NCBI GenBank assembly: GCA_029781035.1
Contig: JAKOXK010000051.1
Span: 1 to 50,179 of the forward strand
Reading direction: 5' to 3'
Source of the DNA: Armatimonadota bacterium
GTDB taxonomy: Bacteria > Armatimonadota > Fimbriimonadia > Fimbriimonadales > Fimbriimonadaceae
DNA: 50,179 nucleotides
Shown here: one piece after another, positions 1 through 50,179 of the stretch
Position numbering within the stretch: position 1 is the first letter of the stretch
Layout: every line of letters starts with the position of its first letter
Notes under the pieces: generated by a model
What the model was told of the DNA's origin: nothing
Databases searched by the model: none
Seen by the model: only the letters and a program-made list of their open reading frames with translations
Program-made: the position numbers and the translations under genes

Positions 1-194
1 AGTAACTTCTTCAGCCGGCAAGCGGCCAAATGTTATGCTTGCTGAAAAGCGAACTCTTGTTAGTGTGGAACGATTACTTCGGTCGCCATGCTCGACTAGG
101 GCGAGTGAGAGTTTTGCGCTCTCGGCGCCGTCAGAGCTCCGCTCGCTGGCCCGAAGTCCACAAGCCCTAAACTATCGGCCGGGGGGCCGCAGTA

Positions 195-1031
195 ATGCGG
201 CGAGCCGTGGCCGGGGTGAAGGCGGATGGTCGTGCCGACTTGCACCCCGGTTCGAAGAACAGTCCGAGTTCGGCCCGTGATACAATTCTCACGATCACGT
301 CGACCTTGACCAGAACCCTTACCCCCGCCATTCGACTTCGCTCAGGGAATAACCCCTTCTCCCTCCGCGCACGACCATCGCGCAAGGCGAGGGGGCTTCA
401 ACACGCTTGCAGCCTGTTCCTGCGCAGCAGCGACACGCGCCAGCGCTATTGCGCGAACCTGGGACACCGGCAGGACGACGAGACGGGGACGTACACGGGA
501 GGCAGCGCGGACGGCGACGGGCTCGTGTACATGCGCGCCCGGTACTACGAGCCGGGCACCGGGAGGTTCCTCAGCGAGGATCCATCGTTGGACGGAGTCA
601 ACTGGTTTACCTACGCCAAGAACTGTCCAGCGGTCTATTCAGACCTTAGCGGCAAAGAAGCTGGGATCTGGGGAGCGCTTCTTGAGATTGCACATGGCAT
701 TCTGACCGGCGTCTTCGCCCATGGCCCAGCAGCCTGGGAGCCAAAGGATGTTCTCAAGATTGTCTTCAAAGGTGCCTGGGGCGTCCAGGCAGGCTACCTG
801 TCAAAGTGGGCAGTGGAGGCCACGAAGACAATACTTGAAATAACTGGAGAGGGCGTTGAAGCTGCAGAGGCAATGCCAGGCGGCGGTTTTGCTATCGACG
901 CGATATACAATGTAGCGGCTTATTCGATCTTGTGCTTGTGGGCAATTGATGCGATCGATGTGGTAGGTGGTGAGGCTTTAGCTGACCTGATCTTTGAGAA
1001 CGGCAAGGATATCAAGAAATGGATTCATTGA
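195..1031 (+). CDS. Orphan Rhs tip 1, unknown C-terminal domain
   Basis: This reading frame is the C-terminal end of an Rhs-type polymorphic toxin without its shell. The Rhs core piece covers about residues 82-130 and has the family signature RYCANLGHRQDDETGTYTGG, then YMRARYYEPGTGRF and SEDP. After the SEDP box the sequence is unique: about 145 residues, hydrophobic and Ala/Gly-rich, with no enzyme motif I recognise, possibly membrane-acting. The N-terminal 80 residues run through low-complexity repeat sequence and are probably partly untranslated, so the true start is uncertain. The downstream gene overlaps its 3' end by 13 nt, the usual toxin/immunity arrangement. A toxin role is inferred from family and context only; it could equally be a silent spare tip. 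Confidence 0.7.
   Translation: MRRAVAGVKADGRADLHPGSKNSPSSARDTILTITSTLTRTLTPAIRLRSGNNPFSLRARPSRKARGLQHACSLFLRSSDTRQRYCANLGHRQDDETGTYTGGSADGDGLVYMRARYYEPGTGRFLSEDPSLDGVNWFTYAKNCPAVYSDLSGKEAGIWGALLEIAHGILTGVFAHGPAAWEPKDVLKIVFKGAWGVQAGYLSKWAVEATKTILEITGEGVEAAEAMPGGGFAIDAIYNVAAYSILCLWAIDAIDVVGGEALADLIFENGKDIKKWIH
278..286 (+). promoter_or_regulatory. Extended -10 motif of tip cassette 1
   Basis: The 9-mer TGATACAAT matches an extended -10 element (TGnTATAAT). The same motif occurs at 1471-1479, 2778-2786 and 4302-4310, each time ahead of an Rhs tip. The sequence from about 205 is a diverged copy of the upstream repeat that is better kept at 1399, 2706 and 4230. No clear -35 is visible. If this promoter is real, translation of tip 1 starts downstream of about 295 and not at the first in-frame ATG (195). 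The bases 1-194 hold no gene I can support. Confidence 0.45.
326..407 (+). repeat. Intergenic-type repeat (copy 1) inside tip 1 frame
   Basis: Two dispersed repeats lie next to each other. The first, at about 331-350, is the short CTTCGCTCAGGG element that reads as a Leu-Arg-Ser/Ala-Gly string when translated; better copies lie at 1663-1690 and 2965-2995. The second, about 352-407, is a GC-rich palindrome ending in GGCGAGGGGGCTTC; it recurs almost identically at 4341-4405 and in diverged form at 50001-50060. Their presence inside the open frame suggests that the N-terminal part of this frame is not a conserved protein. Confidence 0.6.
438..583 (+). repeat. Rhs-core DNA repeat, first of four copies
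   Basis: About 146 bp encoding the Rhs-core end (RQRYCANLGHRQ to SEDP) are repeated at 1712-1857, 3025-3170 and 4438-4583 with only scattered base changes. The identity stops sharply at the GAGGATCC that encodes Glu-Asp-Pro, after which the four sequences are unrelated. This is the recombination homology expected for exchange of Rhs tips. Confidence 0.85.
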
Positions 1032-1369
1032 CGAGGAAGTCTAGTGACGAACGGTCGGTTCTTGTCCTGCTGTCCTTTCTGGGATTGGGAGTGTTGGTGG
1101 TTTCTCAGTGCGGGGCGATCGCCGCAGACGAGTTTTGGAGCCGATCCTTGGCTTTTCTCGCATGGTTCTGGCTGGGCTTCTCAGAGATTTATCGTTTCAG
1201 ACCTCAACCCAGATGGTGGCGGTTTCCTCTGTGGCTGCTTGTCGGCATGTTGGCGTTCTACGCTGGAGCGCGAGTGGCCGGTACTGCATTGGTCGGCGTC
1301 GCTGTTGCCGTCAGGCTCATAGTGCTTTGGCTCAGTCTCAACCGACAGCGTGAACCTCGTGAGCCGTGA
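1019..1369 (+). CDS. Small membrane protein, candidate immunity 1
   Basis: This 116-residue protein has three to four hydrophobic segments (about residues 14-36, 40-58, 66-84 and 88-106) and a short basic tail. I do not recognise a family. Its ATG lies 13 nt inside the end of tip 1, so the two are probably translationally coupled. Position and size fit an inner-membrane immunity protein for a membrane-acting tip. It ends about 30 bp before the next cassette's promoter repeat, so it closes cassette 1. Function is inferred from context. Confidence 0.6.
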   Translation: MDSLTRKSSDERSVLVLLSFLGLGVLVVSQCGAIAADEFWSRSLAFLAWFWLGFSEIYRFRPQPRWWRFPLWLLVGMLAFYAGARVAGTALVGVAVAVRLIVLWLSLNRQREPREP

Positions 1370-1398
1370 TTACGTCGCAGTTGAGTACGACCTTGTGA

Positions 1399-1480
1399 GC
1401 CGTGGCCCGGCTTGGCAGCGCGGAGGCGTCCGATCAACAAGCTAGACCTTCCGCCGCAAGCCGGGTTCCGTGATAGAATC
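1399..1480 (+). repeat. Cassette promoter repeat, copy B
   Basis: An 82-bp sequence starting GCCGTGGCCCGGCTTGGCAG and ending in the extended -10 TGATAGAAT (1471-1479). It recurs at 2706-2787 and 4230-4311, is degenerate at 4063-4140, and is strongly diverged at about 205-287. It always follows the last small gene of one cassette and precedes the next Rhs tip. I read it as a mobile promoter or boundary module. The start of transcription is not known. Confidence 0.65.
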
Positions 1481-2305
1481 CTCGTCAACATCGTGCTTGT
1501 GACCAAAGGTTTCGATGCAAATTCGGTCTCGGGCCGTGCGCGTTCGTCGCACGGGACGGCAAAGCTTCGGAGCGCCGTCGGCGCACTGAAGTTTCGCCGT
1601 CCGTCTCTTTGCGAGCGGTCTGGCTCGGGCTCGTACAGCCTGGGCGGCGAGCGCGTCTACGACCCTTCGGCTTCGCTCAGGGCAGGCTCGGTGCCGGGCA
1701 GCAGCGACCCGCGCCAGCGCTATTGCGCGAACCTCGGGCACAGGCAGGACGACGAGACGGGGACGTACACCGGCGGCAGCCCCGACGGAGACGGGCTGGC
1801 GAACATGCGGGCGCGCTACTACCAACCGGGCACGGGGAGGTTCGTCAGCGAGGATCCGGCACGGGACGGCGCGAACTGGTACGGCTACTGTGCAGGAGAT
1901 CCGATCACCCTAACGGATAGTGATGGTCGTATGAGTGTGAGAGATGGCGTTGAGCTGTTCCTCCTCATTCAAGCGGTTGCACTGTCAGTTGTTCTTGCGA
2001 AGCATAGTAGAGTAGTCGCATGCTACTTGCTGAGTGGAATGATCTTTATGTCGGCTTGGGTCGGAGTCGAAAAATGCACGAACTATTTCGGTGACGGCTC
2101 CGGCCAACCAGGTTGGCATGGATCGCCAGAAGCTGACGTGAGCAGACTTTTTTGCGGAGCCGCGGTCACAATGGTCGGGATGTTGGCTGGTGGCGATATG
2201 CTTTCGGAGGGACAAGGTGGATGCAAGGCTCTTCTGATGTACGAAGCACACGCCCTGATCCTAGAAATATTCCTGATCACGGAGGGCTTGTTAGGTGGCT
2301 ACTAG
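1412..2305 (+). CDS. Orphan Rhs tip 2, hydrophobic C-terminal domain
   Basis: The Rhs core piece lies at about residues 100-155 (RYCANLGHRQDD, then MRARYYQPGTGRF and SEDP). The unique C-terminal domain, about 140 residues, begins after GDPITLTDSDGR. It contains two strongly hydrophobic segments and four cysteines, and ends near EIFLITEGLLGGY; I recognise no family. The stretch 1480-1710 is shared with tip 3 and includes the SASLRAG repeat. The first ATG (1412) lies inside the promoter repeat, so the real start is probably a GTG or TTG downstream of 1480. The following membrane gene overlaps the 3' end by 11 nt. A toxin role is inferred. Confidence 0.65.
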   Translation: MAARRRPINKLDLPPQAGFRDRILVNIVLVTKGFDANSVSGRARSSHGTAKLRSAVGALKFRRPSLCERSGSGSYSLGGERVYDPSASLRAGSVPGSSDPRQRYCANLGHRQDDETGTYTGGSPDGDGLANMRARYYQPGTGRFVSEDPARDGANWYGYCAGDPITLTDSDGRMSVRDGVELFLLIQAVALSVVLAKHSRVVACYLLSGMIFMSAWVGVEKCTNYFGDGSGQPGWHGSPEADVSRLFCGAAVTMVGMLAGGDMLSEGQGGCKALLMYEAHALILEIFLITEGLLGGY

Positions 2306-2672
2306 GTTGACAACTAAAATGGAATGGCCGCCGACAATTCTCTCTTCGGTCAATCTAGGCATCAATGCCCTCGCCGTTGTCTCTGACCGAATGTGGTTAG
2401 TTGCATGCTCCGTACTTCTCTGGTCAGGTGCTGTTGCCTTGATGAAACGCGAAGGACTACGGACTTCAACATACGTAATGATCGGCCTTCTCCCAAGCTT
2501 AGTTAAGGCTGCATACTTGGCAGCGACAATGAACAAGTCTTACTATTCCTTTAGCGCATTGACCTTATGTGCGTTCATCGCGATAATAATGGGGTATGCG
2601 GTGCTCTTGTTGTCCAAGGAAGGCGTCCGCTTGTGGTTCGTTGTTCTCATTGGTCTCTCAAATCTGGTTTGA
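2295..2672 (+). CDS. Small membrane protein, candidate immunity 2
   Basis: This 125-residue frame opens with GTG at 2295, overlapping the tip 2 stop; an ATG at 2319 is the alternative start. It has about four hydrophobic segments, near residues 30-48, 58-75, 88-106 and 108-124, and is an integral membrane protein. No family is recognised. Place, size and overlap match the small gene after tip 1, although the sequences are unrelated, as expected for cognate immunity proteins that evolve with their toxin. Base composition is clearly lower in GC than the Rhs core. Confidence 0.6.
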   Translation: MATRLTTKMEWPPTILSSVNLGINALAVVSDRMWLVACSVLLWSGAVALMKREGLRTSTYVMIGLLPSLVKAAYLAATMNKSYYSFSALTLCAFIAIIMGYAVLLLSKEGVRLWFVVLIGLSNLV

Positions 2673-2705
2673 ATGAAACTCGTGGACTGCGGTCCCCACG
2701 GGCGG

Positions 2706-2787
2706 GCCGTGGCCCGGCTTGGCAGCGCGGAGACGTCCGATCGACAAACTGCACCTTCCGCCGCAAGCCGGGTTCCGTGATAGAATG
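2706..2787 (+). repeat. Cassette promoter repeat, copy C
   Basis: Near-identical to 1399-1480, with the extended -10 motif TGATAGAAT at 2778-2786. Similarity to cassette 2 continues without a break through about 2900, so the upstream part of cassettes 2 and 3 was duplicated as one unit. Confidence 0.65.
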
Positions 2788-3588
2788 CTCGTCAACAACG
2801 TGCCTGTGACCAGAGGTTTCGATGCAAGTTCGGTCTCGGGCCGTGCGCGTTCGTCGCACGGGACGGCAAGGCTTCGGAGCGCCGTCGGCGCACTGAAGCT
2901 TCGCGGTCCGTTTCAGTCTGAGCGGTCCGGGTCTGGCTCGTACAGCCTGGGCGGCGAGCGCGTCTACGACCCTTCGGCTTCGCTCAGGGCAGGCTCAGGC
3001 CCGGCGCACGGCAGCGCCGACAGCCGGCAGCGGTACTGCGCCAACCTCGGCCACAGGCAGGACGACGAGACGGGGACCTACACCGGCGGCAGCCCCGACG
3101 GCGACGGACTGGTCTACATGCGCGCCCGGTACTACGAGCCGGGCACGGGGAGGTTCGTCAGCGAGGATCCGGCGAAACAGGGGAAGAACTGGTACAGCTA
3201 TTGCTCAAACAACCCCATCGGCAAGGTGGATCACGACGGAAGAACTGAAACGCTCGATGACCTGATCTACGGAATAGGATTCCTGCTACACAAGCTTGGC
3301 TTTGCGATGTTCCTGACTGGAATGACATGTATAGGACTGGGCGTCACGTCTGCAACTATCAGCTCAATCCTGATACCGCTAGGCGTGGCGATGCCGTTTT
3401 TCGTAGCAAACGCAGGGCTTGCGATAGCTGGTGGCGCGATCGTTGCGTCATTAGGAGTGTACTTCATGTTCATGGGCGACATGTACATGGCACTAGGGTC
3501 AGACGCCGACGACTTTTTCAAGGAATGGCTGGATCCTGAAACGGCGTTGAGCAAGATGATCGATGGGTTTCTCGGAAAGAAGAAGTGA
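2719..3588 (+). CDS. Orphan Rhs tip 3, membrane-type C-terminal domain
   Basis: The conserved Rhs piece covers about residues 103-155. The unique tail (about residues 170-289) carries three hydrophobic, Gly/Ala-rich segments, then an acidic stretch (GSDADDFFKEWLDPE) and a lysine-rich end (FLGKKK). The pattern suggests a pore-forming or membrane-inserting tip, but no named family is recognised. The N-terminus before about residue 25 falls in the promoter repeat, so the first ATG is doubtful. The next gene overlaps the stop codon (GTGA). Confidence 0.65.
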   Translation: MAARRRPIDKLHLPPQAGFRDRMLVNNVPVTRGFDASSVSGRARSSHGTARLRSAVGALKLRGPFQSERSGSGSYSLGGERVYDPSASLRAGSGPAHGSADSRQRYCANLGHRQDDETGTYTGGSPDGDGLVYMRARYYEPGTGRFVSEDPAKQGKNWYSYCSNNPIGKVDHDGRTETLDDLIYGIGFLLHKLGFAMFLTGMTCIGLGVTSATISSILIPLGVAMPFFVANAGLAIAGGAIVASLGVYFMFMGDMYMALGSDADDFFKEWLDPETALSKMIDGFLGKKK

Positions 3589-4040
3589 GAAGAACGAACA
3601 GTTGGCTTGAAGGTTTCCTCGGCTACACGAACGTGCCGTCCGCAACGGTCGAGCGCCTCGTCTCGCAATTGGACACGCTCAGGGAAAGCCCTCCTGCGGT
3701 CGGGATCGTGCCAGAGTTGGTCTCCGATGTCGCACGTGGGCTACGCTGTTGCCTGACCTTTGCCAGCGGTTCGTCCAAGGTTCGGGCTCCACGGACGTAC
3801 CTGATCGTCTGCAGGACGGCCCTGCGAAAGCCGAGGGCTGCCTTTCCTGTCTGTATGACTGTTGCGGCTTTGTTCTTCTTCGCTTCGCTGGCCTTGGGGG
3901 CCATGTATGCCTGCAATAGGATTCCGACCTGGCTCGGGTTCAATGGCGCCACTACGGCGGCACTGAGCCTCGCCTCGATGTGGGCGGTCGTCGTGCTTTA
4001 CTTTCTCGGCACCAAGCCTTTCGACAGTAACGATCAATAG
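3585..4040 (+). CDS. Candidate immunity 3, C-terminal membrane anchor
   Basis: This 151-residue frame starts at the GTG that overlaps the tip 3 stop. Residues 1-80 look soluble; two transmembrane segments follow, about residues 88-108 and 118-141. No family is recognised. The four-base overlap with tip 3 is the strongest sign that the two are a functional pair. A degenerate promoter repeat follows at 4063. Confidence 0.55.
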   Translation: MRRTNSWLEGFLGYTNVPSATVERLVSQLDTLRESPPAVGIVPELVSDVARGLRCCLTFASGSSKVRAPRTYLIVCRTALRKPRAAFPVCMTVAALFFFASLALGAMYACNRIPTWLGFNGATTAALSLASMWAVVVLYFLGTKPFDSNDQ

Positions 4041-4062
4041 CCCCAGCAGCCGAGGCCCGGGA

Positions 4063-4140
4063 GCCGTGGGCCGGCTTGGTAGCACGGAGGTGACCGTTCG
4101 ACAAACTACTCCTTTCCGCTGCAAACCGAGTTCCGTGATT
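4063..4140 (+). repeat. Degenerate promoter repeat, copy D
   Basis: This copy keeps GCCGTGGGCCGGCTTGGTAG and GAGTTCCGTGAT, but the -10 box is lost (TGATTCCTG). No Rhs piece follows before the next, better copy at 4230, so it may mark a deleted cassette. Confidence 0.5.
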
Positions 4141-4229
4141 CCTGCCTCGAGACTCCGCCTGCAACTGTGTGTGGCCGTCCACTGGCCTAGTCTGGAGGCT
4201 CTTCACCCGCAAGATCCAAGCACGCGGGA

Positions 4230-4311
4230 GCCGTGGCCCGGCTGGGCAGCGCTGAGGCGTCCGGTCGACATCCGGCTCGACTCGCTGTAAGCCGAGTTCC
4301 GTGATACAATC
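4230..4311 (+). repeat. Cassette promoter repeat, copy E
   Basis: Carries the extended -10 motif TGATACAAT at 4302-4310, identical to that of cassette 1. From here to 4600 cassettes 1 and 4 are closely similar, including the GC-rich palindrome at 4341-4405 (compare 352-407). Confidence 0.6.
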
Positions 4312-4329
4312 TCCACCATCACGTCTTCC

Positions 4330-4970
4330 TTGGCCAAAACCCTCACCCCCAACCCCCTCTCTCTCCGCGCACGACCATCGCGCAAGGCGAGGGGGCTTCA
4401 ACACGCATGCAGCCTGTTCCTGCGCAGCAGCGACACGCGCCAGCGGTACTGCGCGAACCTCGGGCACAGGCAGGACGACGAGACGGGGACGTACACCGGC
4501 GGCAGCCCCGACGGCGACGGGCTGGTGTACATGCGGGCGCGCTACTACGAGCCGACCACGGGGAGGTTCGTCAGCGAGGATCCGGCAGGCGACGGCTGGA
4601 ACTGGTATTCGTATACTGCCAAAACGCGCCGACTTGGTACGTCGACAAAACTGGAACGACGTATGAGGTCGAAATGGACGACCTCATGTTCGAGTTTGAG
4701 ATGGTTCTAAATGGGGGCGGCGATGCTAGTTACAAGATCTTCAGGATAATGCAGCTACGCAACGCCATGGAAACCTATACAGATTTGGAGTTCATAGAAG
4801 CACAAAAACTATGGGATATATCGGAAGGACTATATGCTTCCGGTGCTGAAGATGGAGCAAAGACCTACCAGGGCCTATCGGGAAGGGCACGTGCTTCTGC
4901 CATTGTCGGCATCATATGCATGATTCAGATGGAGTGGGGCATACTTGGACTCGTACTCGGCGTATTCTGA
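4330..4970 (+). pseudogene. Orphan Rhs tip 4, frameshifted
   Basis: The Rhs core piece runs in one frame up to the codons for GWNWYSY at about 4613. The rest (CQNAPTWYVDKTGTTYE onward to GILGLVLGVF, stop at 4968-4970) is in another frame. Comparison with the other tips shows that the run TATA at 4612-4615 holds one TA too many; removing two bases restores WNWYSYCQNAP. The unique domain, about 115 residues, is mostly helical and acidic, with a hydrophobic Ile/Met-rich end, and resembles nothing I know. As written, the tip is broken; a sequencing error or two-base slippage cannot be excluded. Confidence 0.65.
4341..4405. repeat. GC-rich palindromic repeat, copy 2
   Basis: Pairs CCCCCTC with GAGGGGG around CGCGCACGACCATCGCGC, itself a short hairpin. 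The 3' part (CTCCGCGCACGACCATCGCG and on to TTCAACACGC) is identical to 358-407. It is read through as part of the tip 4 frame. Confidence 0.7.
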
Positions 4971-5316
4971 AGAACTGGCAAAACTAGCAGATGAATTGAT
5001 TCGCTGCAGAGATCTGATCGAAATCTGCTCCCGGTCAGTTCCTGTAGCGGGTTTCCTGTCCATTGATGTTGCAAACATTGAACAATTAGTTGTTCGATGT
5101 TATGGATTTGCCAAGTCGCGGAAATCGCTCTCTCGCATCGAGTGGATGTGCTTATCCGAGGATGCCCTACTCACTGACCTAGTCCGCATCCGCAAGAAGG
5201 CTGATCGGATAAGGCCCGACCTGCTCGCAAGACTGGCAGAGACGCTGGTGCATGATTTGGCCAAGAGGTACTCAGGCCTTTCTAGAATAGCGGTCGATAT
5301 TGAATCATTAGGTTGA
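4945..5316 (+). CDS. Hypothetical soluble protein after tip 4
   Basis: This 123-residue, helix-rich protein is rich in Leu, Arg and Asp, with no membrane segment and no recognised domain. Its TTG start overlaps tip 4 by 26 nt. It is the first of three small genes behind this tip, whereas the other tips have one each. It could be the cognate immunity protein; the next two genes may be immunity genes left from earlier cassettes whose tips were lost. The start codon is uncertain. Confidence 0.5.
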   Translation: MDSYSAYSEELAKLADELIRCRDLIEICSRSVPVAGFLSIDVANIEQLVVRCYGFAKSRKSLSRIEWMCLSEDALLTDLVRIRKKADRIRPDLLARLAETLVHDLAKRYSGLSRIAVDIESLG

Positions 5317-5321
5317 CAGGA

Positions 5322-5627
5322 ATGATGCTTAATCATATGACATATCGTCGTCTCGCTGATGCCCTTGTTGCAGCGAGATCCACAACGAAAGTTCGCCAAA
5401 GGCAGGTGCTGATCGACGATGCTCTTCAACGGCTCACTCGTTATTGGAGACGCGTTTCAGTGTTACCGACGACTAGCGAAGACAAGGGAGAGGTTCTATT
5501 CGTTCAGGAAGAAATCGATATGGCTTGTCCTGCTGCACTGATTGCTGAATGCAAGTGCATTCTCAGGCATATCGCCAAGGAAGAGATTAATTCGGCGGGT
5601 GGCAGCACGAACTGGGGAGACAAGTGA
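5322..5627 (+). CDS. Hypothetical protein in tip 4 cassette
   Basis: About 101 residues, helix-rich and soluble, with a Cys-containing C-terminal half (ACPAALIAECKCIL). The ATG at 5322 follows GACAGGA, a fair ribosome binding site; a TTG at 5313 is the alternative and would overlap the previous stop. No family is recognised. It shares gene length and helical character with the preceding gene but no evident sequence identity. Confidence 0.5.
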   Translation: MMLNHMTYRRLADALVAARSTTKVRQRQVLIDDALQRLTRYWRRVSVLPTTSEDKGEVLFVQEEIDMACPAALIAECKCILRHIAKEEINSAGGSTNWGDK

Positions 5628-5630
5628 GGA

Positions 5631-5972
5631 ATGAGCTCTCGGTGGGTGGCTAGCGTGCTGCCTTCTTCAGTATTGTTCGTGATCGCCTCTGCGCTGGCAT
5701 CATTGTTCATAGTTATACGCTTGAGAGTCTGGCGCACAAGACCATGGCTCTTGTGCATGTTTCTGGCGAGCTTTGGTGTCCTAGCCCCCAGCTGCTACTT
5801 CGCGGTGATTGGCGATCTAGCCGCTTTGAAGAATCTACACTCATCGCCGATATTCGTGGTTTTGGCCGTTGGGCTCATGTTCATGGCTTTCCACGAGCAT
5901 ATAGATCAACAGAAAGGCCCTCGAGAGGAAGACCGGGCCGAAAGGCCGGGCGACGTCATTGACGGCTCATAG
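5631..5972 (+). CDS. Small membrane protein, last gene of tip array
   Basis: A 113-residue protein with three hydrophobic segments (about residues 8-27, 36-56 and 70-90) and a highly charged tail (GPREEDRAERPGD). The ATG lies 3 nt after the previous stop, behind GTGAGGA. It resembles the other small membrane genes of this array in size and topology, and is a candidate immunity protein. The following bases to 6176 hold no gene. Confidence 0.5.
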   Translation: MSSRWVASVLPSSVLFVIASALASLFIVIRLRVWRTRPWLLCMFLASFGVLAPSCYFAVIGDLAALKNLHSSPIFVVLAVGLMFMAFHEHIDQQKGPREEDRAERPGDVIDGS

Positions 5973-6176
5973 TCTGTCGGTCGTCAGCGACGCTTACCCA
6001 GGCGGGCCATGGCAGGCTTGCCAACGCTAAGAGAGGGGGCCGTCATCCACGAGGCGTCCTGGCGAGGCGAACCGGTCAGGTCGACGTAGGGATCGCGCAG
6101 CAGATGGCCCTGTGTGTACTGCTCGGTTCGTAGCGACCGTGTCGAGCCTGCAGAACCGAGCGCTTCGGTCCCAGAC

Positions 6177-7370
6177 TCAGGCTTTGACGTCCTTGCGCAG
6201 GACAGCGTCCAACTTCTCGGCCGCCTCACGCTGGGCGGCGGGCACCATGTGGGCGTAGGTTCCAGTCGTGAGTGTGATCGACGAGTGGCCGAGCTGGTCT
6301 TTGACAAGGGCGAGCGGGACACCGGCAGCGACCATATGGGTGGCAGCGGTGTGGCGCAGTTTGTGGAACGAGACCTGCGGGATCCCAGCGTCCTTGCACA
6401 GTTGCTTGAGGTGCTTGTCGACGTACTTCGGGTCGAGTGGGCGGCCTTCGGAGTTGAGGAAGACGAGGCCGAGCGGGTTGGCGTACTTCTCGCCCAGCTT
6501 GGCCTTCAGACTGGCCTGACGGAACTCCTCGGCCCTGACCGCTTCGAGCGCCATGCCGAGCAAGGGAAGGTTGCGGCGGCTCGACGCGGACTTAAGTGGC
6601 TTGTGGACGAGCTTCTTCTCTATGCGCTGGAGCTGGACTTGGACGCGTAGCGTCGCGTTCTCAACGTCGACGTCCTGCCAACGAAGGCCCGTCGCCTCAC
6701 CGATCCTGAGTCCCGTGCCCATTGCCAGTGCGACGAGGTTTTCGATCGGGTGGCCCTTCGCCTGTTCCAGCAGCTTTTGTGCCTGATCGGGCTCGAGGTA
6801 GACAGGTTCGGGTTTGACCACCTTCGGTGCGGAGGTCTTTGGCACGACGTTCTGAACGACCATGTCCCACTTCCACGCCTGGTTTAGAGCGGCGCGCAGG
6901 ACACGCCGAATCCCGTTCACCGTGGCGGGTGAGAGCTTTCTGGTCTTGCCCTCTTTGCCCGTAGGTTGGGGCTTGGTCTTCTCGTTGATCAGACTCTGGA
7001 CTTCGTACGCTTGCAGCTTTCTGAGTTCGATACGGCCGAGCGACGGTTTGATGTGCCGGTTGACCATCATCGTGTAGTAGACGATGGTCTTGGGCTCTTT
7101 CTGGCCCTTGACGCACTCGTCGAGCCACTTGTCGAGGAACTCACCGACCGTCTGGCGCGATGTGGGGGCGGGCTGCCCGCTGTCGAGTTCGTTGATCATC
7201 TGCTTGAGGTTCGTCTTCGCGTCTTGCTCCGTGCGGCTGTAAGCCGTGCGGTATTTGGGTTTGCCGGTGTCAGCGCTGTATCCCGCGCAGACCTGGGCGA
7301 CCCATCGTCCGTCCTTGCGTTTGAACACAGAGCCGAGTCCGTGCCTCGCTCGAGATCTTCTTTTTGCCAT
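6177..7370 (-). CDS. Tyrosine-type site-specific integrase
   Basis: This 397-residue recombinase is of the phage/island integrase family, which cuts and rejoins DNA at attachment sites through a 3'-phosphotyrosine link. An N-terminal arm-binding region (about residues 10-60) precedes the SAM-like core-binding domain (about 72-172). In the catalytic domain I can place Arg222 (GLRIGEA), Lys260, His336 and Arg339 (HKLRH), His362 (LGHSS) and the nucleophile Tyr372 (GTYAHM), so the full active-site set is present and the enzyme is probably functional. It points into the tip-cassette island and starts about 180 bp from a tRNA-Asn 3' fragment, the standard layout of an integrase beside its attachment site. 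No excisionase gene is visible. Confidence 0.93.
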   Translation of the reverse strand: MAKRRSRARHGLGSVFKRKDGRWVAQVCAGYSADTGKPKYRTAYSRTEQDAKTNLKQMINELDSGQPAPTSRQTVGEFLDKWLDECVKGQKEPKTIVYYTMMVNRHIKPSLGRIELRKLQAYEVQSLINEKTKPQPTGKEGKTRKLSPATVNGIRRVLRAALNQAWKWDMVVQNVVPKTSAPKVVKPEPVYLEPDQAQKLLEQAKGHPIENLVALAMGTGLRIGEATGLRWQDVDVENATLRVQVQLQRIEKKLVHKPLKSASSRRNLPLLGMALEAVRAEEFRQASLKAKLGEKYANPLGLVFLNSEGRPLDPKYVDKHLKQLCKDAGIPQVSFHKLRHTAATHMVAAGVPLALVKDQLGHSSITLTTGTYAHMVPAAQREAAEKLDAVLRKDVKA

Positions 7371-7385
7371 CGCTCGTTCCAGGGT

Positions 7386-7429
7386 GACAGTTTATAAACT
7401 GTCGCTTTGACAGTTTAGCTGACAGTTCA
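7386..7429. promoter_or_regulatory. Palindrome and direct repeats at integrase promoter
   Basis: GACAGTTTATAAACTGTC (7386-7403) is a perfect 18-bp palindrome, 15 bp before the integrase start. Its half-site recurs as GACAGTTTA (7409-7417) and GACAGTTCA (7421-7429). Such an array could be an operator for the integrase gene or arm-type sites bound by the integrase itself. Confidence 0.55.
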
Positions 7430-7547
7430 CGTGAATGTCCAGTCGCGTACACTGGCGGATGTTTGTGGACAGAATTGGTTCAAAAAGAGCTTCGATTACA
7501 GACACAAGCAGCCAGGCCCGGACGTTGCCGGATATAAAGCCTGCGAA

Positions 7548-7592
7548 CTGTTAATCAGCGGGTCGTAGGTTCGAGTCCTACTGCGGCAGCCA
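7548..7592 (+). other. tRNA-Asn(GTT) 3' half, probable attachment site
   Basis: The segment begins in the anticodon loop (CTGTTAA, anticodon GTT) and continues through TCAGC, the variable loop, a perfect T arm (GTAGG, TTCGAGT, CCTAC), TGCGGCA and GCCA. The 5' half does not fit: the five bases before the loop (GCGAA) pair poorly with TCAGC, and the D arm is about nine bases short. I therefore read it as the 45-bp duplicate left when an element integrates into tRNA-Asn. The intact gene should lie outside this window, to the left. Confidence 0.65.
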
Positions 7593-7855
7593 CTTTTCCA
7601 TCTCCTCAAGTGAGCGTGAGGATGATCCGTGTCAGTGGGTCGGCGAATCATCCCATCAGGGTCCGACTCCGAGTATCGTCGAGGTTCATTGCCGATGCAG
7701 AGTCCAGTTGCAGGGCGGTTGCTTTGGCGACCAGGTGTGTAATTCGGAGAGTCGGGAGGAGCCATGCGGGCGCGGCGGACGGTCAGAGCCCGACCCTTGA
7801 GGCTCCATGGATATCGCTTATGGCCCTCTCAGAACCGGGCCTGAGGGTCTGACAC

Positions 7856-8680
7856 CTAGTCCTTAAGCGACAGCATCATCGCCGGGTCGGCGATGTCGTG
7901 GTCTTCGCGGATCGCTTTGATCGCGGTGCCAACGGCAAAGTACTCGATGATGTGGCTGTCCCAGCCGTGACTGTTTTCGTGCACTTGGGCTCCGACGATG
8001 CCTTCAGCCTGTCCTGCTTCGGCCTCGGCCTGCATCCGCGACATTGCGAGTTCGCGGGCGTCATACAGGGCCTGGGTGTAGTTCTCCATCTCCACGTTGC
8101 GGCCCATGCGTTTGAGTGCTTGCATGAAACCTTGATGGGCGACGTGGTAGACGCAGGTCCCCATGACCATGCTGACGGGGCGATAGCCTGCTTTGAGGAG
8201 CGTGTAGAAGTCCTGCCCGCTGAGGTCGCTCGTGAAAGGCCGGTTGTCGACGGTGCGATAGTTGTCTCCGGTCCGATGCTTGATGGCTGTGCCGATCGCC
8301 ATGAACTCGGCCAAGCTTTCGCCCCAAGTCTGTCGGTTGACGATGAGGCGCACCCCAACGATGCCGTCGGCTCCCAGGACGTCGGCTTCCTCTTCCATGC
8401 GGGTCATCGCCAACTCTCGGGCGTGGTACATCGCTTGGGTCAGGACTTCGAGCTCTTGGCTCTGGAACATCCCCGGTATCTGGACCCCGATGTGGTAGAT
8501 CGAGCTGCCGATGACCAGACCGAGCGGGTCGAATCCCGCAGCCCGGACGAGCAGGAACTCGTTGACGGAGAGGTCGCTCGTGAACAGGGCGCGTTTGGCG
8601 CCTGTCCCGCGCATCTCTTCGAGGCGTCGGACGGCCGCCTCGGGCAGACCGGCGTGCGAACCTGGGTTGTACTGTGTCAT
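7856..8680 (-). CDS. Tandem YbjQ (UPF0145) domain protein
   Basis: Two copies of the YbjQ/UPF0145 fold, normally a single-domain protein of about 105 residues, are fused in 274 residues. Repeat 1 (about 30-135) and repeat 2 (about 148-256) both contain FTSDLS near the start, a GxxxYH segment, a Tyr/His-Ala-Arg-Glu-Leu-Ala-Met helix, GADGIVG or AEGIVG, and end in (A/V)xGTAIK. YbjQ proteins form pentameric rings and have been annotated as possible metal-binding proteins; their role is unknown. The start codon overlaps the stop of the upstream paralogue by four bases, so the two are co-translated and may form mixed rings. Confidence 0.85.
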   Translation of the reverse strand: MTQYNPGSHAGLPEAAVRRLEEMRGTGAKRALFTSDLSVNEFLLVRAAGFDPLGLVIGSSIYHIGVQIPGMFQSQELEVLTQAMYHARELAMTRMEEEADVLGADGIVGVRLIVNRQTWGESLAEFMAIGTAIKHRTGDNYRTVDNRPFTSDLSGQDFYTLLKAGYRPVSMVMGTCVYHVAHQGFMQALKRMGRNVEMENYTQALYDARELAMSRMQAEAEAGQAEGIVGAQVHENSHGWDSHIIEYFAVGTAIKAIREDHDIADPAMMLSLKD

Positions 8681-9618
8681 GGCTTTTTGTCGTTGAGTGG
8701 GATGAATAGTGGTATGTCCGGCATCCGGACGGGATCCGATTCGTGGACCACAGCGGTGCCGAGGGCCGTAAAGTGGATGACCAAGTCGGTTCTGTGGCTA
8801 TCGTTGCCGGTCGAGACTTCGCGTTCCTCGAGCTCAGGCTCGCACCAGACGCCGACGACTCCTGCCGCTTGGAGAGCTCGTGCTTCTGCGTCCATCCGTT
8901 GCATGGCGTATTCGCGGGCGATGTAGACGGCCTGAGTGAAGTCTGTCAACTCCTGGTTGTACCAACCGCCCCCGAAGAACCCGCCTTGCGTGGCATTGCG
9001 GGTCTGCCAACTGGCGACTTGGTAGTACGTGCAGTTGCCGAGGACGAAACCGACCGGTTTGAGGCCCGCTTGTCGCAGCGACCAGTGCTCTTGGCCGCTG
9101 AGGCTCGAAAGGAAGGGTTCGGCTTGCGCTGGTGGCGCGTTCGTAGCCCGAACCGCCGTGCCGATCGCCCGGAACTCAATGAGGCCGGGGCCCCAGTCGT
9201 ATTCGTTGCGCTCCATGCGGACACCCACGACGCCGTCAGCGCGCAACAGCCGGGCCTCGTCCCGTAGCCGCTTCATAGCCAGGTGACGGGCCTCATAATA
9301 GGCTTGGGTCAAGGTGGTGAGCTCTTGCGAGGATCCCCAATTGCTATAGCTGCTAGGCATGTACTGCCACCCGACATGGTAGATGCAGCATCCCATGACT
9401 TGGCCCAGAGGCTCGAAACCGCACTCGTGGGTGAGCACCAGCTCGTTGACACTCAGGTCTGAGGTGAAGAACTCACGTTCGGTGCCTTGGCGGTCGGCCA
9501 AGTCCTGCAGCCGTCTCGCCGCATCAAGGGGCAGTCCTCCGGCTTGGATAGAAGCTAGGCTGGCTTCTTGCCGCCTTTGCTTGGCCTCGTCACCCTCGCC
9601 CCCACCTTGCTGTGGCAT
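8677..9618 (-). CDS. Tandem YbjQ (UPF0145) domain protein, paralogue
   Basis: A 313-residue paralogue of the downstream gene, with the same two-domain build: FFTSDLSVNELVL (about residue 50), GCCIYHVGW, YYEARHLAMKR, GADGVVG-like and IEFRAIGTAV for repeat 1; FLSSLSGQEHW, GNCTYYQVASW, VYIAREYAMQR, AAGVVGVW and IHFTALGTAV for repeat 2. The first 40 residues are Gln/Gly/Ala-rich and probably disordered; no signal peptide is present. It lies between a 131-residue hypothetical gene (24 bp upstream) and its paralogue (4-bp overlap), suggesting a three-gene operon. Four YbjQ domains in one operon is unusual. Confidence 0.83.
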   Translation of the reverse strand: MPQQGGGEGDEAKQRRQEASLASIQAGGLPLDAARRLQDLADRQGTEREFFTSDLSVNELVLTHECGFEPLGQVMGCCIYHVGWQYMPSSYSNWGSSQELTTLTQAYYEARHLAMKRLRDEARLLRADGVVGVRMERNEYDWGPGLIEFRAIGTAVRATNAPPAQAEPFLSSLSGQEHWSLRQAGLKPVGFVLGNCTYYQVASWQTRNATQGGFFGGGWYNQELTDFTQAVYIAREYAMQRMDAEARALQAAGVVGVWCEPELEEREVSTGNDSHRTDLVIHFTALGTAVVHESDPVRMPDIPLFIPLNDKKP

Positions 9619-9642
9619 AGTGCGCTTTTACCTCTTAGTCTG

Positions 9643-10038
9643 TTACAAACCCAAGAGGTTCGCGAGGGCGTCACGTGCTTTTGAGCTTTCTGACATACGC
9701 TGTTCGACGGCTTGACTCATTTCGGCGAGGGCGACTTCGACAGGGACGGGTTCGTTTTTCAGCGCGATTCCACGGACGATATGGGTACGGGTGGCAACGA
9801 TGGCACCTTTGCCTGGATCGGTGAACACATACCGGTTTTCACCCAGCGTGACGGTGACGCTGACGAGAACTTTTTTGATGAGTCCTCGACGCTCGACTTC
9901 GGTCTCGTCGGGAAGGGCCGCCTCAAGAGTCTGCGCCAATCGCTGGAGAAACTCGCGCTGGTCGCTGACGTACTCCTTGTGCAAGGCGGCGGCGACGCCG
10001 AACTTGACCCATTCTTGGTCTTCGAAGCTGTCTGGCAT
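9643..10038 (-). CDS. Hypothetical protein, first gene of YbjQ operon
   Basis: A 131-residue soluble protein. The N-terminal third is helical (VKFGVAAALHKEYVSDQREFL), the middle looks like beta strands (KVLVSVTVTLGENRYVF), and the C-terminus is helical again. No family is recognised. It shares strand and close spacing with the YbjQ genes, so it is probably co-expressed and may act with them. Confidence 0.6.
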   Translation of the reverse strand: MPDSFEDQEWVKFGVAAALHKEYVSDQREFLQRLAQTLEAALPDETEVERRGLIKKVLVSVTVTLGENRYVFTDPGKGAIVATRTHIVRGIALKNEPVPVEVALAEMSQAVEQRMSESSKARDALANLLGL

Positions 10039-10141
10039 GCTCTGGCTTTGATTCTAGCCGGTCACTTGCCTTCGGTCGTTCGACGGCCCGCCGAAGCAAC
10101 CCTGTCTAGGCATGACGTGCACTCTTGGAGAAACGGTCCGG

Positions 10142-10666
10142 ATGGCTGACAACGGGACGATCGAGACGGACGGGGAAGGTGACCCCGACTTGAACCTCGT
10201 GGGTCACACCTACACGTTCGAGGACAACTATCCCTTGGTCATCCCTGTCGTCGCCGTCGTGTTCGGGCTGGTGGCGACAGCGGCGGGCCCGTTCCCGGGT
10301 GCCCTGCACGCGACCGGCACCACCTGGGCTGGACTAACTGCTGGGCCAATCTTCGTTGCCGCGGGAATCCTCGCTTACATGGCACGCGCCAACTCCGCGC
10401 TTCCGTTCCTCAGTGACCACGTTGAGTCCACCAACTCGGTGGGAAAGGTTCGAGTGATCCCGAACAGCGAGGTGAGGGATTGTCACTTGTACTACGGTGG
10501 CTACATTTCGTCTCCGGGGCAAGGGCAGATCCGGATCGTCTATGGGGCGCACAAGGCGACGATTCCGATTCCTTTGGGCATGACCACGGAGGTCGAGGCC
10601 TACTTCAAGAAAGTGCGCGAGCGGAATCGTGCCCCAGTCCGCGAGTTCGACGACCAGTCGGCCTAA
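10142..10666 (+). CDS. Hypothetical two-pass membrane protein
   Basis: I place the start at the ATG of MADNGTIET; an upstream in-frame ATG at 10112 would add ten residues. The protein (174 residues) has an acidic N-terminus, two membrane segments (about 38-58 and 70-90) and a beta-rich cytoplasmic or periplasmic tail. This is the topology of small PH-domain-like membrane proteins, but no signature is clear. Its stop overlaps by four bases the stop of the convergent MarR gene. Confidence 0.6.
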   Translation: MADNGTIETDGEGDPDLNLVGHTYTFEDNYPLVIPVVAVVFGLVATAAGPFPGALHATGTTWAGLTAGPIFVAAGILAYMARANSALPFLSDHVESTNSVGKVRVIPNSEVRDCHLYYGGYISSPGQGQIRIVYGAHKATIPIPLGMTTEVEAYFKKVRERNRAPVREFDDQSA

Positions 10667-11112
10667 TCTTCGTCCACATCTGTCTGTCGGCACGATGAAA
10701 CGAGCCGTTCAAGAGCGGCGATGAGGGCCGAACGGTCTGCCTCGTCTATGTTGCGAAGTGTCTCGGCGGCGCGTCTGGCGCGGGCCTCACGCCGTTGCCG
10801 CATCAAGCACCGGCCGTGTTCGGACAGCTCCACCGTCTTTGAGCGACGGTCGTGCTCATTGCTTTCGGCGAGCACGAGGTCGGCCGCCTCCAACCGGGAC
10901 AGGACTTGTGCGATCGCAGATGCTGAAATCTCCAGCGTTTTGGCGAGTTCACTCGGCGTCCGCGGCGACTTCCACAGGAGGCGGAGGACCCGAAGCTGCC
11001 CAAGAGGCAGGTCACTGAACGGATCGTCGCCGGACGGAGGAAAGAGCGCCCGGACGACGTCTGGCAGAAGCTCTTCGAGTGCTTCTGCTTGAGCCAGAGT
11101 CGAATCGGTCAT
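10663..11112 (-). CDS. MarR-family transcriptional regulator
   Basis: A 149-residue winged helix-turn-helix protein. The recognition region is SELAKTLEISASAIAQVLSR (about residues 56-75), followed by the wing ESNEHDRRSKTVELSEHG with the Asp-Arg-Arg motif typical of MarR. These proteins bind palindromes as dimers and release DNA on binding a drug or phenolic ligand. The ATG overlaps the stop of the RND pump gene, so it is the last gene of the efflux operon, and autoregulation is likely. A candidate operator lies upstream of the first gene (15940-15953). Confidence 0.88.
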   Translation of the reverse strand: MTDSTLAQAEALEELLPDVVRALFPPSGDDPFSDLPLGQLRVLRLLWKSPRTPSELAKTLEISASAIAQVLSRLEAADLVLAESNEHDRRSKTVELSEHGRCLMRQRREARARRAAETLRNIDEADRSALIAALERLVSSCRQTDVDED

Positions 11113-14100
11113 TGCCCGCCTCCCGGTTCGATCCCGCCACCGGTCGTTGGCCCGACGCTTGCCACACTGGGCTCCACCATTGAGGCTGTGGAAAGGTCGC
11201 GGTGGTCTTTGCGGAGTCTGCGGCCCAAGTCGTCGAACAATGTGTAGACGACAGGTACCACAAGGAGCGTCAGGAGTGTGGACGTCGTCAGGCCGCCAAT
11301 GACGGCTGTTGCCAGCGGCGCTTGCGTCTCGGATCCCCTGCCCAAGGCCAAAGCGAGCGGGATCATTCCAAAAACGGCGGCGCAGGTGGTCATCAGGATC
11401 GGTCGCAACCGGGTGGGTCCGGCGGTCAGGATCGCCTCATCACGGGGCACTCCCCGCTTACGGAGCTGATCCGTATAGTCTACGAGCAAGATCCCGTTCT
11501 TGACAACGATCCCAACCAGCATCAAGAGTCCGATGAACGCGGTCAGACCGAACGCGCGGCCCGTCAAGAACAGGGCAAGGAGGACACCAATGGAACAGAG
11601 GGGAACCGACGTCAAGACAACGAGCGGCATGATGAACGATTCGAACTGAGATGCCAGGAGCATGTAGATGAGAGCGACCGCCAGCAAGACGGCCGCACCC
11701 ATGCCCGAGAACTCGTCGTCTCTGCGCTTCTGGTTCGTCCCAAAATCCCATCGCATGCCGTTGGGCAGACTCATCTTGTTCATCGCTTTGGCGACGTCAG
11801 CTTGGACTTCGCTCTCCGAGCGTCCGACGACGCGGCCGGTGATGGAGACGTAGCGCTGCCGGTCGATGCGCGTGATTTCGTTGGGTCCGGTCGCGATCGT
11901 GGCCGTTGCGATGTCACCCAGCCGGACTGTGGGTGTCGGGCCTCCGTCCGTGGGCTTGAGGCTCGTTTGTATGGGAAGGTCGAGCAGTTTCTCGACGGTT
12001 TTCCGCTGTTCCTGTGGCACTTGGACCTCGATCGGGAACTGGAACCCGTTCTCTTGGTAGTAACTGCTGAGTTGGCCGTTCGTCGCCGCGTTCAAGACAT
12101 TGGCGACATCGGTGAAGCTAATCCCCAGTTGCGCCGCTTTGGCCCTGTCGATGTGCCACTGGACTTCGGGAGCGACATCTTGGAGTCCGATATCGACACC
12201 ATCGAGGCCAGGAACATTGCGCAGGGTCTCGAGCACCGTGCGTGATGAGGAAGCCAGATCCTTCAGGTTCGGCCCAAACAGGTCGACCTCCATGTTCGTG
12301 TTTCCGCCGGTCAAGATGTTCGTCACCAAATCGTAGGGCGTGACAAGTGCCCTGATGCCCGAGATGGCCCCGACCTTTTTCTGGACGTCGGCGATGACGT
12401 CTTGAGTCTTATGCTTGCGGTTGGACTTCAGGCGGACAGTGGCCGAGCCGTTGTTGGCAATGGCCGCCGTCGTTGAGCCCCGAAGGGTCAAGTTCGTCCC
12501 TGAGGCCGAGAAGACGGTCTGGACGTCGGGTTGCGCGAGGAGGATCCTCTCGATCTGGCGCATCTTCTGGTCTGTAACGGCCAACGCCGTACCGACCGGT
12601 AGTTTGACTCGGACCGTGAAGTCCCCGCTGTCGGTTTGCGGCAGCATCTCAGAGCCGATGAATGGGAAGAGGCCGAAACTCGCCACCGTGACGCCGCCGG
12701 CAAAAACGAGGACGGTCCACCTGTGTCCGATCGCCCACTTGAGCCCGCGTCTGTACGACTCGTCCAGTGCATGGAACCGAGCTCCAAACCAGTCGAACAC
12801 CTTGTCCAGCAGGTTTGCCCGGAGTCCCCGCTCGGCCCGGAGTTCCGGATGAGCCTCGATCAAGACCTCCTCTTCTTTGATGAGCCGTGAGGCGAGCATG
12901 GGCACGACGGTCGTGGCATCGAGCAAGGAGACCGAGATCGAGAAGATGACGACAAGCGCGAATTGAGTGAACGTTTGTCCCGACTGGCCCTTGATGAGCA
13001 GGAGGGGAAGGAAGACGATGACAATCGTCAAGGTGGAAGCGACAACGGCGGACATGATCTCTGTCGTCCCCGTCACAGCAGCTTCGGCCGGTTTGCGCTT
13101 GTCCCGCTCGATGTGGCGGAAGATGTTCTCCAAGACGACGACGGCGTCGTCAACGATGAGGCCGGTCGCGAGGGCCAGGCCGCTGAGGCTGATGGTGTTG
13201 AGAGTGAAGCCGCCAAAGAACAGGAGGGCGAACGTCGAGATGATCGAAGTAGGGATGCTGAGGCCGACGACCAACGTGCTGCGCACGTTCCTCAAGAAGA
13301 GCATGAGGATGGCCAGTGCTAAGGTGCCTCCAATGAGGGCTGTCAGTTTGAGGTCGTCGATTGAGTGTTCGATGAAACTGGCTTGGTCGTAGGCAAGACC
13401 GAACTTGAGGTTTGGATACTGCTGTTTAACCTGATGCAGTTTCTCGTCGATGTTCTGAGCCGTCGTGACGGTGTTGGCCTCGCTTTGTTTGGTGACGATC
13501 AACCCGACGGCCGGCTCTCCGTTCAGCCGCGTGAAGAGTCTTGTTTCCGGGTGTGAGTCTCGGACGGTCGCGACGTCGGCCAGACGAATCACTTGGTTAC
13601 CAACGGTTGTCAAAGGAACCTGGAGGGCATCGTCAGGTTTATCGAAGAGGCCGACACTTCGGATGACGAGCTCGGTGTTGCCTTGTCGCGCGATCCCGCC
13701 AGGCAGGTTGATGTTTTCTTCTTGGAGCCGTTTGCTGACGTCATTGATCGAAAGACCGTAGGCCCGAAGACGGTCGGGGGAAACGTCGACGATGATGGCT
13801 CGCTGGGCCCCACCGGTGACTGTGGCCGCGGCCACGCCGTCTGCCGACTCGATCATCGGCGAAATCTCATTGTCGAGAAGGGTCCTGAGTTTCACGACGT
13901 CCGAAAGTCCAGAGACCCCATAGATTCGGATGGGCAACGTCGAAGGGTCGAACTTGAAGACGATCGGATTCTGCAAGGTCGGGTCTGATGGGAAGTTCTG
14001 TCGGGCCCGCTCGACCAGTTGCAGCACGTCGACAGCCGCCTGGCCGATGTCGGTGCCCCAGTTGAATTGGACGCGAACGACGGACTGACCCTGGGTCGTG

Positions 14101-14348
14101 CTTGAACTCACTTGATAGACGTTGGGAGCCGACGACACGGCTTGCTCGACAGGCCGCGTGATCTCGGTCTCCATTTCTTCGGGGGCGACGTTGGGCCACG
14201 ACGTGATCACCGCGACTGTCGGGATCGTGACTTTGGGCAGCAGATCGATGGGAAGTCGGAGCAGGCACATGGCTCCCAGAAGCACCAGCGCGGCAATGCG
14301 CATCGTCACGGCCACCGGTCGGGTGACCGAGAACCGGGCAATGTTCAC
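11109..14348 (-). CDS. RND-family efflux pump, inner-membrane subunit
   Basis: This 1079-residue proton-driven exporter belongs to the AcrB/MdtB/HAE1 superfamily. It starts with the family's MNIARFSVTRPVAVTM helix (GTG start, overlapping the adaptor gene's stop). Porter-domain sequence follows, then TM4 with the paired aspartates of the proton relay (GLIVDDAVVVLENIFRH, about residues 405-421). The second half repeats the plan and ends in TM12 with LLVVPVVYTLFDDLGRRL. It works with the membrane-fusion protein upstream; an outer-membrane channel is needed but is not encoded here. Substrates cannot be read from the sequence. Confidence 0.95.
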   Translation of the reverse strand: MNIARFSVTRPVAVTMRIAALVLLGAMCLLRLPIDLLPKVTIPTVAVITSWPNVAPEEMETEITRPVEQAVSSAPNVYQVSSSTTQGQSVVRVQFNWGTDIGQAAVDVLQLVERARQNFPSDPTLQNPIVFKFDPSTLPIRIYGVSGLSDVVKLRTLLDNEISPMIESADGVAAATVTGGAQRAIIVDVSPDRLRAYGLSINDVSKRLQEENINLPGGIARQGNTELVIRSVGLFDKPDDALQVPLTTVGNQVIRLADVATVRDSHPETRLFTRLNGEPAVGLIVTKQSEANTVTTAQNIDEKLHQVKQQYPNLKFGLAYDQASFIEHSIDDLKLTALIGGTLALAILMLFLRNVRSTLVVGLSIPTSIISTFALLFFGGFTLNTISLSGLALATGLIVDDAVVVLENIFRHIERDKRKPAEAAVTGTTEIMSAVVASTLTIVIVFLPLLLIKGQSGQTFTQFALVVIFSISVSLLDATTVVPMLASRLIKEEEVLIEAHPELRAERGLRANLLDKVFDWFGARFHALDESYRRGLKWAIGHRWTVLVFAGGVTVASFGLFPFIGSEMLPQTDSGDFTVRVKLPVGTALAVTDQKMRQIERILLAQPDVQTVFSASGTNLTLRGSTTAAIANNGSATVRLKSNRKHKTQDVIADVQKKVGAISGIRALVTPYDLVTNILTGGNTNMEVDLFGPNLKDLASSSRTVLETLRNVPGLDGVDIGLQDVAPEVQWHIDRAKAAQLGISFTDVANVLNAATNGQLSSYYQENGFQFPIEVQVPQEQRKTVEKLLDLPIQTSLKPTDGGPTPTVRLGDIATATIATGPNEITRIDRQRYVSITGRVVGRSESEVQADVAKAMNKMSLPNGMRWDFGTNQKRRDDEFSGMGAAVLLAVALIYMLLASQFESFIMPLVVLTSVPLCSIGVLLALFLTGRAFGLTAFIGLLMLVGIVVKNGILLVDYTDQLRKRGVPRDEAILTAGPTRLRPILMTTCAAVFGMIPLALALGRGSETQAPLATAVIGGLTTSTLLTLLVVPVVYTLFDDLGRRLRKDHRDLSTASMVEPSVASVGPTTGGGIEPGGGQ

Positions 14349-15922
14349 TTCTTGGCCCCTGGAGCCGAAACCTTGGCCTTCTGACCGTCTTTCAAAGGCG
14401 AATAGGTCAGCGTGACGACCTTGTCCCCAGCTTGGACGCCTTCCAGAACCTCATATCCTTCGGCGTCCTCCAGCCCAGTGGTCACCGGCCTTTGAGACAA
14501 CGTCCCGTCGTCTTTGAGCACGAAGACGGTCCCGTTCTTGACCGCCTCTCGCGGGACGACGACGTTAGCCGCCACACGAGCTGTTACCGCATGGACTTTG
14601 GCGAACATGCCGGGCCGGAACCGTCTGTCGGGGTTTTCGAGACGGATCAGAAACTTGAACTGCCGGCTCTGGGGGTCTGCTGCTGGGTCGATCTTTTCAA
14701 CAGGGGCCTTGAACGTCTGGCCGGGAAACGCGTCGAAGGTGAGCGTCACTTCCTGGCCGACCCTGATAAAGGGGGCCTTGTCCACTGGCGCGCTGACGAC
14801 CACATAGATCCACTTCAGGAACTGGACGGTCAGGACGGCCTGTCCTGGGGAGGCAAAGTCGCCCGGGTCGGCGGCACGGTCGGTCACGACACCCTCGATC
14901 GTGGAACGAAGAGCTAGGTCTGACCTTCGGCTTTGGATCTCGCGTAGTTGGGCGTCGGCGTTGCTGACGCTCGCCTTCAAGGCAGAGACGTTCTCCCGGT
15001 AGGCAGCGCTGTTGGCCTGGTTGGCTCTGGCTGCGTCCACTCCTGCACGGCTCTGGTCCACCAGAGCTTCGGCGGCGACCAGATCGGCTTGCAGCTTCTT
15101 CTTGTTGACACTTGCCGTCTGCTTGGCCGCATCCAACTGAGCCTGAGCAGACACGACCCCTGACTGAGCCGAGTTCACGCCTTCTTGGGCGGCTTGCACC
15201 ACGTTCTCTTGGACAGTGACGGCGGTCTGGGCGTCTTGCGCGTCCTGGAGCGCGGCATACCCTTCTTCGTAAAGTTTCTGCTGACGTGCGGCTTTGGCCT
15301 TGGCGTTAACGAGGCTCGCCTTGGCTGAGTTTAGCGCGGTCTTGGCGCCTTCCGCCTGGGCGTTGGCTGACCTGAGCCGGGCCTCGGCATCGACCACGGT
15401 GTTCTGGTCGGCTTGCAGCTTGGCAGCCAACGTCTGTTTTGACTGCTCGTACTGGGCTTCGCTGCTGGAGGCGGAGGCGACCTGCTGCCGAATGGACGTC
15501 TCGATTCCCGTGTCGTTGCTCGCTTGAGTGGCCGTCGCTTGCGCGAGCTTGAACCTCGCTTCATTCAGGTTCGCCTGAAGCTGCAGAACTTGCGCGTCCA
15601 GTTGGGTCGGATCCAGTTGGGCGAGGATCTGGCCGGGTACTACGGGATCGCCTTCGCGAACCGATATCGTGAGGATCTTGCCCGCCTCTTTCGGCGACAG
15701 TTTGAGCACAAAGGGTGACTCGATGGTGCCGACGAGGTCGAGCCCCTGGGCGATCGCGCGCGGGCCAGCGGTGACCACCGTGACGGACGCCGGCGCCGAC
15801 TTGCGGGCATCTTGCTGCTTCTGCAGTTGTGCCGCCTCACTGGACTTCGTCTGGAAGCGCCAGGCGACGAGCGAAAAAAGGACGAAAAGCCCGACCGACA
15901 CACTGATCCACGTCTTACTCAT
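14345..15922 (-). CDS. RND membrane-fusion (adaptor) protein, long coiled coil
   Basis: This periplasmic adaptor links the RND pump to an outer-membrane channel. Residues 1-25 form an N-terminal membrane anchor (ISVSVGLFVLFSLVAW). The lipoyl half-motifs flank an unusually long Ala/Gln-rich coiled-coil hairpin (about residues 100-340), and the beta-barrel and membrane-proximal domains follow (EKIDPAADPQSRQFKFLIRL; RFRPGMFAKV). At 525 residues it is longer than the usual 380-420, the extra length being in the hairpin. It is the first gene of the adaptor-pump-MarR operon, divergent from the HD-GYP gene. Confidence 0.92.
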   Translation of the reverse strand: MSKTWISVSVGLFVLFSLVAWRFQTKSSEAAQLQKQQDARKSAPASVTVVTAGPRAIAQGLDLVGTIESPFVLKLSPKEAGKILTISVREGDPVVPGQILAQLDPTQLDAQVLQLQANLNEARFKLAQATATQASNDTGIETSIRQQVASASSSEAQYEQSKQTLAAKLQADQNTVVDAEARLRSANAQAEGAKTALNSAKASLVNAKAKAARQQKLYEEGYAALQDAQDAQTAVTVQENVVQAAQEGVNSAQSGVVSAQAQLDAAKQTASVNKKKLQADLVAAEALVDQSRAGVDAARANQANSAAYRENVSALKASVSNADAQLREIQSRRSDLALRSTIEGVVTDRAADPGDFASPGQAVLTVQFLKWIYVVVSAPVDKAPFIRVGQEVTLTFDAFPGQTFKAPVEKIDPAADPQSRQFKFLIRLENPDRRFRPGMFAKVHAVTARVAANVVVPREAVKNGTVFVLKDDGTLSQRPVTTGLEDAEGYEVLEGVQAGDKVVTLTYSPLKDGQKAKVSAPGAKK

Positions 15923-15939
15923 TGGCCACCGAGAATTAG

Positions 15940-15953
15940 TTTAGCTCACTAAA
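15940..15953. promoter_or_regulatory. Palindrome, candidate MarR operator
   Basis: TTTAGCTCACTAAA is an inverted repeat of 5 bp with a 4-bp spacer, 18 bp upstream of the adaptor start codon, within the 244-bp divergent promoter region. Its AT-rich half-sites and position fit autoregulation by the MarR protein at the end of the operon. Confidence 0.4.
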
Positions 15954-16166
15954 GTACCTGTCTTTTAGACCGATGGTTCCTCGCTTTAGGGCGCCTTGAT
16001 AGCCGTTCATCGGCTCCTGGCCCGTAGAAACTCGTGAATCTAGCCAGTCCTGTACGTTTTAGGGGCGTGGGACACAGGTCCAATCCCCCGATAACTAGCC
16101 CAGGTGACGACGATTTCTTCGTAGATCAAGCGGTCGAGCAGACCGACTTCTGGGACGGTAGTTGAG

Positions 16167-18095
16167 TTGGGACTGAAGGGACTTCCGATCGGGGCAAAGG
16201 TCTACTGGGGTGTAGTCCTTTTGGCCGGAGTCGCCGCGATGCTGGGCCCGAGGCTGCTCGGCTGGAGCACCGGTGCCCACGTTCCCGAACTGATCGTGAT
16301 GATGGCGCTGGCTGCTATCGCTGGCGGCACCAAGGTCTCCCTAATTCCGCACAAGGGAGACAAGGACGCCGTCTCTATGTCGCTGGGATTCGTGATCACG
16401 TTCCTGGCACTCCTCAAGATCGGACCGGTCGGTGCCTTGGGTGCAGGCGTCGTGAGCTGCCTGACGGGCTGCCTCTATCCGAAACGCCAGCCCTTCTACC
16501 AACTCGCGTTCAACGTTGGCCTCAGTGCGGTCGAGGCCCTCATCGGCGGAGCGGTCTACTGGTCACTCAATGGTCAGAACCTGGAAATCAGTCCTGCGAA
16601 GACGTTCTTGGCTGTGACGGTTTCGACGCTCGCGTTCTTCTTGGTGAACACAGGCGGCGTATCCCTGATGATCAGCCTGTGTACGAACCTGAATCCGTTC
16701 CGGCTTTGGCGCGAGACCTTCCTCTGGACGGCTCCCAGCTACTTGGCGGGAGCATGCGTCAGTGCCCTGGCGATGGTGATCCTAGGTCACAGTTCAGTTT
16801 TCGTCCTATTGTTCGTCGTGCCGATCGTCTTTGTGATCTACCACTCCTATTCGATCTCAGCCAAGAGGACGGAGGAGAAGCTGCACCACGTTGAGGAAAT
16901 GCAGGCGAACCAAGAGCGGCTCGCTGAATTGTATTTGGCGACGATCAAGAGCTTGGCGCTGGCCATCGACGCCAAAGACCAGTACACCCACCAACACATC
17001 TTGCGCGTGCAAAGGTATGCCGTCGCTCTTGCCAAACGAATGGGCCTGACCGGGGCTGAGCTCGAGGCCGTGAACACGGGCGCTTTGCTCCACGACATCG
17101 GAAAGCTGGGAGTCCCGGAGTATGTGCTGCTCAAGCCAGGAAAGCTGACCGACTCAGAGTTCGACAAGATCAAGAAACACCCCGAGATTGGAGCTGCGAT
17201 CCTGGATCCGGTCGAGTTTCCCTGGCCCGTGCTTCCCGTTGTCAAGTACCACCACGAGAAGTGGGACGGTACCGGATACCCCGAAGGTCTTAAGGGAGAG
17301 GAAATCCCGTTGACGGCTCGGATCATGGCGGTTGCCGACGTGTACGATGCCCTGACTTCGTCTCGGTCCTACCGGCGGGCATGGTCCCATGAAAGGGCCC
17401 TGGGCGTGATCGTCAAGGATGCAGGAACCCACTTTGATCCAGCCTGTGTCGAGGCGTTTGTCGACGTGATCGAGGACGTGATCCACGAAATGGCTGCCGA
17501 AGGGTGTGGACCGTTGGCCGACCTGGATGCAGAGATGCCGAAACCAGGGTGCAAGACCACGCAGGCGGCCCTTGAGATCTCACGGTCTGCGGCAGAGTTC
17601 TGGGCGATGTACGAAGTGGCGAACACCCTGGCTGCCTTTGGAACGCTCGATGAGGCGGCCGTTGCCTTGGCTGAGAAGCTGAGCGAGGCTTTCCCCGAGT
17701 CGCTATGCCTTCTCATGGTGTTGGATCCGTATGACGGACTGCTGAGGCTGGGTGCGGTCAAGGGCCTTGGCTCTCCAGACTTTGACCCCCAAAGGCCTGT
17801 CGCCAAGAGTTCCTTCGCATACGAGGCACTGGAGACACGGAAGACGTATCTCGGACGGTGCAGCCCGATCGAGATAGCTGCTTCTGGACTCGATTTTGAG
17901 GGGGCGCGTATTCTGTGTTCGGCGCTGGTCGCTCCCGTCATCGGCGAGAACGAGGCGCTGGGTGTCATCTGCCTCTATCACCCAGAAGACGGCTTCTTCA
18001 GTGGCCGCGACCGAGACATTCTAGAAACGGTGGCGGAGCAGACAGCCCGCAGCCTTGGGTCAAGACCGTCTGACAGTGGTCTCAAAGCCGCGTAA
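16167..18095 (+). CDS. Membrane HD-GYP/GAF protein, c-di-GMP phosphodiesterase
   Basis: A 642-residue signalling protein. Residues 1-225 hold about six to seven membrane segments forming an N-terminal sensor. A short coiled coil (about 228-250) follows, then the HD-GYP domain (about 255-440), and a GAF-like domain (about 460-635). The metal-binding HD pair is His309-Asp310 in LLHDIGKLG; the GYP loop is seen in HHEKWDGTGYP and the conserved ADVYDALTSSRSYR follows, so hydrolysis of cyclic di-GMP is expected. The start is a TTG with a weak ribosome site; no better start lies nearby. It is divergent from the efflux operon, from which it may share regulatory DNA. Confidence 0.88.
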   Translation: MGLKGLPIGAKVYWGVVLLAGVAAMLGPRLLGWSTGAHVPELIVMMALAAIAGGTKVSLIPHKGDKDAVSMSLGFVITFLALLKIGPVGALGAGVVSCLTGCLYPKRQPFYQLAFNVGLSAVEALIGGAVYWSLNGQNLEISPAKTFLAVTVSTLAFFLVNTGGVSLMISLCTNLNPFRLWRETFLWTAPSYLAGACVSALAMVILGHSSVFVLLFVVPIVFVIYHSYSISAKRTEEKLHHVEEMQANQERLAELYLATIKSLALAIDAKDQYTHQHILRVQRYAVALAKRMGLTGAELEAVNTGALLHDIGKLGVPEYVLLKPGKLTDSEFDKIKKHPEIGAAILDPVEFPWPVLPVVKYHHEKWDGTGYPEGLKGEEIPLTARIMAVADVYDALTSSRSYRRAWSHERALGVIVKDAGTHFDPACVEAFVDVIEDVIHEMAAEGCGPLADLDAEMPKPGCKTTQAALEISRSAAEFWAMYEVANTLAAFGTLDEAAVALAEKLSEAFPESLCLLMVLDPYDGLLRLGAVKGLGSPDFDPQRPVAKSSFAYEALETRKTYLGRCSPIEIAASGLDFEGARILCSALVAPVIGENEALGVICLYHPEDGFFSGRDRDILETVAEQTARSLGSRPSDSGLKAA

Positions 18096-18339
18096 TCGGA
18101 CGCCTTGAGCGCAAACCGGCAAGATTCGTGTGCCTTTTGGGCCCTGAAGACGGCATACACCAACCAGGCCCCCCGTGTGACCAGTTCACGCGTCGGGCTT
18201 TGTGCATTGGACTGGGAATCGAACCCCTTGATACTGATACGGGACGCCCTGACCGGTGCGACCCGGACATCGGCCACAACGATGGGCCGCTTCCGACATC
18301 TGCTGTCGGAGCCGACGGAACCACTTCGAGAAGGATCAG

Positions 18340-20073
18340 ATGAACAAAGCAATCCAGAAAGTGCGGACGGGCGTCAGCCCTGGCGCACGCATTAATTCGT
18401 TGAGAACGCTTGCCCTTAGCTTGGTTTTGGGAGCGCTGGCCTGCAGTGCCCTCGGGAACTCGACCGGATCGTGGGCTCAGAAACTTGACTCGTTCGCTCA
18501 GGCGAGGGCCACCGGCCAGCACCTGAAGGACGTCTCGACACTCATCGTCCGATTCAGGGGCACTCTCACCCCGGTCGAATCGACGAAGCTGCGGCGGTTG
18601 GGAGCCAAAGTTGAAAAGCACCTTCGAATCGTCGACTCATATGTCCTGAAGGTTCGCAACAAGAACATCAAGAAACTCGCGAACCTGCCTTTCGTCGAGC
18701 ATGTCTCGACGGACGTCACGGTGACGAAGAAGGACGAGTTCACGTTCGAGCACAGTTTGGCCAACGTCGCCTTTGGCGAGCAATCGTTGACGGGTGAAGG
18801 CGTGACTATCGCCGTGCTGGACAGCGGCATCAACTCTTGTCCCGACCTTTTGGATCCGGCTACGGGACAGTCAAGGGTCATCGCCAGCGTTGACTTTGCC
18901 CCGAATTCAAGCAGCGCGCTGGACGCGTTCGGGCACGGGACCCACGTTGCGGGCATCATTGCTGGCAACGGTGCGTCGTCGTCCGGCGTCGGGTTCTTCC
19001 GGACGTTCTACGGGGTCGCCCGCAAGGCGAAACTCGTCAACGTCCACGTTCTGAACGCCGCCGGTTCGTCGAGCGTGAGTCAGTTTGTCGCTGCGCTCGA
19101 GTGGGTCTTGGCGAACAAAGACAATTACAACATCAAGGTTGTGAACCTGTCCGTCGGTCATCCGGTTGGCGAGAGCTACCGGACCGATCCTCTGTGTCAG
19201 GCAGTCGAAACTTTGTGGAAGTCCGGTGTCGTCGTCGTGTGCGCGGCAGGCAACGATGGCCGGGCGAATCCCATGGCGATGACGTCTGGTGGAGACAACG
19301 AGGGCTATGGGACGAACTACGGCTCGATCACGGTTCCAGGCAACGATCCGTACGTGATCACGGTCGGCGCGATGAAGAAGACCGGTGACGGCAGTCGCGA
19401 CTTGGACGCCATTGCCACCTATTCGAGCCGGGGCCCGACCCGTCTTGACCTGCGTCTGAAGCCGGACGTCGTCGCGCCGGGCAACCGCGTCGTCAGCTTA
19501 CGCCGGAGCCTGAGCACGTTGGAGCTTCAGTATCCCTCGATCGTTCTGCCGCTGAACTCCTACTACATGGGCACGAACGGACTCGCTCCATCGTCCTACT
19601 CGACCCTCTCGGGCACGTCGATGGCGACGCCTGTCGTCAGTGGCGCCGTCGCACTGATGCTTCAGGCTGATCCCTCGTTGACTCCCGACACGATCAAGGC
19701 CCGCTTGATGGTCTCGGCGGACAAGTGGCTGGATCAGAGCGGTAACGCAAACCCGTTCACGTTTGGCGCTGGCTATCTCAACGTCAAAGCCGCACTGGCG
19801 TCAACGGTCACGGCGAGCAGTTGGGCGATGAGCCCTTGCGTCATCCAACCGACTTCAGGGACTGTCAACCTTGTTCTGGACAGTTCCGTCTACGGCGATG
19901 GCGGCTTCTGGGGCACGGGCATCACCGACCTGCGCGCGATCTGGGGCAACCGAGCCATTTGGGGCACCGGAACCTTGGCGAGCGACCGCGCCCTTTGGGG
20001 CAACTCGGTCTGGTCTGACCGGGCGATGTGGGGCACCGACACCTTTAGCATCGGAATCGGCCCTGGCGATTAG
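18340..20073 (+). CDS. Secreted subtilisin-like protease (S8) with WG repeats
   Basis: 577 residues from the ATG preceded by GAAGGATC. A long signal peptide (hydrophobic stretch LALSLVLGALACSALG) leads into an I9-like propeptide (about residues 60-130). The peptidase domain has the catalytic Asp161 (VLDSGIN), His199 (GHGTHVAG) and Ser427 (GTSMATP), plus the oxyanion-side CAAGNDG segment. The last 55 residues contain five Ala-(Ile/Leu/Met)-Trp-Gly style repeats (AIWGNRAIWG, ALWGNSVW, AMWGTD), a tail found on subtilases of several environmental phyla and of unknown role. All catalytic residues are present. The 244 bp upstream hold no gene I can support. Confidence 0.93.
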   Translation: MNKAIQKVRTGVSPGARINSLRTLALSLVLGALACSALGNSTGSWAQKLDSFAQARATGQHLKDVSTLIVRFRGTLTPVESTKLRRLGAKVEKHLRIVDSYVLKVRNKNIKKLANLPFVEHVSTDVTVTKKDEFTFEHSLANVAFGEQSLTGEGVTIAVLDSGINSCPDLLDPATGQSRVIASVDFAPNSSSALDAFGHGTHVAGIIAGNGASSSGVGFFRTFYGVARKAKLVNVHVLNAAGSSSVSQFVAALEWVLANKDNYNIKVVNLSVGHPVGESYRTDPLCQAVETLWKSGVVVVCAAGNDGRANPMAMTSGGDNEGYGTNYGSITVPGNDPYVITVGAMKKTGDGSRDLDAIATYSSRGPTRLDLRLKPDVVAPGNRVVSLRRSLSTLELQYPSIVLPLNSYYMGTNGLAPSSYSTLSGTSMATPVVSGAVALMLQADPSLTPDTIKARLMVSADKWLDQSGNANPFTFGAGYLNVKAALASTVTASSWAMSPCVIQPTSGTVNLVLDSSVYGDGGFWGTGITDLRAIWGNRAIWGTGTLASDRALWGNSVWSDRAMWGTDTFSIGIGPGD

Positions 20074-20095
20074 TCGCTCGGGACATACGCCCTCT

Positions 20096-20128
20096 GCGAG
20101 CCGCCAGCCCTTGGGCTTGGCGGCTCGC
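20096..20128. terminator. Bidirectional hairpin between convergent genes
   Basis: GCGAGCCGCC (20096-20105) pairs perfectly with GGCGGCTCGC (20119-20128), and the loop continues the stem with AGCCC/GGGCT. It sits between the stops of the protease and lyxose isomerase genes. There is no T run, so it may act as a structural terminator for both. Confidence 0.65.
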
Positions 20129-20131
20129 GCG

Positions 20132-20710
20132 TTAGTCGCTGACAAGCCTGGCCAGGGGGGCTTCGTCTTCTTCGATACTCGAGAACCGGCCGATCCGAGG
20201 GTTTGCGAACACGTTGTCGTTCAGGTCGTCGTTGGCGGTCGAGACCTCACCAATGATGCATTCGACACTGACGGGGGCGAACTCATGCCAGACACCTGGG
20301 ACAAGAGTCACCCGCTCTCCAGCGTGCAGCACGACGCGCGTCCCGTTGGAGACTTCTCGAGGTTGGCCACAGAACCCGAACTTCACCGCGGGCGCGTTTT
20401 CGTCAACCTGCCCCTCAATGGGGCACCGTGAGAACAGCGCGATGGCGAGCTCCCCCCAGCGGCAGATGATATCTTCCTTCTTCTTGTGGTGCGTGTGGGC
20501 CGGCGTCGTCATACCCCGTTTGGCGTACATCAGCTTCTCGCAGTACTCCTCCTCTTCGGCGAGGTTCACTAGAACAAGGCCCCACCTGAAGTGGTTTCCG
20601 AGCCCAAAGTCGGTCACGTCCCATCGAGGGGTCGGTGGCAGTGTCCAGCCGTGGTCTGAAAAGCAGGCGGACGCCGACCGGATCAGGTCATTGATCTCTG
20701 AACGCTTCAT
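20132..20710 (-). CDS. D-lyxose ketol-isomerase
   Basis: A 192-residue cupin enzyme of the bacterial D-lyxose isomerase family, which interconverts D-lyxose and D-xylulose (also mannose and fructose in some members) with a divalent metal. I start at MKRSEIN, the usual N-terminus of the family; an in-frame ATG 90 bp upstream lacks family similarity. The metal-binding cupin motifs are HTHHKKKEDI (about residue 75) and GVWHEF (about residue 139). It lies convergent to the protease gene. Its product D-xylulose would feed the pentose phosphate pathway, where transketolase (28640) acts, but no xylulokinase is here. Confidence 0.85.
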   Translation of the reverse strand: MKRSEINDLIRSASACFSDHGWTLPPTPRWDVTDFGLGNHFRWGLVLVNLAEEEEYCEKLMYAKRGMTTPAHTHHKKKEDIICRWGELAIALFSRCPIEGQVDENAPAVKFGFCGQPREVSNGTRVVLHAGERVTLVPGVWHEFAPVSVECIIGEVSTANDDLNDNVFANPRIGRFSSIEEDEAPLARLVSD

Positions 20711-20758
20711 GGACTCTCTCAAAACCTTAGTCTCGACTTTACCGGAACAAATGCCCCA

Positions 20759-20785
20759 GCCCGAGCCTGCATTCTGGGCTCGGGC
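20759..20785 (-). terminator. Hairpin after PEP-CTERM gene
   Basis: GCCCGAGCC (20759-20767) and GGCTCGGGC (20777-20785) form a perfect 9-bp stem with a 9-nt loop, about 70 bp beyond the stop of the PEP-CTERM gene. The following T run is weak. Confidence 0.55.
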
Positions 20786-20854
20786 GGGACTGGTTCTCAA
20801 CTGCCTGGGGCCGGAGAGGTAACAAGAGCCCTCAGGTCAGGTTTGGAGTCTGTT

Positions 20855-21508
20855 CTATGCCCGTCTGCGCCTCCTTACCAGGAGTCCGGCCAGACCCATG
20901 CCCAGCAGAGCGACTGCCGATGGTTCGGGCACGCAGTGAGTGCCGATCCAAAGGTTGTCGATGTAAGCGCCGGACTGACCACCGGTGAACTGGAATGTGA
21001 ACGTCTCCCAGAGCGGCTGGGGCTTGATCTGGCACGTCACTGTGCCGCGTGTCCAACCATTGCCTATGTCGACGTCCTCTTCTTGGAGATTCACGACTTC
21101 AGACGTGGATTCGGTTGTGATCGCGAGGGTAACGTCGCTCCCCTGTGCTGGAACCTCGTAGAAGTCGACTTGGAGCCAGACCTCTTTGAGCCAATCGGGG
21201 TTCTTGAGGTTCCAGAGCGTCACCGAGAACGATCCGTTCAGGCCCGGGCCGTCACCCCACACACCCGTGTGGTCCGTGACGGTCGGATACCAGAAGACAG
21301 TGCTGCCAGAGCTCCAACTCGGACTGCCGAACGGGTCGAGACTATAGTCGGGGACCGGCGGGTAGGCTGGCCCAGGGAACGACCAGCCAAACCCGGAGGT
21401 AAAGCCGTCGCTTTGTCCCCACCAACTCGGTGGGTTGACCTGGGCCAGTGCATTGCCCGCAACGATCAAAGCCGCGAGGGCGGAAAGAGCCAATCTTGCG
21501 AGTTTCAT
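20855..21508 (-). CDS. PEP-CTERM sorting-domain protein
   Basis: 217 residues: signal peptide (about 1-22, LALSALAALIVAGNALA), a Trp-rich beta-sandwich-like middle, and the C-terminal sorting tail VPEPSAVALLGMGLAGLLVRRRRRA, in which the Pro-Glu-Pro motif, hydrophobic helix and Arg cluster are all clear in that order. Such proteins are cut and placed on the cell surface by an exosortase, often together with exopolysaccharide. No exosortase gene is in this window, but a polysaccharide export protein lies 3 kb away. The middle part (WSLEVWLQVDFYEV-like strands) may bind carbohydrate; this is a guess. Confidence 0.85.
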   Translation of the reverse strand: MKLARLALSALAALIVAGNALAQVNPPSWWGQSDGFTSGFGWSFPGPAYPPVPDYSLDPFGSPSWSSGSTVFWYPTVTDHTGVWGDGPGLNGSFSVTLWNLKNPDWLKEVWLQVDFYEVPAQGSDVTLAITTESTSEVVNLQEEDVDIGNGWTRGTVTCQIKPQPLWETFTFQFTGGQSGAYIDNLWIGTHCVPEPSAVALLGMGLAGLLVRRRRRA

Positions 21509-21740
21509 TTCTTCATCCTCCGTGCCAAGGCGAGGCGTTCGTCTGAGGGAATCGACCGCGCCCTGTCATATCCCATAGTGATAGATGGATCACCATTGTT
21601 TCTTGGGATTAGGATGAGGATAAGATACATCAAATTCACAGTTTAGAATCATACTATTTTTATCAGGATGATCATTTCTATAACTATGAACGATTGATAA
21701 ACAATGATCTCGCCATACCTAACTAGCTAGGAAAGAAAAA

Positions 21741-22285
21741 GCTCAATCTCGGCCAGCGCCTTGGATAGGAGCATAGTCAATGCTATCGTCTGGCCGCGGA
21801 GAGCGAGGAGGATGGAACCTTGGCAAAGTCTTTCCCGCACCTCCTATTTGTGTGTCGCCAGTAAGACAGCCTGGCAGGCTTGCGACACGGCCGGCCGGGG
21901 AGGGCCGGAAGCGCAAGAAAGCCCTGACGTAGTCAGAGCATGAAGACCTTGCCTGTTGCCCACAAGATTCTTGGCGCCATTGGCGGTCAGGCGCTTGGGC
22001 CATGGTGGCCCGCCTTGGGTGGCATCCGTGTGCCAATGCCACAAGGTGTAAGAACCGGGCATGCGTGGTCGAGACCACTCAGCGGTCAGGGCCGGTGTCA
22101 GCCCGGTCGGGCCAGTCGCTATGCGTGACGACGCCGGAGGCGCCGCACTTCTACGAATCGTCTCCAGTATCGTCGCTTCAAGAAAGCGCTTGCGTCACTG
22201 CTGGTGACAAGTTCAAGCGCGGGCAAATGCCGCTACGAACCCGTGTCGGTTCGTCACAAGCGAACCGTATCGTCGTAGCGTAAGT
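21741..22285 (+). ncRNA. Candidate large structured non-coding RNA
   Basis: This 545-bp GC-rich block between AT-rich flanks carries no convincing gene but many helices. Stems seen: 21750-56/21790-96 (7 bp); 21770-74/21780-84; 21807-11/21840-44; 21852-58/21882-88 (7 bp) around 21868-72/21876-80; 21891-96/21903-08; 21973-78/21990-95; 21997-22001/22007-11; 22013-16+22019-25/22036-42+22043-46; 22065-70/22073-78; 22090-95/22103-08; 22186-92/22214-20 around 22195-98/22204-07; and 22231-38/22273-80 around 22248-53/22261-66. Two stems use G-U pairs only on the + strand, favouring that strand. A possible promoter is TTGATA plus TACCTA near 21695-21720. I could not match it to RNase P, tmRNA, SRP, group I or group II. 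The AT-rich bases 21509-21740 hold no gene. Confidence 0.5.
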
Positions 22286-22383
22286 TCAGTCTATCTAGTT
22301 TCCCTTCACAAGAACTTGTACGATAGTTGAATGATTACGAAAAGAAAACATTCAAAGGCGACCACGAAACATCGCGAAAGTCG

Positions 22384-23502
22384 TCACGTAACGTTTTCAA
22401 CTTGTTGCGTTTCGTGCGACTTCATGGCGGCTGCCCAAAGGGCGTGGCTCAAAAGGGCTTCGGTTGGAGTGGCGCAGCCAAACCTGTCCTCTAAGACTCC
22501 AGTGCGTTCCACGAGGAAGGATGCGAACATCTGAAGCAAAGCGTCGGGGAATCCGAACTCGAAGATGCCACCGGTGGCGACAGGGAAGACGGAGGCGTGC
22601 CCCAGGTCCGTCTGGACCCAGCCAACTTCTGGTGCGGTTTGGTACGTCCAAAGCGTCTTGGGCTGTTTGGTCGAGAACTTGACACCTCCCCTGGTGCCGA
22701 TCACTTCGAGGCTCCAAGAGTTGATCTGGCCTGGGGCCAGGCGCTTCGTCTCAAGGCGCATCGGCACGCCGTTCGGCAGGGTTGCGGTGAGCGTCGCATT
22801 GTCCCAAGTATCACAGTCGGCCATCCCTCCCTTGCCATCGGGACGCGTCTTGACCACGTTTTGAAGCTGTGCATAGACTCGCTCAGGCAGGAGTCCGGCA
22901 CGGAAGGGGAGGTGGACGACATGGAGCCCCAGGTCGTTCATGACCCCCGCCTCACCACAAGTGCGCACCTGTCGTTTCCAGTTGATGGGTTTTGCCAAGT
23001 CGAGGTCCGAACTGTGAAGGAAGGAGGCGTTGACCTCGAGCAGCTCGCCCAAGTGACCGTTCTGCAGAGTTTGGTAGACGCGCAGCGCCCCAGGGAAGAA
23101 AGGGAACTCTGAGCTGCAGCGGACAAAGCGTCCCGACTTCTCGCACGCTGCGACGATCCTCTGCGCCGATGTCAAGTCGATGCCGAACGGCTTCTCCGCC
23201 AAAAGGTCTTTTCCGGCTGCAAGTACGTCGCAATAGACCTGATCATGGAGGTCATGCGGCACAGCAGCATAGATCACATCGACGTCGGTCGCCAGCAATT
23301 GGTGGTAGTCGTCCACAAGGTGCTCTACGGACGGTATCCGATGGAACCAACCCAGGGCTTTGGGGTTGGGGTCGGCCACGCCGACAAGGACGGGCAACGG
23401 GGCTACACCGTCCAAGACGAACCAGCGGCCGATGGCGCTGGCCAGTTCGCGACCCATGAGGCCGCCTCCAATGATTCCGACCCTGACGACTTGTGTGCTC
23501 AT
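22384..23502 (-). CDS. Gfo/Idh/MocA-family oxidoreductase
   Basis: A 372-residue NAD(P)-dependent sugar dehydrogenase-type enzyme. The Rossmann fold opens with RVGIIGGGLMGRELASAIGRW (glycine-rich loop about residues 11-16); the family motif is AEKPFGIDL (about residue 125, with the conserved Lys). The C-terminal half is the alpha/beta substrate domain. Substrate cannot be deduced. Its stop side faces the structured RNA block; its start overlaps by four bases the stop of the aldolase gene, so the two act in one pathway, probably sugar or polyol catabolism. Confidence 0.9.
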   Translation of the reverse strand: MSTQVVRVGIIGGGLMGRELASAIGRWFVLDGVAPLPVLVGVADPNPKALGWFHRIPSVEHLVDDYHQLLATDVDVIYAAVPHDLHDQVYCDVLAAGKDLLAEKPFGIDLTSAQRIVAACEKSGRFVRCSSEFPFFPGALRVYQTLQNGHLGELLEVNASFLHSSDLDLAKPINWKRQVRTCGEAGVMNDLGLHVVHLPFRAGLLPERVYAQLQNVVKTRPDGKGGMADCDTWDNATLTATLPNGVPMRLETKRLAPGQINSWSLEVIGTRGGVKFSTKQPKTLWTYQTAPEVGWVQTDLGHASVFPVATGGIFEFGFPDALLQMFASFLVERTGVLEDRFGCATPTEALLSHALWAAAMKSHETQQVENVT

Positions 23503-24326
23503 CGAAGGAACGAGGCGGCGGTCGTGGCAGAGGCGGAATCGTGGACGATCGCCATAAGCGCTTTCGTCATGCCGGACGGGTTTTCGTGCTGGACGATATT
23601 CCTCCCGTAGACGATGCCGGAGACGCCTTGCTTCATCAGATCCTCTGTGCGTCGGAGCACCTCTGCATCATCAGCTTTGCCACCCCCTCGGACCAGAACA
23701 GGGACTCGGGCAGCTTCGACGACACGACCATAGTCGGTAACGACGTCAGTAGGATCGGCTTTGATGACGTCTGCGCCCAGTTCGGTGGCTTGGCGCACGA
23801 GGGGCACGATCTTGTCCGGGTCTCCGTCCACCATGTAGCCGCCCGCCTCCCGGTTGGGTCGAAAGACCAGGGGCTCAACCATCAGCGGCATCTCCCAGCG
23901 GTCGCACTCTGGCTTGACACTGAGGATGTTCTGGATGCACTGGTCGGTGACCTCGGGTTCGTCCGGGATCTGGAAGAGGTTGACGACGATGCAGACGGCA
24001 TCGAGTCTTAGTGCCTGCCCGACGGGGTCGGCGATCATACGTGAGAACAACGACCGTGGCAGGGACTTGCCGTAGACGTTGGCCACGTCAGTCCGAAGCA
24101 CCAGCGACGGTTTCTCTTTGCCGGGAATCGACTGAAGGACGTCGGCTTGTCCTGCCGTGAGTTGGATCGCGTCCGGTGCGGCTTTGACGAGCACCTCGAC
24201 AGCCTTCGCCAGATCCTCAATGCCCTTGAGGAAGCTCCCTTCGTTAAAGAAACCATGGTCGACGGCTACGTCCAGACACCTGCCAGAACGGGCCGAGAAG
24301 AGGCGGTTGAGTCGGTACCGCTTCAT
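23499..24326 (-). CDS. Class I aldolase, DeoC/LacD/DhnA type
   Basis: A 275-residue TIM barrel of the class I fructose-bisphosphate/LsrF aldolase group. Landmarks are CLDVAVDHGFF near residue 20, ADVIKADPTDV (about 190, likely Schiff-base Lys), VPVLVRGGG (about 213) and GIVYGRNIVQHENP (about 245), the phosphate-binding end. It would cleave or form a carbon-carbon bond in a phosphorylated sugar. It is the first gene of the pair with the Gfo/Idh oxidoreductase (ATGA overlap), an arrangement suggesting breakdown of an unusual sugar acid or polyol. Confidence 0.8.
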   Translation of the reverse strand: MKRYRLNRLFSARSGRCLDVAVDHGFFNEGSFLKGIEDLAKAVEVLVKAAPDAIQLTAGQADVLQSIPGKEKPSLVLRTDVANVYGKSLPRSLFSRMIADPVGQALRLDAVCIVVNLFQIPDEPEVTDQCIQNILSVKPECDRWEMPLMVEPLVFRPNREAGGYMVDGDPDKIVPLVRQATELGADVIKADPTDVVTDYGRVVEAARVPVLVRGGGKADDAEVLRRTEDLMKQGVSGIVYGRNIVQHENPSGMTKALMAIVHDSASATTAASFLR

Positions 24327-24401
24327 GAGTCCAAACGATACCTGGCACGGGGGCTAGGTGCGTTCCGGGTCTGTGAACCGTCTGACTTATCAGTAACGAC
24401 C

Positions 24402-25571
24402 ATGCGCAAGTTGTTCTGCCTTATCCCGCTCCTCCTGTTCGTCGCGTGTCTCGGAATCGCCCAAGATGCGACGAGGAAGATCGCGCCGCTCGACAAGCTC
24501 AAAGTCACCTGTGCCGAAGAGAGTTTGATCACCAAGACCTACAAAGTGAGTAAAGACGGCATGATCTTAGTGGACTTTTTGGGAGCCGTCGACGTCCAAG
24601 GTCTCACTGAGAAAGAGGCGGCCGACAAGTTGAGCCAGAAGCTCGTCGCCGACCGGATCCTTCGAAACGCCACCGTGACCGTTGCAGTCGTCGGTGGAAG
24701 CTCAGACACCGGGACGACGAAGCCGGTGGAACAAGGAACGACTGATCCGACGAAGACGACGCAACCAACGGAGACGAAACCCCTTGTCGTTCACGTCACA
24801 GGCGCATTGGGCCACGCGGGCGACACGGAATTCAAGGACGGCCTCAAGCTTAGTGACGTATTGAAGGGGGCTAGTCCGACAAGCGACGCCGATCTGGCCA
24901 AGGTGAAGGTCACGTCCGCGGATGGCACTGTGACGGAAGTCGATGCGCGAGACCCGGCAGGCGATGTGACACTCAAGGCGGGGGACACTGTTTCTGTCCC
25001 AGAGCTCGTGAAGCCTCAGCCCTTCGAAGTCACGGTCTTGGGAGGGGTCAAGAAACCCGGTGCCGTGACGTTGCTGGGGCAAGGAACCGTGGCTCAGGCC
25101 ATTGAGCAAGCCGGCGGGTTCACTCCGTTGGCGGCCAAGAAGCGCGTTCGAGTGGAGCGGGATGGACAGGAGTTGCAGACACTCGACTTTTCGGCGCCGG
25201 GCACGGATCTGGTCCTGCGAGCCAACGACCGGGTGATGGTCGATGTGGTGGAGCAACGGTCCTTTGTGGAAGTTCAGGGCGCGGTGCGAAACCCCGGCTT
25301 TTTCGTCGTCGAGGACGGCATGAAGCTGAGTCAGTTGATCGCTGCTGCGGGCGGAATCCTGCCGAAGGGACGTGCCGACAGAGTCCAAGTCACCTCGGGA
25401 ACGGAGAAGCCGCGAGAGGTCAACTTCATGGACATCGAACAGGGATTCATGGGGGACGTGCCTATCAGGCCTGGGGACAAAGTCGTGGTTCCAGGCCCCA
25501 AGGGCCCCAATGTGGCGCCGTTCCGAGTTGCGGGCGGGTTCGCCGCCTTCATGCTGCTCTTCAACAGATGA
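24402..25571 (+). CDS. SLBB-domain polysaccharide export protein
   Basis: 389 residues from the ATG of MRKLFCLIPLLLFVACLGIAQ, a signal peptide. The Poly_export domain (about 25-95) has KYKVSxDG-like and LxGAVDVxGLTxxEA signatures. After a Thr/Lys/Pro linker (about 100-130) come three SLBB-type segments: about 132-205, 213-280 (VTVLGGVKKPGAVTL) and 288-360 (FVEVQGAVRNPGFF). A short hydrophobic C-terminus follows. Family members form the outer-membrane or periplasmic part of capsule and exopolysaccharide exporters, although an all-SLBB protein without an adjacent Wzc or glycosyltransferase is atypical. The last bases overlap the next gene (ATGA). Confidence 0.85.
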   Translation: MRKLFCLIPLLLFVACLGIAQDATRKIAPLDKLKVTCAEESLITKTYKVSKDGMILVDFLGAVDVQGLTEKEAADKLSQKLVADRILRNATVTVAVVGGSSDTGTTKPVEQGTTDPTKTTQPTETKPLVVHVTGALGHAGDTEFKDGLKLSDVLKGASPTSDADLAKVKVTSADGTVTEVDARDPAGDVTLKAGDTVSVPELVKPQPFEVTVLGGVKKPGAVTLLGQGTVAQAIEQAGGFTPLAAKKRVRVERDGQELQTLDFSAPGTDLVLRANDRVMVDVVEQRSFVEVQGAVRNPGFFVVEDGMKLSQLIAAAGGILPKGRADRVQVTSGTEKPREVNFMDIEQGFMGDVPIRPGDKVVVPGPKGPNVAPFRVAGGFAAFMLLFNR

Positions 25572-26296
25572 AATGGGATCGGAGCCAGGGACGCCCGGAG
25601 CCGATCCGGGCTCTCAACCGCGTCAAAGAGTCTGACAACGGCGAGCCTCTGGTGGACATGAAGCTCGCTTGTCCGTCGGTCAAAGCTTTACGCCCAGGCA
25701 CACTCACGTGGTGCCGCGAGTCTGTAGCGGAGATGGCTGAGGCAGCGGCTCGGTCGTTGCCAAGCGGCATCTTCCTCGCTTATAGCGAAGCCTGGCGGCC
25801 TTGGAAGCGGCAGAAGATGATCTATGACCAGATGTTCGAGATGCTCGAGGAAGCGCGTCCCGGGCTCTCCTATGCCGCGAAGCGCAGGATCGTGTGCCGG
25901 TGGGTGGCGCCTGTCGACCAGAAAGCACCACCCGGGCACTGTACGGGCGCTGCCCTCGATGTCTATCTGATCGACAAGGACGGCGAGCAACTCGACATGG
26001 TCTCACCGTACGAGCGCTTCAACGCGGCGCCCACACATGTTTTGGGCCTGACCGAAACCGCAAGGTCTAACCGAATGCTCATGTACGAGACGATGCTGGC
26101 CGTCGGGTTCTCTAACTGTCGCGACGAGTTTTGGCACTATAGTTTTGGCGACGCCGGCTGGGCGGTCAGAACCGGTCACGACAGCTGCCAGTACGGACTC
26201 GTGACACTTGATGAAGCCCTTTGGCACGAGGCCCAGGTGGCCTGGGAAGAAGCGTTCGCTACCCGCCCAAACCCTTTTCTGGCTTCACGCCCTTAG
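25568..26296 (+). CDS. D-Ala-D-Ala dipeptidase-like protein (M15D, VanX type)
   Basis: A 242-residue zinc peptidase of the VanX/DdpX family, which splits D-alanyl-D-alanine. The zinc ligands are His124 and Asp131 in PPGHCTGAALDVYL (the SxHxxGxAxD motif with Pro-Gly before His) and His190 in EFWHY, with Glu187 as catalytic base. The conserved AYSEAWRPWKRQ arginine segment (about 71-81) is also present. No signal peptide is visible, so it is cytoplasmic. It is translationally coupled to the SLBB gene and converges on the next gene with a 38-bp overlap. A role in peptidoglycan recycling is likelier than vancomycin resistance, since no VanH or VanA is near. Confidence 0.85.
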   Translation: MKWDRSQGRPEPIRALNRVKESDNGEPLVDMKLACPSVKALRPGTLTWCRESVAEMAEAAARSLPSGIFLAYSEAWRPWKRQKMIYDQMFEMLEEARPGLSYAAKRRIVCRWVAPVDQKAPPGHCTGAALDVYLIDKDGEQLDMVSPYERFNAAPTHVLGLTETARSNRMLMYETMLAVGFSNCRDEFWHYSFGDAGWAVRTGHDSCQYGLVTLDEALWHEAQVAWEEAFATRPNPFLASRP

Positions 26297-28604
26297 GGGG
26301 CGAGACCGTTCGGAGCCACTCGATCGGCAGCCGGGGTCCATCGGGACGGAATCCAGGCTGAGCCAAGTTCACTACGTCCAGTCCGATGTCGAGTCCGCGG
26401 CTGGACGGACACTCGAACCGTACGTTGTTCGTACCCCGTTCGAGGTCGACGTCACCAAACTTGTACCAACCGAAGCCGTTTCCGTAATAGCTGACCGGTT
26501 TGGCCGGCGGTCCAAGCGGCTTGTCGTTCACAACGACTCTGCACGAGTCCCTGACCTCGGAAGGGATACTTGCCGCGAACCAGACTTCATACTGGCCAGC
26601 GTGGCGAACCGTCAGCGGATACTCGGCATAGAGCACACCTTCGGACGGCGCCAGTCTCGTGCCGGCCAAGAGGACGGTTTCGCTGGAAGAACCGGGGACT
26701 GGAAGAGCCTCGCCAAAGTTGTTCTTGGGTGAGCGGCTGGCAGCGATCCACACGTAGGGCGCCGCCTTCGGCATCAGACGGGTGAACTGGGCCCGAAGCG
26801 CCATAAAGCTCGCACCCGGAGAACGGTCGAACGACTTCACGGACTCAGCAAAGGTGTACTGCTCGCTCCCGCTGACGTTGACTTGGTTGGGGAAGGCGTC
26901 AAAGAGGAGCGTCAGAGCGGTCACGGTCTCCGACATCGAGACGGTGGGCACGGGGACATCACTGGCGCCCTGGATAAGCACGGCTTGAGTCGACAACTCA
27001 AGGTCGATCTCGTTCTTTTTGCGCCGAAATGGAATCGCTTGTCCATCGACGGAGGTCACTGTGACCGTCTTGGTGTCGGTGAACTTGAGGGTCACCTTCT
27101 TCTCCCCGTCGGTCGACCACATGGCGTATACGGGGCTCGGGCCAGAATCGTCTTTATAGCCTTCAATGCCAGCACCGAACACGATTCTCTGTCCGCCAAT
27201 CGGGCTCGGCAGCCACCAGAGTCCGCCAACGAGGCGCATCGGCTGGGCGGGATCTCGGGCTGACTCTGGATAGAAGAGCCCTTGGATCTTCCACTGCGAC
27301 GATGATGGATCGGCTTCACGGGCGGCTTCGAGTCGAGCGATGGTTTGAAGTTGGCCCGGATCCGACGTCCGGAAGTACCACCCGCGGACACCCATACCTT
27401 CGAGTTCGACGACTGCGTCTTCCACGGAAACACCGTTGGCGACCGGAGCGAGCCCTGTAGCCATGAGTACGCTGGGGTTGCTGAGCCGTAGTTGCGTCGA
27501 AACCGCCGGTGCGGCACCATCGAGCATGTTGGGCACGGAGTCAAGCGGCACTTGCATGGATGTGCCTGAGAACGGGATCTCTGGCGAGACGTAGGGCCCG
27601 TTCCAGCCTCTGAAAGTGGCGAGGATGGGGCCACCGGACTTTTCCTTCAGGTTCTCGATCAGGTGCATGGTCCTTCTGAGCGCGACGGCACGAAGGGTCG
27701 ATCGCGTATCAGTCCAAGCCAGCGAAGACTTGCGGTCGACGGTGTAAAGGTGGTCTGTCACCGTGTCCCACAGACTGGCGACACCGCGCGTCTCGCTCCA
27801 GAGCGGGACGAGGCGGGCCAGCTGGTCGAACGTGGTGATGTCGTTGGCCGACAGCCCCCATGCTCGGAGCGCTGTCGGCAGCTTGGTGTACTTCTTTTCC
27901 AGGTAGCTGGCCAGCTCCGTCTGGAAGAGCGGAGACGTCGGAACAGCGTCGCAGTCAGCGTCTGGGAATGCAAGGTCGGCACCAAGTGGTCCGATCAAGC
28001 CTCGGTAGCCAGGCCCAGGTGGGTTCTTGCTAAACGCTGCCAATAAGCGGTCCCGGTGAGCGTCGAGACCGTCGAAAAAGTCGGGAGCTTCCAGGCTCCG
28101 CACGATTGGGTAGATCAGCAAGACGTGAGGCAGTTCAATCTCCGGATCGATCTCCTCTTTGAGTCGCTCGTTGACGATCGGGACTCGTTTGGACCATCGG
28201 ATCGTTCCGTCGCGCTCAGCCGCCAGGACCAACAAGGCCTCGGTGGCGCCTGGAATCCCAACGTCCACGATCGTCTTGCGCTCGATGTCGGTCATCCGGT
28301 AGCCGGCCGGATCCACGATCACGGCTTCTCGGACGGGCGAGGCGGTGGACAGGGTCACCATATAGCGCATGCCGTTGTCGTCGCAAGCCTTGAAAGCTCT
28401 GTCCCATCCCGTTCCGTCGGCAGGCAGGTCAAGGAGAACGTCCCGGATTCCAGCCTTTTTGGCCTGGCCTACCGCATCGGCGTTTCCCTGGATCTCGAGG
28501 CCGACAGGCATAAAGGGTTGACCGTTCCAAACGAGGGTCCGGTTGGCGTTGACCTGCCACTCTGTGCGTGCCATCGCCAGGAGGCAGAGGAGGGCCGACG
28601 TCAT
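26259..28604 (-). CDS. Large secreted protein, TIM-barrel-like, unknown
   Basis: 781 residues with a short signal-like start (MTSALLCLLAMA). The N-terminal half (about 20-390) reads like a glycoside-hydrolase-type barrel: RTLVWNGQPFMPVGLEIQG at the first strand, then AGIRDVLLDLPADGTGWDRAF, then GLIGPLGADLAFPDAD. I cannot assign catalytic acids. A beta-rich region (about 430-560) and a C-terminal carbohydrate-binding-like sandwich (about 660-745, YEVWFAASIPSEVRDSCRVVV) follow. It is divergent from transketolase with only 35 bp between starts, so the promoters must overlap the coding regions. Enzyme function is not established. Confidence 0.6.
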   Translation of the reverse strand: MTSALLCLLAMARTEWQVNANRTLVWNGQPFMPVGLEIQGNADAVGQAKKAGIRDVLLDLPADGTGWDRAFKACDDNGMRYMVTLSTASPVREAVIVDPAGYRMTDIERKTIVDVGIPGATEALLVLAAERDGTIRWSKRVPIVNERLKEEIDPEIELPHVLLIYPIVRSLEAPDFFDGLDAHRDRLLAAFSKNPPGPGYRGLIGPLGADLAFPDADCDAVPTSPLFQTELASYLEKKYTKLPTALRAWGLSANDITTFDQLARLVPLWSETRGVASLWDTVTDHLYTVDRKSSLAWTDTRSTLRAVALRRTMHLIENLKEKSGGPILATFRGWNGPYVSPEIPFSGTSMQVPLDSVPNMLDGAAPAVSTQLRLSNPSVLMATGLAPVANGVSVEDAVVELEGMGVRGWYFRTSDPGQLQTIARLEAAREADPSSSQWKIQGLFYPESARDPAQPMRLVGGLWWLPSPIGGQRIVFGAGIEGYKDDSGPSPVYAMWSTDGEKKVTLKFTDTKTVTVTSVDGQAIPFRRKKNEIDLELSTQAVLIQGASDVPVPTVSMSETVTALTLLFDAFPNQVNVSGSEQYTFAESVKSFDRSPGASFMALRAQFTRLMPKAAPYVWIAASRSPKNNFGEALPVPGSSSETVLLAGTRLAPSEGVLYAEYPLTVRHAGQYEVWFAASIPSEVRDSCRVVVNDKPLGPPAKPVSYYGNGFGWYKFGDVDLERGTNNVRFECPSSRGLDIGLDVVNLAQPGFRPDGPRLPIEWLRTVSPPKGVKPEKGLGG

Positions 28605-28639
28605 GACCCCGAGCCTACCTGAGGGGGTATTGTCCTGAG

Positions 28640-30616
28640 GTGCCGCAGACAGTTTCGACCTTGGACCAAACGTGTGTCAACGTGATCCGTGGATTGGCGA
28701 TGGACGCCGTCCAGAAGGCCGGAAGCGGTCATCCGGGGATGCCGATGGGAGCGGCTGCGATGGCTTACGTCTTGTGGACCAGGCACCTCAAACATAACCC
28801 TGCCGATCCTCAGTGGCCCGATCGCGACCGCTTTGTTCTTTCTGCTGGACACGGTTCGATGCTCCTCTACTCCCTGCTGTTCCTGACAGGCTATGAAGTG
28901 ACGCTCGACGATCTCAAACAGTTCAGACAGTGGGGAAGTATCACGCCGGGCCATCCTGAGAACACCCACACCGCTGGCGTCGAAATGGCCACTGGACCAC
29001 TTGGACAAGGCATATCGACGGCTGTTGGAATGGCGATTGCCGAGCAGTATCTGGCCGCTCGATACAACACGAACGAGGCGACGATCGTCGACCATCACAC
29101 CTATGTCATGGCCTCAGACGGCGATCTCATGGAAGGCATCTCCAATGAGGCAGCTTCATTGGCAGGACACTTAGGTCTCGGGAAGCTGATCGTTCTGTAC
29201 GACGACAACCACGTCACAATCGACGGATCCACGAGCCTTTCCTTTACGGAAGACGTCTGTGCGCGGTACGAGGCCCTCGGATGGCGGACTTGGCACTGTG
29301 ACGGCATGGACGTTGACGCGGTGGACGGTTGCCTCGTGGAGGCCAAAGCCGATCTGGACCGACCGTCCCTGATCGCTTGCCGGACGACGATCGGCTACGG
29401 GTCGCCGAACAAGGCGGGCAAGTCGTCGTCGCACGGAGCGCCCTTGGGAGCGGACGAGGTCAAGTTGGCCAAAGAAGCGTTGGGAATCCCTGAAGGTCCG
29501 TTCTGGGTCGACGACGAGGCTCTGGCGCACTTCCGGCGTGCGCTGCAGTCAGGGGCTGAACACCAAGCCGTATGGGAAGAGGTCTTGAACGCATATACCT
29601 CCGTCCAGCCCAGCAAGGCGAGCGAGTTCAAACAGTGGATGTCTGGCGACCTGGGTAAGGAATGGCTTGACGCGCTGCCGTCGTTTAATGATCCTGCGGC
29701 GACCCGAGAGTCGAGTGCGGTCATCATCAATGCGGTGGCGGCCGCCCTTCCCAACTTCCTATCGGGTTGTGCCGATCTCGCTGAAAGCGTCCGTACCCAC
29801 ATCAAGGATGGTGGCGATTTCGAAAAGGGAGCGTACACCGGTCGCAATTTGAACTTCGGCATTCGCGAGCACGCCATGGCGGCGTCTATCAACGGCATTA
29901 CGCTCCACGGCGGTGTGCGGGCGTTTGGCGGATCGTTCTTGATCTTCAGCGACTATTGCCGGCCATCGATCCGACTCGCCGCGCTGATGAAGTGCCCATC
30001 CATTTTCGTCTTTTCTCACGATTCGATCGGCTTGGGCGAAGACGGACCCACCCACCAGCCGATCGAGCACCTGGCGTCGCTTCGGGCGATGCCCAACTTG
30101 AACGTTTTCCGGCCCGCCGACGGCAATGAGACGTCCGTCGCATGGAAAGTGGCCCTCGAGTCGCGCCAGAACCCGACACTGCTCGTGCTCTGTCGGCAGA
30201 AACTGCCGTCTCTGACGCCGGGAATGGTCACCAAACACCCTGCCGAACGGGGGGCCTATGTGTTGCGTGAAGCATCCGGCGGAGTCCCCCGGGTCATTCT
30301 TGTGGCGACGGGTTCTGAAGTCTCGCTGGCGGTCGCATCGATGGAGAGGCTTGAATCGGAAGGCGTACCCACGCGAGTCGTCTCGATGCCGTCCTGGTTC
30401 CTGTTCGAGCGCCAGTCGGCTGAATACAGGAAGTCCGTCTTGGGAGGCGCACCTGTCGTGTCGATCGAGGCGGGCTCGACGATGGGATGGTCACGTTACG
30501 CGCAAGCCCACGTCGGGCTGGACCACTTCGGGGCGTCAGCGCCAGCGGACGTCCTGTTCCGCGAGTTCGGGTTCACGGTCGAGAACGTGATCGAGACCGT
30601 CAAGACCGTCTTGTGA
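28640..30616 (+). CDS. tkt: Transketolase
   Basis: A 658-residue thiamine-diphosphate enzyme moving two-carbon units in the pentose phosphate pathway. It starts at GTG. Landmarks in order: [17 protein letters not shown] (about 24-40), the TPP/Mg motif [22 protein letters not shown] (about 155-176) with the DNN-like [10 protein letters not shown], the pyrimidine domain [15 protein letters not shown] (about 412) with its catalytic Glu, [15 protein letters not shown] (about 462), and the C-terminal domain. Length is standard. All key motifs are intact. Confidence 0.97.
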
Positions 30617-30671
30617 CGGGTTCTGCCGACACAAAGTTGGTGGTCTCGCCTGGCTAGAGCTGTCTGGCCCT

Positions 30672-31232
30672 CTACTTCTTAGAGACCTTGCGCTTGCCGC
30701 CAGGCCCAAGCTCGACGGCGACGGCGCCCTCGACGAAGACTGGCTTGAACTTGACCCTTCTCTTGAGCTCGCCGTCGGAGAGCGTTGCCCAGTTGACCCG
30801 CTCCAGGGTCCAGTGCCAACCGATGTCAGTCGGCGAGAACAGGTACTCGACGCCTTCGCCGATTATGTCTGACACCAGTGTCTTGAGGTCTTCTCGGTCG
30901 CCCAAGACGACGTCTGCCGCGCGCTGGCTTGGCTTCAACTGCACTTGCAGGGTCACCGTTTCTTCGACTTCAGCGGCCGCAGCCTTCTTCGTGGGCTTCT
31001 CTGCGACACCCTCTTGCAGCTGGGCGACTTCAGCGAAGAGCGACTTGGTCATGCCTTGGTAGTCTTCGCTGGTCCATTCGTAGTCCATGCCGTCGTGGCT
31101 TGCCTTGGCGAACTTGCCCGCCTCGATCAAGGCGGTGGCGATCAGGGCCGCGTCTGTCGGCTTCAGGTCTTTATAGGCTTTGCGGATGGCGTCGAACGTG
31201 AGCTCAGGTTTCGTCAGATTGACTGTGATCAA
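30672..31232 (-). CDS. Hypothetical soluble protein
   Basis: A 186-residue, Lys- and Glu-rich protein that begins at TTG with no good ribosome site, so the start is uncertain. Residues 1-80 are helical; an Ala/Lys/Glu linker follows (about 78-92), then a beta-rich C-terminal half (VTLQVQLKPSQRAADVVLGD, FVEGAVAVELGPGG). No family is recognised. It is convergent with transketolase and divergent from the BMP lipoprotein. Confidence 0.55.
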   Translation of the reverse strand: MITVNLTKPELTFDAIRKAYKDLKPTDAALIATALIEAGKFAKASHDGMDYEWTSEDYQGMTKSLFAEVAQLQEGVAEKPTKKAAAAEVEETVTLQVQLKPSQRAADVVLGDREDLKTLVSDIIGEGVEYLFSPTDIGWHWTLERVNWATLSDGELKRRVKFKPVFVEGAVAVELGPGGKRKVSKK

Positions 31233-31307
31233 GGGGGAGACCTCTGGGCACCAGACTCAACGTCCGGGCCATAATTCGGGCATTGTACCGGATAGGAAAG
31301 TGGGAAC

Positions 31308-32393
31308 ATGAGAAAGGTTCTATGGATGGGACTGGCACTTGCCAGCGCGCTTGTCGTTTCAAGCTGTAATTCGGGGCCGACTGGCCCAGTCAAGGGCTAC
31401 GGCGAGACGACGGGGACGGGCGGCCAAACCGGCCAAGTCGTCCCGAACAATAAGAAGATCAAGCTCGGGATCGTCTTCGACACCGGAGGGATCGGCGACC
31501 AAAGCTTCAACGACAGTGCTTGGCGGGGAGCCCAACGGTGCCAGAACGAGTTGGGCGTCGAGGTGATGAAGGTGGAGAGCACCAAAGAGGCTGACTATAC
31601 GACCAACCTCCAGGCCATGGCCAACGCCGGTTGCGACATCGTCGTCGGTGTCGGCATCACGATGCGCTCTGCGATCGAACAAGCAGCCAAGGACTCGCCG
31701 AACACGAAGTTCGTGAGCATCGACGGCGAGCCACTGGCCGGGATGGACAATGTCCGGACGATCCAGTTCAAAGAGGAGGAGGGAAGTTTCCTGGTCGGCT
31801 ACGTGGCAGGCCTCGTCTCCAAGACACACAAGATCGGGTTCGTCGGTGGCATGGACATGCCCCTGATCCACAAGTTCCAGTTCGGCTACATGGCAGGCGC
31901 CAAGACGGCGAACAAAGACACTGAGATCTTGCCAGCCAAGTACACGGGCGACTGGGTCAACACCGACAAGGCGAAGGTGGCGGCCGAACTGCTTTATGGC
32001 TCGGGGGCCGACATCGTTTACCACGCGGCGGGCAAGGCCGGTCTCGGTGTCATCAGCGCGGCCAAGGACAAGAACCTGTGGGCGATCGGCGTGGACAGCG
32101 ACCAGGACGGAGTCGAGCCGGGCCACGTGTTGACCTCGATGATCAAGCACGTGGACGAGGGCGTGTTCCAAACAGTGAAGGACTTCAAAGACGGCAAATT
32201 CACTCCTGGTGCCGTCGTGTACGACCTCAAGTCGGGCGGTGTCGGTACTTCGGACTTCAAGTACACGAAGGACGTGATCGGTGCCGAAAACCTGCAGAAG
32301 TTGGACGCAGTGAAGGCGAGGATCGTCAACGGCGAGATCAAGGTGCCGAACGACGAGGCTTCGTACAACGCCTATCTGCAGACGCTGAAGTAA
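31308..32393 (+). CDS. BMP-family nucleoside-binding lipoprotein
   Basis: 361 residues. The signal peptide ends in the lipobox LVVSSC (Cys at about residue 20), so it is a lipoprotein. The mature part is a type 1 periplasmic binding protein of the PnrA/BmpA/Med group: LGIVFDTGGIGDQSFND (about 48-65), the family hallmark, then IQFKEEEGSFLVGYVAGLVS (about 148-167) and VYHAAGKAGLGV (about 240). The relatives bind purine nucleosides for an ABC importer. No permease or ATPase gene is adjacent. GGATAGGAAAG precedes the ATG. Confidence 0.93.
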   Translation: MRKVLWMGLALASALVVSSCNSGPTGPVKGYGETTGTGGQTGQVVPNNKKIKLGIVFDTGGIGDQSFNDSAWRGAQRCQNELGVEVMKVESTKEADYTTNLQAMANAGCDIVVGVGITMRSAIEQAAKDSPNTKFVSIDGEPLAGMDNVRTIQFKEEEGSFLVGYVAGLVSKTHKIGFVGGMDMPLIHKFQFGYMAGAKTANKDTEILPAKYTGDWVNTDKAKVAAELLYGSGADIVYHAAGKAGLGVISAAKDKNLWAIGVDSDQDGVEPGHVLTSMIKHVDEGVFQTVKDFKDGKFTPGAVVYDLKSGGVGTSDFKYTKDVIGAENLQKLDAVKARIVNGEIKVPNDEASYNAYLQTLK

Positions 32394-32418
32394 GGCACCT
32401 GGCCTTTCGCGCGCGCAA

Positions 32419-32450
32419 CGCCCCACGCTGACTAGTCTCGGCGTGGGGCG
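32419..32450 (+). terminator. Hairpin after BMP lipoprotein gene
   Basis: CGCCCCACGC (32419-32428) pairs perfectly with GCGTGGGGCG (32441-32450) around a 12-nt loop, 26 bp past the stop. No T run follows. From here to 32902 there is no gene; the stretch is GC-rich and contains the direct repeat 32687-32799. Confidence 0.6.
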
Positions 32451-32686
32451 GCCGCTTGCATGTTCAGCCAACGAAAGCCTTCGAGCGGCCAAGCCGGGCC
32501 ACGGCACCCCCGGTCACACCTGGGCCGAGCTCGAGCCGCACGGGCACTGACGCGGCGTGGGGTCCGGTGCCGCAAATGCAGGGCAAACCGGGCCCCGTCT
32601 GCTCCATTTTTCCGGCCCTGCATTCCGGCTTTCAGGTTCGATCCTGAGACAAGCGTCTACTCTTCCATGTGTTTCAGCCCACGGGT

Positions 32687-32799
32687 CGCCAGAGCGGGCC
32701 AGCGCCAGAGCGCCCGGACGCACGAGCCGTCGTCCGGGCCACCCTGACAAGAGGCCCATACTCCACCCTGCGCTGTGCCTTAGTCAGGCCACCCGCCGG
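32687..32799. repeat. Left 112-bp direct repeat of island 2
   Basis: This block (CGCCAGAGCGGGCCAGCGCC at its start, GTCAGGCCACCCGCCGG at its end) recurs in the same orientation at 40424-40535 with only a few substitutions and a one-base gap. The two copies enclose all Rhs, IS and propeller genes of island 2. Either copy could be the original chromosomal site. Confidence 0.85.
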
Positions 32800-32902
32800 C
32801 ATGGGAGTGGTCAGCTTTCAATACAGGCGTCCCTTTTGCCCGTGTCCTCTCTCTTGTCGTCTTGTCTTGCACGGGCAAACGTGACGCTGCAGCGAGTGTA
32901 GA

Positions 32903-33379
32903 ATGAAGATGTGGAGGTCACGCCTGCCCATGCCACGGAGCCCGCGAGCTACCCCGGCCACGGCTCGCCGCCTGACGGGCCAGCAAACGTCGGGCTCGGC
33001 CGCGACGTTCGGCTACGACACGCGGGGCAACATGACGACCATGTGGCACCAAGGCTCCCAGCCCCGGACGTTCATGTTCGACGCCGCCAACAGGATACTC
33101 ACCCTCCAGGACGGTCCGACGCTCGTCTCTTACACATACGACGATGACGGCAACCAGACGGCAGAGAGGAGGACGACCGGGATCACTGTGTTCACGACGC
33201 TTTGGAGCTATGACCAAGAGAACCGCCTGCTCGTGGAGAACGTAGTGAACCAGGTGCCTCCAAAGACGACGTACACTTACAGCGTCGACGGCCTGCGCCG
33301 CTCGACCAAGACTGGCGGCGGCACCCTGACGACTTTCATCTGGGACGGGAGCGACTACTTGGCCGAGGACAAGAGTTGA
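32903..33379 (+). CDS. Rhs/YD-repeat fragment, lacks most of shell
   Basis: 158 residues with four YD-type repeats: FGYDTRGNMTTM, FDAANRIL, YTYDDDGNQT and WSYDQENRLL, then YTYSVDGLRRSTK. It ends with FIWDGSDYLAEDKS and TGA. A full Rhs protein has 1000 residues or more, so this is a short remnant or a stand-alone anchor. A possible extended -10 (TGTAGAAT) lies directly before the ATG. The stop is one base away from the ATG of the tip gene, in the +1 frame, so the natural continuation into the tip has been cut. Confidence 0.7.
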   Translation: MKMWRSRLPMPRSPRATPATARRLTGQQTSGSAATFGYDTRGNMTTMWHQGSQPRTFMFDAANRILTLQDGPTLVSYTYDDDGNQTAERRTTGITVFTTLWSYDQENRLLVENVVNQVPPKTTYTYSVDGLRRSTKTGGGTLTTFIWDGSDYLAEDKS

Positions 33380-33380
33380 G

Positions 33381-34226
33381 ATGTCACTGAGCGTGGTCTA
33401 CACGGTGGTGAACGGGGTGGTCTACTCCGAGGACCGGGGCGGGACGGTCACCGACTACCGGCCCGACACCCTGGGCTCGACCGCCGCCCTGACCCAGGGC
33501 AACACTGTCACCGCCACCTACGTCTACTGGCCCTACGGGGAGGTGCGGTCAAAGACCGGCTCAGGCACCACCAACTTCACCTACGTCGGCACACTGGGCT
33601 ACTACAACGACACCAGCCTCAGGAGCTACGTCAGGGCCAGGCACTACAGGCAGAACGCCGGCAGGTGGATGACAGTGGACCCGTTGTGGGCAGACCTATC
33701 CATTTGGCACTTGCTTTCTTGGCCCGGTCGTCCGATTACGAGCTCATACTCCTATTCGGAACTCAAGCCCACGGAATATCGCGACGAAACAGGACTGTGG
33801 ACAATTAAGCTGTGCTTCATGCCTGGGACACTAATTCCAATTCCATGCCCCCCGATCTCTTGGCCACCAGGAATCACCGTTTCGACAGATCCCGGGAAGA
33901 ATCCAGTTGACTACAACTATGGGTTCTACTGTGGAGCCCGAGTGCGGTGTGAGCCAAACGAAGGGATTGACTGTATCGACAAAGCGTGTCGCGAACACGA
34001 CACTTGCACAAGCAAGATCCCTGGATTCTGGTATTTCTGGGGGTTCGATGCGGCACGGTGCCACTGCAAGCTGTTTGCAGACGCGCTAAAGTGCGCCATG
34101 GGCGGATGCCTGCTCGATCATTTGGACGGGCCATTAGGAAGCATCCTGTGCAACGAGGCAGCGGGCCAAGTCCTATTGTTCTTCGCACTTCAGTGCAAGC
34201 TGAGCAACCCTATACCTTTTGTATGA
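33381..34226 (+). CDS. Rhs tip with phospholipase A2-like toxin domain
   Basis: 281 residues. Rhs core: DYRPDTLGSTAAL (26-38), TYVYWPYGEVRSKTGSG, LGYYNDTSLRSYVRARHYRQNAGRWMTVDPLW (72-103). The unique tail holds a phospholipase A2 signature: a calcium loop-like YGFYCGARVRC (180-190) and the active-site helix DCIDKACREHDTCTSK with His206-Asp207, plus nine or more cysteines. In secreted PLA2 the helix is CCxxHDxC, and here the first Cys is Ala202. The second catalytic Asp, usually in CxCD, is replaced by Lys in CHCKLFADALKC, so activity or subgroup is uncertain. It would attack membrane phospholipids. The next gene overlaps the stop (ATGA). Confidence 0.75.
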   Translation: MSLSVVYTVVNGVVYSEDRGGTVTDYRPDTLGSTAALTQGNTVTATYVYWPYGEVRSKTGSGTTNFTYVGTLGYYNDTSLRSYVRARHYRQNAGRWMTVDPLWADLSIWHLLSWPGRPITSSYSYSELKPTEYRDETGLWTIKLCFMPGTLIPIPCPPISWPPGITVSTDPGKNPVDYNYGFYCGARVRCEPNEGIDCIDKACREHDTCTSKIPGFWYFWGFDAARCHCKLFADALKCAMGGCLLDHLDGPLGSILCNEAAGQVLLFFALQCKLSNPIPFV

Positions 34227-34459
34227 AGAATCGGAGGCGTTTCCAGGTAGTGATTGCCTCAGTACTTGCGGCCCTATGGATCGTTGGATTTGGCGGGCTG
34301 TGGATACACAATCGGCCCGATCCAAGTGCATATCCTCCAGGAGGCTTTGAACAATCGATCTCTTTTAATGCTGCCGTGGCAATTCTAGGTATCGTGACTA
34401 GTTTCTTGTTTGGGTTTGCCATTGCTGGTGCCGTCTACGACAGCCGTCTCAAGAAATGA
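34223..34459 (+). CDS. Small membrane protein, candidate immunity to PLA2 tip
   Basis: 78 residues, starting at the ATG that overlaps the tip stop. Two membrane segments (about 8-26 and 49-70) surround a Pro-rich loop (RPDPSAYPPGGFE); the N-terminus is very basic (MKNRRRF). No family is known to me. Position, coupling and membrane location fit protection from a phospholipid-attacking toxin. Confidence 0.6.
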   Translation: MKNRRRFQVVIASVLAALWIVGFGGLWIHNRPDPSAYPPGGFEQSISFNAAVAILGIVTSFLFGFAIAGAVYDSRLKK

Positions 34460-34506
34460 AGGACCTTGTTCTTACCTGTGGTAGTTGTCGTCGCCTCAGA
34501 CGGCAG

Positions 34507-34871
34507 CGGCACCCTCACGACTTTCATCTGGGACGGGAGCGACTACTTGGCCGAGGACAAGAGCTGAGATGGCACTGAGCGTGGTCTACACGGTGGTGAA
34601 CGGGGTGGTCTACTCCGAGGACCGGGGCGGGACGGTCACCGACTACCGGCCCGACACCCTGGGCTCGACCGCCGCCCTGACCCAGGGCAACACTGTCACC
34701 GCCACCTACGTCTACTGGCCCTACGGGGAGGTGAGGGCGAAGACCGGCTCAGGAACGACCAACTTCACCTACGTCGGAACGCTCGGTTACTACAACGACA
34801 CCAGCCTCAGGACCTACGTCCGGGCCAGGCACTACCGCCAGAAAGCGGGCAGGTGGATGACGGTGGATCCG
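34507..34871 (+). repeat. Rhs DNA repeat, second of three copies
   Basis: About 365 bp almost identical to 33317-33682; the third, shorter copy is 36433-36740. The repeat begins in the end of the YD fragment (GGCACCCTCACGACTTTCAT), includes the stop-start TGAGATG, and runs to the codons for RWMTVDP, where the sequences diverge. The copies mark the tip-exchange homology of this second Rhs family, which is unrelated in detail to that at 438-4583. Confidence 0.85.
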
Positions 34872-35393
34872 TACTACTCCACGGGCTCAGTCGATCAATA
34901 CTATGTTACCGGAAATCCAGTTCAGTTCACCGACCCGATGGGCACTATACCTGTCCTATGCCTCGCAGCATTGGCCTGTCTCGGCATTGCAGCTTTAGGA
35001 CTTTTGCTTTCATGTTTAGGAAAACCGAACCTTGCTAACTGCATAAAGTGCCATATTTCGAAAAACCCCTGGCTGGTTGCTGTTGCAATCGCATGTGCTG
35101 CTGTATTAGCCATCTGCCTGGGAGAGTGGATTTTGGGGCTATTACGGGGAGTGGCGGTTGCTCCAAAGCCAATTCCCGTCGGGGCGCTCGCATCAGGAGT
35201 CGTCAACATACCAAACGAACTTGGAGACCCCGATCCCAGCCTTCTCGGACACTGTTGTAGCCGCTGCACGGACTGGTGCAGCATATTTATTAGCTTGCCA
35301 ATGGGCACGAGCACATTCCTCATTTGCTACGACGGCTGTCTAGCTGCATGTCTTAGCGGCGATTGCGACAGTGCATACTACCCCTGGGATTGA
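34569..35393 (+). CDS. Rhs tip, Cys-rich membrane-type C-terminal domain
   Basis: 274 residues from the ATG of MALSVVYTVVNG, which directly follows the TGAG stop. The Rhs core is the same as in the previous tip up to RWMTVDP. The tail has two strong hydrophobic segments (LCLAALACLGIAALGLLLSC; WLVAVAIACAAVLAICLGEW), a Pro/Val-rich linker, and a Cys-rich end (HCCSRCTDWC, LICYDGCLAACLSGDC; about 15 cysteines in all). No family is recognised. A pore-forming or disulfide-knotted effector is possible. The candidate immunity gene starts 6 bp after the stop. Confidence 0.65.
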   Translation: MALSVVYTVVNGVVYSEDRGGTVTDYRPDTLGSTAALTQGNTVTATYVYWPYGEVRAKTGSGTTNFTYVGTLGYYNDTSLRTYVRARHYRQKAGRWMTVDPYYSTGSVDQYYVTGNPVQFTDPMGTIPVLCLAALACLGIAALGLLLSCLGKPNLANCIKCHISKNPWLVAVAIACAAVLAICLGEWILGLLRGVAVAPKPIPVGALASGVVNIPNELGDPDPSLLGHCCSRCTDWCSIFISLPMGTSTFLICYDGCLAACLSGDCDSAYYPWD

Positions 35394-35399
35394 CCTGCA

Positions 35400-36053
35400 A
35401 TGGATCTGGCTTCAGCTTCATCTTATCTCCATGCTATGAAGCAAAGGGATCCGGTGGCCCTGCGGAACCTTGTCGAAGCCCTAGACCCACAAGACCCTCA
35501 TTATGAATTCCTTAGTTCTGACTTGATGGCTCGCGCCCTATCCATGGAGGGAAAGACCGAAGAAGCAAGGACATATGCCAAGATAGGTATAGATACTTGC
35601 CCGAGCACGTGGGTACGAATTGCGACCCAGTTCTCTGCATCAGGGAGAATCGAGAATACATACGTGACTGCAGCATACCAGGGACTTACGCTCGTGCACG
35701 ATGAGGTTGTGCGCTTACTGCTTCGCGCTATTCCAGAGGTAAGGACAGAGCCGCTCCTATCGTCGCTTCAGAAAAATACGGTTATTCACTTACATCTGAA
35801 GACAGTCGTCAAGATTCTACAGGTCAGTATTAGGGATCTAAACGCCCGCTTGTTACTACCAGCAGAAGTGCACGATGCGTGTGAGCTCATATTTAGGAGC
35901 AATGTACACTTAGGTTACCTACACTCCTGCGTTCTTGCTGGGTGTTTGCTTGCCTCGAACGCGGATCCCGCGTTAATCTCGTTGTCGAGGATCTGGATGG
36001 AGGCATTCATGATTCGTGATTTTGATCCAACACCACTGCTCCTGCAGGAGTGA
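35400..36053 (+). CDS. Soluble helical protein, candidate immunity
   Basis: 217 residues, helix-rich, no signal peptide and no membrane segment. The pattern of Ala/Leu/Arg helices in residues 1-100 (MARALSMEGKTEEARTYAKIG) resembles tetratricopeptide or HEAT-type repeats, but not strongly enough to assign. The ATG follows the tip stop by six bases. Codons are markedly less GC-rich than in the Rhs core, as in the other immunity candidates. An IS remnant follows at once. Confidence 0.55.
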   Translation: MDLASASSYLHAMKQRDPVALRNLVEALDPQDPHYEFLSSDLMARALSMEGKTEEARTYAKIGIDTCPSTWVRIATQFSASGRIENTYVTAAYQGLTLVHDEVVRLLLRAIPEVRTEPLLSSLQKNTVIHLHLKTVVKILQVSIRDLNARLLLPAEVHDACELIFRSNVHLGYLHSCVLAGCLLASNADPALISLSRIWMEAFMIRDFDPTPLLLQE

Positions 36054-36059
36054 TAGATT

Positions 36060-36335
36060 TGGTCTGTTCCCCGGATCTGAAGACACGAAGAGAGTAGTCC
36101 GCTCCGTCCCTTGAAGGGGGCGGGGAGGACGAAGAATGAAGAAGAGCAAGTACACCGAGTAACAGATCGTCAAGATCCTCTAGGAGACGTCGAGGGCCGC
36201 AAGACGCACACAGAGTTGTTTGAGGAGCACGGGCTGAGCCAGTGTAACTTTTACGTCCGGAAGTGTCAGTACTCCTGGATCTGGAGAGGCACGACATGTA
36301 GTGCAGAATCGAGATCGAGGTGTTGGGCTAACCTG
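36060..36335 (+). mobile_element. Decayed IS3-family remnant (5' end with orfA)
   Basis: The terminal repeat TGGTCTG plus CCCCGGATCTGAAGACACG starts at 36060 and matches the inner-right end of the intact element (39077 reading left). An orfA follows from the ATG at 36136 (MKKSKYTE), interrupted by TAA and TAG stops and then diverging or deleted. It lies between two tip cassettes, so an old insertion separates them. Confidence 0.75.
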
Positions 36336-36435
36336 GTTCTGCATCAAATCGGCACCGGAATAGTGTTCAACCAGACCAAGATCCAACCCAGTCGCGGTTG
36401 TCACGTCGTATAATCTGCAGGGGAATTGATCTGAG

Positions 36436-37362
36436 ATGGCACTGAGCGTTGTCTACACGGTGGTGAACGGGGTGGTGTACTCCGAAGACCGGGGCGGGAC
36501 GGTGACCGACTACCGGCCCGACACTTTGGGCTCGACGGCGGCCCTGACCCAGGGCAACACCGTGACCGCCACCTACGTCTACTGGCCCTACGGCGAGGTG
36601 CGGGCGAAGACCGGCAGCGGCACGACCAACTTCACCTACGTCGGGACGCTCGGCTACTACAACGACACCAGCCTCAGGACCTACGTCAGGGCCAGGCACT
36701 ACAGGCAGAACGCCGGCAGGTGGATGACAGTGGATCCGTTGTGGCCAGCGGAGGGAACATATTCGTATTCGCTGGATCGTCCTATAACACTGACCGATCG
36801 TACTGGTCTCATAGTGCCCCTCATTGTGCTGGCATTGATCGCAGGCATCATTAGTTGCCTTATTTCTTTGGGAATCTCACTGGTTCGTAGCCAGATCTCA
36901 GGTGAAGACGGTCGAGTGGCATGGTGCAAAGGTGGTACTAAGTGCCTAGCAAACGGCCTTGCAGCCGGCATTGGAGTGGTAGTCGGGATAGCGCAACCGG
37001 AGTTGGCATGCGGGTTGGCTATTGCCGCGAGCTTGGTCGGTCTCCTTGCTGATTCCCTTTGTCCGTGCATTGCAGGTTGTTGCAAGGCACCTTCGTTGTG
37101 TGATCTCCTCAAGGCTGCATTTTCCGCCGCCGCTGGCTGTGCTGGCTTCTTCGGAGTAAAGGACGAGATCATCAATTGGGTTGGGTCGTTGCTAAGCTGG
37201 TTTGCAAAAGAGTTAGCACGGTATGCTGGTGGAGTCCTGTCGGGAATCCTAGCAAGCGTGATCGGCGGGTTTGGGAAGATCGCTTGCGATTGGGCACCTG
37301 GAGGTCCAAAGGGCGGAGGCATCTGGGCTGGCGGTGGAGGTGGACTTGCCCAACCTATCTAG
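36436..37362 (+). CDS. Rhs tip, Gly-rich membrane-type C-terminal domain
   Basis: 308 residues with the ATG again placed after TGAG. The Rhs core is followed by a tail of two hydrophobic segments (VPLIVLALIAGIISCLISLGISLV; GLAAGIGVVVGIAQPELACGLAIAASLVGLLA), a Cys cluster (CPCIAGCCKAPSLC), another amphipathic stretch and a Gly-rich end (PGGPKGGGIWAGGGGGLAQPI). No family is recognised; the build suggests a membrane-disrupting effector. The upstream YD fragment is missing here, replaced by IS remnant sequence, yet the stop-start and the ATG survive. Confidence 0.65.
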   Translation: MALSVVYTVVNGVVYSEDRGGTVTDYRPDTLGSTAALTQGNTVTATYVYWPYGEVRAKTGSGTTNFTYVGTLGYYNDTSLRTYVRARHYRQNAGRWMTVDPLWPAEGTYSYSLDRPITLTDRTGLIVPLIVLALIAGIISCLISLGISLVRSQISGEDGRVAWCKGGTKCLANGLAAGIGVVVGIAQPELACGLAIAASLVGLLADSLCPCIAGCCKAPSLCDLLKAAFSAAAGCAGFFGVKDEIINWVGSLLSWFAKELARYAGGVLSGILASVIGGFGKIACDWAPGGPKGGGIWAGGGGGLAQPI

Positions 37363-37744
37363 ACGACTGCTGCTTATTACCAAAGCTCTAGAAGTCACGG
37401 CTTGGGTCAGTGGTTCTGCGTCAATTCAAGCAATCGGATGGATCCAGCTTGGATACGCTCCCTCAAAAGCGATCATTATCTCGGGAATCCTCGCAATTGT
37501 TGCCGACGGACTGTCGGTTGTAGTCTTCATTTCACACGAAGAGAGTGGTCGCGCCGCGCTCTTTCTATATTGCGCGATCTCGGTACTGGTATTCGCACTT
37601 AGCCTTGGCTATGGTTCGCCGATTTCCCTGGCTGCCTGTGTCATCCTAGTCGCGTCTGTCTTGACACTCGTCAATATTCGTCTTCGTTACGTTCTGAAGT
37701 CCCCATCAGGAGTTGTCAAGACTGACCTGCTTCCCAGAAAATGA
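37340..37744 (+). CDS. Membrane protein, candidate immunity
   Basis: About 134 residues; the likely start is a GTG at 37340 (GTG at 37334 and TTG at 37346 are alternatives), giving the same 3' overlap with the tip as in other cassettes. Four membrane segments (about residues 15-35, 40-60, 70-90 and 95-112) precede a basic tail (KTDLLPRK). No family is recognised. Immunity function inferred from position. Confidence 0.55.
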   Translation: MDLPNLSRRLLLITKALEVTAWVSGSASIQAIGWIQLGYAPSKAIIISGILAIVADGLSVVVFISHEESGRAALFLYCAISVLVFALSLGYGSPISLAACVILVASVLTLVNIRLRYVLKSPSGVVKTDLLPRK

Positions 37745-37799
37745 GGCGCATTCGGAAGAGGAGGGCAATCCGGAAGGACAGACCCAAGATTGAAGTGGG

Positions 37800-37893
37800 A
37801 TTAAGTTGACCGCTGAGCAAGTGGTCAAGATCCTGAACGAGGCCGAAGAGGGCTGAAGACGGAAACCAGCATTTGGCACGAGCGCGGCGTCAC
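37800..37893 (+). mobile_element. IS3-family orfA fragment, + strand
   Basis: Reads KLTAEQVVKILNEAEEG, then after a stop and a frame change ETSIWHERGVT, the same order as in orfA of the intact element (TEEQIVKILQEAAEG, AELCREHGVS). The fragment ends exactly where the intact element begins, so that element interrupted it. The start codon is gone. Confidence 0.7.
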
Positions 37894-37920
37894 TGGTCTG
37901 CCCCCATTGTTGAAGACGCC

Positions 37921-38736
37921 TTAAGAGGAGTCCTGCCTGCAGGATAGCAGATGCTTGGCGGGGGTCAGGTAGCCGAGCGAGGAGTGGGGCCGTTGTTCGT
38001 TGTAGAACCTCCTGAACAAGGACAACTTCACCTGCGCGTCGGGGAGGTTGTGGAAGACCTCGACGTCCAGGAGCTCGGCCCTGAGCCTGGAGACGAAGCT
38101 CTCGGCGTGGCCGTTCTGCCAAGGTGAGCCCGGGGCTATGAACCGGCTCCTAGTGCCGGACTGCGAAAGGAACACGGCCAGGGATCGGGCGACGAACTCG
38201 CTGCCGTTGTCCGAGCGAAGGTTCTGCGGCGCTCCCCGGCTCTCGAAGAGCGAGCCCAGCACGGCCTGCACGCGCAGGGACTTGAAGCTGGTCGCGGCCT
38301 CCAGCGCCAGGCACTCGCGGGTGTGCTCGTCGACGACGGCCAGCACCTTGAGCTTGGTCCCGTTGAGGCAAGAGTCGAAGCAGAAGTCCAGGCACCACAC
38401 CTCGCCCGGAGAGCTCGCGCCCAAAGGCACTCCCGAGCCCGTGCGCCTCTTCCGGTAGCGCTTGACGCGGCCCAGGCGCTCCTCTTTCCACACCCGGTGC
38501 ACGCGCTTGACGTTGAGCGGGGCGAGCTCGTCCTTGAGGAACGCCCAGGCCGTGCGGTAGCCCATGTTCGGCCGCCAGACCCGCCTCAGGGCCTCCCTGA
38601 GCCCCTCGTCCCTGTCCGGCCCGGGCCGGGTGTAGAGCGAGCGCGTGGACAGGCCGCAGACACGGCAGGCCCCGCGGGCCGTCACGCCGCGCCCCATTAG
38701 AAACCTCGCTCCCGAGACCCGCCCCGGAGCGCCCAC
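37921..38736 (-). CDS. IS3-family transposase OrfB (DDE integrase core)
   Basis: 271 residues in the -1 frame relative to OrfA. An HTH_21-like region (about 25-75) precedes the rve core. The catalytic triad is visible: Asp in WCLDFCFDS (about 114), Asp in LRSDNGSEF (about 178), and Glu in WQNGHAESFVSRLRAELLD (about 214). The end YNEQRPHSSLGYLTPA is typical of the family. It is made as an OrfAB fusion through the slippery site at 38739-38745. All catalytic residues are kept, so the element may be active. Confidence 0.93.
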   Translation of the reverse strand: MGAPGRVSGARFLMGRGVTARGACRVCGLSTRSLYTRPGPDRDEGLREALRRVWRPNMGYRTAWAFLKDELAPLNVKRVHRVWKEERLGRVKRYRKRRTGSGVPLGASSPGEVWCLDFCFDSCLNGTKLKVLAVVDEHTRECLALEAATSFKSLRVQAVLGSLFESRGAPQNLRSDNGSEFVARSLAVFLSQSGTRSRFIAPGSPWQNGHAESFVSRLRAELLDVEVFHNLPDAQVKLSLFRRFYNEQRPHSSLGYLTPAKHLLSCRQDSS

Positions 38737-39026
38737 CCGTTTTTTCGGAACAGGGCCCTCACCGCGTCGATCTCTAGGTCGCGCTCGGCCAGCAGCCGCT
38801 TCAGTTGCGCGTTCTCGGCCTCCAGCTCGCGCAGGCGTTTGACGTCCTGCGTCTCAAGCCCAGAGTACTTGCGCTTCCAGACGTAGAAGGTGTTCTGGCT
38901 CACCCCGTGCTCCCGGCACAGCTCGGCCTGCGTCTTGCGGCCCTCGGCCGCCTCCTGGAGGATCTTGACGATCTGTTCTTCCGTGTACTTGCTCTTCTTC
39001 ATGCGAGTCCTCCCCGCCCCACTCAA
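38697..39026 (-). CDS. IS3-family OrfA (helix-turn-helix)
   Basis: 109 residues. An HTH region (YTEEQIVKILQEAAEGRKTQAELCREHGVSQNTFYVWKRKYSG, about 14-57) is followed by the leucine-zipper helix (VKRLRELEAENAQLKRLLAERDLEIDAV, about 62-90). It recognises the terminal repeats. The ATG of MKKSKYTEEQ (residue 9, position 39002) matches the start seen in the remnant copies and is the probable true start. Confidence 0.9.
   Translation of the reverse strand: MSGAGRTRMKKSKYTEEQIVKILQEAAEGRKTQAELCREHGVSQNTFYVWKRKYSGLETQDVKRLRELEAENAQLKRLLAERDLEIDAVRALFRKNGWALRGGSRERGF
38739..38745 (-). promoter_or_regulatory. Programmed -1 frameshift heptamer A AAA AAC
   Basis: In the OrfA frame the codons read CGA AAA AAC, so the heptamer A AAA AAC is in the correct phase for a -1 shift. 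After the shift the next codon is CGG (38739-38737), then GTG at 38736, exactly the OrfB frame. This is the classical IS3 mechanism for making OrfAB. Confidence 0.85.
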
Positions 39027-39087
39027 GGGACGGAGCGGACTACTCTTTTCGTGTCTTCAGATCCGGGGGGCAGACCAGGGGCAGGTC

Positions 39088-39142
39088 ACTATCCTGCAGG
39101 CAGGACTCCTCTTAGGATGTCTTCAACAATGGGGGCAGACCA
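39088..39142 (+). mobile_element. 3' end of a second copy of the same IS, inverted
   Basis: CTATCCTGCAGGCAGGACTC and what follows is the reverse of 37895-37949 with three mismatches: the last nine codons of orfB, its stop and the terminal repeat ending GGGGGCAGACCA. It lies head to tail with the intact element's right end, 10 bp away. Confidence 0.85.
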
Positions 39143-39252
39143 CCTCCTGCAGAACCCGGACCACCTGTTCGGCGGTGAACTTGTTCTTCGTCATCTCGGT
39201 CGATTGAGCTTAGCCGTCTTCGGTGCAGTGGCCCAGTTTTGGGGGGTCAGGT
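39143..39252 (-). mobile_element. 5' end of a different IS3-family element
   Basis: Reading leftward: a terminus TGACCTGACCCCCCAAAACT at 39252, then an ATG at 39194 and MTKNKFTAEQVVRVLQE, an orfA start, cut off at the junction with the previous fragment. This end differs from that of the intact element, so it is a second IS type. Confidence 0.75.
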
Positions 39253-39275
39253 CAGAACGGGGACTAGACACAACA

Positions 39276-39311
39276 ATGAAGAAGAGCAAGTTCACAGAAG
39301 AGCAGGTGTAA
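39276..39311 (+). mobile_element. orfA start fragment of another IS copy
   Basis: ATG followed by codons for MKKSKFTEEQV and then TAA. It is the first eleven codons of an orfA like that of the intact element, on the + strand; the rest is deleted. Confidence 0.65.
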
Positions 39312-39327
39312 CTTCCCAAATACGGGA

Positions 39328-40293
39328 CTAATGCGAATGGGCATCATCCAAGAGACCAAACAACTGCTCTTCCGAAAGAACGATCGAAAGAGTCCCAGAC
39401 TCCGTGCTCACTTTGCACAGATCCATCGGGCTACCTCCAGGATGGCCACCAACAATGTAAAACGAACGCTCCGCTCGAGAATATGCTGCAGACCAGATGT
39501 AACCAACTCGCACGCTCCTGCCGCTTTCAATAAGGCTCATGCCACGAAGCATATACATATCCAACCAATAGACCTTTCCTCGCATTCGCGCAAGCCAGAG
39601 CTCCCCCGGCTCTCCCGGCCACATACCCCATGAAGATACACCGGTGTCGGTCTCCCGGCCCCAGGATCCACCGGTGGTACGATGCTGCAAGTGAACTGAG
39701 AATGGCGCGGCTTCCTTCGCAAGGTAAGCAATATGACTTCTGTCGATAACGCAAACGTCCTGCACAGCGTCGTAAGTTTTACTAGTCACACGTTTGGACT
39801 CACCGGTTGCTAGATCAATGCTGAGTAAGTCAGCCGCACTTACTATTCTTCCGCCTAGTGAATATGACCTTGTCGAGCTATAAACTGCTACAAGCGCTTG
39901 ATCCCTCACTCCTAGATACGCGGATGCACCAATAGATCCAGCCTCGGCAATACTAACAGTTCGAAGTCGTGATCCCGTCATAACGGCCAAACTGGGTTCA
40001 TTCCTTTCCATTGTGACGCAGAGTAGAGAACCGCTGTCGGGAGACACGTCGTAGGCGATGGTCTCCCCTCCGACTGTAAGCGTCTTAGCAGACAGATCGT
40101 TCGGCCTTAGTGACAAGACGCAATTACCAAATCCACGAGTACCCAAAGAAAGGTAGAGGATTCCCGACGAACCAATGACAATGCGGGCATAATGTTGGGT
40201 CATCTGATTGGGTAAGCTACTCTTTGTGTCATTGCAAGCTAAGGCCGGCGGGTGGCCGCACGAAGGTTCTAGTCGGGCGGCTACATCCGACAC
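39328..40293 (-). CDS. Beta-propeller-like protein in island 2
   Basis: 321 residues from a GTG; an ATG at 40203 (MTQHYARIVIGSSG) is a likely alternative and removes a 30-residue Pro/Cys/Asn start. Repeated strand pairs such as AYDVSPDSGSLLCVTMER, LLSIDLATGESKRV and FYIVGGHPGGSPMDLCKV suggest a TolB/WD40-like propeller. No signal peptide is seen. Base composition is near 50% GC, much below the chromosomal neighbours, and it lies inside the direct repeats, so it was probably acquired. Function unknown. Confidence 0.6.
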   Translation of the reverse strand: MSDVAARLEPSCGHPPALACNDTKSSLPNQMTQHYARIVIGSSGILYLSLGTRGFGNCVLSLRPNDLSAKTLTVGGETIAYDVSPDSGSLLCVTMERNEPSLAVMTGSRLRTVSIAEAGSIGASAYLGVRDQALVAVYSSTRSYSLGGRIVSAADLLSIDLATGESKRVTSKTYDAVQDVCVIDRSHIAYLAKEAAPFSVHLQHRTTGGSWGRETDTGVSSWGMWPGEPGELWLARMRGKVYWLDMYMLRGMSLIESGRSVRVGYIWSAAYSRAERSFYIVGGHPGGSPMDLCKVSTESGTLSIVLSEEQLFGLLDDAHSH

Positions 40294-40423
40294 AGTGTGA
40301 TGCCCACCTCCTGTGGTAACTTGATTATGGCAGGGCTGGGCGCTGAAGACCGACGATCACGACAGCAGGGAGGGCAAGCGTCCCCGGGAGCCGCGCCGCC
40401 AGGCGAGCTGTGCAATCCGCACG

Positions 40424-40535
40424 CGCCAGAGCGGGCCAGCGCTGGAGCGCCCGGACGCACGAGCCATCGTCCGGGCCACCCTGACAAAAGCCCCACACTC
40501 CACCCTGCGCTGTGCATTAGTCAGGCCACCCGCCG
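40424..40535. repeat. Right 112-bp direct repeat of island 2
   Basis: Second copy of 32687-32799, same orientation. It lies in the 317-bp gene-free stretch 40294-40610, between the propeller gene of the island and the chromosomal phosphoesterase gene. I see nothing else in that stretch. Confidence 0.85.
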
Positions 40536-40610
40536 GGCGGGCCGTGCCCGGTGTGCAGCAGACTTCACCCCTTCACTGTCCTGATCCCCCAAGCCTCGAG
40601 CTTTGAACGG

Positions 40611-43100
40611 CTAGCGTCTACCCGGGTACGGCGTGCCTTTGACCGCGACCCAGAGGATGTCGTTGAGTTGCTCGTCCATCTCGGACTCTTCGGACTCGAG
40701 ACTCACCTCGTTCGAGTCGGCTTGACGGTACGCGCCCTTGACGTTCGCTTTGCACACGACGTCTTTGTCCGGGAGGACGGCCGTGTACGGCTCGGCATTG
40801 ACCAAGTGGTCGCTGAAAACGGAGATCGGCGGGGCAGTGGCGTCGAACTCGCTCATCGGCGGCATGCCGAGGAGAAGCTCCATGGTGCGCAGCATCGAAT
40901 CGGTGTTGAAAAAGCGGCTGTCGACCCTGTTCTTGGCGATGAATGGACTGATGACGTAGGCGGTGGAGCGGTGGGCGTCGACGTGGTCGAGGCCAGCCTG
41001 CGCGTCGTCTTCGAGGACGCAGATGACGGTCGAGTCCCAGACGGGCGAATGGGAGATGGCGTCGACGAGTTGCCCGACGGCGTAGTCGTTGTCCGCCACT
41101 TGAGACTCCGGCGTGGGCATGCCACTGGCTGTGCCCGAGGTGTGGTCGTCACCAAGCCTCACGAACATCAGTTGCGGCACCTGGCCCCGCTTGACGTATT
41201 GGTCGAACTCGCGCTTCCACTCAGTGAACCGGCTGGGAGCCTTGAACGTTCCGTAGGTCTTGCGCTGGCTCGGATAGGTGAAGCCGTACTTCTCGTAGGC
41301 TTCGCTGTCCGGGTAGCTCAGATCGAAGTGTCGGTAGTCGAGGTCGGTCGTCTTCAATAAGGCCTTTTTCGTCGGCGTGTTGTCGTGCGAGTTCTTCATG
41401 ATGTCGTTCCGCTTGTCGGCAGGGTCTTGGAACTGGTTGTAGAACCCGTAGTTGCGGAACGAGACGCCGTGTTTCGCGCACAAGTCCCACAAGTAGCCGC
41501 TGGGAGGGGTCGCGACGTCGGGAAGGCCGATGAGGTCGACAGGAATGCCGCTGTTGCTGCCTTCGGTGTCGTAGGAACGGCCTCGTCCGCTGTAGTTGTA
41601 GGGCGTGTTGCGGCTGGCATACGCAGAGATCATGCCGGCGGTGGACCACACCCAACCGTCTTGAGAGACTTCGGCGCAGACGTGGAAGTTGTCGAGGAGA
41701 ACGAACCTCTCGGCCAGCGCGTGCTGGTTGGGCGTGACGCGGCGAGGAAAGAGGCAGATGCTCGGGTCGCCGTTGCCTTGGGTCATGTCGCCGAGAACGT
41801 TGTCGTAGGTGCGGTTCTCTTTGATGACATAGACGACGTGCTTGATCCCTGGGTTTGAGAAGCCAGCGAGCGTGGCTTTGTCGAGGCCCGGCCGCACGAA
41901 GTTGTACCGCATGACGTCTCGTGTCATTTCAGCCAGAGGCGCCGCATCGGGAACCTCGAGGCGGCTCACCGTGCCTTCGTAGATGTCTTGCACATAGGTG
42001 CCCCAACCGTTCACGTCCTTTGCGTTCGGTTGCTTGGCTTTGACACCCTTGGCACTGGCGACGAGGAGGTGACCGTCCGGAAGGTACATGACGTCGGTCG
42101 GGAGCCACCCGGTCGGGATGTAGCCCTTCACCTTGTCGGTCGCCAAGTCGACGACGCCGATGGCATCCAACCCCGAGCAAGCTACGTACAGAGTTGCCAC
42201 GTCAGGCGAGAGCGCCATTCCCAGCGGCATCACTCCTGGCAGGGCTCTCAGTTCGGCGGGCCGGATCAGGATCGTCTTGACCACCTTGTCGGTCTTGGGG
42301 TCTATGACACTGACCGTATCGGATCCGGAATTGCTGACGTAGACGAGCCGGTTGGGCCAGTCGACGATCAGGTTTCCTGGTTTGGACCCTACTCGGATGC
42401 TCTTGACCTTTATCTTTGCGCTGAGGTCGACTACGTCCACGCAGCTGTCCCGTTCGCAGCTCACGTAAGCTTTGTCTCCCACGACCACGACGTCATAGGG
42501 ATAGCCACCGACCGCCACACGAAAGTCGAGGGTGGGAGTGGTTCCGGGGCCAAAGACGCTGACGCCTCCCTTGTAGTCCGTCTTGAAGCCCGTCTGGTTG
42601 TCCACGGTGACCAGCTTGCCGTCATCAGAGTAGGCGATGCCGGACTTGTGGAACGGCAGGCCCCGCGACGAAGGGGCAGGATCGTGGAGGGATCCGACGA
42701 GCGCGAACTTCCCACCAGAGACATCGTAGAAACTGATCCGGTCACGGGCGCCTTCGCTCACGGCGAGGTTTTTGGTCTTTGGGTCGAACGCGAGCCCGAA
42801 GTAGAGCCCGTTTGTTGAACCGTCTTTCTTGCCGTTGTAGTCCACCTGGTCGGCGATGGTGCCGTCGCTTGTCCGGACAAGGCTGAGATGCTCGCGGAAG
42901 CCGATCGTGCTCACCACTGCGTACTTTCCGTCCCACGTCAAGAGCATATGGATCGGATAGGAGCCGACTCCGACGTGGGTACCGACTGGGTGGATGTCAC
43001 GACCAACGGAGACTGTGTCTTCGCTCGCCAGGAGCTCGGGGGCCTTCCACGCGATGAACCCGAGGGCGAACAACAGCGCGACCGGCCATAGCAACTTCAT
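40611..43100 (-). CDS. YVTN beta-propeller/phosphoesterase fusion, membrane-anchored
   Basis: 829 residues. An N-terminal membrane anchor or signal (LLWPVALLFALGFIAW) is followed by a seven-blade type propeller (about 35-390; VYVSNSGSDTVSVIDPKTDKVVKTI is the YVTN repeat), and then a phosphoesterase-family domain (about 415-770). The last is marked by GIKHVVYVIKENRTYDNVLGDM, the usual opening of the acid phosphatase/phospholipase C group, and by LMFVRLGDDHTSG and VICVLEDDAQAGLDHVDAHRS, the likely metal-binding part. It probably hydrolyses a phosphate ester outside the cytoplasm; substrate unknown. The last 40 residues are acidic and Ser-rich. Confidence 0.88.
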   Translation of the reverse strand: MKLLWPVALLFALGFIAWKAPELLASEDTVSVGRDIHPVGTHVGVGSYPIHMLLTWDGKYAVVSTIGFREHLSLVRTSDGTIADQVDYNGKKDGSTNGLYFGLAFDPKTKNLAVSEGARDRISFYDVSGGKFALVGSLHDPAPSSRGLPFHKSGIAYSDDGKLVTVDNQTGFKTDYKGGVSVFGPGTTPTLDFRVAVGGYPYDVVVVGDKAYVSCERDSCVDVVDLSAKIKVKSIRVGSKPGNLIVDWPNRLVYVSNSGSDTVSVIDPKTDKVVKTILIRPAELRALPGVMPLGMALSPDVATLYVACSGLDAIGVVDLATDKVKGYIPTGWLPTDVMYLPDGHLLVASAKGVKAKQPNAKDVNGWGTYVQDIYEGTVSRLEVPDAAPLAEMTRDVMRYNFVRPGLDKATLAGFSNPGIKHVVYVIKENRTYDNVLGDMTQGNGDPSICLFPRRVTPNQHALAERFVLLDNFHVCAEVSQDGWVWSTAGMISAYASRNTPYNYSGRGRSYDTEGSNSGIPVDLIGLPDVATPPSGYLWDLCAKHGVSFRNYGFYNQFQDPADKRNDIMKNSHDNTPTKKALLKTTDLDYRHFDLSYPDSEAYEKYGFTYPSQRKTYGTFKAPSRFTEWKREFDQYVKRGQVPQLMFVRLGDDHTSGTASGMPTPESQVADNDYAVGQLVDAISHSPVWDSTVICVLEDDAQAGLDHVDAHRSTAYVISPFIAKNRVDSRFFNTDSMLRTMELLLGMPPMSEFDATAPPISVFSDHLVNAEPYTAVLPDKDVVCKANVKGAYRQADSNEVSLESEESEMDEQLNDILWVAVKGTPYPGRR

Positions 43101-43247
43101 GCCCGTACTTTACTCTGGCCGGATTATCGGGTTGAGAGTTAAGTGTGACAGCCGATAGTTGAAACAGCCGCGCTTCAGTGTCTAGTGCCCTTGGGAAGTG
43201 CGTCTCCTATTCGGGCCGGGACACAGGAAAAGCCGACAGTCCGGGTG

Positions 43248-44579
43248 TCAGAAGAGTCCTTGGAGCTTGCCGGTGCTGTCGCCAAGAGTCTCCACTTTGA
43301 CCCCTGAATAATCAAGCATCGAAAGGAACAGGTTGTTCATCGGCGTCTTGGAGGGGAAGACCCTGTGGCGCCCCGTCTGTAGCTTTCTGCCGCCCCGTCC
43401 AGCGAGAAGTATCGGCAGGTCGTCATGGTTGTGTCGGTTGCCGTCGCTGATACCACCCCCGTAGACGACGAGCGAGTTGTCGAGCAGGGTGCCGCCAGGC
43501 TCTTTGACTGCCCGCATCTTGTTCAGCACGTACGCGAGTTGTTCGACGTGGAACGTGTCGATCGCCTTTTTCTTGGCTAGCTTGCCAGGGTCGCCGCCGT
43601 GGTGGCTGATATCGTGATGACCGTCGCTGATGTCGATCTCTCGGTAGGGTCGGTTGCTGCCTTCATTGGCGAACATGAATGTGCAGACGCGAGTGAGGTC
43701 TGCCTGAAGCGCGATGACCATCATGTCTCCAAGAAGGCGGATGTGTTCTCCGCGGTCTTGAGGGATGCCTGGCGGAGCCTTGATCCCGCTGGCGAGAGCG
43801 GCGACGTCCTTTTCGCTCTTTGACAGTCTTTGTTCTATTTCGCGGACGGCCGTGAAGTACTCGTCCATCTTCTCTCGGTCGCGGCTGCCGAGCTGGTTCA
43901 GAAGGCTGCTCGCGTCTTCGGTGACAAAGTCAAGGATGCTGCGCCGCGTGGCATCACGTTGGGCGCGGTTGGCGGCTTCGTCAAGTTCGTCGCCATTGCC
44001 GAACAGGCGCTCGAAGAGGGCGCGCGGGCTCACCTCCTTGGCATTGGGAGTGGCTGGACCGCGCCACGAAATGCTGCTGGAGTAGGCGCAGGAGTAGCCG
44101 CTGTCACAGTCGCCGGCAAGGGCGCCGCGCTCACAGCCAATCTCTAGACTTGGGAACTTGCTTTGTTGGCCTATGTGTGCCGCTGCCACTTGGTCGACTG
44201 AGACCCCGACGTGGATGTCGGCGCCGGATGTTTTGAAAGGATGGACTCCGGTCAGCCATGCTGCGCACGACCGTGCGTGGTCGCCGGGGCCGTCGCCGTT
44301 GGCAAAGGCGTTCATTTGGGCCAAGCCGGTCAGCACGTTGAGTTCGTCTTCAAGTCCGCTGAGTGGGGCCAGGGTCGGGCTCAGTACGAGTCCGCCTTCA
44401 GCCGTCGGGGTCCACTCGGCCATGTTGATGCCGTTCGGCACGAACAGGAACGCCATGCGCACAGGTGCCGCTTTGGGGGTCTGGGCAAGAGCGCTCAGGG
44501 GAGCCATCACCTCGAGATAGGGGAGTGCGACGGTGACTCCAAGACCTCGGAGAAACGTACGGCGATTGATGGTAGGCAT
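43248..44579 (-). CDS. DUF1552 secreted protein
   Basis: 443 residues with a twin-arginine-type signal (NRRTFLRGLGVTVALPYLEVMAPLSALA). The mature part contains the DUF1552 features MAFLFVPNGINMAEWTP, GGDPGKLAKKKAIDTFHVEQLAYVLNKM and SLVVYGGGISDGNRHNHDDLPILLAGRGG (about residues 370-400). The family belongs to the alkaline-phosphatase-like (DUF1501-related) superfamily; its substrate is not known. It lies 83 bp downstream of the DUF1592 gene on the same strand, the standard pairing. Confidence 0.9.
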   Translation of the reverse strand: MPTINRRTFLRGLGVTVALPYLEVMAPLSALAQTPKAAPVRMAFLFVPNGINMAEWTPTAEGGLVLSPTLAPLSGLEDELNVLTGLAQMNAFANGDGPGDHARSCAAWLTGVHPFKTSGADIHVGVSVDQVAAAHIGQQSKFPSLEIGCERGALAGDCDSGYSCAYSSSISWRGPATPNAKEVSPRALFERLFGNGDELDEAANRAQRDATRRSILDFVTEDASSLLNQLGSRDREKMDEYFTAVREIEQRLSKSEKDVAALASGIKAPPGIPQDRGEHIRLLGDMMVIALQADLTRVCTFMFANEGSNRPYREIDISDGHHDISHHGGDPGKLAKKKAIDTFHVEQLAYVLNKMRAVKEPGGTLLDNSLVVYGGGISDGNRHNHDDLPILLAGRGGRKLQTGRHRVFPSKTPMNNLFLSMLDYSGVKVETLGDSTGKLQGLF

Positions 44580-44661
44580 GGGGGCTCGGGCTCAGACTCG
44601 AGTGCGCGGTCCAGCCACGCCACCCGAGTCGTCAGTTCGGACTTACCTCATTATAGGGCAA

Positions 44662-46935
44662 CTAGAGTGATCTCTTTCGAAAGGGATCGCTGAGGACGAC
44701 GGCTTTGATGAGTGTCCGCATCCGGTAGCCGTCCTTCTTGACGGTCTTGAGGATTGCGTCTACATGGCACGTGTCCTGGGGCCGGAGTCCGCGACCCGTC
44801 GCATAGGTGAGCATCTTCTCAGCGAGGCTCCGGACAAAATCGTCCTTTCGGTCGAGGAGGATCCTCTTGAGGTCGACGGGCCCGTCCACCTTCTGGCCTC
44901 CAGGAAGCTCACCGGTCGCGTCGACAGGGAACTGGCCGTCGGAAGTGCGCCATCTGCCGACGGGATCATAGTTTTCAAGTGCAAAGCCAAGACCGTCCAT
45001 CGGTGCGTGACACGTGGCGCACTGGGGGTCTTTGCGGTGCTGGGCCATTCGTTCTTTGATCGGCAGACTGGGCTTGATCGCTTGGTCGTCCATCAAGATG
45101 GGCACGTTGGGGGGAGGCGGTGGCGGCGGGGTGCCCAGGATGTTCTCGAGGATCCACTTGCCGCGCTTGACCGGAGACGTACGGTTCGGGTTGCTTGTGA
45201 CGATGAGGAAAGCGGCGGTACCCAGAAGACCTCCTCGCCGCCTGTCAGGCATCTTCACCGCTCGGAACTGGTCGCCGACGACATTGGGGATACCGTAGAA
45301 GTCGGCCAATCGGTGGTTGAGGAAGCTCGTGTCCGTGTCAATGAGGGTCAGTACGCTCTTGTCCTCGTTGACGACGTCCATGAACAGGCTGTCCACTTCG
45401 TGGAGCATGTCGTTGCGGAGCGAAGCGTCGAACGTGGCGTAAAGCCGTGGGTCGGGCGAGGCGACCTCGATCTTGCGCAATTGGAAGGCTTGCTCGGCAA
45501 AGTCCTCGGCAAGGCTTCGGCCCTTGGCGCTCTGGAGCATTCGGTCGACCTCGGCGGCAAGGACGCCCGGGTCAGCCAGCTTCCCGCTTGCCGCGTCCGA
45601 GAAGAGTTGGGAGTCCGGCATCGAGCCCCACAGGAAGTAGCTGAGCCGCGTCGCGAGTTCGTAGCCGTCCAGAGCCGCTCCTTCCGTGGGCTCGACGCGG
45701 AATAGGAAGTTCGGCGAGGCCAGTGTAGCGGCAACGCAGACTTGCATTGCGCGTTCAAAAGTCTCGCCCCGTTTCCTTGTGGCGGTGTAGAGGGCGACGA
45801 GTCGCTGGGTCTCGTCTGGGCGGACTGGGCGGCGAAACGCCCGGGCGGCGAATCCGGCAAGGATCGATCGTGGCGTTTCCAGGTCCGAGTCGGACTTTGG
45901 CAGCAAGGTGATCGGACCGTTCGGCAACGGTGGCTGGGCAGCCGGCTTTGTCAGCTCAATACGAGTGACGAAGAGGTTCCTGTCCCGGCTGTTCGGATCC
46001 GGGTTTTGTGGGTCGTAGAAGTCGTTGACAAACGACACGGCCAGTTCATGGTGGCCAGGGGTCGCGTCGATCGGAAACTGGAAGACGGTCGGGTGCTGCG
46101 CCGTGGCTTTGACCTCGACGGCACCCACTGGAGTCCGGTCCCAAGTCACTCTCAGGCGGGGCAGCTCGTTGCCAGCCCTCTGTCCCCAGGCGGTGACCTT
46201 GGCCAAACACTCGCCGCCTTCAGGCACCTGGAGCTGGCAGACGGCGGTGTCGTTCGAGAAGAAGACGATTTCGCCGTCGCTTCCGATGTTGGATCCCTGG
46301 CCCCGTTCGGCACGTTCGGGATCTAGGGCCAGGTCAAAGCCCCGAGGAACCTTGATCCAGGCAGTTGCGACCTTCTCTGCAGCAGAGAGGTACTTGTCCA
46401 TGAGGAGGGGCGAAACGCTGAGGACATCCCCCATGTTGTCGAACCCCATGCCGACGTCGTCGGAGGGGAAGTCGTCGGACAGGTGAAGGTTCAGGCCGGT
46501 CAGATCACGCACGGTGTTGTCGTATTCGCGACGGTTAAGCCTTCGGATTGTGACTCTGCCAGGATCGGCCAGTTTGCAGTCGGTGGCGAGCACCGATTCG
46601 ACCCAAGTCACGATCTTCTGACGCTCGGCATCGGACGGCATGAGCCCGCTGGGCGGCATGGTGTGGGACTTGACGTTGAAAGCGACCCGGCCCCATCGCC
46701 CAGGATCGTCCGTCACGGTTTTCAGCGCGGAGACTTTGACGAGGGAGAGGCCGCCGGCCGGGTCTTTGCCGCCATGACACCGGCCGCAGTACTTCGCCAA
46801 GAGTGGAGCGACGTCAGACTTGAGCTGCGACTCAAGCTCTTGGACTTGGGTCGGCGGCGTCGAACTCGGCGTGAAAACGGCCCACGCGAGGAACGCGAGG
46901 CTCATGCACGCTCCTGCCCAGTGTCTCTGCGCCAT
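44662..46935 (-). CDS. DUF1587/1592/1588/1585 cytochrome-type secreted protein
   Basis: 757 residues with an N-terminal signal (LAFLAWAVFTPSS). Order of domains: PSD1-type heme c segment (CGRCH, about residue 50), DUF1587 (TIRRLNRREYDNTVRDLTGL, about 150), a beta-sandwich like a carbohydrate-binding module (about 210-320), DUF1595, DUF1592 (ELATRLSYFLWGSMPD, about 425), DUF1588 (GLLGTAAFLIVTSNPNRTSPVKRGKWILENILG with the second heme motif CATCH, about 575-645) and DUF1585 at the end. Length and order are standard. It probably works with the DUF1552 protein in extracytoplasmic breakdown; the substrate is unproven. Confidence 0.92.
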   Translation of the reverse strand: MAQRHWAGACMSLAFLAWAVFTPSSTPPTQVQELESQLKSDVAPLLAKYCGRCHGGKDPAGGLSLVKVSALKTVTDDPGRWGRVAFNVKSHTMPPSGLMPSDAERQKIVTWVESVLATDCKLADPGRVTIRRLNRREYDNTVRDLTGLNLHLSDDFPSDDVGMGFDNMGDVLSVSPLLMDKYLSAAEKVATAWIKVPRGFDLALDPERAERGQGSNIGSDGEIVFFSNDTAVCQLQVPEGGECLAKVTAWGQRAGNELPRLRVTWDRTPVGAVEVKATAQHPTVFQFPIDATPGHHELAVSFVNDFYDPQNPDPNSRDRNLFVTRIELTKPAAQPPLPNGPITLLPKSDSDLETPRSILAGFAARAFRRPVRPDETQRLVALYTATRKRGETFERAMQVCVAATLASPNFLFRVEPTEGAALDGYELATRLSYFLWGSMPDSQLFSDAASGKLADPGVLAAEVDRMLQSAKGRSLAEDFAEQAFQLRKIEVASPDPRLYATFDASLRNDMLHEVDSLFMDVVNEDKSVLTLIDTDTSFLNHRLADFYGIPNVVGDQFRAVKMPDRRRGGLLGTAAFLIVTSNPNRTSPVKRGKWILENILGTPPPPPPPNVPILMDDQAIKPSLPIKERMAQHRKDPQCATCHAPMDGLGFALENYDPVGRWRTSDGQFPVDATGELPGGQKVDGPVDLKRILLDRKDDFVRSLAEKMLTYATGRGLRPQDTCHVDAILKTVKKDGYRMRTLIKAVVLSDPFRKRSL

Positions 46936-47001
46936 GGTCCTAGTCTACAGGAGATGGTCGGACAACTGGACTGCCAACTTCCGAGTGAGTCCTTCACGCC
47001 C

Positions 47002-48534
47002 TCATCTTGAGCGTTCGAGCTTCACTTCATCGAACCAATCGCGGACCGCTTCACCCCATGTGTAGTCAGTTTCGAAATCAACGGGCAGTCCGTGTTCGAC
47101 AAGCGCTTGGGCACAGCCGAGATAGTCCCCATCAGGAACCGGCATGAACCGTGAGGCGAAACTGAGGGTGCCTGCAACGTTGTCACCGTAACCGTGAGAC
47201 TCAGTCCACGAGGCTCCGTTTTCGAGCAGGAACCGCGTCATCGGCACGTCGCCCCGGAAAACGGCCAGGTTGAGGGCGGTTGCGTCCCAGTCACCTCCCC
47301 GGGCCGCCAGTGGCCAGCCCATGGTCACCAAGGCTCTGACGGCAGGCAGGTCACCGGCCTGGGCCAGATCGGGCAGAAGCCTCTGGTCGTGAGGGCTGAG
47401 TTGGCCCAAGAGGCCGGGCGACTCGGCCAAAAGGTGACGGGCACCCGCGAGATCACCGCTCGCGCAGCGGGCGACGAACGCCTCGATCGGTTGCAGGGCC
47501 GATGGGCCGAACAATGCCGCGACGTCGGGCAATCCATGCCTCAGGGCCATGGCGTAGTAAGGTTCCTTCGCTTGATCGGGGTTCGGATCTGCCCCAGCAT
47601 CGAGAAGAGCCTGGACATGAGCGGGGCTCCGGCGACGATAGATGGCCCAACTAATGGAGGTGTGCTCACCGAGGCGCTCGTTGGGGTCACCTCCGTGCTG
47701 CAGGAGCAAGCGGAGCCGGTCGAGGTCGTCGAAATCGAGGGTGTGGAAGACCGAGTTTGTGCCGCTGACGCGGGCGCCCGCTTCGAGGAGCAGGCGGGTG
47801 CAAGCCAGATCCCTCGTCTCGCAACTGTGGTAGAGGGATTCGTTGTCATTGGGATTGGCCCCCGCTTCGAGCAGAATCCGGGTCACGTCGGCGTCATGGA
47901 CGCGCCCAGCGGCGCCGAATAACGCTGACAAAGGCCAATCGGGAGATGATGATTCGACGTAGCTGCCGTTCGGGTCGGCACCGGCGCTGAGCAGGAGGCG
48001 GACCACCTCGAGGATCTTGGGCTTATAACCGTCCTGTGCAGCGAGTGAGGAGTGAGTGGCCATGACCAACGGGGGCGCGCTGAACGGGCCACCAGGCTGG
48101 TTCACCCAACCAGCGGCTTGTAGAGCACGCTCCACTGTGGACAGGTGGCCCACGGTGCAAGCGAGCCAAGGGTCAGAGTCGATCGTCCTCGGGACTTGCT
48201 CATAGAACCTCGCCGCGTCGGCCGGTCTGGCTCGAGAGAAGCTGTGTCCAATCGCAAGCACGGCGAAAGCGGCTCGTGCCTGGTCGGCCGGTAGGGAAAG
48301 TGAGACCTTGGCCTCGGCCGCGCGCTTGAGGGCCAACCAGGAGGTGAACCCGTATTCCCGCGCCAGGCAGGACTGAGCATCGTGCAGTTTGAAGGTTGGG
48401 CCGAGAGGGAGGTGTGGCGCGGACTCTCTCACCCGCTCGACAGCTGCAGGGTCGTCTTGGCGCACGGCCCGGCACAAAGATTTGGCTTGAGCGCGAAGGT
48501 GGTCGAGGTTGGGACGGTCAGGAAGTTGCTTCAT
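47002..48534 (-). CDS. Ankyrin-repeat protein
   Basis: 510 residues, no signal peptide. The N-terminus (about 1-75; LDHLRAQAKSLCRAVRQDD, then LAREYGFTSWLALKRA) is a region often seen at the start of bacterial ankyrin proteins. Ankyrin units follow with the signature LLxAGADPN: LLLSAGADPNGS (about 182), LLEAGANPND (about 220), LLLEAGARVSG, LLLQHGGDPNERLG, LLDAGADPNPD (about 330), and further units near 395-470. It is a protein-binding scaffold; the partner is unknown. It lies upstream of the DUF1592 gene on the same strand with 66 bp between. Confidence 0.88.
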   Translation of the reverse strand: MKQLPDRPNLDHLRAQAKSLCRAVRQDDPAAVERVRESAPHLPLGPTFKLHDAQSCLAREYGFTSWLALKRAAEAKVSLSLPADQARAAFAVLAIGHSFSRARPADAARFYEQVPRTIDSDPWLACTVGHLSTVERALQAAGWVNQPGGPFSAPPLVMATHSSLAAQDGYKPKILEVVRLLLSAGADPNGSYVESSSPDWPLSALFGAAGRVHDADVTRILLEAGANPNDNESLYHSCETRDLACTRLLLEAGARVSGTNSVFHTLDFDDLDRLRLLLQHGGDPNERLGEHTSISWAIYRRRSPAHVQALLDAGADPNPDQAKEPYYAMALRHGLPDVAALFGPSALQPIEAFVARCASGDLAGARHLLAESPGLLGQLSPHDQRLLPDLAQAGDLPAVRALVTMGWPLAARGGDWDATALNLAVFRGDVPMTRFLLENGASWTESHGYGDNVAGTLSFASRFMPVPDGDYLGCAQALVEHGLPVDFETDYTWGEAVRDWFDEVKLERSR

Positions 48535-48732
48535 TTTGAGTCTCTATGCGAAGGTTCTGCCCAGGACTCGCAACATGGGCCGCACAAAGGCTCTAGGAAT
48601 CAGTTGTTGATGGACAAGGCGGGTTGAACCCTTTCCGCGAGTCCGGTGGCTTCCTTGACGGCCATGTCCATTATAGACCGGCCGGCAACACAGACTGGGA
48701 AGCGTGCTTCCTGAACTGCCCGTGGCGAGGCG

Positions 48733-48996
48733 TCAATCCTCGTTGGCACAGGCGCACGAAGGTCCGCACGGTGTTTCCGGCTTCGTGGTCTTTTCTGCAT
48801 CGGCTGCAGGTGCGCTCGCCTTATAGTCGTTGATGTGGAAACCGGATCCCTTGAAGAGGACGGCCGTTGGCTGGATCAGCCGCTTCAGCGTTCCCTGGCC
48901 GCCACAGTCGCAGTTCTTGAGCGGATCGTCGCTAATACGCTGTTCGACCTCGATAGTCTGCTCGCACTTCTGGCATTCGTAAACGTAAGTCGGCAT
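48733..48996 (-). CDS. FmdB-family zinc ribbon protein
   Basis: 87 residues from MPTYVYECQKC, the family's fixed N-terminus, so the ATG 15 bp further upstream is rejected. The CxxC pair (Cys8-Cys11) and NCDCGGQGTLKRL form the zinc ribbon; the motif usually reads CPxCG, here CDCG. The tail (SAPAADAEKTTKPETPCGPSCACANED) is Cys-rich and disordered. A putative regulatory protein. Divergent from TerC. The bases 48535-48732 hold no gene. Confidence 0.85.
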   Translation of the reverse strand: MPTYVYECQKCEQTIEVEQRISDDPLKNCDCGGQGTLKRLIQPTAVLFKGSGFHINDYKASAPAADAEKTTKPETPCGPSCACANED

Positions 48997-49004
48997 CGTC
49001 AGTG

Positions 49005-49117
49005 GCTCCAATGGGAGTTTCCGGGTGCAAGGGCACCGTCGTCAACTACCGGGAAGGGATTGTGGCACGGACGGATTCACGAGTCGCACGGACTTTGGTC
49101 CGCCCGTCCCATGGTTC
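49005..49117 (+). promoter_or_regulatory. Possible yybP-ykoY (Mn2+) riboswitch before terC
   Basis: CCAATGGG (49008-49015) can pair with CCCATGG (49108-49114) as an enclosing helix. It is followed by GAG, a GGTGC-AAGG-GCACC hairpin (49024-49037), then GTCGTCAACTACCG, which matches the conserved GUCGUCAA-CG loop of the yybP-ykoY class. The class typically controls TerC and other metal exporters, and TerC starts 82 bp downstream. The first loop (GGAGTTT instead of GGAGUAG) is imperfect. Confidence 0.45.
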
Positions 49118-49198
49118 CTGTCCCTGCTTCTGAACCTAGTCTTCCTGCGCCGGACCCTAAGAAGAAGCCAATATCATGGGAGCCCCGTAAGGTTGAAG

Positions 49199-49909
49199 AT
49201 GCTCGGCCAGACCTTTGCTCTCAGTGACCTGCCTGTCATCGGGCTCCTCGTGTTGCTTGAGGGCCTTCTGTCGGCGGACAACGCTCTGGTGTTGGCGATC
49301 ATGGTGAGGCACCTGGACCTGCACAAGCAGAAGACTGCCCTCAGTCTCGGCCTGTCAATGTCCTTCATCTTCCGCTTTGCCGCAATCCTGGTCGCCACTC
49401 AGGTGATGAAGCTCTGGTGGCTTCAGACGGTAGGCGCGGCATATCTGATCTACTTGCCGCTGAAGCACTTTTTCTGGTCCGGAGACTCGGGCCACGACAA
49501 GGAACGGAAGGCGATGAGCTATGGGGCGACGATCTTCGCCCTGGCGGTGACGGACGTCGCGTTCGCGGTGGACAGCGTGCTCGCGGCGGTGGCGACCGTC
49601 CGCGGACCAGACAAGGTCTGGGTCGTCGTCGCTGGTGCCCTTCTGGGAGTGGTCGCCCTGCGGTTCGCCGCAAGTGGATTCATCAAGCTCCTTGCGCGGT
49701 ACCCGGCGCTCGACCATATGGCGTACTTGCTGGTCGGCTGGGCTGGGGTCAAGCTCTTTGTGGAATCAGGCCACACGTTCGAGGAGGCAAGCCCCGGCGT
49801 GCTCCCCTTCCACTGGCCCGCCATGCCACCTGCGCTGTTTTGGAGCGTGATGGGGGTCATCGTGGTGGTCGGCACGTGGGTGGCGGTGCGCGGGAGGAAG
49901 GGGGAGTAG
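49199..49909 (+). CDS. TerC-family integral membrane protein
   Basis: 236 residues from the ATG of MLGQTFALSD; an in-frame start 174 bp upstream would include non-homologous sequence and the possible riboswitch. Seven membrane segments: about 10-28 (LPVIGLLVLLEGLLSADNALVLAIM, with the family Asp-Asn pair), 42-62, 70-90, 105-130 (ATIFALAVTDVAFAVDSVLAAVA, the second conserved Asp motif), 140-160, 170-190 and 210-230. TerC/Alx proteins export manganese or act in metal handling. Confidence 0.9.
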   Translation: MLGQTFALSDLPVIGLLVLLEGLLSADNALVLAIMVRHLDLHKQKTALSLGLSMSFIFRFAAILVATQVMKLWWLQTVGAAYLIYLPLKHFFWSGDSGHDKERKAMSYGATIFALAVTDVAFAVDSVLAAVATVRGPDKVWVVVAGALLGVVALRFAASGFIKLLARYPALDHMAYLLVGWAGVKLFVESGHTFEEASPGVLPFHWPAMPPALFWSVMGVIVVVGTWVAVRGRKGE

Positions 49910-49927
49910 GGTTTCGGGTCTCGGATA

Positions 49928-49968
49928 CCCCTTCCTTGTGTCGATCCTTGTGCGACATGAGGAAGGGG
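49928..49968 (+). terminator. Long hairpin after terC
   Basis: CCCCTTCCT (49928-49936) pairs with AGGAAGGGG (49960-49968), and TGTCG with CGACA inside. No T run follows. It lies 19 bp past the terC stop. Confidence 0.5.
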
Positions 49969-50000
49969 CGAGGGGATGGAGATCCGGATCCGGTCCTTCT

Positions 50001-50060
50001 CCACCCCCAACCCCCTCCTCATCAGCACGAACATCTGACGAGGAGGGGGCTTCGGACTCC
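50001..50060. repeat. GC-rich palindromic repeat, copy 3
   Basis: CCACCCCCAACCCCCTCCTC followed by a spacer and GAGGAGGGGGCTTC. It shares both flanks and the CACGA-CAT spacer words with 4341-4405 and 352-407 in island 1. Here it is intergenic, its usual setting. Confidence 0.7.
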
Positions 50061-50119
50061 CCAAACCCCATTCCCTAGTCCCCACTCCCCGCTCCCCCAC
50101 GGGTAGCCTTGCGGCGCTC

Positions 50120-50179
50120 ATGAAGAAGATCAAAGTCGGCCTGATCGGGGCCGGGGGGATCGCGCGGGGGTGCCACATC
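50120..50179 (+). CDS. Gfo/Idh/MocA oxidoreductase, N-terminus only
   Basis: The first 20 codons, MKKIKVGLIGAGGIARGCHI, give the Rossmann strand and glycine-rich loop (GLIGAGGIA) typical of the Gfo/Idh/MocA family. The gene runs off the window end. It is not the same protein as that at 22384-23502, whose loop is GIIGGGLMG. Confidence 0.8.
   Translation, partial: MKKIKVGLIGAGGIARGCHI

Follow-up and report, generated by a model that had tools for sequence, protein, structure and literature searches.

Few large structured RNAs are known from bacteria. Every bacterial genome is expected to encode RNase P RNA and tmRNA, each structured and several hundred nucleotides long, and OLE, an ornate, large, extremophilic RNA, measures about 600 nt. 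OLE is found mostly in extremophiles and anaerobes of the Bacillota (PMC12054373), and GOLLD and ROOL RNAs are encoded in phages or prophages, often near tRNA islands (PMC12286853). Particles made of RNA alone, and larger than ribosomes, are formed by some large structured bacterial RNAs (PMC12286853), and the search signature of the GC-IGR and DIMPL pipelines is a long, relatively GC-rich intergenic region (PMC6429828, PMC8723152). Here we describe a block of 545 bp (21741-22285) that separates two genes in the DNA of an uncultured member of the Armatimonadota and was analysed within its window, the whole stretch of 50,179 nucleotides. The block shows no coding signal, and its minus-strand fold is strong and well defined, with a 3' edge that resembles a terminator; no relative of it could be detected in related genomes. 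The best explanation, to which we give about an even chance, is that it may be the template of a structured noncoding RNA of approximately 550 nt transcribed from the minus strand. The first-pass annotation of this DNA had proposed a large structured RNA candidate lacking a coding gene, and that proposal survived every test run, with the strand changed from plus to minus.

Genomic setting and coding content

Both genes flanking the block lie on the minus strand, as does the candidate RNA. Upstream is a Gfo/Idh/MocA oxidoreductase gene (22384..23502, minus; Pfam PF01408 and PF22725), with an aldolase gene behind it (23499-24326, minus), and downstream are a gene for a PEP-CTERM protein of 217 aa (20855..21508, minus; Pfam PF07589) and a D-lyxose isomerase-like cupin gene (20132-20800, minus). 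AT-rich spacers of 40% GC separate the block from its neighbours: one, a possible promoter region, extends from the oxidoreductase stop codon to the candidate 5' end (22286..22383), and the other from the candidate 3' end to the PEP-CTERM gene (21509..21740). The earlier description of a GC-rich block between AT-rich flanks is correct with respect to these flanks (61% against 40% GC, with a minimum of 29% in 100-nt windows) and fails with respect to nearby coding DNA, whose GC content is about the same as that of the block.

Searches with the oxidoreductase recovered relatives that include Fimbriimonadaceae MAGs. Synteny analysis revealed that in the congener G003 (MAG SZAS-3) the oxidoreductase gene runs directly into the cupin gene with a 4-base overlap and the PEP-CTERM gene is absent from this place; in G001 genes reading as Ku and LigD come after the same oxidoreductase. 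Since the oxidoreductase and cupin genes are adjacent in the congener, the block and the PEP-CTERM gene constitute a lineage-specific insertion. The interval from an efflux membrane-fusion gene to the oxidoreductase (window positions 14345-22384, compared with loci L031 of G001 and L032 of G003) is a variable site, which contains Ku/LigD-like genes in G001, the cupin gene only in G003, and an HD-domain gene, a subtilase, the cupin gene, the PEP-CTERM gene and the block here. Elsewhere in the window, positions 36060-36274 and 38863-39305 harbour long repeats, both inverted and direct (71 nt at 93%, 54 nt at 91% and 84 nt at 79% identity), in which a transposase-like frame begins (MKKSKYTE / MKKSKFTEEQ); we take this frame to be IS3-like, and some copies have internal stops; these repeats are decayed insertion sequences lying face to face.

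Scored over its whole length with codon frequencies from neighbouring genes, the block was negative in all six frames, and the same scoring placed the best score of both flanking genes in their own frame. GC content by codon position is flat in the block (0.62/0.62/0.59), the corresponding values of the two neighbouring genes being 0.72/0.52/0.58 and 0.72/0.44/0.64. No credible Pfam family was found for block frame segments in any of the six frames; a match to PF25358, a fungal RdRP-associated domain, was dismissed (E 7e-4 to 1e-3, 19-20 bits, below the 27-bit cutoff). Two frame segments of 116 residues gave nothing coherent against 85 relatives, and six-frame protein searches in these genomes yielded weak, mostly stop-broken matches. 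On the codon scores, Pfam results and protein searches a protein-coding block was rejected, in agreement with the earlier statement that no coding gene is present.

Predicted fold of the minus strand and its 3' edge

The block folds better than chance, and exceptionally so on the minus strand. The minus strand has a minimum free energy (MFE) of -240.3 kcal/mol, its shuffles averaging -204 (z -5.46, with 0 of 100 shuffles as low), and further shuffle runs gave z values of -5.66 and -4.95; for the plus strand, the MFE was -236.4 kcal/mol against a shuffle mean of -220 (z -2.17; -1.8 and -2.3 in further runs). Five boundary variants ranged from -4.9 to -6.2 on the minus strand and from -1.7 to -3.2 on the plus strand. 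Control windows (n=47) had a mean MFE z of -0.4 (sd 1.1, lowest -3.7), the lowest value among additional control windows (n=30) was -2.7, and thirty folds of further gaps in this window, noncoding or only weakly coding, gave +1.3 to -3.3. The minus-strand ensemble is also sharply defined, with a mean probability of MFE pairs of 0.892 and an entropy of 0.42 bits/nt, and that of the plus strand is ordinary (0.74 and 0.93 bits/nt). The first control folds (n=26) reached mean pair probabilities of 0.29-0.85 (best 0.846) at 0.65-1.76 bits/nt, and among about 90 control folds in total the pair probability exceeded that of the minus-strand block in only one and the entropy was lower in none. The sole control above the block, 5600-6144 on the plus strand, is a gap without a strong gene call and combines a pair probability of 0.91 and 0.445 bits/nt with an unremarkable fold energy (z only -1.5). 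On the minus strand, the fold is more stable and better defined than those of shuffles and genomic controls, as is looked for in structured bacterial noncoding RNAs in general.

When G-U pairs were forbidden, excess complementarity persisted on both strands (z -4.1 minus, -3.0 plus). The energy gained from G-U pairs exceeded expectation on the minus strand (z -1.5) and fell below it on the plus strand (z +1.4); better than shuffles on one and worse on the other, this gain points to the minus strand as the RNA strand. The first-pass annotation had chosen the plus strand, noting G-U pairs of two helices, and this strand was not confirmed as that of the RNA, the plus-strand z values of -1.8 to -2.3 contrasting with -5.0 to -5.7 on the minus strand, and the G-U gain running the other way. 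These energies call for caution, since in the same genus RNase P RNA and tmRNA scored only +0.4 to -2.8, with pair probabilities of 0.35-0.73, so that the MFE z is neither necessary nor sufficient for function and is an unreliable guide; z values alone are no proof of function. Some selection bias is also inherent, the helices of the block having been the reason why the earlier reader picked it. From folding exceptionally well to being a functional RNA is a step that we infer.

The candidate RNA, including a 3' U-tract, spans about 554 nt (21732..22285, minus), with z values of -5.0 to -5.7, pair probabilities of 0.89-0.90, 0.41-0.42 bits/nt and no codon signal. Its MFE structure comprises 36 helix segments and 188 pairs, bearing out the many helices first noted in the 545 bp, and is predicted to form three domains and a 3' terminal hairpin. 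Domain 1 (22231..22280, minus) is a 50-nt 5' hairpin with an 8-bp stem (CGCUACGA/UCGUAGCG) and an inner 7-bp stem (CGGUUCG/CGAACCG), predicted with pair probabilities of 0.97 and 0.99. It corresponds to the "terminal 8-bp + 6-bp stem" of the earlier description, which does exist near 22231-22280 and on the minus strand becomes a 5' hairpin of 8 bp plus an inner 7 bp. Domain 2 (21956..22226, minus; span 271 nt) is a large multibranch of five arms closed by UUGCCCGC/GUGGGCAA (22226-22219/21963-21956), with predicted probabilities of 0.92 for the closing helix and mostly 0.7-1.0 for the arm helices. Domain 3 (21822..21953, minus; 132 nt) consists of an 11-bp stem GGCAAGGUCUU/AAGACUUUGCC (21953-21943/21832-21822), a side hairpin (21921-21939) and a 12-bp stem UCUUGCGCUUCC/GGAGGUGCGGGA (21918-21907/21844-21833), with probabilities of 0.92-1.00. 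The 3' terminal hairpin (21741..21804, minus; 64 nt, -24.2 kcal/mol) has a CGGCCAG/CUGGCCG core (21796-21790/21756-21750; probability 0.97) and a GCUC/GAGC foot (0.72). A 17-nt sequence (CAAGAAAGC..) is repeated within the block at 82% identity, 265 nt apart (21914-21930 and 22179-22195), both copies containing GCUUUCUUG on the minus strand.

Directly after the foot of the terminal hairpin lies a terminator-like, U-rich tract, TTTTTCTTT (21732..21740, minus), so that on the minus strand UUUUUCUUU stands immediately 3' of GCUC/GAGC and hairpin and U-tract together coincide exactly with the 3' edge of the block. A scan of both strands for stable hairpins with their foot at a T-rich tail, designed after the site at 21732-21804 had already been noticed, returned six sites in the window, that of the block being the only one on the minus strand and the most stable. 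A stricter consensus terminator scan does not list it because that scan requires a loop of 3-8 nt. No consensus sigma-70 promoter was found on either strand by a consensus scan, and no U-tract follows 22285, the plus-strand end.

In the model that we favour, transcription would start within the AT-rich spacer after the oxidoreductase gene or read through across it, and would stop at the U-tract (21740-21732). The RNA, whether transcribed on its own or processed from the 3' end of an aldolase-oxidoreductase mRNA, would fold into the 5' hairpin, the five-arm multibranch domain, the long two-stem domain and the 3' hairpin. It would then act as a structural RNA, as a scaffold or an RNA-only particle, and not by coding or antisense pairing. 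Transcription, formation of this fold in the cell and the structural role are all inferred.

Relatives and rival explanations

The covariance scan proposed in the first-pass annotation was run with all Rfam families: none matched the block at the gathering threshold, and up to E 10 there were only three weak chance matches. A minus-strand match to the c-di-GMP-II-GAG riboswitch was dismissed (19 bits against a gathering threshold of 40). The genome's RNase P RNA and tmRNA are encoded elsewhere with strong scores (G000:C83 and G000:C62), and an identity of the block with either was rejected, as was that with a tRNA array, there being no tRNA here. The homologue collection by nucleotide search, likewise proposed, returned none in 291 genomes of the phylum, phages, plasmids or E. 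coli. With blastn, only the block itself was recovered in 85 family and 113 class genomes; across the 291 phylum genomes there were, besides the block, two 30-nt matches at 90% identity in two places of one distant genome (G216), dismissed as lying inside protein genes (codons PKRLTAGGAN / PKRVTANGGN) and as no more than chance would give across 291 genomes. Likewise no better than chance was a 39-nt match to a G003 locus rich in tRNAs (L004/L045; E 0.01 per genome, with 85 genomes searched). Nothing was found by blastn in the loci recovered with the neighbouring oxidoreductase, phage records and E. coli gave no match, plasmids gave two chance fragments only, and five viral pattern scans gave chance matches or nothing, none of which could be extended. 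Two single-sequence covariance models (domain 3 and the 3' half of domain 2) recovered only the block in the 85 family genomes, weak matches in G101, G028 and G018 (20-21 bits) being dismissed as overlapping long open frames. With no homologue in the sets searched, and hence no covariation, the block is a single-sequence candidate. Contig C5 of the congener G003 (loci L045, L046 and L047) carries dense tRNA arrays of 20, 19 and 5 genes (ARAGORN), largely grouped by amino acid, together with a second, divergent tmRNA (L046:15123-15480, 102.8 bits) besides the genome's usual one; these features suggest that a large mobile element or a phage-like region lies there.

The main rival explanation, a real possibility that we nevertheless lean against, is that the block is a functionless insertion or what decay has left of an old gene or of mobile DNA. 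With the average GC of the genome and an AT-rich spacer on either side, such a piece would fold well by accident or because it derives from DNA rich in inverted repeats. Its place within a lineage-specific insertion, the want of a homologue anywhere searched, the other decayed mobile DNA in the window and the Watson-Crick excess on both strands without G-U pairs (plus z -3.0, minus -4.1) all agree with such an origin. However, the window's other gaps with weak or no coding content fold differently (z +1.3 to -3.3), the excess is greater on one strand and backed there by G-U pairs, the terminator-like site falls exactly at the block edge, and a trace of a parent gene appears in no frame. A sub-case of the favoured noncoding RNA, which we consider unlikely, is that the block would be the 3' UTR of the aldolase-oxidoreductase operon, terminating the mRNA and shielding it from 3' exonucleases with no independent RNA. 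The shared strand, the position 98 nt past the stop codon, the terminator-like end and the lack of a consensus promoter fit this, but an ordered structure of 550 nt far exceeds the needs of termination or protection, and no such element follows the oxidoreductase gene in G003 or G001.

Far less probable is the plus-strand structured RNA originally proposed: its MFE of -236 kcal/mol comes close to that of the minus strand as an absolute value, yet its z of only -1.8 to -2.3, ordinary ensemble, below-expectation G-U gain and missing U-tract after 22285 argue against it. We regard as least credible that the block was once a self-splicing intron, now degenerate, or that it belongs to the single-stranded-DNA elements (retron, attC-like or transfer-origin remnant), although its size, its palindromes and its location in an insertion are compatible with this. 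No intron or other Rfam family appeared at E up to 10 beyond the three weak chance matches, and the neighbouring genes annotated from 18343 to 28604 include neither a reverse transcriptase nor an integrase; the suggestion of a degenerate intron made at first reading found no support among group I and group II families within the same E limit.

Comparison with known large RNAs

The likeness to OLE, GOLLD or ROOL suggested initially is one of size and helix density only, as no Rfam model comes near and a tRNA-island or prophage setting is lacking. OLE and the block are alike in size class, in having a single elaborate fold and in intergenic position, but the OLE covariance model gave no match at the gathering threshold or E up to 10, and OLE is mostly a Bacillota RNA whereas the block occurs in one Armatimonadota genome. 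GOLLD and ROOL share with the block that they are large, helix-dense, noncoding and of unknown function; their covariance models did not match it at the gathering threshold or E up to 10, and their usual setting is absent, with no tRNA in the window, no match to phage records and annotated neighbours that are not phage genes. The signature searched by GC-IGR and DIMPL, a long and relatively GC-rich intergenic region, is shared by the block, though the candidates of those pipelines rest on homologues and comparative analysis and no homologue of the block was found. At present, it is a well-defined target, with strand, ends and fold specified, and not an established RNA. More speculatively, and on balance doubtfully, the block could be the founding example of a novel class of large ornate RNAs in Armatimonadota, being three-domain, intrinsically terminated, about 550 nt long and unrelated to OLE, GOLLD or ROOL, and having arrived with the PEP-CTERM gene. 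Homologues that appear and covary would make it a new family of large ornate RNA, and the set of large structured RNAs would then be widened, alongside OLE, GOLLD and ROOL, in a phylum with little RNA work.
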